DNA of 64,000 bases from Chlorella sorokiniana (taxonomy: Eukaryota > Chlorophyta > Trebouxiophyceae > Chlorellales > Chlorellaceae), in contig CP084610.1 in the NCBI GenBank assembly GCA_025917655.1, positions 62,001-126,000 of the forward strand, in the 5' to 3' direction. Both the position numbers and the translations under genes were made by a program. The stretch's first letter is position 1. Each line of letters opens with the position of its first letter. This document shows, one piece after another, positions 1 to 64,000 of the stretch. The notes beneath the pieces were generated by a model. The model was not told where the DNA came from. It made no database searches and saw only the letters and a list, made by a program, of their open reading frames with translations.

Positions 1-3000
1 CACCAGGAACCAGGCTTCCACAGCAGCAGCCTGCTCACCCGGCATATCCTCGTCGCCGCTTGCCTCCGCCTCATCGCCGCCGTCACCCACACCTACATCC
101 CCGCCCGCGGCCGCCAGGTGGTAGTTTCCGTAACGAGCCAGCAGCTCCTCCAGCGGCAGCTCCGCCTCCTCATCCAACCCCGCCAGCTCAGCAGCCTCCT
201 CGTGCTGCGATGAGGCGTTGGGGGCAAGACGGCGGCGCAGAGCTGGGTGGCGGTGTGCAAGGCGCACACTGTGGTGCCCCACAGTTCCCTGACAGCAGTG
301 CTGGGATGCCAAGCGCGAACGCACTCCCATGCCAGGCAGCTGCGGCGCCAGGCTGCACACGCAGCGACGCCCCACAATTGGGCGCAAAGCAACAGCGCAA
401 CCCACCTTGACGTCCCGCCCCTCTGCCGCCGCCATCGCCTCCTCCTCTTCGATGGTGGCCTCGTTGTCGACGTCGTCTTCATCGCCGCGGTACTCCTCTG
501 CAGTACAGGGCAGTACAGTCGGCACGCTTGCAGTACAAGCAGTAAGGTGCGCAAAAACGGCAGCACACATGCTGGCGAGCTGGCTCCAGGGGCGGTCGGC
601 ACAAACGAGCACAGCAGCAACCTGCTTGATGCGCCCACATGCCAGCGATAAGTTGTTGTGCGCAGCAGCAACGGTAGCAGCAGCAGAGTTGAGAGCACCA
701 GCCGCGCCAGCTGGGCAGCAGCTCACCTTCGTCGGCCTCCTCGCCGGCCGCAGCATGCGCCTCCAAGCTGGGCCCCGCGCCGGGGTCACCTGGCGGCGCT
801 GCTGCCGCCGCCGGCTGCTCCAGCAGCGCCGCCGTGCCCTCATCCTCGCCAGCTGGCGCCAGCGGGGCATCCCCTTCCAGCAGAGCGGCCGTGCCCTCCT
901 CCTCCCCGCCCTCCAGCTTCACAGCCGCCAGGTCAGAGCCTGCATCGGACGCTGCGTCAGAGTCGCCCATCACCTCATCCTCCGCATCAACCCCCAAGCC
1001 TGCAGCAGGGGCAGGCCGCGAGAAAGGGCGCAACAAGGCAGACAGTCAGCACACAGCATACGATCCCAGGCATGTGCAGCGAAAGCTCAACAGCCGGTGC
1101 GCGCTGTCTACTGGCCGGCTAGCCACAGCGCGCTGGGTGGAAGGGCCACGACCCAGCGGCTTCCACATGCACCGCCAGACGACTCCAAATCTTTCTCCAC
1201 CCCTCTGCCGTGTGCTGGCCTGTCGATATAGAGACACAGACCCACCTTCGCCAGCTGCGCCTCCGTAGTCGGCGGCTGCCAGGTGGTAGTTGCCGTACCG
1301 AGCCAGCAGCTCCTCCAGCGGCAGCTCCGCCTCCTCATCCAACCCCGCCAGCTCAGCAGCCTCCTCGTGCTGCGCCCACAGAACACAGGATGTGGCGAAG
1401 CTGACCAGCCGCAAGCCCACAAGACCTGAAGGCCACGCCCGGCGGTGCAAGGAGCACGGAGAGACAAACAGGGAAACTCCACACCGCCCACGTCCTGCAG
1501 CCGCCCGGCGGCATGCCGCCGTGCAGCAGCGCAGCCCACCTTGACGTCCCGCCCCTCTGCCGCCGCCATCGCCTCCTCCTCCTCGATGGTGGCCTCGTTG
1601 TCGGCGTCATCGTCCTCCCCCGGAGCGATACTCGGCGGAGTCATCGCCGCCCTCTGCTGGCAGCAACGGGAGGGCCGGCAACAGCAGCAGAACCTCGGCG
1701 GCTGGTGGCGGGGGAGAAGGGGTCTGAGGGGCCCCCGGCTGCCAGCAGACAGTCGTACGGCGGGAGTGGAGCCGCGGGGAAGCAAGGGCCGCCGGGCTGC
1801 GACCGCCGTCCCCAGCAGCCCACCTGCTGTGCCAGACACCGCGGCAGAGGCGGGCAGGGCGGGCGAAACCGCGCGGTGCGAGCGGCGCGGCCGCGGCGGC
1901 GCGACCTCCTCCCCAAGCTCGCCGCCAGAGGGCGCGGGGCGCCGAAGGAGGGCGCGGCGCTCAGCGGCTGGCTGCCGGCCGTGCCCAGGCGGCGGCTGCC
2001 TTGGCAGCTTCCTCCCCTTGAGCCGCTCCGCCAGCATGGTGCTGTACTTCTGGGTCTGGCCCAGCAGGAAGTCCAGCTGCAGGAGGTACAGGTGGCGGTA
2101 CAAGTGGCGGTACAGCACCTGGCATGGAGGCCAAGCATGAGGGGCATGCATGTGGTGTGGCGAGGGCTGGGCGGCACGCGGCTGCCCCTCTCGGCAGCCC
2201 ATAGCACGCATCAATCAAAACGGGCAGCCGCGCCGGCTGACCGCGCGCCGTTCATGCTCCGCCCCACTGTTGTTGTCTGCTGGCGCACCCCACTGCGCTC
2301 CCTGTGTCGCTCCTGAACGTCCCCTGCGCTGCCTGCAGGCAGCGCCTGTACCGCTTGTAACGCACCTGCTTGTCCATCACCTCCTTCTTCTTCGCCTCCA
2401 CCTCGCTCCGCACCTTGAAGGCCACCACGCGCTGAGCCTTGCACCAGAAGGCCGCCACCTGGCGCCAGGCGGACACACAGTGGAGGGAGGGGCAGCCGTG
2501 AATGCATCGCCGCGAGGAAGGTGCATGCATGTGGAGGGGGCAGGAATGCGAGCGGCAGAAAGGGGCGGAGCGGCAGCAGGGTGCCACGCCCTAACACGCC
2601 ACGGCCCCTAGCCGCCCGCGCGGCCGCCATTGCCGGCGCCCCCACACCCGCCAAGCCGCGCTGCCCACACCCGCCCGCCCACCTCCTTGGCGATCCAGGC
2701 TGCTCGCTTGCGAAGTGCCTTCTCCTCTTCCCGCGCCCGCACCGCCACCCGGGCCTCCAGGTCCCGCTCCGACTTCTGGGCGGCTACCGCGTACCGCTTG
2801 GCCGTCTTCACCTTCCAGGCCCGCTCCTTGGCAAACTCCTTGGCCAGCCACTGAAAACACAAGGGGTATGAAAGGACAAACAGAAGGGTAGGGGGGGACG
2901 GGGACTTGGAAAACAGAAGGGGCAGGTTCAAATCCAAGGCACCCGGGAAGGGAGGCACTGACGACAGGCTGCCAGCAGCGAGGCCCAAGAGGGTGGGCAC

Positions 3001-3774
3001 CGATGCAGCGAGAGGGCACATGGAGCCTGGGCAACGGAAGTTTTGCATGCGGAAGGCAGCAGCCGCGGCGGCTGCAGCAGCGCCTGCATGATGCTCTTTG
3101 GGGCGGGGCGGGAGCGGGGCAGAGGGTGCCATGCCTGGCACGCCAGCTGCGCCTGCCAGCCACGCAGCTGCAACCCCAGCGTGTTCAACATGCTCACAGC
3201 AAGTGCACAGGGCGACCAAACACGCACACGGAGGATACAGCGGCTGCGCTCACCACCATCTCTTCAAGCAGGCAGTCCCAGTGCGTCTTGCCGCGCTTGG
3301 GCTCGGGAGCCGGGGCCACCTGCACAGCGTGCGCAGCGCGGACGGGCAGCCAAGTGGGAGGCACCTCCTGAGGCAGTTGGCGGCGGGCGCGGCCCTGCAA
3401 AACCGCTTGCAGGTGCTCCGTAGGCAGCTGCTCTGCCGGCCGGCCGCTGCCTTGTCAGTCGGGATGCAAGGCGGGCACCCGAGGCTGCTGGCCCCAGGCA
3501 TGTCACGCACCTTGGCCGCTTGCAGGCGGGCCCGAATGCGGGCAGCCTCAGCCAGCACCGCCGCCTCCTCCTGCCGCAGCCGCTCCGCCTCAGCGGCTGC
3601 CGCGGCGGCGTCTGCGGCATCTGGCGCGCCAGGCTGCGGCTGCTGGCCCTCCTGGGACAGCGCCGTGGGCTGCGCGGCGGCGGCAGCCGCGGCAGCGGCC
3701 ACTTCTTGCTGCACGGCGTACGCAGCGGCGTCCACGCTCGCGTCTTGCGGCAGCAAAGCAGCGGCCAGAGAGTC
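1..3774 (-). CDS. PIE1: SWR1/PIE1-like chromatin-remodelling ATPase, N-terminal part (3' end beyond left edge)
   Basis: This is the N-terminal part of the Snf2-family ATPase of the SWR1/SRCAP complex (PIE1 in plants), which exchanges H2A for H2A.Z in nuclear chromatin. Best exons are 3774-3511, 3319-3254, 2850-2683, 2458-2366, 2076 to about 1824, about 1640-1540, 1369-1246, 999-727, 497-406, and 204 to the edge. The HSA domain, known to bind actin and Arp4, runs from KTHWDCLLEEMV through WLAKEFAKERAWK to FWCKAQRVV. A phase-0 junction then joins DKQ to LDFLLGQTQKYSTML, a motif typical of SWR1 rather than INO80. Acidic ATIEEEEAM and LPLEELLARYGNY motifs follow twice, around a Glu/Asp-rich exon. 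The ATPase core is outside the window. The Ala/Gln-rich exon 3774-3511 has no convincing ATG, so a further 5' exon is likely. Family assignment is firm; exon limits in the acidic part are approximate. Confidence 0.85.
100..1640 (-). repeat. Duplicated acidic exon pair inside the SWR1-like gene
   Basis: Bases about 109-209 and 1273-1374 are nearly identical, as are about 393-490 and 1530-1625. The first pair encodes the LPLEELLARYGNY motif and the second the NEATIEEEEAM motif, in the same order in both copies. Splice-site context is conserved too: each acidic exon ends in a GACGTCAAG donor. Plant PIE1 proteins are known to carry two diverged versions of this block. Here the copies are almost the same at DNA level, so they were duplicated recently or have been homogenised by gene conversion. 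Confidence 0.8.
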
Positions 3775-4350
3775 CTGCGGCAGCACAGTGCGAGGGAGGG
3801 TGGCACTGGCGACCAGACCAGTAAACGGCCGGCAGCCTCAAGTAGACGGGCAGCTTGTCGCCGCCGGCTGCCGCTGCCCTGCACCGCCCCGCACCTGCGA
3901 CCTCCGCCTCGGGGGCATTGGAGCTCTGCTAAGTTAGGGTCGACAAAGCATTGTCAGGCGGGAAACAGGAGGTGGACAGCCGCTACAGGCGATCGCCGAG
4001 GGACTGTGACAGGCTGCCAGCGGTATTGGCGACTTCTGGCAGCCAAATACGATTCTTGACAACTGGATGGTGCAAAGCGAAAGCAGTAAACGCCGCGCCG
4101 AGAGCAAGGGCTCACTGCCCGGCGGTGGTGCTTGTCAAGGGCAACTTGGCGAGCGCAGGCATTCAAAACAATGCTGACACGATGTCTAAATGCCATGTAG
4201 GGCCTGGACTGCGCTTGGAGACGCTGCAGGCAGAAGCCGACGTACAGGCGTGGGTACAAGTCTCCTGCGAGCGCATTGACAGGAATTCGGCCCGTCGTCG
4301 CGCTATACGTGCGCTTTGCATTGATCACGTTTCGATTTCAGGTCTCGAGA
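3775..4350. promoter_or_regulatory. Divergent intergenic region between SWR1-like and TMEM205-like genes
   Basis: This stretch separates two genes transcribed away from each other and should hold both promoters, plus probably the first exon or 5' UTR of the SWR1-like gene. It is less GC-rich than the coding flanks. I see no convincing TATA box, repeat or conserved reading frame in it. Confidence 0.4.
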
Positions 4351-6660
4351 ATGGCAACGTTTGCGGCGACCAGAACAAGCTCAGTGCTCTCCAACCCGCT
4401 TGCGCACCGCCTCTCAACTTCAACTCGTGCGCTACCGATTGCGTTCCGTGGGTAGGACGCCGCATTGTGCGGTGTTTGTGTGGATGCCCTGTGCTCTGCC
4501 GCCGCGCGTGCGCAGCCGGCACCGCCAGGCGCTGCCGCGCACCCGTTGTCATCTGGCCGCGCCTGCCGCCTGCCCTGCTTTCCTCCTTCAGGGTCGGTCG
4601 CAGCAGCATGAGCGCTCCAGCCCGTCGCCGCACGCCAGGCGCAGCGGGCAGCACGGCGAGCGGCCCTGTGGTGGCGGCCGCAGCCACCGGAGACGTGCAG
4701 GGAGCCATGCTGGATGCCCCCAGCGCCGCCAACAAGAACTGGGTGCGCCTGCTGGCGGTGTCTGGTGAGCAACGGCTACGGTTGCTGGTAATTTCGCTGT
4801 ACAAGCAGCCAGGATCATGCCTGCTGGCCTGATGCGCCCACCAGATTGCGCCGCCACAGCGCTGCCCACGGGCTTGCTACCCTGGTCGGCGCAATCCGTC
4901 TGCTGCTGCCGCATCTGCAACGCTTACACCCCGGCCTCGCCGTTGTGCGTGTGCGGCTGTGGCCGCGGACCGCTGCGTGGCTCAGCCATGCCCGCCGCCG
5001 CCCGCTCCCCGCTGCCGCAGCCACGGTGGCCGCCGCGGCTCGAGGCACCGCCCTCCTCCCTTCCAGCGGCATCGCCTTTGTGCACCTGCTGGCTTACAGC
5101 ACGTGGCTGGGCTCCCTGGTGTGGACCACCTTTGTGGCGGGTGAGCCCTAGGCGGGGACCACCCAGCTGCTGTGCACGCTGTGCCATCGGGGCGGGGCGC
5201 TGGGCCTGCATGGCCGCTCTCCAGTCGGTTCTGCGTGAAAGTGCCATCGGCAGCCCGCTTCCAAGCCTGGCGGCTGCCTCACGACCGCCCCCACTACACT
5301 ACAGGCATAACGATGTTCAAGAACCTGCCGCGCCAGACGTTTGGCCGGCTGCAGAGCAAGCTGTTCCCGCTGTACTTCGGGCTCTCCGCCGCCTGTACCG
5401 CCATCCAGCTGGGCGTGCTGGTGTTTGCGGCGCAGGCGCCGCCGCAAAAGGAGGTGGTCCTGCTCGGTGCGTGCATGGCGCTGGGCAGCTGCGGGACAGC
5501 TGCTGGGAAGCTGGGAGCGCACCCACCTTAACCTGCCTGCCTGCTGCTGTGGTGAAAGCGCACCCTCTTGGGCCGCTTCTCGCCCCCTCCGCCAAGCCTG
5601 GCTGCTGCATGAGCTGCCCCATCCTGTTGCTGCCACCAGTCGCCTCCCCGTGCTGATCTGCTGCCCCATCTGCCGCCCCGGCCCCACCGCCCCCTGCTCC
5701 TTTCTCATCCTCCTACGCCAACAATCGAACCCCTGCTGCCATCTTCTGCGCTGCCGCCAGTGCTCTTATCCCCTCCTTCCACCGCCCCTGCCCCCCCTTC
5801 TGGCCCCCTCCTGTTTCCTCCCGCAGGCCTGGGCCTGGCCACCTCGCTGCTCAACCTGCTGGTGGCTGAGCCCATTGCCACGGACGTGATGTTCCAGCGC
5901 TATGCTCTGGAGAACGCGCCCGTCCGCGACAACGGTGAGGCGGGGTGCCGGACGGTGGGCGGCGGGTTGCATGCGCCGTCTGTGGCAGCAGCAAACGGCA
6001 TGCTGCCGGCGTGCGCGTGTGCATGTTCGTGCACGTGTGTGTGTGTGTTCGGGTATACATGTGTTCTGGCATGAGGGTTGGTGCATGGTTGGGGTTCCAG
6101 TTGTCCGAAGCTGGCGGCAACGTCTGGCACAGTGCTGGGCTCAGGGGCCGCCGCTGCCGGAGCCTGCCCCAGCCCAAGTCTTTCATATGCCAAGCCAACC
6201 AACCTTCCACACTCGCACCTACACACGACGCCCTGCCTTCCCCCTTCTCTTGTTTGGGACCGCAGCCGCCATCAAGACCCTGGCCAAGCAGTTTGGAAAG
6301 TGGCACGGCATCTCGTCGCTCATCAACCTGGGAACCCTGATCGCGGGTGGGCGGGGGGAGGGGGAGGCAGGGGGGGGCGCGGCAGATGGGAGCCTGTGTG
6401 GCGGGGATGGGGGTTTGGAAGCAGCTGTCCAGACGGCGGACCACAACTGATGCCTTCACGCCACCTTGCGTTTGTTTGGGGGCGAGAGGAGTTTTGTTTT
6501 GAGCGCGCCGCGGCCTTGGCCACAAACCCGCCCTGGCTGGGTTGGCGCCACCTCTGCTGCTTCACCTGCTGCGCCCTCCTCCCCCTTGCGCCCCCTCCCC
6601 TCCGCAGCGATTGGGCACGGCTGGTGGCTGGCCAGCCAGATGCTGGGCGTGCTGGCCTGA
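4351..6660 (+). CDS. Plastid-directed TMEM205-like (DUF4149) membrane protein
   Basis: Small multi-span membrane protein of the TMEM205/DUF4149 family; its biochemical role is not settled in any organism. Exons: 4351-4451, 4592-4764, about 5045-5140, 5305-5466, 5827-5934, 6266-6346, 6608-6660. With the acceptor at 5045 the total is 774 bases and the frame closes (257 residues); the acceptor at 5067 has a better pyrimidine tract but breaks the frame. The N-terminus, MATFAATRTSSVLSNPL followed by Arg/Ser/Thr-rich sequence, looks like a chloroplast transit peptide. Family landmarks are FVHLLAYSTWLGSLVWTTFV, then LPRQTFGRLQSKLFPLYF, YALEN, and WHGISSLINLGTL near the C-terminus, with about four hydrophobic segments. 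It is divergent from the SWR1-like gene and convergent with the Dabb gene. Family call is strong; plastid targeting is inferred from the leader alone. Confidence 0.85.
6017..6065. repeat. GT-rich microsatellite in an intron of the TMEM205-like gene
   Basis: Alternating GT/GC dinucleotides with interruptions, lying between the exons ending at 5934 and starting at 6266. Simple intronic repeat with no coding role. Confidence 0.7.
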
Positions 6661-7205
6661 CCGCACGGCAGTCGAGACCGCTGGCAGCAGTGACGGCTCG
6701 GCGGGCGGGACGACGCGCACAACCTGGGCGCCAGCCCTGCACGCTGCAAGCTTGACGCGTGGGCCGCTTGGAATGAGAGTACAGGGCCACCTGCCAGCGG
6801 TACAGCGGTATATATGACGCACACGGCACCGCCCGGGCCACACAACCGATTTTGACCGATTAAACCAGCTGCATGCACACCCCCATCCAGGTTGATCACT
6901 AATCCAGCAGCATGTCTTGCTGTTTGTTCTGAAATAGCCTTGCACGTAGCTGCAGGCCTTTCCAGGAGGGCAGCGCGCAGGGCAGCAAGCGGGGCCAGGG
7001 GCTGTCGGAGCAGCACGCAGCAGCGGAGGGCAGGCAGGGCCGCTGCGGCGGCTGCATGAGTCCGCTACATGAGCCCGCCCGACACCGCGCGGCTGCTGCT
7101 GCTGTCGCTGGGGCAGGTTTCCAGGGCGCAAGACCACAGCGCGCAGCGGCAGGCGGCCGTCTCCCTGCGGCGGCAGGCAGGAAGGTTGGGTCAGGCCAGG
7201 GGTGT
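6661..7205. other. Convergent 3' flanks of the TMEM205-like and Dabb genes
   Basis: Holds the 3' ends of two converging transcripts. I found no TGTAA-type signal in the right place for either gene, no repeat and no further gene. The 3' limit of the Dabb gene is uncertain, so part of 6.9-7.2 kb may still be its coding or untranslated sequence. Confidence 0.4.
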
Positions 7206-8726
7206 TCAGCGGTTGCCGGGGCAGCGCTGCTTGGAACACAGCCGGCTGGCTTTGAAGCACGGGCAGCCAGGGCCGCACCTCGAGCAGAGCCGCCACGGGG
7301 GGCATTCGAGGAAGCTGCGCAGAAGCTGCTCGTCCTGGAAACGAGCCAGCAGCACGTAATCCGGAGTGGCCAGGAGGCCGCCGCTGCCGCGTCCCCGCCG
7401 CAGAGGTGCCGCCGCCTGCGGGGTTGCCAGCGTGGCGCCCAGGCACCGCCCAAAGCTGCACTGCACCGCCCGAAAGCGGAGGAGAGGGCCAGTTGTTGCG
7501 TGAGGGCCAGGAACTCTGAAGCGTCGCCCTCGCTGGCGCCGCCCTGTGGCATCAGCGGGGTGGCAGACGGGGGGGGGGCAGAGGGAAGCGGGAGGGTGAC
7601 GGTGCGGTGGTGTGATGTGGGCAGGGGTGGCAGGCGTCAAACCCTCCCGAGCAAAACCCCTGCGCGCAATGCGCCAGGCCTTGTTGCGTGCAGCATGCCG
7701 CCAGTTGGCAGCCCCTGATCAGCGATTTGCGGCCCACAAGCAGACTGTGGAGGAAAGGAGCGGCTCACCTGCAGCGCCAGCCCCGCCGCCAGCTCCACCC
7801 CCGCCTCCCACTCGCCGCCGCGCCGGAAGATGGCCTCAAGCTCGTTTGGCACGCTGCCCAGGAAGTTGAGGGTGGCGATGGCTGCGCGCGAGAACGGACA
7901 AGGGCGGGAGGTGCTTGTGACTGTGTGTGTGGGTGTGTGGGTGGGTGTGGATGCGTGCTTAGGAGTGTGTGTGTGTGTTTATGTCGTTTGTATGGGTGTG
8001 AGGCCGCAGAAGACCGAGGCTCCCACAAGGGAGATAGGATGCGGGCAGGCCTCCGACAAGCGCCAGCAGGGCATCGGCAGGCACAAGCTCAGGCATGGGC
8101 AAGGCCGCAGAATGCAGCACCGCTGCGCGCGCACGGCGCAGCAGCCGCGCGCAGGAGGGTTGCAATCTTCTGGCGGCGGCGCCTCCCACTCACCCGTCCC
8201 AGGCGGCGCCCGAGCCCCCCAGCATCAGCTGCACCCGCGGCTGCGCCTCGAACCGCCGCAGCGCCGCCTCATTGCTGTAGCGGAAGAGCACAGCGTGCGT
8301 GAAGGCGGCGCCTGCAGGCGTGTCACCCGAAGGGCGGCGCCGCCGCCGCCAAAGCGCGACAGCGCCGGCGGCAGCGGGCCCGCGCTGCCGCAGATGGGCC
8401 CAGCTGCCGCATACTGTAGGGACCAGATGCCGTCCAGCAGCTGGGAAATGTCCTCCTGCAGCGGCGTGGAAAGGGGCAGAGCAGCGTGGTGACCACAGCA
8501 CGCTGGTGCGTGCTGACATGCCGTGGGGATGTGGCGTTGCAGCCGACCGGGAGCGCCCTCAGAAGCGCTCTGCATCCAGCGGAATCTACTGATTCGGCAG
8601 TTCAATCAACCGATGCTAGAATTCCACCTCACTGGTGCCCGGCGGGAAATGCAAGAGGTGCAGCGATTCCGCCACCGACGCCTGGCGGGCGGCGGCGGCA
8701 GCGGCGATGATCCCGCCTCGCAGCAT
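7206..8726 (-). CDS. Stress-responsive A/B barrel (Dabb) protein with two Dabb-like domains
   Basis: Dimeric alpha-beta barrel (Dabb) proteins are small barrel-forming proteins, in plants often stress-induced; a substrate cannot be named. Approximate exons: 8726-8628, 8455-8327, 8311-8194, 7882-7769, 7543 to about 7206. The first domain starts at HLLHFPPGTSE and ends with FTHAVLFRYSNEAALRRFE, the usual Dabb signature. After a linker containing FLGSVPNELEAIF, a second, weaker domain has AVQCSFGRCLGA and DYVLLARFQDEQLLRSFLE. ATG at 8726 (MLRGGIIAAAAAARQ) is the best start seen. The last exon needs frame changes after LALTQQLA and at a run of six G on the plus strand near 7297-7302, beyond which PPVAALLEVRPWLP continues the domain. 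These look like sequence errors, but a decaying gene is possible. The true stop is uncertain. Confidence 0.65.
7915..7995. repeat. GT/GGGT microsatellite in an intron of the Dabb gene
   Basis: Interrupted run of GTGT and GGGT units between the exons 8311-8194 and 7882-7769. Simple repeat. Confidence 0.7.
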
Positions 8727-9826
8727 TCGTCGGCGTGGGTGGCAGAATGCAAGGGGCGATGGGATGCGTTGCTTCCCGCCGCAGGGCCGCTGTAGGCGCG
8801 AGCAGGCGGACTGTGCCACTGGGAGAGTTTGGGGCATAGCCACTTGGGTCAGGGGCCGCGGCAAGTTGAAATCGATCCCTGTTGAAACGCAGGTCTGCCG
8901 GCTGGCGTCCTCAGCCTGCCTTCCGCGAGATGGGATGAGTTGGCGGCGCATGGCAGGGCCCCGCCGCAAGGCCCTTTGCGCTGCCCGGCCTGTGACCCCC
9001 TGCGCCCCCTGCCCTGCTCTGGCTCTGCTAGTGGAGGATGAATCTCACAGTAAGCTACGAGGTTATTGCCCGCAAAGGGATCGACAAGACGTGAGGAACA
9101 GCATCGCACGGGCGGCTACGGGGAGCGGCATGGGTGAGAGAGAGTACTCAGCTGGCTGCCCGCTGCAGCCCGGTGAGCCGCGAATTCCGGGCCCCTGAGT
9201 GGGAGCAGCGGGCAGACGGGAGACGAAAACTTGGAAAAAACGGCGTGTTGCATGGAGCGGCCCGCTAGGCTTGCCAGGCTGGCTCAGGGAGGAAATTCTG
9301 GTGTGGGGGCATTGTGGACATTTTCAGCGAAAGGGGGACACGAGTGGTTCGAGTGTATGAGGCACAGCATTGAAAACAGAAGAAGCGCCAAGGGGGGGAA
9401 TGAATGAGGGGGAGGGACTGGAAGACTGAGGCCCCGCAGTCGCACCCAGGTGACGGTCTACTGGCCGAACGAAAGGCGATTAGAGGAGGGAGGCAGCCAG
9501 GAGGGAGGCAGGCGGGACAGGCACAACTCACACATTTTCTTTCTTTCATTTTTTTGTTGGGGGGGGTGGGGTGGGGTGGGGTGGGGGGTGGGGGTGTGGG
9601 GGGGGACGTGCAAGCACACATCCATTATGGACAAGGGGGAAACTGGGGGAGGGGGCCTTCACTGGTGCGCTTGCACCCGCTGAGCAGCGAGCGTCCAGGC
9701 GGACCCCGCCGCTCCCGGGGCCCAGTTGTGGGGCAGGGCTACGGGTCTGTATGCGGGACCACTGGGGCTCACTTGGGCGACTGGCCACAGCTCAGGTGAC
9801 CAGCTGGTCAAAGACGATGGACGCCG
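8727..9826. other. Intergenic region upstream of the Dabb gene and downstream of the wall glycoprotein gene
   Basis: Both flanking genes lie on the minus strand, so this holds the Dabb promoter (left part) and the 3' UTR of the wall glycoprotein gene (right part). No reading frame here resembles a gene. The only standout is the G-rich tract at 9557-9608. Confidence 0.4.
9557..9608 (+). repeat. G-rich (GGGGT)n tract with G-quadruplex potential
   Basis: Repeated runs of four or more G separated by single T bases, preceded by a T-rich stretch at 9540-9556. It fits the four-runs-of-G pattern for an intramolecular quadruplex on the plus strand. It lies downstream of the wall glycoprotein stop codon at 9827, so in that transcript it would be a C-rich 3' UTR. 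Confidence 0.7.
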
Positions 9827-12800
9827 TCATGGAGCCGTCGCTGGCGGAGGCGGCGGCAGCGCCGGCCGCGGGGGCTTGTAGGTGGAGCCTGCAGGGCGGG
9901 GCGGAGTACAAGCGAGCTGAGCGATGAGAAATGCGCGGCAGCACGCGCTGCATGGCTGATGCTGGAACAGGCTCCAAGGCTTGGCGCTTGGCAGGCATGG
10001 CGGGAGAGAGGGGCTGCAGTGGCGGCGCTCACCCAGCAGGCCGCCCGTGGGCAGCGGCAGCGGCTTGAGGACGGTGAGGTACACGTCCAGCCACTCGCCG
10101 TACGTCGGTACCGCAACCTGCGGTACAACAGGGATAGCATCGCAAGTCAGGTTCCAAGATGGATGCATGCAAGCCTTGAGCGGTGGGCAGCGGGGGTCAG
10201 CAGGGCCAGGCACGATGCCGGCGGGGGCGGCAGCTGGGGCCTCACATGGTGCGGCTTGTAGGGGGCGCGCTGCGCGACGCGTATGCGCATGTAGGGCAGG
10301 GAAATGATGACGCCCGCGGGCTGCCCGTTCTTGATGGGCGTCGCCTGCAGTGGGGGCGTTGCAAGGGGCAGGGGAGGGTGAGCTGGGCGGGCAGCAGCGG
10401 TCGTGGTGCACGTGTGCTGACGCCCGCCGATTCGCGCGGCGGCAGCGCCGCATGGCAGAGGAGCCGCAGGGCGGCAAGCGCTGTGGTGAGAATGCATCGA
10501 AGCTTTGGGGGTGTGCACCCACCTGCACGATGATGTCCCCAATCTTCACAGTCTGCAGGGCCGCCACCGGCTTGCCCTGTGCGAGGACTGCGAGCGAGCG
10601 GGGTGGGGAGGCAGGGAGGGTGCACAGCTGTGAGACGCCGATACAAAAGGCACCCCAGGTCTGCGCCATTCGCCAGCAGCCAGGTCCTGGCATCGGGTGC
10701 GCCGCAGGAAGCGCCACAAGCCGCGACTCTCAGAGTGACCGGCCTCCCCCTTAAGAGCTCACCCCGCAGCACCCAGCGCCCGTTCTTCTGCTGCACCAGG
10801 GTGGCGCTCGTGCCGGCGCCCCTGCGGGTCAGCTGGATGGCGCGGATGAAGGTAGCTGTGCCCCTGAGGCCGCCCGCGCCAAAGGTGGAGGTGAGCACGG
10901 TGCCGTTGCCGTCGGTGTACAGGGTGTAGGTCTTGCCGGGCTCTCCGGTGAACAGGTTCCAGCGGCCGCCTGAGGAGGGCAGGGCAGCACGACGTGCGAA
11001 AGGAGTCAGGCACATCAACAAGGAAATGCATGGGTAAAGGTCGGCGGTAGGAAACGCATCCCAGGCAGCAGGCAGGGCAGGCAGCGGGTCGGCGGCCAGG
11101 CACTGAGCGGTCCAGTAGCTGGGGTGGGGGGCCAGACAGGCGCAGCCAACCCCCTTCAGAAACTCACCCTTGTGGTCAAAGCCAATCCAGTGAGGGTCGC
11201 CAACGATGGCAGCTTCCGCTGGAGGCGGCCTCTTGCCGCCGCCGCCTCCACCGCCGCCGCCGCCGCGCGGCGGCGGGCGCGGCTTGGGCTTGGGCTTGGG
11301 CGGGGAGGCTTGGGCCGCGGCTTGGGCTTGGGTGGCGGCGGGCGCGGCTTGGGCTTGGGAGGCGGCGGGCGCGGCTTGGGCTTGGGAGGCGGCGGGCGCG
11401 GCTTGGGCTTGGGCGGGGAGGCTTGGGCCGAGGCTTGGGCTTGGGCGGCGGCGGGCGCGGCTTGGGCTTGGGGGAGGCGGGCGCGGCTTGGGCTTGGGCG
11501 GCGGCGGGCGCGGCTTGGGCTTGGGGGAGGCGGGCGCGGCTTGGGCTTGGGGCGGCGGCGGGCGCGGCTTGGCTTGGGCGGCGGCGGGCGCGGCTTGGGC
11601 TTAGGCGGCGGCGGGCGCGGCTTAGGTTGGGGGAGGACGGCACCACCACCCAGCGGTGGCTGCGGTGGCTTCGGCTTTGGCGGAGGAGGGCTTGGCTTTG
11701 GCTTTGGAGGCGGAGGGCTTGGCTTGGGCTTGGGAGGCGGAGGGCTTGGCTTGGGCTTGGGAGGCGGAGGGCTTGGCTTGGGCTTGGGAGGCGGAGGGCT
11801 TGGCTTGGGCTTGGGAGGCGGAGGGCTTGGCTTGGGCTTGGGAGGCGGAGGGCTTGGCTTGGGCTTGGGAGGCGGAGGGCTTGGCTTGGGCTTGGGAGGC
11901 GGAGGGCTTGGCTTGGGCTTGGGAGGCGGAGGGCTTGGCTTGGGCCTGGGAGGGGAGGGCTTGGCAGGCGGAGGCGGAGTGGGAGGTGGCTTAGGAGGCG
12001 GTGGGCTGACACCGCCGCCACCGAGCGGCGGAAGTGGAGGTTGTGGTGAAGGTGGCGGGAGGGGGCGGTGGGCTGGGAGGCGGAGAGGGTGGAGGGCTTG
12101 GAGGAGGGGAAGGAGGTGGGCTGGGCGGCGGGGAGGGGGGCGGTGGGGTGGGCGGCGGGGGGGGGCGGTGGGCTGGGAGGAGGTGATGGAGGGGGCTGGG
12201 CGGAGGGGAAGGAGGTGGGCTGGGTGGCGGGGAGGGGGTGGTGGGCTGGGAGGAGGTGATGGAGGGGGCTGGGCGGAGGGGAAGGAGGTGGGCTGGGTGG
12301 CGGAGAGGGGGCGGTGGGCTGGGAGGCGGAGAGGGTGGAGGGCTGGGTGGAGGGGAAGGCGGTGGGCTGGGTGGCGGGGAGGGTGGAGGGGGTTGGGCGG
12401 CGGGGAGGGAGGAGGGCTGGGAGGAGGGGAAGGAGGTGGGCTGGGTGGCGGGGAGGGGGTGGTGGGCTGGGAGGAGGTGATGGAGGGGGCTGGGCGGAGG
12501 GGAAGGAGGTGGGCTGGGAGGCGGAGAGGGTGGAGGGCTGGGTGGAGGGGAAGGCGGTGGGCTGGGCGGCGGGGAGGGTGGAGGGGGTTGGGCGGCGGGG
12601 AGGGAGGAGGGCTGGGCGGAGGGGAAGGAGGTGGGCTGGGTGGCGGGGAGGGGGTGGTGGGCTGGGAGGAGGTGATGGAGGGGGCTGGGCGGAGGGGAAG
12701 GAGGTGGGCTGGGTGGCGGGGAGGGGGCGGTGGGCTGGGAGGCGGAGAGGGTGGAGGGCTGGGTGGAGGGGAAGGCGGTGGGCTGGGTGGCGGGGAGGGT

Positions 12801-15800
12801 GGAGGAGGGCTGGGTGGAGGAGAGGGTGGAGGGCTGGGAGGAGGGGAAGGCGGTGGGCTGGGTGGCGGGGAGGGTGGAGGTGGGCTGGGTGGCAGAGAGG
12901 GTGGAGGGCTGGGAGGAGGGGAAGGAGGTGGGCTGGGTGGCGGGGAGGGGGTGGTGGGCTGGGAGGAGGTGATGGAGGGGGCTGGGCGGAGGGGAAGGAG
13001 GTGGGCTGGGTGGCGGGAAGGGGGCGGTGGGATGGGAGGCGGAGAGGGTGGAGGGCTGGGTGGAGGGGAAGGCGGTGGGCTGGGCGGCGGGGAGGGTGGA
13101 GGGGGTTGGGCGGCGGGGAGGGAGGAGGGCTGGGAGGAGGGGAAGGAGGTGGGCTGGGTGGCGGGGAGGGGGCGGTGGGCTGGGAGGAGGTGATGGAGGG
13201 GGCTGGGCGGAGGGGAAGGAGGTGGGCTGGGTGGCGGGGAGGGGGGCGGTGGGCTGGGAGGCGGAGAGGGTGGAGGGCTGGGTGGAGGGGAAGGCGGTGG
13301 GCTGGGTGGCGGGGAGGGTGGAGGAGGGCTGGGTGGAGGAGAGGGTGGAGGGCTGGGAGGAGGGGAAGGCGGTGGGCTGGGTGGCGGGGAGGGTGGAGGT
13401 GGGCTGGGTGGCGGATATGAAGGAGGGCTGGGAGGAGGGGAAGGAGGTGGGCTGGGTGGCGGGAGGGGGCGGTGGGCTGGGAGGCGGAGAGGGAGGAGGG
13501 CTGGGCGGCGGAGAGGGGGTGGGCTGGGTGGCGGCGATGGCGGAGGGCTGGGCGGCGGAGAGGGGGTGGGCTGGGTGGCGGGGAGGGCGGAGGGGGCTGG
13601 GTGGTGGAGAGGGTGGAGGTCTGGGTGGCGGAGAAGGAGGTGGGCTGGGTGGCGGGGAGGGCGGAGGCGGGCTGGGTGGCGGGGAAGGTGGAGGGCTGGG
13701 AGGCGGAGAAGGAGGGGGCTGGGTGGCGGGGAGGGCGGAGGAGGGCTGGGAGGAGGGCTGGGAGGCGGAGGGGAGGGAGGGGGCTGGGTGGAGGGGGCTG
13801 GGCGGCGGGCTGGGAGGAGGCGGCGAAGGCGGGGGCTGGGTGGAGGAGGGCTGACGCCGCCACCAGCTATGGGCGGGCGAGGCGGGGGTGGGGAGGGTGG
13901 GGGCGAAGGTGGCGGGAGCAGAGATCCAGCGGGATGGTCCACTCGCACACCGACGACGTCGAACCCTCACACTTCTTGCCGCCGTCGCCGCCGCAGCAGA
14001 ACTGGTTCCTGTCGCCGCAGTCAAAGTGCCGGCCAGGTTCCCATCGTGGACCTGGACAGTGATGGAAGCTGTGCCAGCTGGGACGATGTAGGTGGCCGTC
14101 CTCAGCTCATCGCACTTCTCCTTGTCGTCGTCGACAACGGGGTGCCACTGAACGCAGTGCAGCTGTCCAGTTCGCAGAAGGCTGCGGCGCCGCCGCCGGT
14201 GGTGGTCGCGCCGCGGCAGCACGCCCAGCTGATGTCCTCGTCCTTCTTGCAGTCAGAGAAATCAATGGTGACCTTCAGATTGCCGTTTGGCAGGGTTGTG
14301 ACGGAAGGGCAGCCGTAGCAGGCAGGGGAGCAAGAGAACTTGCAAGACTGGGGCGGCGGTGGGAAGGAGGCGGGGGTTGGGCGGCGGGGAGGGAGGAGGT
14401 CTGGGGGAGGGGAAGGAGGGGGCTGGGTGGCGGGGAGGGTGGAGGGGGCTGGGGGGAGGAGAGGGAGGAGGGCTGGGGGAGGAGAGGGAGGTGGGCTGGG
14501 GGAGGAGAGGGTGGAGGTCTGGGTGGAGGAGAAGGAGGTGGGCTGGGTGGCGGAGAGGGTGGAGGTCTGGGTGGAGGGGAAGGAGGTGGGCTGGGTGGGG
14601 GAGGGCGGAGGGGGCTGGGTGGCGGCGATGGTGGAGGGCTGGGCGGCGGAGAGGGGGTGGGCTGGGTGGCGGCGATGGCGGAGGGCTGGGCGGCGGAGAG
14701 GGGGTGGGCTGGGTGGCGGGGAGGGCGGAGGGGGCTGGGTGGTGGAGAGGGTGGAGGTCTGGGTGGCGGAGAAGGAGGTGGGCTGGGTGGCGGGGAGGGC
14801 GGAGGCGGGCTGGGTGGCGGGGAAGGTGGAGGGCTGGGAGGCGGAGAAGGAGGGGGCTGGGTGGCGGGGAGGGCGGAGGAGGGCTGGGAGGAGGGCTGGG
14901 AGGCGGAGGGGAGGGAGGGGGCTGGGTGGAGGGGGCTGGGCGGCGGGCTGGGAGGAGGCGGCGAAGGCGGGGGGCTGGGTGGAGGAGGGCTGACGCCGCC
15001 ACCAGCTATGGGCGGGCGAGGCGGGGGTGGGGAGGGTGGGGGCGAAGGTGGCGGGGAGCAGAGATCCAGCGGGATGGTCCACTCGCACACCGACGACGTC
15101 GAACCCTCACACTTCTTGCCGCCGTCGCCGCCGCAGCAGAACTGGTTCCTGTCGCCGCAGTCAAAAGTGCCGGCCAGGTTCCCATCGTGGACCTGGACAG
15201 TGATGGAAGCTGTGCCAGCTGGGACGATGTAGGTGGCCGTCCTCAGCTCATCGCACTTCTCCTTGTCGTCGTCGACAACGGGGGTGCCACTGAACGCAGT
15301 GCAGCTGTCCAGTTCGCAGAAGGCTGCGGCGCCGCCGCCGGTGGTGGTCGCGCCGCGGCAGCACGCCCAGCTGATGTCCTCGTCCTTCTTGCAGTCAGAG
15401 AAATCAATGGTGACCTTCAGATTGCCGTTTGGCAGGGTTGTGACGGAAGGGCAGCCGTAGCAGGCAGGGGAGCAAGAGAACTTGCAAGACTGGGGCGGCG
15501 GTGGGAAGGGAGGCGGGGGTTGGGCGGCGGGGAGGGAGGAGGTCTGGGGGGGGAGAGGGAGGAGGGCTGGGGGGAGGAGAGGGAGGGGGCTGGGTGGCGG
15601 AGAGGGCGGAGGGCTGGGGGGAGGAGAGGGAGGGGGCTGGGTGGCGGAGAGGGTGGAGGTCTGGGTGGAGGGGAAGGAGGTGGGCTGGGTGGGGGAGGGC
15701 GGAGGGGGCTGGGTGGCGGCGATGGTGGAGGGCTGGGCGGCGGAGAGGGGGTGGGCTGGGTGGCGGCGATGGCGGAGGGCTGGGCGGCGGAGAGGGGGTG

Positions 15801-18800
15801 GGCTGGGTGGCGGGGAGGGCGGAGGGGGCTGGGTGGTGGAGAGGGTGGAGGTCTGGGTGGCGGAGAAGGAGGTGGGCTGGGTGGCGGGGAGGGCGGAGGC
15901 GGGCTGGGTGGCGGGGAAGGTGGAGGGCTGGGAGGCGGAGAAGGAGGGGGCTGGGTGGCGGGGAGGGCGGAGGAGGGCTGGGAGGAGGGCTGGGAGGCGG
16001 AGGGGAGGGAGGGGGCTGGGTGGAGGGGGCTGGGCGGCGGGCTGGGAGGAGGCGGCGAAGGCGGGGGCTGGGTGGAGGAGGGCTGACGCCGCCACCAGCT
16101 ATGGGCGGGCGAGGCGGGGGTGGGGAGGGTGGGGGCGAAGGTGGCGGGGAGCAGAGATCCAGCGGGATGGTCCACTCGCACACCGACGACGCCGAACCCT
16201 CACACTTCTTGCCGCCGTCGCCGCCGCAGCAGAACTGGTTCCTGTCGCCGCAGTCATAAGTGCCGGCCAGGTTCCCATCGTGGACCTGGACAGTGATGGA
16301 AGCTGTGCCAGCTGGGACGATGTAGGTGGCCGTCCTCAGCTCATCGCACTTCTCCTTGTCGTCGTCGACAACGGGGGTGCCACTGAACGCAGTGCAGCTG
16401 TCCAGTTCGCAGAAGGCTGCGGCGCCGCCGCCGGTGGTGGTCGCGCGCCGCGGCAGCACGCCCAGCTGATGTCCTCGTCCTTCTTGCAGTCAGAGAAATC
16501 AATGGTGACCTTCAGATTGCCGTTTGGCAGGGTTGTGACGGAAGGGCAGCCGTAGCAGGCAGGGGAGCAAGAGAACTTGCAAGACTGGGGCGGCGGTGGG
16601 AAGGGAGGCGGGGGTTGGGCGGCGGGGAGGGAGGAGGTCTGGGGGAGGGGAAGGAGGGGGCTGGGTGGCGGGGAGGGTGGAGGGGGCTGGGGGGAGGAGA
16701 GGGAGGAGGGCTGGGGGAGGAGAGGGAGGTGGGCTGGGGGGTGGGGAGGGCGGAGGGCGGGGGCGGCGGAGAAGGAGGCGGGCTGGGTGGCGGAGAGGGT
16801 GGAGGTCTGGGTGGAGGCGAAGGAGGTGGGCTGGGTGGGGGGGGAGGGTGGAGGTCTGGGTGGAGGGGAAGGAGGTGGGCTGGGTGGGGGAGGGCGGAGG
16901 GGGCTGGGTGGCGGCGATGGCGGAGGGCTGGGCGGCGGAGAGGGGGTGGGCTGGGTGGCGGGGAGGGCGGAGGGGGCTGGGTGGTGGAGAGGGTGGAGGT
17001 CTGGGTGGCGGAGAAGGAGGTGGGCTGGGTGGCGGGGAGGGCGGAGGCGGGCTGGTGGCGGGGAAGGTGGAGGGCTGGGAGGCGGAGAAGGAGGGGGCTG
17101 GGTGGCGGGGAGGGCGGAGGAGGGCTGGGAGGAGGGCTGGGAGGCGGAGGGGAGGGAGGGGGCTGGGTGGAGGGGGCTGGGCGGCGGGCTGGGAGGAGGC
17201 GGCGAAGGCGGGGGCTGGGTGGAGGAGGGCTGACGCCGCCACCAGCTATGGGCGGGCGAGGCGGGGGTGGGGAGGGTGGGGGCGAAGGTGGCGGGGAGCA
17301 GAGATCCAGCGGGATGGTCCACTCGCACACCGACGACGTCGAACCCTCACACTTCTTGCCGCCGTCGCCGCCGCAGCAGAACTGGTTCCTGTCGCCGCAG
17401 TCAAAAGTGCCGGCCAGGTTCCCATCGTGGACCTGGACAGTGATGGAAGCTGTGCCAGCTGGGACGATGTAGGTGGCCGTCCTCAGCTCATCGCACTTCT
17501 CCTTGTCGTCGTCGACAACGGGGGTGCCACTGAACGCAGTGCAGCTGTCCAGTTCGCGCAGAAGGCTGCGGCGCCGCCGCCAGTGGTGGTCGCGCCGCGG
17601 CAGCACGCCCAGCTGATGTCCTCGTCCTTCTTGCAGTCAGAGAAATCAATGGTGACCTTCAGATTGCCGTTTGGCAGGGTTGTGACGGAAGGGCAGCCGT
17701 AGCAGGCAGGGGAGCAAGAGAACTTGCAAGACTGGGGCGGCGGTGGGAAGGGAGGCGGGGGTTGGGCGGCGGGGAGGGAGGAGGTCTGGGGGAGGGGAAG
17801 GAGGGGGCTGGGTGGCGGGGAGGGTGGAGGTCTGGGGGAGGAGAGGGAGGGGGCTGGGGGAGGAGAGGGTGGAGGTCTGGGCGGCGGGGAAGGCGGAGGG
17901 CGGGGCGGCGGAGAAGGAGGTGGCCTGGGAGGAGGGGAGGGTGGAGGGCGGGGCGGCGGAGACGGAGGGAGGGAGGGCGGAGGGGGCTGGGCGGGGGGGA
18001 GGGTGGAGGTCTGGGGGAGGAGAGGGAGGAGGGCTGGGGGAAGGAGAGGGTGGAGGTCTGGGCGGCGGAGAAGGAGGCGGCCTGGGAGGGGGGATGGGGG
18101 GGCGGGGCTGACGCCGCCACCGGCAATCGGCGGGCGAGGCGGCGGCGGCGATGGTGGCGGCGATGGCGGCGGCGGCGATGGCAGCACCGGGCAGCTGGAC
18201 AGGCTGATCGTCTGCTCGCAAACGCCGGAGGCAGCGCAGCTGGAGCCGGAGCCGCCGCAGCAGTTGTTGCTGCCGCAGTTGATGTTACCCGCCCGGCGCG
18301 CCGTCGTGCGTCTGGATTTTGAGAGAGGTGGCGCCGTCTGGGACGGTGAAGGTGGCGGTCCGCACGCCGTTGCACTTCTCCTTGCCGTACTCGTAGGTGG
18401 GGGTGCCGCTGTAGCGGGTGCACCCGCCCGTGTTCAGCTGGCAGCTGAGCGACGTGCCGCCCCTTTGGGCGCCCGGCAGCACATCCAGCTGATGTCGTCG
18501 TTCTTGCAGTCGGAGACGTCGATGGTGACCTCGCGGTTGGTGCCGCCGTCCACCAGGCGGGCGCCGGTGCATTTGGCGCAGTTGTCGCTGCAGTCGTAGG
18601 CACAGCTTGGTCTGGAGGCCACCGACGACTCAGCTGCGGTGGTGCAGGGAGGTGGGGGCCCAGGGGCAGGGGCGGTCACAGCTCCGCCGGCCAACGTGTG
18701 GGTGCTGAGCGGCGGGCGGCGGTCACGCAGCTGCTGGCCAGCCAGCCGTCCTCGGCGACCACCGCGGTATTGCCGCGGGGGTGGCAGCCCGCCCCCACGC

Positions 18801-19125
18801 TGGGTGCCGCCGCGCCTCACCTGCTGCGAACTCCGTTGAGAATTGGGTGTCCTGAGCTTGCACGAAGTGGGCAGCTGCAGTGGAAGGGGACGGAGGACGC
18901 TTAGTGACTGCTTCTATAGGGGCGCAGCAAGGGCACCTGCGCTTCACACATGCTTGCGGTTGTTGCTGACAGCGAGCCTGGGGGCCCGAAGGCCCCGCGC
19001 CCCAAGGCCGAGCGGCCATGACTGGCCGGGGCAAGTGGCATGTTTAAGCTCCCATACCGCTTCCACACCCTCCAGTCAGCTATCTCACCGATAATAACAA
19101 GCCCCAGCAGCGCCCAGGCGCGCAT
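9827..19125 (-). CDS. Giant secreted proline-rich wall glycoprotein: five Cys-rich modules plus a GDPH (root-cap/VWD-like) domain
   Basis: A secreted extracellular-matrix or cell-wall hydroxyproline-rich glycoprotein. Exons: 19125-19089 and 18874-18821 join in frame to give a signal peptide (MRAWALLGLVII, then AAHFVQAQ); one huge exon 18633-11168; then about 10969-10763, 10587-10523, 10344-10246, 10117-10033 and about 9888-9827. Cys-rich module 1 (18607-18180) holds CAYDCSDNCAKC and DISWMCC. Modules 2 to 5 (17728-17296, 16579-16149, 15486-15056, 14345-13916) share CKFSCSPACYGCPS, DISWACCRG, TATYIVPAGTASITVQVHDG and VCEWTIPLDLC. Linkers are rich in SPPPP, then KPKPSPPPP. The C-terminus opens with GDPHWIGFDHKG and GEPGKTYTLYTD across a splice junction, as in plant root-cap proteins and VWD-type domains. 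The big exon changes frame at several places, often homopolymers. The Cys module is not one I can name. Confidence 0.75.
11285..11640 (-). repeat. Lys/Arg-Pro-rich repeat (KPKPRPPPP type) in the wall glycoprotein
   Basis: Irregular repeats reading KPKPRPPPP on the minus strand, just before the GDPH domain. Basic, proline-rich sequence of this kind is common in extensin-like proteins and could bind acidic wall polysaccharides; that role is inference. Confidence 0.65.
11700..11960 (-). repeat. 27-bp tandem repeat encoding PKPKPSPPP, about nine copies
   Basis: A 27-base unit (on the plus strand ggcggagggcttggcttggg plus seven bases) repeats with almost no change. On the minus strand each unit encodes nine residues, PKPKPSPPP. 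The near-perfect identity points to recent slippage or unequal exchange. It lies in the large exon of the wall glycoprotein gene. Confidence 0.85.
12040..13860 (-). repeat. Proline-rich (SPPPP)n linker region of the wall glycoprotein
   Basis: About 1.8 kb of plus-strand G-rich sequence whose minus strand encodes SPPPSPPPSPPPP-type repeats. Longer blocks recur, for example the segment containing ggaggtgatggagggggctg at about 12178, 12251, 12474, 12667, 12967 and 13187. The reading frame that gives SPPPP alternates along the stretch, so either the assembly has indels or part of the array is not SPPPP in the protein. Confidence 0.75.
13850..17760 (-). repeat. Tandem array of about 1.1-kb units (Cys module plus proline-rich linker)
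   Basis: The same landmark (gagatccagcgggatgg) occurs at 13921, 15061, 16154 and 17301, giving unit lengths of 1140, 1093 and 1147 bases. Each unit carries one Cys-rich module and its linker. Module sequences differ mainly by one- or two-base indels; linkers differ by gain or loss of short proline-repeat blocks. This is a recent intragenic amplification within a single exon. Module 1 at 18180-18607 is clearly older and more diverged. Confidence 0.9.
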
Positions 19126-19947
19126 GGCAGACGCGGCGCCGCCTATTGGCGCCATCACTGCTCGGACGGCATTCAATGTTTACTCGGGCAGCTATCAGTG
19201 AGCTTTTGACGGTCAGCAATGGTCCAATCATGTGGACAGCGAACAGGTTCAATAGCCGCTCAATAGCCAGCCACGTCATCACCGTCCTCGGCTTGTCGCT
19301 GCCCCTCGCGCGTGGATTGTATTCAAGTGCTCCTCGGCCAGAACACGCTTGATAGGGGATGTTTACAAGTAAACCCAAGCCCATATCAGTCGGAAGTGCC
19401 TTGAGGGTGAACTCCAAGTCCTGGAGCGCAGCCTCTGGCACAGGCAGGGCCGGATGATGGCGGCAGGTTGCCATTGATAACCGTGCCAAGGTTTCAAGTG
19501 CAATTTCGAAGCATGGACTGGCAGCTCTCCCTCTTGGGGCCCCCCGGGGCACGGGCCTGCCCGTGCACCTTCCTTGGGGCCAGGGGCTGGTGACACGAAA
19601 CACTGATGACCCCACTCACGCTTCGACTGCTAAATGAAAGCAAGGGGCCGCGGTGCTGGTCAAGGGCAGAGGCCCCTGCACGAACTGTGGTTACTCCGAC
19701 TTTTTGTATAATGCACAGTGTCACGAAGCAGAACACGACATGTCTATTCTTTCAAACAACGCCGGGAATGACTGCAAACAACGTTGGGCGGCGGCTGACG
19801 TTGGGGCGGCCGCTGACGGCGCACGCAACCGCGACCCGCGACCGGCTGGGTGGTAATGCCCCTTCATGCACCGACACCACCTCCACCGGGCACACGGTTG
19901 CAGAATGCGGCATGGGCAGCGCCCTGAGTTGCGCCGCGCCGCCGCTG
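19126..19947. other. Intergenic region between wall glycoprotein and GIY-YIG/NFU genes
   Basis: Contains the promoter and 5' UTR of the wall glycoprotein gene on the right of its ATG at 19125, and the 3' UTR of the NFU gene. It is less GC-rich than the flanks. No TATA box is evident close to 19125 on the minus strand, and no additional gene is supported. Confidence 0.4.
19372..19376 (-). promoter_or_regulatory. Candidate TGTAA poly(A) signal for the GIY-YIG/NFU gene
   Basis: TGTAA on the minus strand, about 570 bases beyond the NFU stop codon. TGTAA is the usual poly(A) signal of green algae. The distance is long but possible; no nearer copy was seen. Confidence 0.35.
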
Positions 19948-22900
19948 CTACTGAAACTTGATGGGCTCCTCCGTGTCTGGATCCACCACGAGCACCTCGA
20001 TCAGGTCGGGAACTTGTCGCGCAGCGCCGCTCGCAGCCCGTAGCCAATGGCCTCCGGGCCCTTGTAGTGCAGGGTGCACACGCCCTGCGGCACACAACAA
20101 CAGAAAAAGAAGAGGCAAGGGCTGCTGAGGGAGGGCCGGGTGGAAGGGAGGGCGGGCGAGTGCGGAAAGGCGGAGCGGCAGCCCAGGCGGCGGCGGAGGC
20201 GCCACCAAGCACAGCCCAGTGCACCACAGCCCTGCCCGCCCCTACCGCCGCAAATCGCTGCGCACCAGGGGCCGTACCCAAGCAAGCAGGGTCACTCAAC
20301 AATACGATCACCTCCCGCCCTTCCGCTCATCGCTCGGGGCCCCGGCCTGACCCGCACCTGCTCAACAGCCACGACCTCCACGGAGCCGCCGTAGGCCCCA
20401 CCGCCCCCGCAGCATGTTCAGGTGCATGTCCACGGCTTGGACGGTGGCCCCGCCCTCCTCCTCCTGGGAGCCCACCTGGAGGGACGGGGCGGGGGGGGCG
20501 CGCGGCGGCGGTAGGGGCAAATGTCGTTTCCGAGCCTGGGGAGGGAGGCGGGCGCCCGCCCAGACAGCCCGCCGCCGTGGCTGCAGCTGCCCACGCGCCC
20601 ACCCACCCACGGCGTGCGGATACCCAGCAGCCTAGCTGCCACGCGTCGTCACCCCGCACACGCACGGCGGCGCCCCCATCCCAAGCAGCATGCCGCTGCC
20701 CAGGGGGCGCCCGCCACAACCGGCCACCCCACCACCCCTCCACCTCCCCCGGCTGACAGAGGCCCCCGCCGCCCCACCTGCACAACATCCACCAGCTGCT
20801 CCCCAAAGGCCGCCCGCAGGCTGCGCTCGATGCCCATCTTCATGGTCGCCGAGGAGGAGGGGCAGGTGCCGCAGGCGCCCTGCAGCGGAGCGGGCGGGTG
20901 GGGCGGGTGGGGTGTGCACCAGGGTAGACGGGGCGCAGGCACGTGCCCTACGGGTGGGGGCGTGGCGCGCGCAGGGAGCCTCTGTCCCCCCTTGGCCCCG
21001 CGACAGCATGCGGGAAGGGGAGCGGCAGCACCGGGTTCAAGGACCCAGGCACACGTGAACGCATGTTCCAAAGGTGTGGCCCCGCCGCCGCTCGGCCGCA
21101 TGGGCACCGAGGGAGGAAGGGGAGGGCGGCGTGGGTGCCAGCGGCAGCAGCGCAGGCCGCCCACCTGAAGGCGCAGGAAGACGCGGCCGCCCTCCACCCC
21201 CGCAACCTCCACGTTGCCGCCGTCGGCAATCAGGTAGGGGCGCACATCGTCGAGGGCGCGGTCCACGGCTTCCACGCTCATTTCCAGCGGCACCGCAGCG
21301 GTGCCGCTCGCGTCGCCGGAAGCAGCGGCGGCCGCCCGGGGAGCCTCCCCACCGCGCGGTGCACCGAAGCGCGGGCAAAGGGCGTGACGGGCGGCGGCGG
21401 CTGCTGCGGCGGCTCCGGCACCGCTGCCGCAGCCCGTGCCGCGCCTCCCGCGGCCTGCGAGAGGGGGAGAGGCCAGGCGTGCGGTTTCAGCGTGTGCCGT
21501 GGCGCGGCAAGCGGCACCCGCGTCACCAGGCAGGGCGAGGGTGGCTCGCAGCCGCCGCAACGCTGCTGCACCCCCGTCCACGCCACCCGGCTGCAGCTGC
21601 TGCACCCCAGCCGCACTGAGCGCGCCAGACGAGAGTGTCTGGAGCTGGGCCGGGGCTGGCTGCTGGCCCAGGCCGGCCACTAGTGCTGGAATGCCCCCAA
21701 ATGCCTCCACGCACCACGACCGCTTCCGCCGATTGCTCCTGGATCACCGCAGACCAGTCGTCCCCCTCCACCGCCGCCGCCAGCTTCAGGCGGCGCTGCC
21801 TCGCGTCCTCCGCCTCGCCCTCGCCGCCGCCCAGGCTCTCACCCATGGCCTGCGGGATCAGGGCGTTGCAAGCAAGGGGGCGGTGCAGCGAGGGTGGGAA
21901 CGTGGGAGCAGGCAGCTGGGGGCGGGTGCGCGGCCGCGGCTGCCGCGGCAGCGCCCGCCCGGTCCATCCCTTGCCGCCGGCCCCCAATCCGCTGCAGTGC
22001 GAAACGGAACAGAAAACGCCAAACAAAGGCCCAGCAGCCCGCCACCTTGCGCAGCTTCAGCTTGCGCTCCTCGTGCTCCGCCAGCTCAGCGGCGCTCAGC
22101 AGCGACACGTCAGCGGCGGCGCCGCCGCCGCGCGCCCCTCCCACAGCTCCCGCTCCACGCCGTTGCCTGAGCGGCGGTGAGGGGGCGGCGTGGGTTGAGG
22201 ACGCTTAAGCCGGCGGAAGCCGCGCAGGGCTGAGCCAAGCCGAGAGGGCGCGAGGTGTGGGAGGGGGTGCGGTGCGGGGGCAGAGCAGGCACAGAGGGCT
22301 GCCTACACGCTGCACGCAACCAGCAGCACCTCCCCGCCCCTTCTCCAATGAGAACAAGCAAACTGACAAAGGTAACTAGAAAACAACGACAGCTGCAGCC
22401 GCCAAAACGCAGGCGATGCTGGCCCCTCGCCCCAACCCACCCACCCACCCGGCGGCACCGCCCCCGCCTCCGCCAGCCAGTTGTCTGCCTCCCGCTGCAG
22501 CGCCGCCCGCGACTGCATCGCGCGGTTGGCAAAAACCATGACGCGGGCCCAGGCGCAGCGCTCCTGGCCCACGCGCGCCAGGTGGCTCTGGAGGTGGGGG
22601 GGTGTGTGGGTGGGTGGGTGGGCAGTTGAAGGAAGTGAGGATTGGCAGACGGAAGGAGCAGGGCCAAGGGGTGTGGGTGGGTGGATGGGTGGGTGGGTGG
22701 GGATGGGGGTTGAGGAAGAGGGTGGGGGAAGGGGGCAGGAGCCATCAGACGGTTATAGGAAGGAAGATGTGTGGGTGGTGGGAGGTACGGGGGCTGGGTG
22801 TGGAGAGCTGCAGCTGGGGCGGGCGGAGGGAGGAGGGCCGACGCGGGGATATGTGGCGGCGGCAGGCAGCCCAGCACATCATGCTGCTGCTCCCCTCACA

Positions 22901-23760
22901 TCCGCCCACACATGCACCCCCTCCGTCGCCACCACCGCCGCAGCCCGCCCGAAGGATGGAGCCACGCCGCCCGCCACCCCGCTGCACCCGCCAGCCGCAC
23001 CTTCACCGCCAGCGGTACGTTCCTGCTGTACCCCACGTACTGCAGGTTCCTCTTGTCGTCGTACAGCGCATACACGCCCACCTGCGGCACAGGCAGCAGG
23101 ACATGCGCAGGGCGGCTGAGGGCGGCGTTGAAGGGACAGGAGAGCGAGGCACCGCGCCCATAGAAGCCTCCCCGCGCACTCAGCACAGCTGCAGCATGCA
23201 GGCACGCGTGCAGCCTGGCGCAGACAGCCCAGGGGGAGGTGAGAGCTGGGAGGCGGTGGCACACTGGGTCGCACCGGCTTCTCGCCCTCACGGGACGACA
23301 CGTACCGCTCCACCTCCAGCAGCGTACTGCCATCGTCCTCTCCCTGAGCGTGCACAGCATGCAGGAGGATGGTAAAGACCACGGGCCATGCTGCTGAGGC
23401 AGCGCGCTGGCTGAGGCCAAGGCATCTGCCTGGGCGGCGCCAGCGGCGGCAGGGGCTGGGGCGCCGCACCTCACGGAACAAGTACCGGCGGCCGCCCTCC
23501 TCGTGCGCCTCTGCGCCGCCGTCGCCGTACAGGAACCCGTGCAGGCCCTGGTGGCCCTCTGGCACCGCGCCGTCTGTCACAGGGCCAGCCGGGGTGGGCG
23601 TGCTGCTGCCTGCCGCCGCCACCCGGCGGAGCGCACGCCGCCGCCCAGGCACTGGCTGGCAGGGCGGGCAGGCGCTGGGACGGCGACAGGAGCCTAATAT
23701 GCGTGTAACAGCTTGTGTCGCGGAGCTGTGCCGGCCGGCACCCACCGCTGTGGCGCTCAT
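19948..23760 (-). CDS. NFU: Plastid NFU-type iron-sulfur scaffold protein with an N-terminal GIY-YIG-like domain
   Basis: NFU proteins assemble and hand over Fe-S clusters. Exons: 23760-23470, 23343-23275, 23081-23001, 22587-22449, 22166-22046, 21849-21715, 21454-21165, 20879-20778, 20475-20358, 20084-19948. The Arg/Ser/Ala-rich N-terminus suggests a plastid transit peptide. A GIY-YIG-like domain follows (GVYALYDDKRNLQYVGYSRN, then ALQREADNWLAEAGAVPPGN), closest to that of plant glutaredoxin S16. After charged helices comes the NFU domain: VDRALDDVRPYLIADGGNVE, then GACGTCPSSSATMKMGIER with the CxxC that binds the cluster. A second, degenerate NFU-like domain without CxxC follows (YKGPEAIGYGLRAALRDKFP), ending DPDTEEPIKFQ. 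Exon sizes fit exactly through most of the gene. Single-base frame changes fall near 22110, in exon 21454-21165, in a C run near 20404-20408 and near 20010, and look like sequence errors. Confidence 0.85.
22590..22720. repeat. GGGT-rich simple repeat in an intron of the NFU gene
   Basis: Runs of GTGGGTGGG between the exons 23081-23001 and 22587-22449. On the transcribed strand this is CCCA-rich. Simple intronic repeat with quadruplex potential. Confidence 0.65.
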
Positions 23761-24020
23761 GTCAGAGGGCGCAGGAGGTGTTTATCGTTCGTGTCGGGCG
23801 GGTTCAAAGGGTGATTCAGGGTTGTGAAATAAGGGTTGAACGGCCTGGGCACATGCAACATGCTCCCGGCAGATTGGCCGCTGCTTTGGGGCGCAGCATG
23901 ACCACCTTTGCAGCGTGTGGCATGCCCTGCCACACAGCTTGCAGCATTCTGCACTTCAATTTGGACACCAGACAGCAGCCTGCGCTTTTGTTGTATCCAG
24001 AGATCTCCGCATTCCGCAAC
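23761..24020. promoter_or_regulatory. Short divergent promoter region between NFU and Hint genes
   Basis: Only 260 bases separate the two start codons (23760 minus, 24021 plus), so the promoters must overlap or be adjacent. The stretch is relatively AT-rich for this genome. No clear TATA box. Confidence 0.5.
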
Positions 24021-25794
24021 ATGCGTGGGCAGTTGGGAGCCCTGCTCCTGCTGCTGGTCACCGTCAGCGCCTCCAGAAACTTGCAACAGACGTATGATTG
24101 CGAGGAGGCTGAACAGGAATGCAGGAGGGTCTCCTGCAACGGTGGGTGGGGCAGGGAGTTGGCAACACGGAGGGGCTGGGTTGCGGTGCGGGGCCAGACG
24201 CAACCCTGCGCCTCAGTGACTCCAAGTTGCAAGGGCAGAGCTGCAAGGGGCTGCCCGCAGCCTGCCGCCGGGCAGCCTGCCGCCGCCGCTCGCGCGCCCA
24301 CCAAGCCCCGCCTGGTTCCTCCCGTCCGCAGGCCTGCTGAAGGCGCAGTGCGACAGCAGCACGGGACGGGTGCAGTGCACGTGCGAGAGCGCGGGCCTGG
24401 TCAGCTGCTTCCCGGGCGCCGCGACCGTCACGCTGGCCGGCGGCGCCACCAAGCGTGTCGCCGACCTCGCCCTCGGCGAAGCTGTGCTGGCCGTGGGGCC
24501 CGACGGCCGCCTGCTCTACGCCCCCGTGGCCCTCTTCTCCTCGCGGCGCCCAGCGCAGCGCGCCACCTTCCTGCGCGTGCACACCGACGCAGGCCTCAAC
24601 ATCACGGGTGCGCGCGTGCCCTTCCTCCGCCCTGCCTCACCTGCACCCCCAGACAGACAGCACCGCGCTCCTCTCTCGCCTTCCAGCTCGTCAATGCAGC
24701 AGGCTATGCTGCCGGCAACCGGCTGCCAGCCCCTGCCCCTGGCAGTGCTTCGCCCTGCCGAGGGGCCCCTCCAGCCGCCCACTCAGCCGCTGCGCCCCCA
24801 CCCCCGCTCCCCCACAGCCACCCCCGGCCACTACCTCTTTGCATGGAAGGCGTCCGCGGCGGCGGCCTTCGCCGCGCTGCCCACTCCGGACGCCTGGCCG
24901 CTCGTGCTGCCTACAGAGGTGAGCAGGCAGCCTCTGCAGCGCCGCCGCCGCCACGTCGACGCTGGCGTGGCGTGCCGCCGCCCACGCCTGGCAGCTGACC
25001 CGCCTGCTGCTCGCTCTCCTGGCCAGTCCGCCCCTTGCCCTGAACCACCCTCAACACCCCTCCCCAAAGCTCCGGCTCGACCCCCAACCCTCCCTCCCTC
25101 CCGGGCCCCGCGCTGCAGCTGCGTGTCGGCGACCTGGTGCCCGTGGCGGCGGCGGTGGCGGCGGGCGCGCACGCGGCGGGCGGCAGCCCCGCGCTGGCGC
25201 GCGTAGTTGGGGTGGAGCGAGTCAGGGAGGAGGGCGTCTACATGCCGCACACGCTCACAGGTGAATGGTGCAGGGTGGGGGTGTGTGTATGGGGGGGGGT
25301 AGGCGGTGGTGCAGGTGGCGAGGTGGTGGGTGGGCGGTGGCGGCGGGTTGGGAGCGAGCAAAGGTCAGGGAGGGGCTGGGAAGCACCTCTAGGTGGGAAG
25401 GGAGTGGGTGTCCTTGCCAGGCTGCTCTTGCTGGGTGCCGACACTGGAAGAGCTGGGGGCGGGCTCCTTGGCCCCCCTCCGCCGCTCAGGGCGGCCTCCA
25501 CCTCGCTGCCAGCCTGCCCACCCGGCTGCCCGCCCACCCGGCCGTTGCCCTGTCGCAGGAGCGATTGTGGTGGACGGCGTCGTGGCGTCGGAGCTGACGA
25601 GCGTGGTGCCGCCGCGGTTTGCGGGCGGCGCGACGCAGCGCCGCCTGGCCGCCGCGCTGCGGCTTGCGGCGCGGGTGCTGCCGCCGCGGGTGCTGGAGGG
25701 GGCTGTCCGGGCGGCCTCCTCCTGGGCTCACGGCACTCCCGACGCCTCGATCAGCTATGCAGCACTCGGCCTGGCAGTGCCCTCGGCTGCCTGA
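24021..25794 (+). CDS. Secreted Hint (Hedgehog/intein-type) domain protein
   Basis: A secreted or surface protein with a Hint autoprocessing fold. Exons 24021-24141, 24332-24607, 24818-24918, 25119-25260 and 25559-25794 sum to 876 bases and give an intact 291-residue frame. It begins with a signal peptide (MRGQLGALLLLLVTVSAS), then a short region with about six Cys (CEEAEQECRRVSC, CDSSTGRVQCTC). The Hint domain starts at the nucleophile Cys of SCFPGAATVTL, with GEAVLAVGPDGRLLYAPV, the TxxH motif in TPGHYLF, LRVGDLVPV, and the closing GVYMPHTLTGAIVVDGVVAS. These are the landmarks of the Hog-type Hint domain, which cuts the chain before the Cys and can pass the N-terminal part to an acceptor. 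A hydrophobic, Ala/Arg-rich tail follows. Partner and acceptor are unknown. Confidence 0.9.
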
Positions 25795-26194
25795 GCCTGC
25801 GCACCGCCGCATGCACACCGCCGCCCGCCGTTTTGAGCCCCGACGGGCGAGGCCGGGCCGCGGCCGACGCCCAGCTGCGCCAAGCTGCCCCTGCCTTGCC
25901 CCACGGTGCCCACTGTACTATGCTGTCAAGATGCATGCTCCCGTCGTTCTATACGCCGACCGCCATGTATGTGACTCGTCCAGCAGCCATGCGCAGGCAA
26001 AGCGGTGGACGGGGGGCTTGCTGTGCTGGCACCGCCAGCTCATGGCAGGGGGTACCCAGCTGTTCGCATCCCTGCCGTCGGCCCTGGCTGTCCGCCGTAA
26101 CAAACCCTGTGCATCGCTGCCGGCAGGCCAAACACCGAGACCCGACCACTGCGACAACCTTCCCCTGCGCGGCCCGAGCCCTTGCAGCTGCCCC
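25795..26194. other. Intergenic region between Hint gene and unknown gene
   Basis: Should hold the 3' UTR of the Hint gene and the promoter of the next gene on the same strand. No TGTAA, TATA box or repeat stands out, and no further gene is supported, though an extra 5' exon of the following gene cannot be excluded. Confidence 0.35.
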
Positions 26195-27806
26195 ATGGTT
26201 ATCAAGGACGACCCCCGCCGCCTGTTGAACCTCCTTGGCACTAAGCACACGGAAAAGGGTGAGCAGGGCACCAACTTATTCCGGCAGCGGCACCTTTCTG
26301 CGCGGGTCGCTCACGTCCCTGCCGCTGCTTCCTGCACCTTTCATAACGTCCTCTTCGCTGGAAGCGCCGCAAGCGCACGGCGCGACTCCCGTGCGCCCGG
26401 CAGCCGCTGCCGGTGTCGGGTCGCCCTTGCTGCTATGCCCTCGCCCGGCGGTCACCTGCTGCCACTGCCGCCTGCAGACCCAGATGAGGAGTTCATGGAC
26501 CGCCTGGCCAAGAAGGTGAGCTGGCAGTCTGCCGCGAACTGCTGGTCCCTGCAAACCATTGCATGCAAGGGCGGCAAGGATGCCTTCACCGATCTCCCCC
26601 TTTTTGCATCCCCTTGCTTGCGCACCTTGCACACGCTGCGCTGCCCCCGCCCCTTCCCCCACCTCCCTTGCTGCGCAGACCAGCTTCTACGACCAGCCCA
26701 GCGCGCCGCCAGAGGGGCTGACCCTGCCGGCCGTGGGCTCTGATGCGCTGGATGAGCTGGCCGATATGCAGGTGGAGGAGGAGGTGGGTGCTGCAGCCTC
26801 CCTGCCCCGCCGCGCTGCCGAGCGACCCATTTGATGTGCATTGCCCATCGCGGAGCCGCGGACATCAGCTGTCATTGGGCTCTGCACATGGGTGTCAGTG
26901 GATGCTGCGGCTGATGGCTCCAATCGGTCACCTGGCAGCGGCAGGCGCAGTTAGCCGCAGTCAGTCACGACGCGCCCCCCATCGCGGCCTTGACAGTGTT
27001 GACTGTTCCAGGCGGCGCCGTTGCCGGTTTTGCAAATCGCAGCCCTGGCTTTGCAACGACCAACCAACCGCGTTGGGTGCTCGCATGGCCTGCCCCGGCG
27101 CGCGTCCCGGCCCGCCATCCATATCCACGGCATGCTTCCCGCCCCAGCCCCGAACCGCTGCCGACCGCCCGCTTCCCCCTGGCTGCTGCAGAGCCGCGAG
27201 CTGTTGCATGTGGTGCCGCCGCCCCCGACGCGGAGGAGGCTGCAGCTGAGCGGCAGCGGCGGGCGGAGCAGGAGAAGAAGGAGGCGCGGTACGCGTCGCT
27301 CTTTGAGGGGCGCTCGGCGGGCGGCAGCGACCAGACGGGCGTGCCGGAGAACCTGCGCTTTGAGCGGCTGAGCGCCCGGGTGGGGGCCGCCGCCCGCTGG
27401 CAGCTTGGGAGGGGCGACGCCTGCGCCGTTGATGCCGTGTCGCGGCGCAGCTGTGCTGCCCTGCCGTCCAGGGCATGTGCCTGGACGGTCGACGCTGGGC
27501 AGATTCCCGCAGGATGCAGTTGGGCTCGCAGTGGGCCCATGCGACCACCTCATCTCCGGCCTCCCCGTTCTTCACCCCAAGCCCCCCCTCCCCCCGCAGC
27601 CGGATGCACAGCGGTTGCCCAATGTGGGCACCGCTGTGTCGGCGGAGGAGGCGGCGCTGCGGGTGGAGGATGCCGCTCGGCGGGCGGCATGGGCGGAGCT
27701 CAACAGGCTGCGCGAGGACGCTGCGGTCGGTGGCGACGCGTACAAGCGCGCCCACGAGCGGTTTGTGGCCACCTGGGGCCACCGTGGCGCGGAGCTGCGG
27801 GAGTGA
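26195..27806 (+). CDS. Small charged coiled-coil protein of unknown function
   Basis: I do not recognise this gene. Exons 26195-26258, 26478-26515, 26679-26783, 27194-27379 and 27600-27806 have GT-AG ends and sum to exactly 600 bases, giving 199 residues with no frame break. That requires the acceptor at 27193 rather than the AG two bases earlier. The protein starts MVIKDDPRRLLNLLGTKH, has an acidic stretch (DALDELADMQVEEE), then a charged helix likely to form a coiled coil (AAAERQRRAEQEKKEARY), and a second charged helix near the C-terminus (EEAALRVEDAARRAAWAELN). It ends in HRGAELRE. No signal peptide or membrane segment is seen, so it is probably soluble and intracellular. More exons upstream are possible. 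Confidence 0.6.
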
Positions 27807-28102
27807 GCGGCGCGGCGGCACCGTGTGCGGCGGCCGAGCGGCAGCAGAACGCGCGGCGCTGGCTGCCACCCGCGCGCGGCTCAGGCTATCGTCCGTCGCC
27901 TGGTGATGAGACCTTAGGTGGATTCGCACCTTGGTCGCACCGATGGGCGCACACGGATGCTCGGGAGCAGGATGCCTGTTGGAGGATTTTCGTGGCGGCG
28001 CTTCGCAGGAACCCACAGGTCCAGGTCAGGTCAGGACGCCCATTTGAATGCGCCCCTTCTTAAAGCCCGTCCACGTCTTTGAGTTTCATCGAGCTGTCAG
28101 GC

Positions 28103-28107
28103 TGTAA
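28103..28107 (+). promoter_or_regulatory. TGTAA poly(A) signal of the 26.2-27.8 kb gene
   Basis: TGTAA lies about 300 bases after the stop codon at 27806, in a locally AT-richer stretch, as expected for a green-algal poly(A) signal. It marks the likely end of that transcript, before the promoter of the giant gene that starts at 28374. Confidence 0.55.
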
Positions 28108-28250
28108 ATTGATCGCGCCGCCGGCCTGTTTCGAGTTCTACCGCGGTATACCGTAGGGCACACATGCCTCTCGGCACGTGGGCTGGTCCTTATGACGCTG
28201 TTCGACCGCCGTTTCACTCCCCTGCCCATATTGCACCACGATCGCTTCAA

Positions 28251-28258
28251 ATATAAAG
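28251..28258 (+). promoter_or_regulatory. TATA-box-like element (ATATAAAG) upstream of the first giant surface gene
   Basis: ATATAAAG sits about 120 bases before the ATG at 28374, in an otherwise GC-rich setting. The position fits a TATA box with a 5' UTR of roughly 90 bases. Confidence 0.5.
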
Positions 28259-28373
28259 CTATCGAGCCTCTGATTCGGGGCGCCAGCACTAAGGACTGCC
28301 TTTTCCATCCGAGCTCGAAAGCGCTGGGTTGGCCCTCCAGCATCAAACCCATAAGGTGTTCTAGGTTTGCACA

Positions 28374-31300
28374 ATGTCCCTTAGGCGCCGGGGAGTCCTG
28401 CAGCCTGGGAACGTTTCAGGCCTCGCCCTGCTTGTCCTCTTGGTGGCCCTGTCGGGCCCTTGTGCCTCAGTAGGGCGCGCAAGCGATGATAGATCGCCGA
28501 TAGGCCAGGTGAGGCCACCCGTGCAGCTGATGACGCTGTGGCTAGGAGGGCGTCCGCGGCCTCCTGCCGCCCACAAGGGCGTGGAAGACCCCGCAGAATG
28601 CCTGGCTGGCATGCTGAAATCTTCCTTCGGGGCCTGTCGCAGGTGGAGCTCCCCCTCTGCCTGCCGCAGCCATCCGTCCCGCCGCCAACTCCCGCGGCGA
28701 CAACGGCCACGCCAGGCGCGGGCCCGAGCCTCCGCCCTACCTACGCCGCCTGCTGCAGAGCGGCGGCAGCGATTTGCCGGGCGAGCAGGCAGCTGCTGAC
28801 GGGCGCAGCAGCCGCAAGTGCCCGTCATCCTGGCTGTCGCCCCCGGCAGCCAGGCAGTGGCGGTCAACGCCAGCTCGGGCGCATCATCGATGCAGCAGGG
28901 GTCAACACCACGCGCTGCATCCGCTACGCCCCAGGCTTCGACGCCAGCGCGGGCGCCGCACAGAGCGGCAGCAGCGGCGGCAGCGGCGGCGAGGGCGGCG
29001 GCAGCGGGGGCCGACCGCCGCTCGACCTTTTCGGGGTGCGCGGCGGCGCAGCTGGTGGTGGCATCCTCGACCCAAGCCATCACGATACAGGTGGGCCGGG
29101 GTGCAAGCCTGCTGCTCTTGCTTGGAGCAGCTGAGCGAGCCGAGGCACACAGCTTTGGGGGTTCCAAGCCAAGGGGCCGTTGCCTGGTGCAGCACGCGGG
29201 CACCCCGCGCTGCCAGGCCGTCGGCGGCGGCGGGGGCGGGCACATCACCGGGCGGGGTCGCTTGCGGCTGCCCTGGTGCTGGCCCCCATCCTCATACAAC
29301 ACCCTGCGTGCAGGTGCGCGTGAATGCGCTGGTGGGCAGCCTGGCAGCGGATGACGTGGAGGCGGACGCGTGCGCTGTGCAGTCGGTGGGGCCCCCTACA
29401 TCCAAGGCGCCTTCCAGGTCTTTGAGGTGGGCGCCGCCGCGGCTGCTCCTTGCTCCCGCATGCGTTTTGGGCGGGGGGAACCAGGCAGCACGCGGTGTGT
29501 GCCATGGGCATGTGCTTGCGCTGTGGGTTGCCCTCCCCCGCTGGCTCCCCCCGCGTCCCGCGCTCCCCTGCCGTGCGTTGCTGGAGCCCCTGATGAGCTG
29601 AGAGGATGAGTAACTCGCGCCCGTTCGTGCCCCCCAGAAAATAAAGAACAAACGCAAGCACACTCCTCCTGCCCCCGCTTCAGGTTGAGGTGGAGATGGA
29701 GGAGGCCAACCTGCCGTGCAGCCTGAGGGTGGCGCCGGGCCGCTTGGACGGTGCGGCGGCTGCCGCCGCCGCTTGCCGCCCCCTGCACCGTCCTGCCAGT
29801 GCAGAGAGACCTGCCCCGCTTCCAGCCGACCCCTTTGCTGAATGGCAAGCATTCCTTCTGCGCCTGCAGACCGTGCAGGGGAGGCGACGGCGGGCAGCAA
29901 CAGCCTGGTGGCGGTGTGGGACACGCAGGCGCCGCAGCCTGCCATCTCCACCGTGGGCAAGTACGCGACCACCGACGAGCGGCGCATCCCGCTGCTCATC
30001 GACTTTGGGAGCGCGTGCTGCAGCTCAACCCGCTGCGCCTCTTCACGGCGGAAGGGTTCACCCGGTGCGCCGCTGACGCAACCATGTGTTGCTTGCAGAC
30101 TGCGAGCCACCTGCCTTCCAATCCCTTCCATCCGCCTTGCACTCACCCTTTCCACCATTTGGTACTGCTGTGCACCGCAGCATGGATGTGATGTATGAGG
30201 TCCTGGAGGGCCGAATCTACATCATCGGCACCATCGCCGACCCCGAGCAGGCCGTCATTGTCACCGGTAAGGGCCAGCACTGAGCTGCGGGGGCGGGCGC
30301 CGCGCAGCCTCCGGTTCCCTGGCAGCCGCTGCATGGCAGCAGGGGCCGAGCAGTGTGCGCCGCCGGTTCATGTGCTTTTGTGGCGCCGCAGGCGCTGCGT
30401 CCTTGTCAGCTGGCCACCCAGACGCCGGTGTGGGCACGTGCACCCTCCCGACCCAATTCCCACCCCTTACGCCCACACACTCTCACCACCCCACGCAGTC
30501 TCCGTGGCCGAGGGCGTCACCACCGACATCATGGGCAACCCCAACGCCGCCGCCAGCTTCAGCCTCGTCTACCTGCCCAACAACACTGCGGCGGAGGGGC
30601 TGGGCAACTTCATGAGGTGAGCGGCCGACTGCTGCTGATGTTGCTGCAACTGAGAAGGGAGCTGAGGCCTTGAAGCGGGCCTGTGCCTGCAGCCACCATG
30701 GCTGCTGCCGCCGCTGCTGCCGCAGCTGCTTCCCTGGCCCTTGCCGCTGCTCGCCACAAAGGCTGCTGCTGCTGGAACCGGGGTGCTGCCAGCTGTCCGC
30801 AGGGTTCAGGCAGCCGACATGCAGGGCCTATGGTGGCTCCTGCTCCCTGCTGTCTTTACTTCGTGCAAACCGGCCTGTGTGTTGCCCTCCCGTCCGCTGT
30901 CCCCCTCCGCCTGTGCCTTACGTTGCCTTTGCCCCCCCTGCAGCGCCGTGTTTGCCACCTCCAGCGGCACTTTCTTCGCGGGCACCATGCTGGTCAACAT
31001 GCTCACCCCGCTCCGCATCTGTGAGCGCGCCACGCCCGCTGCGCCGCAGCTTGGGCCCCTGCTCGTTGTGCTGTTGCCCCTGCGGGTTGTGTCCTGCTGC
31101 AAGCTTCCAGCGGCAAGCGCCCCCTGCCGTCTTTAGCAGCGAGCCCCCCCCCCCCCGCTGTTCCTCCTTTCTGCAGACCCCACGGGCAACAACCTGGGCG
31201 TGATGGTGGGAAGCGTGCAGATGGTGTACCTGGCGGGGCAGCTCAGCGTACCGCAGCTTCCCCTCAACTTCCGGCAGGCCGCCGCGCAGCTTGGCTACAT

Positions 31301-34300
31301 CACCCTCGACTTCCCGTGAGCCGCCGCCCCAGCCTCTGCTTTCCACCCCTGCCCCGCCGCTGCCGCAAAGCCCGGCTGCATGCCTGTGCCGGGCACCCGC
31401 CACATGCTTGCCGGCCTCTTGCCGCTGGCGCGGCGCAGCCCCTCTCCCGGAGTCGCCTGATGTTTCGTGCCGCCCTCCCCGTGCCGCCCGCAGGTCTCCA
31501 GTGACGAGCGGCGGCGGCGCTCGGCCGGCGGCAGGGAGGTGGATTCGGGCGGCGACGGCGACGCGTCAGCCACCCTGCGCGCCCTGATGGAGGGTGAGCT
31601 GGCGGGGCCCCTAGTAGTGTGTGCGTGTGTGCTTGGCGCGGGCTGGTGTGGGTGCGGGTGGGTGGTTGCGATGGCCGCAGGGGTTTGCTTGATGTGTGGA
31701 TGCTTGTGTTGGGCGGGCGGTGGAAGCGTGGTTGGTTGGGCGGGCGGGCGGAAGAACCGCGGTTGGTTGGGCGGGTGGGCGGTGGAAGCGTGGCGCAAGG
31801 AAGTAGCCTGCAGCTGGGCTTCCTGGCTCAGCGTCCAGCTGGCCGCCCTGCCGCCGCGCCCCAGCGGCCCTCCAAGCCTCCAGCTGCCCTTGCGGCCTGG
31901 CTGCTTGCCACCGGGCCCACATGCCGATGCGACGGTGCTGGCCTGACGTGCCCGCTGCACTCCCCTCCGACCCGCCCGCGCTGGCCCACGCCCCCACGCG
32001 TGTGCCACCCCTGCAGAGCTGGTGGCCTTCCCCACCTTGCCGCTGGGCGTGCTGTCCCTCAGCGACAACGAGGTTCTGCTGTTCGACCTGGGAGGGAGGG
32101 GGCGCTGCCGGCGGCCTGGACCGCTCGCCGCTGGTCAACGGTGAGGCCCCGCTTCCTTTGCGCCATGTGTTCAAGGCTTGCTTGCAAGGGTTGTGTTCGG
32201 GCCTTTGAAAAGCAAAGACTGGAAGCCAGGCACCCTGCGTCGCCAGCTCAAGCGGCTGGCGGCCAGCTGCGGCGCCTCGGCCATCGTGCCCCGCTGCGGC
32301 TTCGGGACGCGCTGCAACATCACTTGCAAGCAGCGGCTGCACCCAGCTGACACGGCGTGCCTGCGATGCTGTCTGCAGGAGAAACAAACAGCACGCAGGC
32401 TGAGGCGCAGGCCGTCGCGCAGCCGCCACCTGCGCTCGATGAGCCGGCGGCGCCGCCGCCGCCGGCCCCAGACGCACCGTTTCCGCCCCCGCAGCCCGAC
32501 CCGCCGCCCGCTCCTGGCCCTCCTCCCAGCCCCGAGCCTCCACCGAGCCCTGTGGCAGCCCCAAGCCCTCCGCCGCCGCCAGACGCGGCCGACCTGTCGA
32601 CGGCAGAGGAGGGCTCCCCTCCGCCGCCGCCTGCCCAGGAGGCAGCGCCGCAGCCCAGCCCCCACCGGCTGTGGCCGACGCAAGCCCCCCGCCGCCAGCG
32701 GACCAACCCAGCCCCCTCCGCCTGCGGTTGAGCCAGAGCTGCCGCCGCCGCCAGCGGACCAACCCAGCCCTCCTGCGCCAGCGGACCAACCCAGCCCCCT
32801 CTGCCTGCGGCTGATCCAAGCCCGCCGCCGCCAGCGGATGCGCCCAGCCCGTCGCCGCCAGCGCTGCTGCTCAGCCCGCCGCCGCCAGCAGTGCTGCTCA
32901 ACCCGCCGCCGCCAGCAGTGCTGCTCAGCCCACCGCTTCCTGCTGCGGTGGAGCTCAGCCCCGCCTCCCCTTGTTGTTGAAGAAGCTAGCCCGCCCCCTC
33001 CGGCAGCGCAGCCCGGCGTGCCCCCGCCCCCGCCCGCTGTGGTCTCCAGCCCGCCTCCGCCTGTCGCAACCCCAGGTGCACCCCAGAAGCCCTGGCCCAA
33101 CAGACCGGTTGCCTGAGCCCCTTCCTCTCCACCCTGCTGTGGCTGCCCCGCCTGGCTGGCGTTGCCACAGCGCTTGCCCCCTACCCATGACGTCCGCTTC
33201 CCCCTTGTACCGGCCCATTGTACCTGCAGTCCCGCGGTACAGCGTGGGCGGCCGCGGCGGCTTCTACTACGTGAACGACGCCAACGAGCTGTTCCTGTAC
33301 CACCGCGGGAACATAGTGGGCCCTGCCAGCCTGGACAGCCTGTACCGCCAAGAGTTTGGCGGCACCGCCAGCACCGCCGCCCGCCGCCGCCTGCGCCAGG
33401 CTGTGCAGGACGCCGCCGCTCTGACCATCGTGTCTTGCGACACCGACGCCGTCACCCTGTGGCTGGTGCTGGGCAGTGGGTGGGTGGTGCTTCCCGCTGA
33501 GCTTGGTTTGTTGTGCTGTCTGTTCCTTTGTTTTTGTTGCTTAGGGCGGGCTGTCGCCGGCCGGCCCCGCCTGTGCCCGCGCCGCCGCTGCGGCTGCTTC
33601 GCCGGAGAGCCCTGCCGCACTCCCTCCCTTCCGTCCCTTCTGCCTTGCTCCTGCGCCGCTGCCCGTCCGCCACCTTGCACAGCCGCCCTCGCGGCCGGCT
33701 GGTGCCGCTGGCTGCCCCTCTTGTCGCCGCATCGGCAGCGAGTGACAGCCTGCAGCCTCGCCGCCCCAATCCGCCCTTGCTGCCTCCTGTGCAGGCGTGT
33801 GTACTCCTTTGCCCTGCAAGGCGACGGCAGCTGGGTCCCCAAGCCCAGCCTGTTCCCCTCCAGCGTGGTGTCAGTGGGCGACAGCGGTGCGCTGCATTCA
33901 TCTTGTGTCAAGTTCATGCCGCGTTGCTGCTGGCTGCTCCTGCCCCTCCTGTGGCTGGCTGCGCTGCCCTGGCCAGCACTGCTCACTCGGCGGCCTTCCT
34001 CCTTCCTTTATTTCACCTGGCGGCCTGCTGCTGCTGCCGCCGCTGCCGATGCAGGGCTGGTGTACACACTCAATGCGGGCGGGAGCGTATTGCGGCAGCA
34101 CCAAGACGGCACCGGCAGCACCAGAGAGTGAGTGGGCTGGGCCTGGCGGTTGGTTTTCTGCAGGGGCATGCTGTGGTCGTGCTGCGCCGTGCCCTGCCGC
34201 GTGCGCTGTGCAGCCGCCGACGGCCCGGCGGCGCCTGACGCACACCCCGCTGCTGCGGCGGCAATTCCCGCCTGCCGCAGGTGGCCCCTGCCCCCGGCGG

Positions 34301-37300
34301 CTGCGACGACCTGTCTGAAAGCCGCGACGGCGCGCGCGTGGCGGCCGTGTGCGGCAGCACCCTCTACCTGCTGGGCACTGCTGCGGCGGGCGGCGCCTTT
34401 GTGCAGCTGCTGGGGGGCCTGCTCCTCCGCCTTTTGACGACGCCGGCAACCTGTGGGTGTCCCGTGCTGCGGTGAGTCCAGGGCCGCTGACGCTCTGCAG
34501 CGGGGTGCGCCTACGACTGCCCCCACCACCTGGCTGTGTGCTCCTGGCAAGCCCGCCTGCGCATGCGTGACGTGGCTCAGCTCTGCACCGCCTTACTGCC
34601 CCCCCCGGCCCCCGCTCAAGCTGCACTCGCTCCACTTCGCCGCGCCGCTGCCCTCCTCGCTGCAGGGCGGCGCCTGCGCCGGCATCAACTTCGTGAGACC
34701 CGCCGAGCAGGCGGCCCGTCTGGCGGGCGGAGGCGCCACCACGGCGGCTGTCGACGCCAGGTGGGGCTGCTGCACTCACCACTGCGCGGATGCTGCCGCC
34801 CTGGCTTGCCTCTGCCCTCCGCCTGGCCCCCAGCCGTCGCCCCCTCCCAGCACCGCCTCTGCCTGCCTCTCCACCACACACATACGTAAACACACAGCCT
34901 GTCAGCCCTTCCGCCGTATCCCTGCTGCCGCCGTGTGGCCCGCGTGGTGGCGCGCACACACACGCACACGCACACACAATATGCACACACACTCACACAC
35001 TTGCACACACTTGCACACAGTCTGACATCCATCTCCTCCTCCCTCTATGCACATGCAGCCAGCAGAGCTGCACCCTGATTGATGCGGCGGCGGTGCTGGA
35101 GGGTCGATTCTCAACAGTGTACTGCTGGAATGCAGCCGAGCGGCAGCTGCAGAGTGAGCTTCCAGCTGTTGGGAGTGGGGGCCTTGCTGCCCGACACTGG
35201 GCTGGCAGGGGAATGAGGGGAAGGAGGAGGGCTGGGTGGAGGAGGAAAGGGTCTTCGCAGGCTGGGTGGCGGAGGACAGGTGTGTGTGTGTGTGTGAGAA
35301 GGCGGCGCGGGGGGGTGCTTGGCTGTCTTATAATCATGGTTCTGAGCAGCGCTGCAGCCCCTCCAGCGCGGATGCCCTGCAAGGGGTCTTCCCAGCATTG
35401 CTTGACCCACCGCCGCCGGGCGCTGACCCTGCCGCAGCATTCACCTTGGACACCGCTCCGTCGTCTCCGCCACCCCGCGGCCGCCCTTGTTTGAAGGCAG
35501 CTTGGCCCGCCCGCCTCCCACCCCCGTCCGAGTCCCCGCCGCCGCCTGCCCCTGCGCCGCAGCCACCCTCTCCTCCGCCTCCCAGCCCGCCCCCTACCTC
35601 TCCTCCACCACCCTCTCCCCAACCTCCCTCTCCCCCTCCGCCATTCCCGCCACCACCCAGCCCACCTCCACCCAGCCCCTTACCTCCCAGCCCTCCACCC
35701 CCAAGCCCGCCTCCTCCCTCTCCTCCACCCCCAAGCCCACCTCCTCCCAGCCCGCCTCCTCCCAGCCCGCCCCCTCCCTCTCCGCCACCACCCAGCCCGC
35801 CTCCACCCTCTCCTCCGCCACCCAGCCCGGCCCCTCCCTCTCCTCCGCCACCCAGCCCCCACCTCCGGCCCCTCCTCCTCTCCTCCGCTACCCAGCCCGC
35901 CACCCCAAGCCCGCCTCCTCCCTCTCCTCCACCACCCCGCCACCCAGCCCTCCACCCAGCCCGCCTCCACCTAGCCCCCCACCTCCTCCCCGCCACCCCC
36001 AAGCCCGCCTCCGCCCTCCCCTCCTCCACCCAGCCCGCCTCCACCTAGCCCCCCCCACCTCCCTCCCCGCCACCCCCAAGCCCGCCTCCGCCCTCCCCTC
36101 CACCTCCCAGCCCGCCTCCACCCAGCCCGCCTCCACCTCTCCCCCGCCACCCAGCCCACCACCCCCAAGCCCGCCTCCGCCCAGCCCGCCTCCACCCAGC
36201 CCCCACCACCCTCTCCTCCACCACCCCTGCCACCCAGCCCACCACCAACCAGCCCGACTCCACCTAGCCCCCACCTCCCTCCCCGCCACCCCCAAGCCCG
36301 CCTCCGCCCTCTCCCCCGCCACCCAGCCCACCACCTCCCTCCCCTCCACCTCCCTCACCGCCACCACCCAGCCCGCCTCCACCTAGCGCCCCACCTCCCT
36401 CCCCGCCACCCCCAAGCCCGCCTCCCCCTCTCCGCCACCTCCCTCCCCTCCACCTCCCTCACCGCCTCCACCCAGCCCGCCTCCACCCAGCCCCCCCACC
36501 TCCCTCCCTGCCACCCCCAAGCCCGCCTCCACCCTCCCCTCCTCCTCCCAGCCCGCCTCCACCCAGCCCGCCTCCACCCACCCCGCCACCTCCCTCTCCC
36601 CGCCACCCAGCCCACCACCTCCTAGCCCTCCCCCAAGCCCCCCACCTCCCTCCCCGCCACCCCCAAGCCCGCCTCCCTCTCCACCTCCACCCAGCCCCCG
36701 CCACCCAGCCCTCCACCACCTAGCCCCCACCTCCCTCCCCGCCACCCCGAGCCCTCCACCTCCCTCTCCGCCACCGCCCAGTCCTCCTCCACCCAGCCCG
36801 CCACCTCCCAGCCCTCCACCACCCAGCCCGCCTCCTCCCAGCCCACCACCTCCCTCACCTCCACCACCCAGTCCTCCTCCACCCAGCCCACCACCTCCCT
36901 CTCCTCCACCACCCCCGCCACCCAGCCCACCACCACCCAGCCCGCCTCCACCTAGCCCCCCACCTCCCTCCCCGCCACCCCCAAGCCCGCCTCCACCCAG
37001 TCCTCCTCCACCCAGCCCACCACCCCCAAGCCCTCCACCACCCAGCCCGCCTCCTCCCTCTCCGCCACCCCCCAAACCCGCCTCCTCCCTCTCCCCCGCC
37101 ACCCAGCCCTCCACCACCCAGTCCGCCTCCACCTAGCCCGCCACCACCCAGCCCACCTCCTCCCTCTCCGCGTCCACCCAGCCCTCCACCACCCAGTCCG
37201 CCTCCACCTAGCCCGCCACCACCCAGCCCACCTCCTCCCTCTCCGCGTCCACCCAGCCCACCACCCCCAAGCCCTCCACCACCCAGCCCGCCTCCTCCCT

Positions 37301-40300
37301 CTCCGCCTCCACCCAGCCCGCCTCCACCCAGTCCTCCTCCACCCAGCCCCCACCTCCCTCCCCGCCACCCCCAAGCCCGCCTCCACCCTCCCCTCCTCCT
37401 CCCAGCCCGCCTCCACCCAGCCCGCCTCCACCCTCTCCGCCACCTCCCTCTCCCCCGCCACCCAGCCCACCACCTCCTAGCCCTCCCCCAAGCCCCCCAC
37501 CTCCCTCCCCCGCCACCCCCAAGCCCGCCTCCCCCTAGCCCTCCACCCCCAAGCCCGCCTCCTCCCTCTCCCCGCCACCCAGCCCTCCACCACCCAGTCC
37601 GCCTCCACCTAGCCCGCCACCACCCAGCCCACCTCCTCCCTCTCCGCCTCCACCAGCCCACCACCCCCAAGTCCTCCACCACCCAGCCCGCCTCCTCCCT
37701 CTCCGCCTCCACCCAGCCCGCCACCTCCTAGCCCTCCCCCAAGCCCCCTACTCCTCCCCGCCACCCCCAAGCCCGCCTCCCCCTAGCCCTCCACCCCCAA
37801 GCCCGCCTCCTCCCTCTCCCCCGCCACCCAGCCCTCCACCACCCAGTCCGCCTCCACCTAGCCCGCCACCACCCAGCCCACCTCCTCTCTCTCCACCTCC
37901 ACCCAGCCCACCACCCCCAAGCCCTCCACCACCCAGCCCGCCTCCTCCCACTCCGCCTCCACCCAGCCCACCACCCCCAAGCCCTCCACCACCCAGCCCG
38001 CCTCCTCCCTCTCCGCCTCCACCCAGCCCGCCTCCACCCAGTCCTCCTCCACCCAGCCCCCACCTCCCTCTCCTCCACCACCCCCGCCACCCAGCCCACC
38101 ACCACCCAGCCCGCCTCCACCTAGCCCCACACCTCCCTCCCCGCCACCCCCAAGCCCGCCTCCACCCTCCCCTCCTCCTCCCAGCCCGCCTCCACCCAGC
38201 CCGCCTCCACCCTCTCCGCCACCTCCTCTCCCCCGCCACCCAGCCCACCACCTCCTAGCCCTCCCCCAAGCCCACCTCCTCCCCTCTCCGCCTCCACCCA
38301 ACCCACCACCCCCAAGCCCTCCACCACCCAGCCCGCCTCCTCCCTCTCCGCCTCCACCCAGCCCGCCTCCACCCAGTCCTCCTCCACCCAGCCCCCATCT
38401 CCTCCCCGCCACCACCCCCGCCACCCAGCCCACCACCACCCAGCCCGCCTCCACCTAGCCCCCACCTCCCTCCCCGCCACCCCCAAGCCCGCCTCCACCC
38501 TCCCCCTCCTCCTCCCAGCCCGCCTCCACCCAGCCCGCCTCCACCCTCTCCGCCACCTCCCTCTCCCCGCCACCCAGCCCGCCTCCTCCCTCTCCGCCTC
38601 CACCCAGCCCGCCTCCACCCAGTCCTCCACCCACCCAGCCCCCACCTCCCTCCCCGCCACCACCCCCGCCACCCAGCCCACCACCACCCAGCCCGCCTCC
38701 ACCTAGCCCCCACCTCCCTCCCCGCCACCCCCAAGCCCGCCTCCACCCTCCCCTCCTCCTCCCAGCCCGCCTCCACCCAGCCCGCCTCCACCCTCTCCGC
38801 CACCTCCCTCTCCCCCGCCACCCTCTCCGCCACCTCCCTCTCCCCGCCACCCAGCCCGCCTCCTCCCTCTCCGCCTCCACCCAGCCCGCCTCCACCCAGT
38901 CCTCCTCCACCCAGCCCCCCACCTCCCTCCCCGCCACCACCCAGCCCGCCTCCACCCTCCCCTCCTCCTCCCAGCCCGCCTCCACCCAGCCCGCCTCCAC
39001 CCTCTCCGCCACCTCCCTCTCCCCCGCCACCCAGCCCACCACCTCCAAGCCCTCCCCCAAGCCCCCACCTCCCTCCCCGCCACCCCCAAGCCCGCCTCCC
39101 CTAGCCCTCCACCCCAAAGCCCGCCTCCTCCCCTCTCCCCGCCACCCAGCCCACCACCACCCAGCCCGCCTCCACCTAGCCCCCCACCTCCTCCCCGCCA
39201 CCCCCAAGCCCGCCTCCTCCCTCTCCCCCGCCACCCAGCCCACCACCACCCTCCCCTCCACCTCCCTCCCCGCCACCCCCAAGCCCGCCTCCTCCTTCTC
39301 CCCCGCCACCCAGCCCACCACCTCCCAGCCCTCCACCACCAAGTCCTCCTCCACCCAGCCCGCCTCCTCCCTCTCCGCCACCACCCAGTCCTCCACCACC
39401 CAGTCCTCCTCCACCCAGCCCACCACCTCCCTCACCTCCACCACCCCCGCCACCCAGCCCACCACCACCCAGCCCGCTCTCCACCTAGCCCCCCACCTCC
39501 CTCCCCGCCACCCCCAAGCCCGCCTCCTCCCTCTCCCCCGCCACCCAGCCCACCACCACCCTCCCCTCCACCTCCCTCCCCGCCACCCCCAAGCCCGCCT
39601 CCTCCTCTCCCCCGCCACCCAACCCTCCACCACCCAGTCCGCCTCCACCTAGCCCGCCACCACCCAGCCCACCTCCTCCCTCTCCGCCTCCACCCAGCCC
39701 ACCACCCCCAAGCCCACCACCACCCAGCCCGCCTCCACCTAGCCCCCACCTCCCTCCCCGCCACCCCCAAGCCCGCCTCCTCCCTCTCCCCCGCCACCCA
39801 GCCCACCACCACCCTCCCCTCCACCTCCCTCCCCGCCACCCCCAAGCCCGCCTCCTCCCTCTCCCCCGCCACCCAACCCTCCACCACCCAGTCCGCCTCC
39901 ACCTAGCCCGCCACCACCCAGCCCACCTCCTCCCTCTCCGCCTCCACCCAGCCCACCACCACCCAGCCCGCCTCCACCTAGCCCCCCACCTCCTCCCCGC
40001 CACCCCCAAGCCCGCCTCCTCCCTCTCCCCCGCCACCCAGCCCTCCACCACCCAGTCCGCCTCCACCTAGCCCGCCACCACCCAGCCCACCTCCTCCCTC
40101 TCAGCCTCCACCCAGCCCACCACCTCCCTCCCCGCCACCCCCAAGCCCGCCTCCTCCCTCTCCCCTGCCACCCAGCCCTCCACCACCCAGTCCGCCTCCA
40201 CCTAGCCCGCCACCACCCAGCCCACCTCCTCCCTCTCCGCCTCCACCCAGCCCACCACCTCCTAGCCCTCCCCCCAAGCCCCCACCTCCCTCCCCGCCAC

Positions 40301-43300
40301 CCCCTAGCCCTCCTCCCCCTAGCCCTCCACCCCCAAGCCCGCCTCCTCCCTCTCCCCGCCACCCAGCCCGCCTCCACCTAGCCCCCACCTCCCTCCCCGC
40401 CACCCCCAAGCCCGCCTCCTCCCTCTCCCCCGCCACCCAGCCCACCACCACCCTCCCTCCACCTCCCTCCCCGCCACCCCCAAGCCCGCCTCCTCCTTCT
40501 CCCCCGCCACCCAGCCCACCACCTCCCAGCCCTCCACCACCAAGTCCTCCTCCACCCAGCCCGCCTCCTCCCTCTCCGCCACCACCCAGTCCTCCACCAC
40601 CCAGTCCTCCTCCACCCAGCCCACCACCTCCCTCACCTCCACCACCCCCGCCACCCAGCCCACCACCACCCAGCCCGCCTCCACCTAGCCCCCACCTCCT
40701 CCCCGCCACCCCCAAGCCCGCCTCCCCTAGCCCTCCACCCCCAAGCCCGCCTCCTCCCTCTCCCCCCGCCACCCAGCCCTCCACCACCCAGTCCGCCTCC
40801 ACCTAGCCCGCCACCACCCAGCCCACCTCCTCCCTCTCCACCTCCACCCAGCCCACCACCCCCAAGCCCACCACCACCCAGCCCGCCTCCACCTAGCCCC
40901 CCACCTCCCTCCCCGCCACCCCCAAGCCCGCCTCCTCCCTCTCCCCGCCACCCAACCCTCCACCACCCAGTCCGCCTCCACCTAGCCCGCCACCACCCAG
41001 CCCACCTCCTCCCTCTCCCCCGCCACCCAGCCCACCACCACCCTCCCCTCCACCTCCCTCCCCGCCACCCCCAAGCCCGCCTCCTCCCTCTCCCCCGCCA
41101 CCCAACCCTCCACCACCCAGTCCGCCTCCACCTAGCCCGCCACCACCCAGCCCACCTCCTCCCTCTCCACCTCCACCCAGCCCACCACCCCCAAGCCCTC
41201 CACCACCCAGCCCGCCTCCTCCCTCTCCGCCTCCACCCAGCCCGCCTCCACCCAGTCCTCCTCCACCCAGCCCCCACCTCCCTCCCCGCCACCCCCAAGC
41301 CCGCCTCCCCCTAGCCCTCCACCCCCAAGCCCGCCTCCTCCCTCTCCCCCGCCACCCAGCCCGCCTCCACCTAGCCCCCACCTCCCTCCCCGCCACCCCC
41401 AAGCCCGCCTCCTCCCTCTCCCCCCGCCACCCAGCCCACCACCACCCTCCCCTCCACCTCCCTCCCCGCCACCCCCAAGCCCGCCTCCTCCTTCTCCCCG
41501 CCACCCAGCCCACCACCTCCCAGCCCTCCACCACCAAGTCCTCCTCCACCCAGCCCGCCTCCTCCCTCTCCCCCGCCACCCAACCCTCCACCACCCAGTC
41601 CGCCTCCACCTAGCCCGCCACCACCCAGCCCACCTCCTCCCTCTCCGCCTCCACCCAGCCCACCACCACCCTCCCCTCCACCTCCCTCCCCGCCACCCCC
41701 AAGCCCGCCTCCTCCTTCTCCCCCGCCACCCAGCCCACCACCTCCCAGCCCTCCACCACCAAGTCCTCCTCCACCCAGCCCGCCTCCTCCCTCTCCGCCT
41801 CCACCCAGCCCACCACCCCCAAGCCCACCACCACCCAGCCCGCCTCCACCTAGCCCCCACCTCCCTCCCCGCCACCCCCAAGCCCGCCTCCTCCCTCTCC
41901 CCCGCCACCCAGCCCACCACCACCCTCCCTCCACCTCCCTCCCCGCCACCCCCAAGCCCGCCTCCTCCCTCTCCCCCGCCACCCAGCCCACCACCACCCC
42001 CCCTCCACCTCCCTCCCCGCCACCCCCAAGCCCGCCTCCTCCTTCTCCCCCGCCACCCAGCCCACCACCTCCCAGCCCTCCACCACCTAGCCCTCCACCC
42101 CCAAGCCCGCCTCCTCCCTCTCCCCCGCCACCCAGCCCACCACCACCCAGCCCGCCTCCACCTAGCCCCCACCTCCCTCCCCGCCACCCCCAAGCCCGCC
42201 TCCTCCCTCTCCCCCGCCACCCAGCCCACCACCACCCCCCCCTCCACCTCCCTCCCCGCCACCCCCAAGCCCGCCTCCTCCTTCTCCCCCGCCACCCAGC
42301 CCACCACCTCCCAGCCCTCCACCACCAAGTCCTCCTCCACCCAGCCCGCCTCCTCCCTCTCCGCCACCACCCAGTCCTCCACCACCCAGTCCTCCTCCAC
42401 CCAGCCCACCACCTCCCTCACCTCCACCACCCCCGCCACCCAGCCCACCACCACCCAGCCCGCCTCCACCTAGCCCCCACCTCCCTCCCCGCCACCCCCA
42501 AGCCCGCCTCCTCCTCTCTCCCCGCCACCCAGCCCACCACCACCCTCCCCTCCACCTCCCTCCCCGCCACCCCCAAGCCCGCCTCCTCCCTCTCCCCCGC
42601 CACCCAACCCTCCACCACCCAGTCCGCCTCCACCTAGCCCGCCACCACCCAGCCCACCTCCTCCCTCTCCGCCTCCACCCAGCCCACCACCCCCAAGCCC
42701 ACCACCACCCAGCCCGCCTCCACCTAGCCCCCACCTCCCTCCCCCGCCACCCCCAAGCCCGCCTCCTCCCTCTCCCCCGCCACCCAGCCCACCACCACCC
42801 TCCCCTCCACCTCCCTCCCCGCCACCCCCAAGCCCGCCTCCTCCCTCTCCCCCGCCACCCAACCCTCCACCACCCAGTCCGCCTCCACCTAGCCCGCCAC
42901 CACCCAGCCCACCTCCTCCTCTCCGCCTCCACCCAGCCCACCACCACCCAGCCCGCCTCCACCTAGCCCCCACCTCCCTCCCCGCCACCCCCAAGCCCGC
43001 CTCCTCCCTCTCCCCCGCCACCCAGCCCTCCACCACCCAGTCCGCCTCCACCTAGCCCGCCACCACCCAGCCCACCTCCTCCCTCTCAGCCTCCACCCAG
43101 CCCACCACCTCCCTCCCGCCACCCCCAAGCCCGCCTCCTCCCTCTCCCCTGCCACCCAGCCCTCCACCACCCAGTCCGCCTCCACCTAGCCCGCCACCAC
43201 CCAGCCCACCTCCTCCCTCTCCGCCTCCACCCAGCCCACCACCTCCTAGCCCTCCCCCAAGCCCCCCACCTCCCTCCCCCGCCACCCCCTAGCCCTCCTC

Positions 43301-46300
43301 CCCCTAGCCCTCCACCCCAAGCCCGCCTCCTCCCTCTCCCCGCCACCCAGCCCGCCTCCACCTAGCCCCCACCTCCCTCCCCGCCACCCCCAAGCCCGCC
43401 TCCTCCCCTCTCCCCCGCCACCCAGCCCACCACCACCCTCCCCTCCACCTCCCTCCCCGCCACCCCCAAGCCCGCCTCCTCCTTCTCCCCCGCCACCCAG
43501 CCCACCACCTCCCAGCCCTCCACCACCAAGTCCTCCTCCACCCAGCCCGCCTCCTCCCTCTCCGCCACCACCCAGTCCTCCACCACCCAGTCCTCCTCCA
43601 CCCAGCCCACCACCTCCCTCACCTCCACCACCCCGCCACCCAGCCCACCACCACCCAGCCCGCCTCCACCTAGCCCCCCACCTCCCTCCCCGCCACCCCC
43701 AAGCCCGCCTCCCCCTAGCCCTCCACCCCCAAGCCCGCCTCCTCCCTCTCCCCCGCCACCCAGCCCTCCACCACCCAGTCCGCCTCCACCTAGCCCGCCA
43801 CCACCCAGCCCACCTCCTCCCTCTCCACCTCCACCCAGCCCACCACCCCCAAGCCCACCACCACCCAGCCCGCCTCCACCTAGCCCCCACCTCCCTCCCC
43901 GCCACCCCCAAGCCCGCCTCCTCCCTCTCCCCGCCACCCAACCCTCCACCACCCAGTCCGCCTCCACCTAGCCCGCCACCACCCAGCCCACCTCCTCCCT
44001 CTCCCCCGCCACCCAGCCCACCACCACCCTCCCCTCCACCTCCCTCCCCGCCACCCCCAAGCCCGCCTCCTCCCTCTCCCCCGCCACCCAACCCTCCACC
44101 ACCCAGTCCGCCTCCACCTAGCCCGCCACCACCCAGCCCACCTCCTCCCTCTCCACCTCCACCCAGCCCACCACCCCCAAGCCCTCCACCACCCAGCCCG
44201 CCTCCTCCCTCTCCGCCTCCACCCAGCCCGCCTCCACCCAGTCCTCCTCCACCCAGCCCCCACCTCCCTCCCCGCCACCCCCAAGCCCGCCTCCCCTAGC
44301 CCTCCACCCCCAAGCCCGCCTCCTCCTCTCCCCGCCACCCAGCCCGCCTCCACCTAGCCCCCACCTCCCTCCCCGCCACCCCCAAGCCCGCCTCCTCCCT
44401 CTCCCCCGCCACCCAGCCCACCACCACCCTCCCCTCCACCTCCCTCCCCGCCACCCCCAAGCCCGCCTCCTCCTTCTCCCCCGCCACCCAGCCCACCACC
44501 TCCCAGCCCTCCACCACCAAGTCCTCCTCCACCCAGCCCGCCTCCTCCCTCTCCCCCGCCACCCAACCCTCCACCACCCAGTCCGCCTCCACCTAGCCCG
44601 CCACCACCCAGCCCACCTCCTCCCTCTCCGCCTCCACCCAGCCCACCACCCCCAAGCCCACCACCACCCAGCCCGCCTCCACCTAGCCCCCACCTCCCTC
44701 CCCGCCACCCCCAAGCCCGCCTCCTCCCCTCTCCCCGCCACCCAGCCCACCACCACCCTCCCCTCCACCTCCCTCCCCGCCACCCCCAAGCCCGCCTCCT
44801 CCCTCTCCCCCGCCACCCAACCCTCCACCACCCAGTCCGCCTCCACCTAGCCCGCCACCACCCAGCCCACCTCCTCCCTCTCCACCTCCACCCAGCCCAC
44901 CACCCCCAAGCCCTCCACCACCCAGCCCGCCTCCTCCCTCTCCGCATCCACCCAGCCCGCCTCCACCCACTCCTCCTCCACCCAGCCCCCACCTCCCTCC
45001 CTGCCACCACCCAGCCCACCTCCTCCCACTCCGCCTCCACCCAGCCCACCACCCCCAAGCCCACCACCACCCAGCCCGCCTCCACCCAGCCCCCACCTCC
45101 CTCCCCGCCACCCCCAAGCCCGCCCTCGCCGGCCGTGTTGTTGCGGCCATCGGCAGTCCTGTTTTCTGGCCTTTCCTTCACCGGCACCGGCCGTGAGTTT
45201 GGCGAGGGCCAGTTCTCGCCGTTGCCCTCCTACGGCTTCCAGCCCGGCACGCTGCGCAGCCTGCGTGTGCGGCCCGGCTGCACCGCCACCCTCACCGAAG
45301 CCAACGGCCCCCAGCCGCTGGTGCTGACGGAAGACGTGCCGGATTTGTTGCAGTACGGGTTCGACAACTCCGCAGCCTCGCTCATCGTGTCTTGCGGCCC
45401 ACCGCCCGTCAATGGAGTCACCGGCCGGCGGCGCTGCATGACGCGGCCAGCGGCGGCTGCGGCGGCGGGGGACGTGGAGCGCCGCCGCCCCTCCTCCGCC
45501 CAGCTCAACTCGCTGCTCCATGCCGAGTTCCGCGGGCAGCAGGGGCCCAAGCCGCAGCGCCGCCGCACCCTGCTGCAGCAGCAGGTCCTCGGCCCGGCGC
45601 CCCCGCCCCTACCGCCGCCACAGCTGGGCAACACACCGCCCCCCCCCCGCCGCCCATCCTGAGCCAGGAGCAGCTGAGCACGGTGGACAGCACAGGCGGT
45701 TCCATCTACGTGGTCGCCACCACTGGCCTGGAATTCAACCGGAGCGCGGCGGGTGGGTGGGCCCTCGATCACATTTGAGCTGCCAGTGCGCAGGCTACAC
45801 TCCAAAACACCGCGAGTGCCTCAGCGGGCGGACAGCACAGCAGTCACCTGTCGACGGGCTCGAGTGCAGCGGCCAGCTGGCAGGCTGGCGCCGCGGCATG
45901 CCCCGCCCCCCGTGCCTCCTCATCTGCCCCGGACCCCCTGCCCACCCCCTGTTCTGTGCAGTGAATGACATCCTGCCGGAGGCACTGGCCAGGCAGGTGG
46001 AGGGTATCGTGGGCCAGCTCAAGTCAGCCCTCAGCATCCAAGGATCGCCGCTGGACAGCCTGTGGAACACGCTGTTCTGGGTGTGCGTCGGCCTGGCGGC
46101 CACGGTGGCGCTGCACGCCGCCGCCCGCGCCCTCATCATCTGGCGCGGCTGGCGCATGCGCCAGTTCTTCGAGTGGCCGCGGCCCGAGCTGTGGCTCATG
46201 TGGTGTGTGCTGCCCATCCTGGCGGCGCAGGGCGCACGTGAGTGGGGGTTCAGGGCGAGGGGCGGCACATTAAACACACCCGCGCGCCTCGTCCGCCGCT

Positions 46301-49003
46301 TCTGAACAGCCTGCTTGCCATTTCTCCCTGGCGGCCCTCTTCGCAATGAGCGCAAACCATCAACCAACCCCCTGCAGAGTTCATTGTGGCCGACAGTGGC
46401 GGTGCGGTGGCTGCCGGCGTCGTTTTTGGCATCCTGCTGCCGACGGCACTGCTGGCTCTTTCTTTCTACCTGGTCATCAAGCACCTCACCATGGTGGTGA
46501 GCTGGCGGGGGCTGGCGCTGCCTGTGTTATGCACCATATGCAACACCACCGATGTTGCAGCTGCCGTGCTGCGCTGCCTGGGGTGCTCCGTGCTGATGCC
46601 ATCCCCTGCCATGCACCACGCACCACCGGTACCGCAGATTCCGCTGCGCCGCGCCGCCTACTTCCTGCCGGACGAGGAAGCCGAGCGGTCCCGCAAGGAG
46701 CAGCAGCTTGCAGCTGCCCCGCGGTCCCGGACAGCAGCAGCGCACAAGCGCCAGACAGCGCCAACGCCCCTGGAAGCAGCTCGGCGGGCGGCGACCCCGG
46801 GCCCTCCACCAGTGCCGCCGCCGCTGAGCTGGCAGCCGCTGAGCTGGCACGTGCCAGCGCGGGCGCCGCCTCCGACGCCTCCCGCTCCTCGGGCGCGGGC
46901 TCTTCCCTGGGCGCCCAGCTGCTGTGCCGCCGCTCCTGCCAGCATGGCGCCGACGCCGGCGATGATGGCTCTGCTGCGGCGGAAGCTGGGGCGGATGCCA
47001 CGCTGGCCCCCACCGCGTCCTCGCCTGCGCCGCCGCCTGAAGCGCGCCCTGGCGCGCTGGTTCGTTCAGCCGGTGTTTGGCTTCCACCCCTCCAAGCAAG
47101 GGGAGTGGGTGCCGCCGGATGGCTACGACGCCAGGTGTGAATCTCTGGCCCAGGCGCTGCCGGCTGCTGGGCGCACCTCACCCTGCGCCATTCAGCTGTC
47201 AGAAAGAAGCCGCACTTCCGTCCAACCTCCAGTCATTGACTTCTAGCAACCCTCCCCCTACACGTGCACACGCAGCTTTTTGGCCAAGTACGGCGTGCTG
47301 TTCGAGACATCCCGCGGCCCAGAAGTCAAGTACCGCCCGGGCACCTGGGAGGTGGACCCCGCACCGGCAGGGTGGACCGCGGGGAGCTGGTCCCGCTGGC
47401 CAGCACACGAGCGCTGCGGGCCCGGGAGGTGGCACGGGTGAGCTGCAGCAGACGTCGTGCTTTCTTTCGTCATAGCTTGGCAGCGCAGGCAGCATGTCTC
47501 TGCTTGAACACCCCAAACATACAATGCACCTGCTTAGCTTGCGTCTGCATTTTGCTGCTTCCCTCTCCTGCAGACGCTGGGCGTCACGGTGCAGCTGACC
47601 AAGCTGGTGCTCTTTGCCCAGCTGGCCGCCGTGTTTGGCGCCTCTGAGGCCATCAGCCCGCTGTGGCAGGTCGTGCCGCTGCTGGTGCTCATTGTCGTCT
47701 ACTGGGCCTACTTCCGCTTTTTTGTGCCCATGGCTTCGTTCGAGGACATGGTTACAGAGGTGAGGCCGCGATCATCGCCCTTTTCTTGCTTGCTTGTGTT
47801 GCGTGCGCGTACGGCGATGCCGGTTTGGCGGCTACCATCCTCCAACATTTCGAGGGGGAGCGGGAAGAGCAGGAGCTCCAGCCCGCACCGTCTGCCCTGC
47901 AGTCTCCACCCACCGCCCTTGCTTCCATCACTGCGCAGATCCTGGGCTGCGCCTGCGACCTGGGCACTTTTGTGTGCGGCGTGATCGTGGCCGTTGTGCC
48001 CGTCACCAGCTACCAAACCATGTGAGCTTTCCAGCCAGCACCGCATGGCAGCTGTCCCCTTGAGCACCTCGATCTCCCCAACCCGGATATGCCTGGCCGG
48101 CTGTGCGCTGCCCCGCTGCAGTCAGCTGCCACTCCTGCATGCCTGCCTGCTGTCGGCCCTGCCAGCCCTGGCTCCGACTGCAGCAGCGGCCCCTCCTGCC
48201 TCCTCTCACGATGGGCCCTCGTGCTCCCCCCCCCGCTGCAGCAGCACAACTGCGGCATCGCCATGCTGGTTTTCCAGACAGCAAACGTACTGGTCACAAT
48301 GGCCCCGGTGTGATCAAATTCCTGGGGATGGCCTGGCGATGGGCGTGGCGCAAGTTCTTCCCAGACCCCGCAGACCGCTTTGCGGCGGTGGTGCGGGCGG
48401 TGATGTCCCAGAACGAAAGCATCCTGGCCCGCAAGTACGCCGACCGCTGGCTGCTGCGGGTGCACGGCCGCGGGCTGAACGAGCGCGCGCTGTGCCACCA
48501 CGAAAGGCGCAGCAGCTGCTGCCCTTCGACCTGCGCGCGCTGCGCCCGCCCTCACCCGCATGCGCGCCTTTGGCGGCGGCAACCGCCGCCAGGGCATGGC
48601 CGCGGGCGCTGCCGCTGCAGCAGTGGCGGAGGTGGAGGCTGGTGGCGGCGGCTCCCACCCTGCTGAGGGCAGCGTCAGCGGGGGCCGTGGCAGGCCGCGG
48701 CTCACATCGCTCTTGTCCCGCCGTTTCAGCGGCGGCCTGCCACGCCAGCTCCCAGCTGGCCCGCTGCTGCCGATTTCCAGCCTTCAGAGCATGCCCAGCG
48801 ACGCTGCCCGCCGCCCCCAACCCCGTCGCCGGCAGTGCCCCGCCCACGCCCCGCTCGGGCAGTCTGCCCCCACCCCAGGCAGCAGCGTGCATGGTGGCGC
48901 TAGCGCCGCAGGCGGCGCTGGGAGCTGCCGCGGCGGGTCGGTGGTTGGCAGCGTGTCGCCCTCGTCTGCCGCCAGCCCGCTGCCCTCCCCCAAATCCTGG
49001 TAG
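28374..49003 (+). CDS. Giant multidomain surface protein: Ig-like, propeller-like, proline-rich rod, beta/gamma-crystallin-like, about seven membrane spans
   Basis: About 26 exons, roughly 5,150 residues if the frame is kept. Exon 1 (28374-28508) encodes a signal peptide (GLALLVLLVALSGPCAS). Exons 28643-29090, 29314-29426 and 29684-29728 give a conserved region with NTTRCIRYAPGF. Exons 29870-30064, 30181-30266 and 30499-30616 form an Ig-like domain with the bacterial-type VTTDIMGNPNAA signature. Exons 30944-31020, 31177-31316, 31494-31593 and 32017-32140 follow; 32379-33075 is a Pro-rich linker. Exons 33230-33479, 33794-33886, 34055-34127, 34281-34471, 34666-34760 and 35059-35153 look like propeller blades (GGFYYVNDANELFLY, GLVYTLNAGGSVL). 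Exon 35438-45752 encodes the rod and a beta/gamma-crystallin-like domain. Exons 45962-46237, 46378-46496, 46638-47134, 47276-47437, 47575-47759, 47939-48021 and 48242-49003 carry about seven hydrophobic spans. The stop at 49003 is the best estimate. Several frame changes occur, mostly in homopolymers. Confidence 0.75.
34954..35022. repeat. CA-rich microsatellite in an intron of the first giant gene
   Basis: (CACACA) units with CG and TTG interruptions, between exons 34666-34760 and 35059-35153. Simple repeat. Confidence 0.8.
35530..45125 (+). repeat. 9.6-kb (SPPPP)n coding array with higher-order repeats
   Basis: Almost pure C-rich sequence of short units such as CCACCCAGCCCGCCTCC, encoding SPPPPSPPPPSPPP on the plus strand. 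Such Ser-Hyp motifs are extensin-type glycosylation targets and form stiff rods. Longer units recur: a landmark containing acctccctcacctccaccac occurs at 39425, 40626, 42411 and 43612, spacings of 1201, 1785 and 1201 bases, so a block of about 2986 bases has been duplicated. No single frame stays SPPPP throughout. Long minus-strand frames rich in Gly or Trp here are shadows. Confidence 0.9.
45130..45420 (+). other. Beta/gamma-crystallin-like domain of the first giant protein
   Basis: Directly after the proline-rich rod, the frame reads FSGLSFTGTGREFGEG, YGFQPGTLRSLRVRPGC and YGFDNSAASLIVSCG. This follows the Greek-key pattern of beta/gamma-crystallins (aromatic-rich first strand, SL-V-PGC, then FDN-S). 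The DNSAAS motif departs from the Ca2+-site consensus [ND][ND]xx[ST]S at position five, so Ca2+ binding is doubtful in this copy. Confidence 0.6.
45962..49003 (+). other. C-terminal multi-span membrane region of the first giant protein
   Basis: Hydrophobic segments in order: LFWVCVGLAATVALHAAA; WLMWCVLPILAAQ; AAGVVFGILLPTALLALSFY; LTKLVLFAQLAAVFGA; VVPLLVLIVVYWAYFRFF; DLGTFVCGVIVAVVPV; IAMLVFQTANVLVTM. Between spans 3 and 4 lies a cytoplasmic-type basic loop ending in FGFHPSKQGEWVPPDGYDAR and FLAKYGVLFETSRGPEVKYR. The layout, a large extracellular N-terminus and then about seven spans, recalls TRP-like fungal Flc/Pkd2 proteins, but that is a guess from layout only. The Ser/Gly-rich tail would be cytoplasmic. 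Confidence 0.65.
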
Positions 49004-49934
49004 CAGCTATCCTGGTGTCTTTTTCAATCCACGATCAGCACTCTAAGCGTGTTTCCCTGTTATCCAGTACATCTTTTCACATTCTTCAGTTTTCAGGAGA
49101 GCAGTGAGCAGTCGGCCTGCCCAGCTCGCACCCTTGCAAGTGTTCAATTCTTGAAGCTGGCCATGAGTCCCCCAGCGCTTTGTGGTGTCTCCCTTCCACT
49201 GCATACACATTCTTGGCCCTCCTGCCCTCTCTCCAAGCTGCATTCAATCAACCTCTGCCATCCCCTGTCGCCCATCTCTCCCGAGACTCTCCTGATTTCA
49301 CTGGAATTCCAATGGCACGCAGCAGTCCCGTTGCAGCCCCTGTGCAACGTACTTCTCCGTACTCCGTATGCCTGAGGGACGCATACTAAACAAACGACTA
49401 CCCACTGAAGATCGTCAGTACACTATGCATACTGCGGCGCAAGTTCAGCCGCACGGCCTCAACGGCGCCCCCATCGCGGTGGCAGGCGCTTGTGAGCAGC
49501 TGCAGCACTGGGGCGACCGGCGGGCCGCCCTCATTGTACCGGCGGAACAACTCTGAAGGGCTGAAAACATGGTGATGTGGGCGCCCCACCAGCCTTCCTG
49601 CACTTGTGCAGTGCCTGTCACGGCGGCTGCTGCACCAAAACCGGCAGCGCTCGTACCGCCCCCACCCAGCTCACCTCACCCGCCCCAGCCTGATGCGCCT
49701 CTGCGCAGGGTCCACCCATGCGTCTGGAGAAGCGCGCCACGTGCCACAGCCAGCGGCGCTCGGCCATTCACGTCGAGGCAGTGTTTAAAAGCCATATAAC
49801 TTTTGCAAACACAAGAGGGGCCGCGTGCTGCGCGGCCGAGCCCCGTCCGTGCCATGCCCCACAAGCATCGCGCCCACCCCGCTCGAGCTATGAAAATGAG
49901 CATTCTACAGCAGTAACCGACGGCAGTGGAGCAT
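49004..49934. other. Intergenic region between the two giant paralogues
   Basis: Holds the 3' UTR of the first giant gene and the promoter of the second. The part at about 49020-49420 is clearly less GC-rich than its surroundings. No gene, mobile element or TGTAA signal was found. Confidence 0.4.
49793..49799 (+). promoter_or_regulatory. TATA-like element upstream of the second giant gene
   Basis: CATATAA inside an AT-rich stretch (gtttaaaagccatataac), about 140 bases before the ATG at 49935. The position matches that of the TATA-like element of the upstream paralogue. Confidence 0.4.
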
Positions 49935-52900
49935 ATGCGGCGCAGACGGGCAGGAGGAGCAGGAGGAGCCTGTGCAACTGCTGTCCTCTTCCTGTTGCTT
50001 GCTCTGGCTGCACCCAACGGTGCTGGTGGAATTTTGGAGGAGGTGGGCAGCCGGGAGTTTGCAGGCGTGGGACGAGACGCCTATGAGATTGCTGGGGGCC
50101 AGCACCTCCTCGCGTGGACGACGGCCCGCAGGGCGCTCTCACAAGCGCGGTGCTCGCTGAAAATCGCCGAGCGCCCCTAACCCGCCCACCCTCCCCCCGC
50201 CGCAGGTAGTACACCTTCCGCTGCCCAGCGCACCCGGTGCCGCCGACGGAAGTCGGTCTCGCTTGCAGCCCCCTGCTGGCCTGCGGCGCCTGCTGCAAGC
50301 CCAGAACGGCAGTGATGGCGAGGGCAGCGCTGGAGGGCCCAGCGGCACCCCCAGCCTCCGACCGCAACAGCACCGCGGACGGGGGCAGGTCCCCGTCATT
50401 CTCGGCGTGACGCCCGGCTTGTCGGCCGCCGTGGCGGTGAACGCCAGCTCGGGCGCATCATCGACGCAGCAGGGGTCAACACCACGCGCTGCATACGCTA
50501 CGCCGACGGCTACAGCGCGGGCAACGCGACGCTGGGCCCCAGCGGGCGGCCGCCGCTGAACCTCACCGCCTGCCGCTCCTCGCGCACGGTGGTGGCCTCG
50601 GCCACGCAGCAGATTGTGGTGCAGGCAAGTGCCTCTCCGATTCACCACGCCACGCGGACACCTTGCTCGGGGCCTGTGGGCTGCCAAGGGGAGGCGTTGC
50701 CGAGGCGGCGCTGCCTGCTCTGGTTGTGTCGCGGCGGCGGCGACGAGGACTCCCTTTGAGCAGCTGCCGCGATGGGTCACATATGCCCCAACACCCCAAC
50801 CCACCCTGAGCAGGTCAAGGTGAATGCGCTGGTGGGGTCCATGGCAGCAGACGACTTGGAGGTGTCTGGCGGAAGGGTGCTGTCAGTAGGCCCCCTACAT
50901 CCAGGGCGCATTTCAAATTTGCGACGTGAGTGCGCAGCTTCGCAGTGCCGAGGAGGCACCCTTTCAATGGACTTGTGCAGCGCTCCATTCCTCTTTAGTG
51001 CTGCGGTCCTTGATGTGATGGGTGCCGTGCTGCTTGCGGGGTCCTGGTTGGTCGCTGCAACGTAGCGCCCTGTCCCAGGCTGCTGCCCCGTCGGCGGCTG
51101 CCCGCGCGTGCGGAGCTCTGCGGAGCTCTGCCGCCCTTGACGCCTGTTGACCCGCAAGCGCCCTCAACCCTCTGCCTTGCAGTTCCAGATCGAGATAGAG
51201 GCGGCCAACACGCCGTGCACCATGAGGGTACCCCGGGGCAGTTCACAGGTGGGCAGCCGCTGCCCTGCGGCCCAGCTTCGCTGGGTCGGCGGCCGCTCCT
51301 GCCCAGCCGGCGGCAAGGATGCAAGGAGCCAGTCTCGGCAATCTAGCCAACAGGGGCACCAGCAGAGCAACCAACCTGTCGCAAAGCGGCAAGATGAAAC
51401 CGCTGGCTTCCTGCGGCCCGTGGGCGGACTGGCTTGCTTGCTTTCAACCATTACTGCCAACCCCACTCCTCTCCCCCAATCCCTCACTCCCCCGCCCCCG
51501 CAACCCCTGCAGACCGTGCAGGGGAGGCGACGGCGGGCAGCAACAGCCTGGTGGCGGTGTGGGACACGCAGGCGCCGCAGCCTGCCATCTCCACCGTGGG
51601 CAAGTACGCGACCACCGACGAGCGGCGCATCCCGCTGCTCATCGACTTTGGGGAGCGCGTGCTGCAGCTCAACCCGTTGCGCCTCTTCACGGCAGAAGGG
51701 TTCACACGGTGCGCAGCTGACGCACCCATGTGCTGCTTGCAGACTGCGAGCCGACTGCCTTCTAATCCCTTCCATCCCCCTTGCACTCACCCTTGCCACC
51801 GTTTGGTTCTGCCATGTACTGCAGCATGGATGTGATGTATGAGGTCCTGGAGGGCCGCATCTACATCATCGGCACCATAAACGACCCCGAGCAGGCCGTC
51901 ATTGTCACCGGTGAGGGCCAGCACTGAGCTGCGCGGCAAGGCTGCAGCCAGGGGCGGGAGGCACCGTGGCTCCCTCGTCCCACCCCCAACGAGACATGGC
52001 TGGCGGCTGGCTCCCTTCATTGTGCCCCTCTTCAGCTTACCATGAGAACATAGCCACCCTTCTTCTCCCCACCCACCACCCGCCCCACGCAGTCTCTGTG
52101 GCCGAGGGCGTCACCACCGACATCATGGGCAACCCCAACGCTGCCGCCAACTTCAGCCTCGTCTACCTGCCCAACAACACGCGGGCGGAGGGGCTGGGCA
52201 ACTTCATGAAGTGAGCAGCTGAATGCTGCTGATGTTGCTGCAACTGAGAAGGAAGCTGAGGCCTGAAGCGGGCCTTTGCCCGCAGCCACTATGGCTGCTG
52301 CCGGTGCTCTGCAGCTGTTGCTGCTGCCGGAACCGGGATAACCATCATGAAACCTTGCTAATGACTGCGGGCCTGTTGAAGCATGGGCTGCTCTTCACGC
52401 CCTATCTCTCGCACCCCCTCAGCCTGTGCCTCGTGTTGCCCCTGCACTCCCCTTCCCCTCTGCAGCGCCGTGTTTGCCACCTCCAGCGGCACTTTCTTCG
52501 CGGGCACCATGCTGGTCAACATGCTCACCCCGCTCCGCATCTGTGAGCGCGCCGCGCCCGCTGCGCCGCAGCCCGGGCGCTGTTTGGCAGGATGGCGTCA
52601 CGCAGTGCATCCTTCCCGTTTGTCTCCAGTCCTTGGCGTGAGGGTTTGGTACGAGAGCATTGCCTGCTTGACACCCTGGCTGATGCTCGCGCACGGCCCC
52701 CTCCCCCTCCCCCGGGCCCCCGCAGTTCCCACGGGCAACAACCTGGGCGTGATGGTGGGCAGGGTGCAGTTTGTGTACCTGGTGGGGCAGCTCAGCGTAC
52801 CGCAGCTTCCCCTCAACGTCCGGCAGGCCGCCGCGCAGCTGGGCTACATCACCCTCGACTTCCCGTGAGCCGCCGCCCGGCCCCGCTTTCCACCCCTGCC

Positions 52901-55900
52901 CCGCCGCTGACGCTACTCCAGCCCCTGGCATGGGATGGCCTGCGGCAGCAGCGAGCGCTGCATGCAGCGGTGGCTGCCGGCTGACAGCACCCCTGAACTG
53001 TTGCGCGGCTTCCCTCCCACCCATCGCCCGCTGCTGCCAAATCTGTCCCTGCAGATCTCCTGTCACCAGCCCTGGCTCGCCAGTCCAAGCAGAGGACAAG
53101 AAGGACGGCGATGGGGAGGGCGACGGCGGGGACGGGGGGGCGGCGGCGGCGCCGTGGCACTGCTTCAGGATCTGATCAACGGTGGGTGGCGCTGACTGAC
53201 CGCGTGGCCGCCGCTGTGCTGCCGAGCTGGCCTCCCCCGCTGCCACCCGGCTGCTGCCTGGCAAGCTCACAGGCTCAAGCAGCCAGCTGTTGCCCAAGTT
53301 TTTGGCACACCTGCGCATGCGCCCCACCCATGTGTTGTCCCCGGCTGCAGAGGAAACGGCCTTCCCGACGGCGCCGCTGGGCGTGCTGGCGCTGCCGGAT
53401 GAGGAGGTGCTGCTGTTTGAGATCAAGGAGGAAGAGGCCCCGCTGGGGTCGTCGCCGCTGGTGCCTGGTGGGTGCTGCCTGGCCCCTTCCAGTCCTCGCC
53501 CGCATGGCTGGTTGCCGGGCCGCGGGTGGTGGTCCCGCGGACGGAGGCAGGGCGCTGCAAGCGGCAGCAGCCACGATCCCTGCGTGGCTCCCTGCTTGCC
53601 GCACCGGGCAACTGCGCACACATCCCTGCGCACGGCGCACAGAGAGCTGCCAGGCCACACCGGGAACCCGCATGCTTTGTTTCCTGCCGCTGCAGGCAAC
53701 CAGACGCAGGCTGAAACGCAGGGCCTGCGCCCGGCGCGCCCGGAGAGCGGTGCCCCGCCGTCGCCCCTGGCGGCGCCGGCTCCCGACCTGGCGCCCTCCC
53801 TGGCCCGGCCAGTCCGTCCCCAAGCCCCTCCCCGTCCCCGAGCCCCTCCCCCTCTCCCAGCCCCTCCCCCAGCCCCTCCCCCTCTCCCAGCCCCTCCCCC
53901 AGCCCCTCTCCAAGCCCCGAGCTGTCGCCCGATGTCGTGGTCCCCAGCCCCGAGCTGTCGCCCGATGTCGTGGTCCCCAGCCCCGAGCTGTCGCCCGATG
54001 TCGTGGTCCCCAGCCCCGAGCTGTCGCCAGATGTCGTGGTCCCCAGCCCCGAGCTGTCGCCCGATGTCGTGGTCCCCAGCCCCGAGCTGTCGCCAGATGT
54101 CGTGGTCCCCAGCCCAGAGCTGTCACCCGATGTCGTGGTCCCCAGCCCCGAGCTGTCCCCAAACATCCCTAGCCCCGAGCTGTCGCCGGATATCCCCATC
54201 CCTAGCCCCGAGCTGTCCCCAAACATCCCCAGCCCCGAGCTGTCGCCGGATATCCCCATCCCTAGCCCCGAGCTGTCCCCAAACATCCCCAGCCCCGAGC
54301 TGTCGCCGGATATCCCCATCCCTAGCCCCGAGCTGTCCCCAAACATCCCCAGCCCCAACCCGAGCCCAGAGCTGTCTCCTGAGCTGCCTCCCAACAATCC
54401 CTCGCCGCCAGCAGACGTCCCCGCGCCGCCCGCCGTCGTCCCTGCCCCTCCAACCGTTGTCCCCTCCCCACCTCTCCAGAGTGAGAGGATGGGGCGCTGC
54501 TTGCAGACCGCCCCACCTGGCACCTCCGCTCTGCTCCCTGGGCCCCCGCCTGCTCTCCCCTCAACCAGCGCCACCTCAGCACCATCCTTTTCTCCTGCCC
54601 CATGTGATTCTGCAGTCCCGCGGTACGGCGTGGGCGGCCGCGGCGGTTTCTTCTACGTGAACGACGCCAACGAGCTGTTCCTGTACCACAACGGCGGGCT
54701 GGTGGGCCCCGCACCGCTGGAAGAACTGTACCGCCTGGAACTGAACAGCACCGGGGCGGCACAGCGGCGGCGGCGGCGCTTGAGCCAGACGGAGGGAGGC
54801 GATGCAACGAATATTGTTTCCGCTGACACCGACGGCTCTGCTCTGTGGCTGGTGCTGGGCAACGGGTGGGTGCCACTTGCACGGTCGCGTGTTGTGTGTG
54901 TGTGGGGGGGTAGTGTGTGAGGGTGAGGGGCGGTGGGTAGGCATCCTGCCCGCGCCGCATCAGCCTGGTCACCCCGCACGGCTGCCGCCGGCTGCCCTGC
55001 CCTCCCAGCACCCTCCTCCGCCTCTCGCCCCCGCAGCGACGTCTACTCTTACTCGATGGCGCCCGGCAGCAGCTGGGAGCCCAAGCCGGGCCTGGCCCCC
55101 GCGGCCTTCGTCAGCATGGGCGACGACGGTGCGTGCGGGGAGGGCGGGGATTGGGGAGGAGGGGTGCCCCTTCCTCTCCCGCTGTATCGCGTGTCCCCGG
55201 GGGCCCGTGGGTGCGCATTCTCTGGAGCGAATGGCGCACGCACGGCTGCGATCCCAGCCGCGGCGGCTGGGGCCCCGTATGGTTCCTGCTTGCGGAGCGG
55301 GCAGGCAATCGCGTCTTGAGAGCGACTCTCACGCATCGACCCCTCCGCCCCCTTTCCTGCGCTGCAGGCCGCGTGTACATGATCAACAGGGCAGGCACTA
55401 CGCTGTTGCGGCACGATCCTGCCAGCGACGCAACCACCAGGTGCGTGCCGGCCCCCGCCCTGCGCCACGGCCCTCATGCCTGCCAGCCTGCCGCGCGGGC
55501 TTTGCCGCCCGCAGTGCGGCCCGTCGTCTTGCTGCAGGCCACCAGGCCGCCCACTCTGCATGCTGTGGGGGCTGCTTGCAGCTGCATGCCGCCTTTGCAT
55601 GCGGCCCGTGCCCGGCCTGACGCCCCCGCCCCCGGCCCTCATGCAGATGGGCCTTGCCCGGCGGCGGCTGCACCGACCTCTCCCTGAGCTCCGACGGCGC
55701 AACCGTGGCCGCCATCTGCGGCGGCACGCTGTTTGCGCTGAGCGCCGCCAGCGGCGGCACAGCCCAGCTGATGCCGGCGGCCTGCTCTGCCGCCATTGAC
55801 CGCCGCGGCGCCCTGTGGGTGTCCCGCGCAGCGGTGAGTCCGGGCGGGGCTGCGCTGCCGGTGCAGCTGGCTAGAATGCCCTCCCCGCCCGTCCTCTGCT

Positions 55901-58900
55901 GCTGCTGCTGCTGCTGCTGCTGCAGGGCGCTGCAGGGCGGCCGTGCGTGTGGTCGCATCCTGGCTTGAGCTCCGGCTGCCCCTTGTGGGGGAGGGGGATG
56001 CCCGCCCGGCTGCCAAGCCTTGCCCTGCCCTCCCTGACAAGCATGCCCACAAAAGCCGGGCTGGCGTGTGTGTATGCGCGTGCGCAGGGCGGCGGCTGCT
56101 CCGGCATTGACGTCGTGCGGGCAGGCGACCTCGCCGCGCGCCTTTCAGGCGCCTCTGGCTCCGTGACGCCGGTGCAGGCAGGGTGAGCCTCTCTGCGCCT
56201 CTGAGCCCACACCCTTCCGCTGCGCCCTCCTTGCCAAGCGCCAGCAAGGAGCGGCGGCGTGCCCTGGCGAGGCAGCTGCCCCTGCCGCCACCTGGCCATA
56301 TGCTGCGCAGCCGCGGAGCCGCTGCCATTGCGCGTGCCCCCCCCCCCCGCCCCCCCACCCGTTCTCCTCTGTGCCCTCTCCCTCTGCTTCAGTCTTCTTG
56401 TCTTCTTGCCTTGCTGTGCAGCACCCAGAGCTGCGACCTGCTGGATGCGGGCGCCGTGGCTGGCACCCTGACCACGCTCTACTGCTGGCAGAGCGCGCAG
56501 TCACGCGTTCTGTGTGAGTGCACAGCTGCCCCCGCCTGCATGCTGTCCGCCTGGCGGGGCCCCGCGTGGCCGACGCTGCATCAGCCAAAGAGGTCGTTCG
56601 GGCCTGTTTGATGCTGTGCTGGAACCGATCACGCCGGGCCTCTCAGCCCTGCATGTTGGGGGCCTCGCCATGGTGCGCCGCCAGCTGGCGCTGCCAGGGC
56701 TCCCGCAAAACGCTGCTCCCGACCGCCTGCCCCGCTCCCCTTGCAGCCTTCCCCTTGGATTCGGAGCCGGCCTCGCCGCCGCCAGCCGAGGACCCCAGCC
56801 CACCGCCGCTGGTGCTTGTGGCAAGCCCGCCTCCGCCCTCCCCACTGCCGCCTGTTTTCCAGCCCTGAGCCCGAACCCACCGCCACCCAGCCCTCCCCCT
56901 CCTTCTCCTCCACCACCCAGCCCCCTCCCTGCTCCTCCACCCCGAGCCCTCCTCCTCCCCCCCCCCGCCACCCAGCCCTCCTCCTCCTTCCCCGCTGCCA
57001 CCCCTTCTGCCTGCGCCTAGCCCTCCCCCTCCCAGCCCACCTCCTCCCAGCCCGCCACCACCCTCCCCTTTGCCACCCAGCCCACCACCGCCCTCTCCGC
57101 CTCCTCCCAACCCTCCACCCCCTCGCCCCCGCCGCCAAGCCCACTCCCCTCACCCCCTCCGCCCAGCCCACCTCCGCCCTCTCCTCCTCCTCCCAACCCT
57201 CCACCCCCTCGCCCCCGCCACCCAGCCCGCCCCCTCCCTCTCCCCCACCACCCAGCCCGCCACCACCCAGCCCGCCTCCCCCTCTCCACCGCCACCCAGC
57301 CCTCCACCACCCCCGCCACCCAGCCCTCCCCCCTCTCCACCACCACCTAGCCCGCCCCCACCCAGCCCTCCACCCCGAGCCCTCCTCCTCCCAGCCCCCA
57401 CCACCCAGCCCTCCTCCTCCCAGCCCTCCTCCCCCTCTCCCCCGCCTCCCAGCCCGCCGCCCCCAACCCACCCCCTGCTGTCACCGGCGCCGTGCTGTAC
57501 AACGGCACGAGCTTCTCGGGCTTCTCTGAGGTATCCCTTGTCCCTGGAGAGTACCCTCGCTGGAGGACGTCGGCATGCCCGACAAGGAAGTGCGGTCCGT
57601 GTCCATCCCCACCCCCGGCTGCACCCTCACGCTGTACGAGGAGCTGGATTTCTTGGGGGCACCTTTGTGGTGGCCGCCGACACGTTCGACCTGGTCGAAG
57701 CAGGCGGCACCGCCTACGCCAGCGCCAAGCTGGCCTGCATCCCCGATCCGGCCCTGATTCTGTTCTCAAATTTTTATTACAACGGCCAGTCTGTCGCGTT
57801 TGGCGTGGGCGACGTGGGCGACATTGCCGCCGCCAGCGGCTTCCCGACAACGAGCTGACTTCCCTGCGGTTCTTACGGCAAAACTGCGAAGCGCGGCTGT
57901 TCGACTCCCTGAATCTCGCCACCGAAGGCGAGGGCGACAACCGCTTTGTCGATTCGGACGAGCCCGATCTGGCGTGGAACGAATTCAACGACGTGACGTC
58001 CTCGATGAGCGTGACGTGCATCCCGCTGCGCCCGCCACCTACCAGTGGGTGACTCTTCGCGTGTCCGGCGCCCAGGGTGGCGAGTTTCCTCCTGCGCTTG
58101 ACCCCGAGCTTTTCAGTTTGTACCAGCGGACCGGCTTTGAAGCGGTGCGTGTTTTGAGTGGGGAGGGGGGCTGCTGCGCGCGCGCGCGCTGGCGGGCCTG
58201 GGGCTGTGCCGCGGCCTGATCTCACGGTTGAGCGGTCTGCAATCGTGCGGTCGCGTGCATGTGACTCGCACATGCCCCGCGTTTGGTTTGTCTGTGTGTG
58301 AACCTTGCCTGATATAGTTACAATGTTATAGTTATAATAAGCTTCAGCTAAGTTTTCTGCCATCCGCCCCCAAACACCCACCCGCGCAGGCGCTGGCCCA
58401 GCTCACGGAGCGCCCAGCGGACTCCTGGGTGGCCGCCATCGCTGACGATCTGCCAAGCGGCCAGGAGAACCCCCTGCGGCTGTTCACCCGCGTCTTTGCA
58501 GACCAGCCTGAGGACGTGGCGTCATCGTTGGCTGCGTCTGCTGCGGACGGCAGCCTGGCCGCCCGGCTCGGGCAGCCGCCTCCCAACTTGCAGCTGGAGG
58601 ATGGATCAGGTGGGCGTTGGCTGCTGTGAGCTGCCCGGCGTCATTTGTTGGATGCGTGGACAGAGGAGGGGGTGTGTGCTTGGATGGGTCGGTTGATGAG
58701 AGAGACTATGTGGGCGTGGCACTCGACATGCGTGTGTTTGTGAGTGCATGTGGAGGGCTGAGGGCCTGGTGCGTTGCCCAGCGGTTCTTGTAGCTGGGGC
58801 TGCAGCGCGCTTGCCTGTCTGCGACCGTGCACCCCACCTGACCGCTTGGCTGCCCTCGACCCTTGTTCCCTGCAGTCTCGTTTGCTACCCCCGACCAGCC

Positions 58901-61900
58901 CACCCCCTTCCAGCAGGTGGACATGCTGGTGCTGGGTGAGTGGTGCCGAAGTGTCGAGACTGTAACTGCACATCAGCACGGCCTATCAAACGCGCTCGCC
59001 TGCATGAACGACAGCACTTTGAAAAACGGCGTGCAACAAGAGATGGCCGCGCTTGGAGTTCCCAAGCCACACACTGCCTGCCCCTGCTGGCTTCCTATGC
59101 CTAGCCAGGCGCGACACCCCTGTGAGCACGTGTGCCGCCCCCTGCAGGAGCAACCGTTGAGGAGTTCAACAGCCAGCGGGCGGGGACTACAAGCAGGTGC
59201 GGGGCTTTCCCCCTGCTGCTGGCTGTGACACCCTGACGCTGTTGCTGCCCCCACGCTCCTGGGCCCGTCACCTGGACCCAAACTGGGGGGCCATGCTTCG
59301 CTGCTGGGCCAGCTTTCCACCTTCTGCTTATCTTGCGCCTGCTCTTCCTCAGGCCATGGAGGTCGTGCTGGGCTACACCCGCCTGCCCGCTGAGTGGATC
59401 GCTGTGTCCGCCGAGGCTGCGACGGAGCTGCCGGAGGGCTGGGATGTGGAGGCCCAGGGCTCGCCCATCCAGCTGCGCTCCGAGGTCCACTCGCCGCAGC
59501 ACCTCGTCAGCGTCGTGCGGAGCGAGGTGCAGCAGGCGCAGCCATACGGCGAGGGTGATTTCAGGCTGAGGGACGCCCTGCAGGCGGTGGGGCTGACCCT
59601 GGTGGAGGGTTCGGTGACGTATGGTGCCACCCAGACGGTGACAATGAGCCTCTCCGGTGAGGTCCGAGGGCGGCAGTGCTTGTTGCGGCCGCAACGCAAC
59701 AAGCTCCGCGGCTGTTCAAGGGAGGGGGTGGAGGATGCGAGGTCTGGGAAGGGGGAAAGGCAGAGGGGCGTCTTTCCGGGCGCCTGTGACACAGTTGTGC
59801 AGTCCACGCATTGCGCACTGATTTATCTTATGGCCGCCCACACTGCGTTTTACGCCCTCTCCATGCACCGCTCGTCGCCTTTTCCATCCTCCCTCCCGCT
59901 GCAGTGTACGATGCTGAGGCAGACCGCTACCTCAGCGCCTTTGAGTTCGAGTTCACCAAGGCCGGGGACTACACGGAGGTGTGTAGTCAGGCAGCGCTGC
60001 CTTCCCGATTAGTGCTACTGCTGCAACGGGGATGCGTGCAGGGATCGAGCCTCCCACACAATCACTCCCCAACAGCCAGACACCACTTACGCAGTCGTCA
60101 CCACCGCGGCTGCGCTTACCCTGACCCATCGCGTGCCCCTGCCACATCACCCAACGCTTGCTTTCCCTTGCCATCACAGCTGCACTCATGACGCGCGCCT
60201 GCAAACCTCCCTTCTTTTCAGGCTGTTGCCAGCCTCCTGGGCCAGGATCCCGCCAGCATCACCATCACCAGCGTTCAGGATAACTCTCCTCAGCAGGAAC
60301 CGGCCAGCTTCCTGGTGGCTTCCTGGTTTACACCAGCGACCCGCCTGCGGTGGTGGCGGCGCTGACAGAGGCTGCCTACGGCCCTTCCGAAGACCTGGCC
60401 AGCCAGATGGCGCTGCGGGGCATCAATTATGTGCAGTTCACCAGTGAGTTTGGGCAGCATGTGGTGCTGTTGGCTAACCCGCATTGCACGTGATGCGGCC
60501 GCCACTGCTCCCACCATACCCACATTGCAAGTGAAGGGAACCATGTCTCCTCCTCTCCCCCTTACAGTCGGCTTTGGCGACCCCCCGTCCTCGTACCAGC
60601 AAGTGGACATGGTTGTGCAAGGTGGGCTGGGGGAGTGTTACAGCTGAATTGCTGCAGGCAGGTTCAGGCTTACGGCAGTGATGCGCCACCACGCAGCTGC
60701 GGAAGTAGCTTGCAGCTTGGCAGCGCCCTGCCCCTTTCGCCAGGCTCCCCCTTCTGTCATCTAATCCGCCAGCCATTTCTTCTGTTGAGCTGCAGCACCA
60801 CCCGACGATGAAGGTGTTTTTCCGTCGGATTTCAATTCTTACAAGCGCCCCTACTTCCATTACGTGAGATGTCGCAGCCGGGTGGAAGCAGTGGCAGAGT
60901 CGGGAGAGCGCCTCTGTTGGTGGTGGGGCAGGAGATGGCGAGGAGTTGATCTCCATCGCGATTCTTTCTCTGCCCTCTGCAGGCTCTCTGGGGTATCACG
61001 GGCATGCCCGTGAACTGGGTGGATGCAACGGCCACTGAAGAGGCGGTGCCGGCAGAGTTCCTGGGGCAGGGCGGCAACCCGCCCTACTGGGTGCGCACGC
61101 GCGTGTACAGCCCGGATCCTGCTGCGGTACGCTCCGCAGTGGAGGCAGCTGACGCGGATGGCAGCCTTGCAGCGGGGCTACTGGCAAAGCCGCAAGTGGT
61201 CTTGCTGGATGGCTCATTGTCCTTTGATGAAGTCGCCCCCGCACCGGCGCCGGAGCCACCGTCCCCCTGCCACCCAGCCCCCGCCACCCTCTCCGCTTCC
61301 ACCCAGCCCGCCACCTCCCTCTCCGCCACCACCCAGCCCGCCTCCTCCCTCTCCGCCACCGCCCAGCCCGCCTCCACCCTCTCCACCACCACCCAGCCCA
61401 CCGCCTTCGCCACCACCTAGGCCGCCTCACCCGCCACCCCGCCCGCCACCCCGCCCTCGTCCCTCTCCTCCACCCCCAGCCCTCCTCCGCCCTCTCCACC
61501 TCTGCCCCCTCCCAGCCCCCCCCACCACCCATTGCCGACCCCGCCGCGCTGCTCTGCGAGAACAACGACCGCGGTGGCCTCTGCGTGGGCCTGCCCCGGG
61601 CGACTACCCCTCCCTGCCCGCCGTCAACTTCCCCGACAACATGCTGTCTTCCGTGGACGTCCGCGCCGGCTGCTCCGCAACGCTGTACCAGGACCCGGGC
61701 TTGACGGGCCCCTTCCTCTCCGTCGCCGGCTACCGCTGGGAGCTGGGCTCCTCGGGCTTCTCCGACGTCGTGTCCTCCGTCTCCATCACCTGCGCCGACG
61801 TCGCGCTGTACACCGAAGCGGGCTACGGGCTGGGGGCGAGGTGGTGCAGCTGCCGCGCGGGTCCTACCCGTCCCTGGAAGAGTACAATTTCCCGGACAAC

Positions 61901-64000
61901 GACCTCTCCTCGGTCCAGGTGCGCGGCCTGTTCATCGGCTGATGGGGCCCTGTTTGACGGCTGATGGGCATGCCAAACTCCCCAACACGGCCCCGCCTCC
62001 AGCCCTGAGTGCACACGGCAGCGCTGCGCTCCTGGCACATCAAGCTGTGTGATGCCGCATTCCGCGGCTCCCATCACTTGAACTCGCCCACTTGTCGCGA
62101 GGCGGTTGCAGTGCAGCTCCGGGCCGGCTCCGGCTCCAGTGCCCGCCATCTGCATCCCCATCCACACCACCGCCAGCACCTCATTCACCCCCACGTGTGG
62201 TGCTGCAGATCCTCACTCCCGGGTGCACGGTGACGCTCTTTACCGACCCTGGCTTCGCGGAGCTTCTCTGGTGCTCACCGAGAGCACCTTTGACCTTGGA
62301 GGGCTGTCGTTCAGCGATGTGACGTCCTCGATCACGGTGGAGTGCAATCCGCCGCCGCCCAACCCCCTCCGCCCGCGCCGCCATCGCCTCGTCCACTCCC
62401 GCCTCGCCCGCCGCCGCCAAGGCCCCACCCTCCACCTTCACCCCCACCCAGCCCTCCTCCCCGAGCCCGCCCCCGCCCTCTCCACCGCCGCCCTCTCCAC
62501 TGCCGCCCTCTCCTCCGCCGCCCTCTCCACCGCCGCCCTCTCCTCCGCCGCCCTCTCCACCGCCGCCCTCTCCTCCGCCGCCCTCTCCCCCCTCCAAGCC
62601 CACCCCCTGCTGTCACCGGCGCCGTGCTGTACAACGGCGTTGAGTACTCGGGCACCTCCGAGGTGTCCCTTGGGCCTGGGGACTACCCTCGCTGCTGGAC
62701 GTCGGCATGCCCGACAAGGAAGTGCGGTCTGTGTCCATCCCCACCCCCGGCTGCACCCTCACGCTGTACGAGGAGCTGGATTTCTTGGGGGCACCTTTGT
62801 GGTGGCCGCCAACACGATCGACCTGGTCGAAGCAGGCGGCACCGCCTACGCCAGCGCCAAGCTGGCCTGCATCCCCGATCCGGTGCTGATTTTGTACTCA
62901 AGCTTCTACTTCAACGGCCAATCTGCCGCGTTTGGCGTGGGCGACGTGAACAACATTGCCGCCGCCAGCGGCTTTCCCGACAACGAGCTGACTTCCCTGC
63001 GGTTCTTACGGCAAAACTGCGAAGCGCGGCTGTTCGACGTCTTGGATTTCGCCACTGAAGGCGAGGGCGACAACCGCATCGTCAGTGCGGACAACTTCGA
63101 CCTGTCGTCATCTGATTTCAACGACCTGGCGTCCTCGATGAGCGTGGCGTGCACCGATCCGCCCGCCGCCACCAACCAGCCGGTGACAATGAGCCTGTCA
63201 GGTGAGGCGGCCTTGCCTGAGGAAGCTGTTTTTGCACCATGAGTACGCTTCTGTTGCCGTTGAACGGGCCTGCGCTCTGGTGCGTGCTGGAGGTTCAGCA
63301 GACCTCCTTTCGTCGCCTTGTTGCTGTCTTGACAGCCCAGAAGGTCTTCCTGGGTGGGGCTCCCGCCCGCGCTGCATCAGGCTCCCCCAGCCTCTGCTCC
63401 ACCCGACCCGCCTTCTCGTTCCCTGCCTGCAGCCTATGACAGCGTTCAGGAAGCCTACATGGACGCCTCGCAGTTCCAGATGTTCAAGGCGGACGACTTC
63501 AAGACGGTGTGTGTCAGGGCTTCGCAGCTTGCATGCCTGGCATCGCTGGTATGCAACACATTAGGAGTCGGCTGATCAGGGCCACCCACCACCCGGGATG
63601 GGGTCACACGATGCACGTGATTGCACAGACGACCCCTCTTTGGTACCCTTCCATCCTCGTTCCGACTAATTCGTTGGCACTCGCAATGCGTGCTCCCCCT
63701 CGCTCGCAGGCCATTGGAAACGTACTGGGCCAGGCTCCTACCACCGTGACCATCACCAGCGTGGAGGACCTTCCCCACAGGGTTTCTATGACCAGCCCAG
63801 CTTCCGCGTGGCCTACCTGGTGGCTACCAGCGACCCTGCCGCCGTTGTGTCGGGCCTGACGGAAGCTGCCTTTGGCGAGTCCCTGGCCACCGAGTTCAGC
63901 GCTGTGGACATCAGCTACGTGTCGTACAGCAGTGAGTGCCGCGCCGCGGAGGGCCGCCTGCGGTGTGGCTGGCTCAGGCTGCTTCAAGCGTGCTTTCGCC
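49935..64000 (+). CDS. Second giant surface protein (tandem paralogue), 3' end beyond right edge
   Basis: Tandem paralogue of the gene at 28374. Exon 1 (49935-50042) encodes a signal peptide (ATAVLFLLLALAAPNGAG). Exons 50205-50622, 50814-50925, 51183-51227, 51513-51708, 51825-51910, 52093-52210, 52466-52542, 52726-52864, 53055-53181 and 53351-53467 match the first copy one for one, including the Ig-like domain (VTTDIMGNPNAA). Exon 53695-54480 is a Ser-Pro/PELSP repeat linker. Exons 54616-54865, 55037-55128, 55368-55440, 55647-55833, 56088-56182 and 56422-56513 form the propeller-like part. Exon 56747-58144 has a rod and a beta/gamma-crystallin-like domain. Exons 58390-58609, 58876-58935, 59148-59196, 59353-59656, 59906-59978, 60222-60443, 60569-60621, 60796-60863 and 60983-61918 carry ferredoxin-like modules, another rod and crystallin motifs; 62209-63201, 63433-63506 and 63710-63931 repeat the pattern. 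Membrane spans, if present, lie outside. Confidence 0.75.
53825..54370 (+). repeat. (SP)n followed by VVVPSPELSPD and PSPELSPDIPI tandem repeats
   Basis: The coding frame reads about 16 Ser-Pro dipeptides, then about seven copies of an 11-residue (33-bp) unit, VVVPSPELSPD, then about four copies of a longer unit, PSPELSPDIPIPSPELSPNI. Clustered Ser-Pro dipeptides are arabinogalactan-type glycosylation targets, unlike the SPPPP rods elsewhere in the protein. The frame is open and joins the next exon by adding TC after a single A to make Ile-Pro-Arg-Tyr. Confidence 0.85.
55894..55923 (+). repeat. (CTG)n trinucleotide repeat in an intron of the second giant gene
   Basis: About ten uninterrupted CTG units just before a CAG, between exons 55647-55833 and 56088-56182. 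Likely length-variable between strains. Confidence 0.8.
56880..57470 (+). repeat. Proline-rich rod of the second giant gene
   Basis: About 0.6 kb of SPPPP-type coding sequence, equivalent to the 9.6-kb array of the first copy but about sixteen times shorter. The SPPPP frame changes near 56865 and again inside the array. Confidence 0.8.
57470..58040 (+). repeat. Beta/gamma-crystallin-like segment, copy A of an intragenic duplication
   Basis: Nearly identical at DNA level to 62590-63160 (copy B). Both encode GAVLYNG, PDKEVRSVSIPTPGCTLTLY, a middle part with AYASAKLACIPDP, then GFPDNELTSLRFLRQNCEA and a final FND-SSMSV motif. The two copies sit at equivalent places, after a proline-rich rod. 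Both carry the same frame changes (after a TACCC at about 57552/62684 and in a G5 run at about 57654/62786). Confidence 0.85.
61255..61535 (+). repeat. Second proline-rich rod of the second giant gene
   Basis: About 280 bases of SPPPPSPPPP-type sequence between the ferredoxin-like module exon start (60983) and crystallin motifs. It contains runs of PPRPPPRPRPSPPP toward its end. Confidence 0.75.
61540..62340 (+). other. Canonical two-motif beta/gamma-crystallin domains with Ca2+-site motifs
   Basis: Exon 60983-61918 and the start of exon 62209 encode Greek-key motifs: YPSLPAVNFPDNMLSSVDVR, GCSATLYQDPGLTGPF, then SDVVSSVSITC; next YPSLEEYNFPDNDLSSVQ, joined across the intron to ILTPGCTVTLFTDPGF and SDVTSSITVEC. 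DNMLSS and DNDLSS match the known beta/gamma-crystallin Ca2+ clamp [ND][ND]xx[ST]S; SDVVSS and SDVTSS have Ser at position one. The family fold is clear; metal binding is inferred from the motif. Confidence 0.75.
62340..62590 (+). repeat. Third proline-rich rod with a perfect 30-bp repeat
   Basis: From about 62475 a 30-base unit (ctccaccgccgccctctcct plus ten bases) repeats about four times, encoding SPPPPSPPPP. It leads straight into crystallin-like copy B. Confidence 0.8.
62590..63160 (+). repeat. Beta/gamma-crystallin-like segment, copy B of an intragenic duplication
   Basis: Partner of 57470-58040. Copy B ends in FNDLASSMSVACTDPP and is followed by VTMSLSG, the start of a ferredoxin-like module that continues in exons 63433-63506 (FQMFKADDFKT) and 63710-63931 (AIGNVLGQAPTTVTITSVED). 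Confidence 0.85.

What the first reader, a model, noticed from the sequence alone, without database searches (positions are those of the whole stretch)
28374..49003. Giant putative wall-to-membrane linker with an unusual domain order
Sequence shows a signal peptide, a Cys-containing N-terminal region, a bacterial-type Ig-like domain (VTTDIMGNPNAA), propeller-like exons, an exon of about 10.3 kb coding a proline-rich rod of about 3,200 residues, a beta/gamma-crystallin-like domain, and about seven membrane spans with a basic loop and tail. Hydroxyproline-rich rods are established wall components in green algae. A rod this long joined to a multi-span membrane domain suggests a tether or force sensor between wall and plasma membrane; that function is inference. 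I do not know this architecture from any described family.
Basis: partly seen in the sequence, partly recalled or inferred. Interest (0 to 1): 0.8.

Follow-up and report, generated by a model that had tools for sequence, protein, structure and literature searches.

The report
Giant algal rod protein with membrane anchor
A green alga appears to carry a gene for a huge surface protein in which a very long, stiff, sugar-coatable proline rod links an outer head to a membrane domain; proteins of this general kind are already described, so it is an unusual variant rather than something wholly new.

Summary
The finding is real in outline, but the rod is not open as deposited: from 35.6 to 45.1 kb all three forward frames carry stops, and a Pro/Ser reading needs 67 frame jumps. 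The breaks look like sequencing or assembly indels in C-runs: two 2.46-kb rod copies differ by 1 substitution but 27 one-base indels, 25 of them C. In the hopping frame 3,061 of 3,119 codons are Pro/Ser while Pro third bases vary. A tandem paralogue starting near 49.9 kb has the same order Ig-type module, propeller-like exons, linker, SPPP stretch, beta/gamma-crystallin, which supports one gene. The crystallin domain is supported by fold. The C-terminus has seven spans, N-out/C-in, but matches no Pfam channel family. The kind is described: MST3 (PMC11015965), and TRP-family proteins with hydroxyproline-rich ectodomains proposed as wall-stress transducers (PMC6704257). At PPII rise the rod would be about 1 micrometre, which fits a hair or stalk better than a simple wall-spanning tether. 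New variant of a known kind; function inferred.

The parts
28374..28508 (+). first coding exon: start codon and signal-peptide-like segment, ending at donor CAG|gtgaggcc (chosen by hand)
   Evidence: sequence; hydropathy peak 2.9 over 13 residues; donor
28858..29750 (+). Cys-containing N-terminal exons (about 28858-29035, 29314-29426, 29684-29750), with apparent one-base breaks
   Evidence: decoder; paralogue matches near 50.4 kb
29879..31315 (+). Ig-like module and conserved segment (exons 29879-30064, 30181-30266, 30499-30616, 30944-31020, 31177-31315)
   Evidence: 96% protein identity to gene B; dN/dS about 0.33 from few changes; no Pfam hit
32351..33113 (+). first, shorter Pro-rich stretch (PPPPADQPSPP-like), frame-broken; not called by the decoder
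   Evidence: stop-to-stop ORFs; tandem repeats 32683-32936
33230..35153 (+). propeller-like exons (33230-33479, 33795-33873, 34281-34471, 34666-34760, 35059-35153; one more blade-like piece near 34.06 kb added by hand)
   Evidence: 51% identity to gene B; Pfam Gmad1 E=0.036, below cut-off
35438..45752 (+). proposed long exon: linker, (SPPPP)n rod at 35646-45124, crystallin domain and linker; frame-broken as deposited; start chosen by hand from the linker shared with gene B
39192..44639 (+). two near-identical rod copies, 39192-41656 and 42178-44639
   Evidence: 1 substitution and 27 one-base indels in 2477 aligned columns
45126..45413 (+). beta/gamma-crystallin domain without a canonical Ca2+ motif
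   Evidence: AlphaFold2 model, best PDB match 1nps Protein S E=3.7e-4; motif scan
45962..46496 (+). membrane exons with spans 1-3 (45962-46237, 46378-46496)
46638..47440 (+). exons of the basic cytosolic loop between spans 3 and 4; joins uncertain
47574..48480 (+). membrane exons with spans 4-7 (47574-47759, 47939-48021, and an exon the decoder runs from 48184 to a stop at 48478; I start it near 48235), one apparent break near 48312
48481..49003 (+). possible low-complexity cytosolic tail to the TAG at 49001-49003; the decoder stops at 48478, so this extension is by hand and frame-uncertain
   Evidence: stop-to-stop ORF 48479-49003
49935..64000 (+). gene B, tandem paralogue with its own start and signal-like segment (start by hand; decoder starts at 50315) and no stop before the window ends; could be more than one gene

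Best explanation
One nuclear gene (28374 to about 49003, + strand) of a green alga encodes a secreted, membrane-anchored giant HRGP. From the distal end it has a small Cys/Ig-like/propeller-like head, a (Ser-Pro4)n rod of roughly 3,100 residues, a juxtamembrane beta/gamma-crystallin domain and a seven-span membrane domain with a basic cytosolic loop and tail. The rod should be hydroxylated and glycosylated into a stiff polyproline-II stalk (inferred from PMC11015965) and hold the head up to about 1 micrometre from the membrane. The likeliest job is a long-reach surface tether or sensor: the head binds wall, matrix, another filament or another cell, and the stalk passes tension to the membrane domain, which signals or conducts. 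Shown here: rod composition, domain order along the DNA, crystallin fold, span count and topology. Inferred: single transcript, intact rod, PPII state, force transmission, signalling.
For: Pro/Ser in 3,061 of 3,119 codons with Pro third bases A835/C644/T629/G359: selection on the protein. Frame breaks explained by C-run length errors. No donor-like GT: 49 of 49 GT in the rod are GTCC. Rod frame reads into the crystallin domain. Same order in gene B. Crystallin by fold. Seven spans and positive-inside topology, N-out/C-in. 23 of 24 exon segments have exactly one frame with a positive coding score; 32017-32140 has none (segments were chosen by the same decoder or by hand and the score was trained on many of them, so this is a consistency check). 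Printed precedents: MST3, TRP-family proteins with Hyp-rich ectodomains.
Against: As deposited the rod has 67 frame jumps and the N- and C-terminal exons have more. The decoder did not call the first exon, the rod exon or the tail as I draw them, and put most of gene B's SPPP stretches in introns. No transcript data. The membrane domain has no Pfam or PDB relative, so channel or receptor function is untested. A straight 1-micrometre stalk seems too long for a simple wall-spanning tether. Rod length may be inflated: the two near-identical copies could be one, duplicated in assembly.
Confidence: 0.5

Rival explanations
1. Mastigoneme-type or other ciliary/surface hair core: the rod is the axial stalk of an external filament anchored by a channel-like membrane domain, as MST3 is.
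For: Rod length of about 967 nm at 133 nm per 429 residues (ratio from PMC11015965) is close to the ~800 nm mastigoneme. Same overall order: secreted N-terminus, poly-Pro stalk, C-terminal membrane domain.
Against: No P13/P11(XXP)3 repeats: longest P-run 9, XXP x3 count 0. No PKD_channel hit and seven spans. No C-type lectin hit in the one N-terminal piece scanned (protein 1, E<=1).
Confidence: 0.2
2. Head-stalk adhesin (agglutinin-like) for cell-cell or surface contact, with the membrane domain only an anchor.
For: Distal head on a very long HRGP stalk; neighbouring gene B varies rods and crystallin repeats, as expected of a recognition family.
Against: The agglutinin comparison is recalled (one search was a listing only); no sequence test was possible. 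A seven-span domain with a large basic loop is more than an anchor needs.
Confidence: 0.15
3. Broken gene: the frame breaks are real, and only the N-terminal head with a short rod, or nothing, is made.
For: Stops in all forward frames; 5 of 13 and 5 of 15 jumps coincide between the two rod copies, or 6 of 15 and 6 of 16 at lower jump penalties; an apparent break at the same place in genes A and B near 28880 and 50456, and at matching places in two gene B crystallin blocks (57556/62688, 57657/62789).
Against: 27 one-base indels against 1 substitution between copies. Pro/Ser identity held while third positions vary. Ig module dN/dS about 0.33 (only 10 synonymous and 10 nonsynonymous changes).
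Confidence: 0.1
4. Assembly join: two different rod-bearing genes were fused through the repeat.
For: Rods occur at several places in the window, so the repeat could mis-join.
Against: Gene B repeats the order propeller - linker - SPPP - crystallin in shorter form; the crystallin-to-membrane link lies outside the repeat.
Confidence: 0.1

Closest known systems
MST3 of Chlamydomonas reinhardtii (Cre06.g309951), mastigoneme axial protein, PMC11015965
   Same: Giant secreted protein with hundreds of nanometres of poly(hydroxyproline) and a C-terminal membrane domain; N-terminus distal
   Different: MST3 has a poly-Pro N-terminus, C-type lectins, 42 P13/P11(XXP)3 repeats and an incomplete PKD domain proposed to be completed by SIP; here a nearly uniform SPPPP rod, Ig/propeller-like head, crystallin domain and seven spans with no PKD match
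C. reinhardtii TRP-family proteins with extracellular hydroxyproline-rich domains (PMC6704257 discussion, passages only)
   Same: Surface membrane proteins with Hyp-rich ectodomains, proposed to transduce wall stress like yeast Wsc1/Mid2
   Different: Membrane domain here is not recognised as TRP or PKD by Pfam; the lengths of their Hyp-rich domains were not checked
Protein S type beta/gamma-crystallins (PF00030)
   Same: Fold of the 45.13-45.41 kb domain; a gene B segment matches Protein S at E=8.3e-13
   Different: Gene A's domain lacks the (N/D)(N/D)xx(S/T)S motif that gene B's segments keep
Extensin and pherophorin SPPPP rods of plants and volvocine algae (recalled; extensin repeat also in the abstract of PMC4769139)
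   Same: Ser-Pro3-5 repeat composition
   Different: No pherophorin domain hit in the pieces scanned; joined to a membrane domain

Membership tests
MST3-type mastigoneme axial protein | P13...P11(XXP)3 repeats | tested here: not met
   longest P-run 9, XXP x3 count 0 in the hopping translation
MST3-type mastigoneme axial protein | incomplete PKD2-like membrane domain | tested here: not met
   no PKD_channel hit at E<=1 or E<=10 (filters drop most hits above 0.1); seven spans and a ~160-aa loop; sequence level only
MST3-type mastigoneme axial protein | association with SIP and PKD2 | not testable with these tools
   no interaction data; organism unnamed
TRP/Flc-like channel (PF06011) | TRP profile match | tested here: inconclusive
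   no hit, but the query is one hand-joined, frame-bridged sequence and remote homology could be missed
TRP/Flc-like channel (PF06011) | ion conduction | not testable with these tools
   needs electrophysiology
beta/gamma-crystallin | double Greek-key fold | tested here: met
   model mean pLDDT 66, 24 of 96 residues below 50; ranks 1-20 in PDB are beta/gamma-crystallin-fold proteins, best 1nps E=3.7e-4, the only match below 0.001; a GH29 fucosidase is rank 21
beta/gamma-crystallin | PF00030 profile score above cut-off | tested here: not met
   gene A 12.9 bits against 25 (E=0.12); the gene B segment at 61.5-62.3 kb has 36.5, the one at 57.5 kb 22.2
beta/gamma-crystallin | Ca2+ motif (N/D)(N/D)xx(S/T)S (motif recalled) | tested here: not met
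   0 in gene A's domain; 2 in each of three gene B segments
SPPPP hydroxyproline-rich rod | Ser-Pro repeats over long stretches | tested here: met
   500 SPPPP units; 3,061 of 3,119 codons Pro/Ser, on the frame-hopping path
SPPPP hydroxyproline-rich rod | hydroxylation and glycosylation | not testable with these tools
   needs mass spectrometry
Bacterial-type Ig-like domain | profile match | tested here: not met
   0 Pfam families for the Ig pieces of A and B up to E=10 (proteins 1-2); only a 12.1-bit PDB hit of no meaning

The most novel reading that the evidence does not exclude
A previously undescribed seven-span surface receptor or channel family of green algae carries a continuous, nearly pure SPPPP stalk of about 1 micrometre between a sensory head and a juxtamembrane crystallin domain, in effect a single-molecule feeler whose length evolves by tandem duplication of rod blocks while a tandem paralogue keeps the same head on a short stalk.
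Probability: 0.25. Interest if true: 0.65.

Novelty: new variant of a known kind. Interest (0 to 1): 0.42.

Why it matters
If the rod is intact, a uniform HRGP stalk of about 3,100 residues is built into a multi-span membrane protein, and a long/short stalk pair in one locus (gene A and gene B) would allow testing how stalk length affects sensing or adhesion. It also gives a caution: in this assembly SPPPP rods break into short ORFs, so automated annotation could split or lose such genes.

Tried and rejected
Introns as the cause of the rod's frame jumps: rejected, 49 of 49 GT in the rod are GTCC. Neutral satellite decay: rejected, Pro third positions are mixed while amino acids hold. PKD or TRP membership by Pfam, and PDB relatives of the membrane domain: nothing above noise. 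Relatives elsewhere: two scans of viral contigs with membrane-domain pieces and one of genome contigs with the Ig-module alignment matched 23, 24 and 18 stretches by pattern and confirmed none; these are viral and prokaryotic collections, so the absence means little. TGTAA as poly(A) signal: 14 matches against 11 expected, uninformative. My first rod self-alignment compared overlapping stretches and was discarded; an over-wide alignment (137 mismatches and 87 gaps over 4,101 columns, including non-homologous ends) was replaced by the core, whose ends I chose from it. That gene B's rod and crystallin lie in one open exon: not borne out; those ORFs are frame-broken. I recalled, but could not test, that other green algal proteins share a similar membrane domain; I do not rely on it.

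Full report
Observation. The window is GC-rich, about 62-76% in 2-kb steps, with spliced genes and several SPPP rods; it is most likely a green algal nuclear genome (inference; no whole genome is held). From 35646 to 45124 a 15-base tandem repeat runs for about 640 copies. It is not an open exon: all three forward frames have stops throughout and the longest stop-to-stop ORF inside is 445 aa. A path that favours Pro/Ser and pays for frame changes reads 3,119 codons, of which 2,467 are Pro and 594 Ser, with 67 jumps, 52 of them equivalent to one missing base and 15 to one extra base.

Are the breaks real? Three results say mostly not. First, Pro third bases are A835, C644, T629, G359 while the amino acid hardly changes, so the rod was under protein-level selection. 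Second, two rod copies of 2.46 kb differ by one substitution and 27 one-base indels, 25 of C and 2 of T; 17 of the 27 are C4/C5 or C5/C6 run-length differences, and after homopolymer compression only three two-base differences remain. That ratio is expected of homopolymer errors and not of ordinary mutation. Third, of 13 and 15 jumps in the two copies only 5 coincide (6 of 15 and 16 at lower jump penalties), so most breaks are private. Against this, some do coincide, and breaks at the same place recur in genes A and B (28880/50456) and in two gene B crystallin blocks (57556/62688, 57657/62789), which needs either a context-dependent error or real events. Outside the rod the decoder proposed, on the + strand, 17 missing and 3 extra bases and none in the two multi-exon genes; on the - strand 8 missing and 1 extra. 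I added the one at 28880 by hand. One search printed 18 missing-base sites that I picked; many lie beside G or C runs. Introns are excluded as a general cause because 49 of 49 GT in the rod are GTCC. As a control, ten 5th-order Markov sequences need 100-136 jumps and score 1405-1588, against 67 and 2438; twenty 1st-order sequences score -89 to 76 with 39-58 jumps.

Gene model. A frameshift-tolerant decoder trained on hand-chosen exons of this gene gives most exons listed under parts. By hand I added the first exon (28374-28508), the rod exon with its start at 35438, and the tail from 48479 to the TAG at 49001-49003; the decoder itself stops at 48478. The first exon carries a hydrophobic signal-like segment. 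Downstream a second gene, B, has its own start and signal-like segment at 49935 (by hand; decoder start 50315) and no stop before the window ends. A and B share the Ig-type module at 96% identity over about 202 residues and the propeller-like region at 51%. After the propeller both have a similar linker, FTLDTAPSSPPP in A and FPLDSEPASPPP in B, opening into SPPP sequence. In B a short SPPP stretch at about 57.0-57.5 kb is followed by crystallin domains, but it too is frame-broken and the decoder put most of it in an intron. In A the last rod frame continues without a jump into the crystallin domain, and a 209-base intron leads to the membrane exons. So one gene is the better reading, though only cDNA can show it. 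A versus B over 6 matched Ig-module segments gives 10 synonymous changes in 149.5 sites and 10 nonsynonymous in 441.5, dN/dS about 0.33; one propeller segment gives 0.57.

Domains. The crystallin claim holds by fold: gene A's domain (mean pLDDT 66, two-sequence alignment) has beta/gamma-crystallin-fold proteins at PDB ranks 1-20, best Protein S N-domain 1nps at E=3.7e-4, the only match below 0.001 of 367 up to E=10. Gene B's segment at 61.5-62.3 kb passes Pfam's PF00030 cut-off, 36.5 against 25 bits, and matches Protein S at 8.3e-13. Gene A's own sequence alone is weak: PF00030 12.9 bits, below a 16-bit match to an unrelated family; it resembles gene B's 62880-63167 at 32% (E=1.6e-5). The usual calcium motif is absent in A and present twice in each of three B segments. 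The Ig label has no profile support, and the propeller label only a sub-threshold hit. The membrane part shows ten hydrophobic windows that merge into seven segments; loop charges put the N-terminus outside and the C-terminus inside, with 32 K/R in a loop of about 160 residues after span 3, a loop whose exon joins are uncertain. Pfam and PDB sequence searches give nothing meaningful for it.

Mechanism. PMC11015965 (outline, sections 12, 13, 14 and 39, and found passages) reports that dense Pro stretches in MST3 form glycosylated PPII filaments, 429 residues giving a theoretical 133 nm, and proposes that MST3's membrane domain, with SIP and PKD2, anchors the hair. By that ratio the present rod would be about 967 nm. 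[quoted passage not shown] I therefore favour a free-standing long stalk carrying a head, joined to a membrane domain that anchors and probably signals. PMC6704257 (passages only) already suggests that C. reinhardtii TRP-family proteins with Hyp-rich ectodomains may transduce wall stress in the way of Wsc1 and Mid2. The tether or force-sensor idea is thus a printed hypothesis for the kind, not shown for this gene.

Known or new. Not MST3: its repeats and PKD-type domain were tested at sequence level and not met. Not assignable to TRP/Flc or PKD by sequence. The combination of Ig/propeller-like head, micrometre SPPPP rod, crystallin domain and seven spans did not show in the listings of the nine paper searches made; these cover only open-licence papers, most listings were capped, and asked about sequencing errors instead. 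I rate it a new variant of a known kind. The main limits are the unnamed organism, no algal relatives in the collections, no transcripts, and an assembly whose indels make rod length and the N- and C-terminal frames uncertain; the two near-identical rod copies could be an assembly duplication, which would shorten the rod by about 3 kb.

Noticed in passing
13900-18633 (- strand): Gene with a signal-like start, one diverged and four nearly identical Cys-rich domains of about 125 residues separated by SPPP rods; no Pfam hit for the domain.
   Followed up: partly
24261-25685 (+ strand): Hedgehog-type Hint module, Pfam PF01079 E=1.5e-30, upstream of the gene in question.
   Followed up: partly
20400-23500 (- strand): NifU-like domain (PF01106 E=7.2e-23) apparently joined to a GIY-YIG-like N-terminus (E=0.056, below cut-off).
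   Followed up: partly
4707-6660 (+ strand): Small protein with DUF4149 (PF13664 E=9.9e-25), decoded without any frame break.
   Followed up: partly
57453-64000 (+ strand): Gene B alternates short SPPP stretches, crystallin domains with calcium motifs and an unassigned repeat; crystallin blocks at 57.5 and 62.6 kb are near-duplicates with apparent breaks at two matching places.
   Followed up: partly
53913-54356 (+ strand): Regular 60-base repeat coding PSPELSPDVVV-like units in gene B, unlike the SPPPP rods.
   Followed up: no
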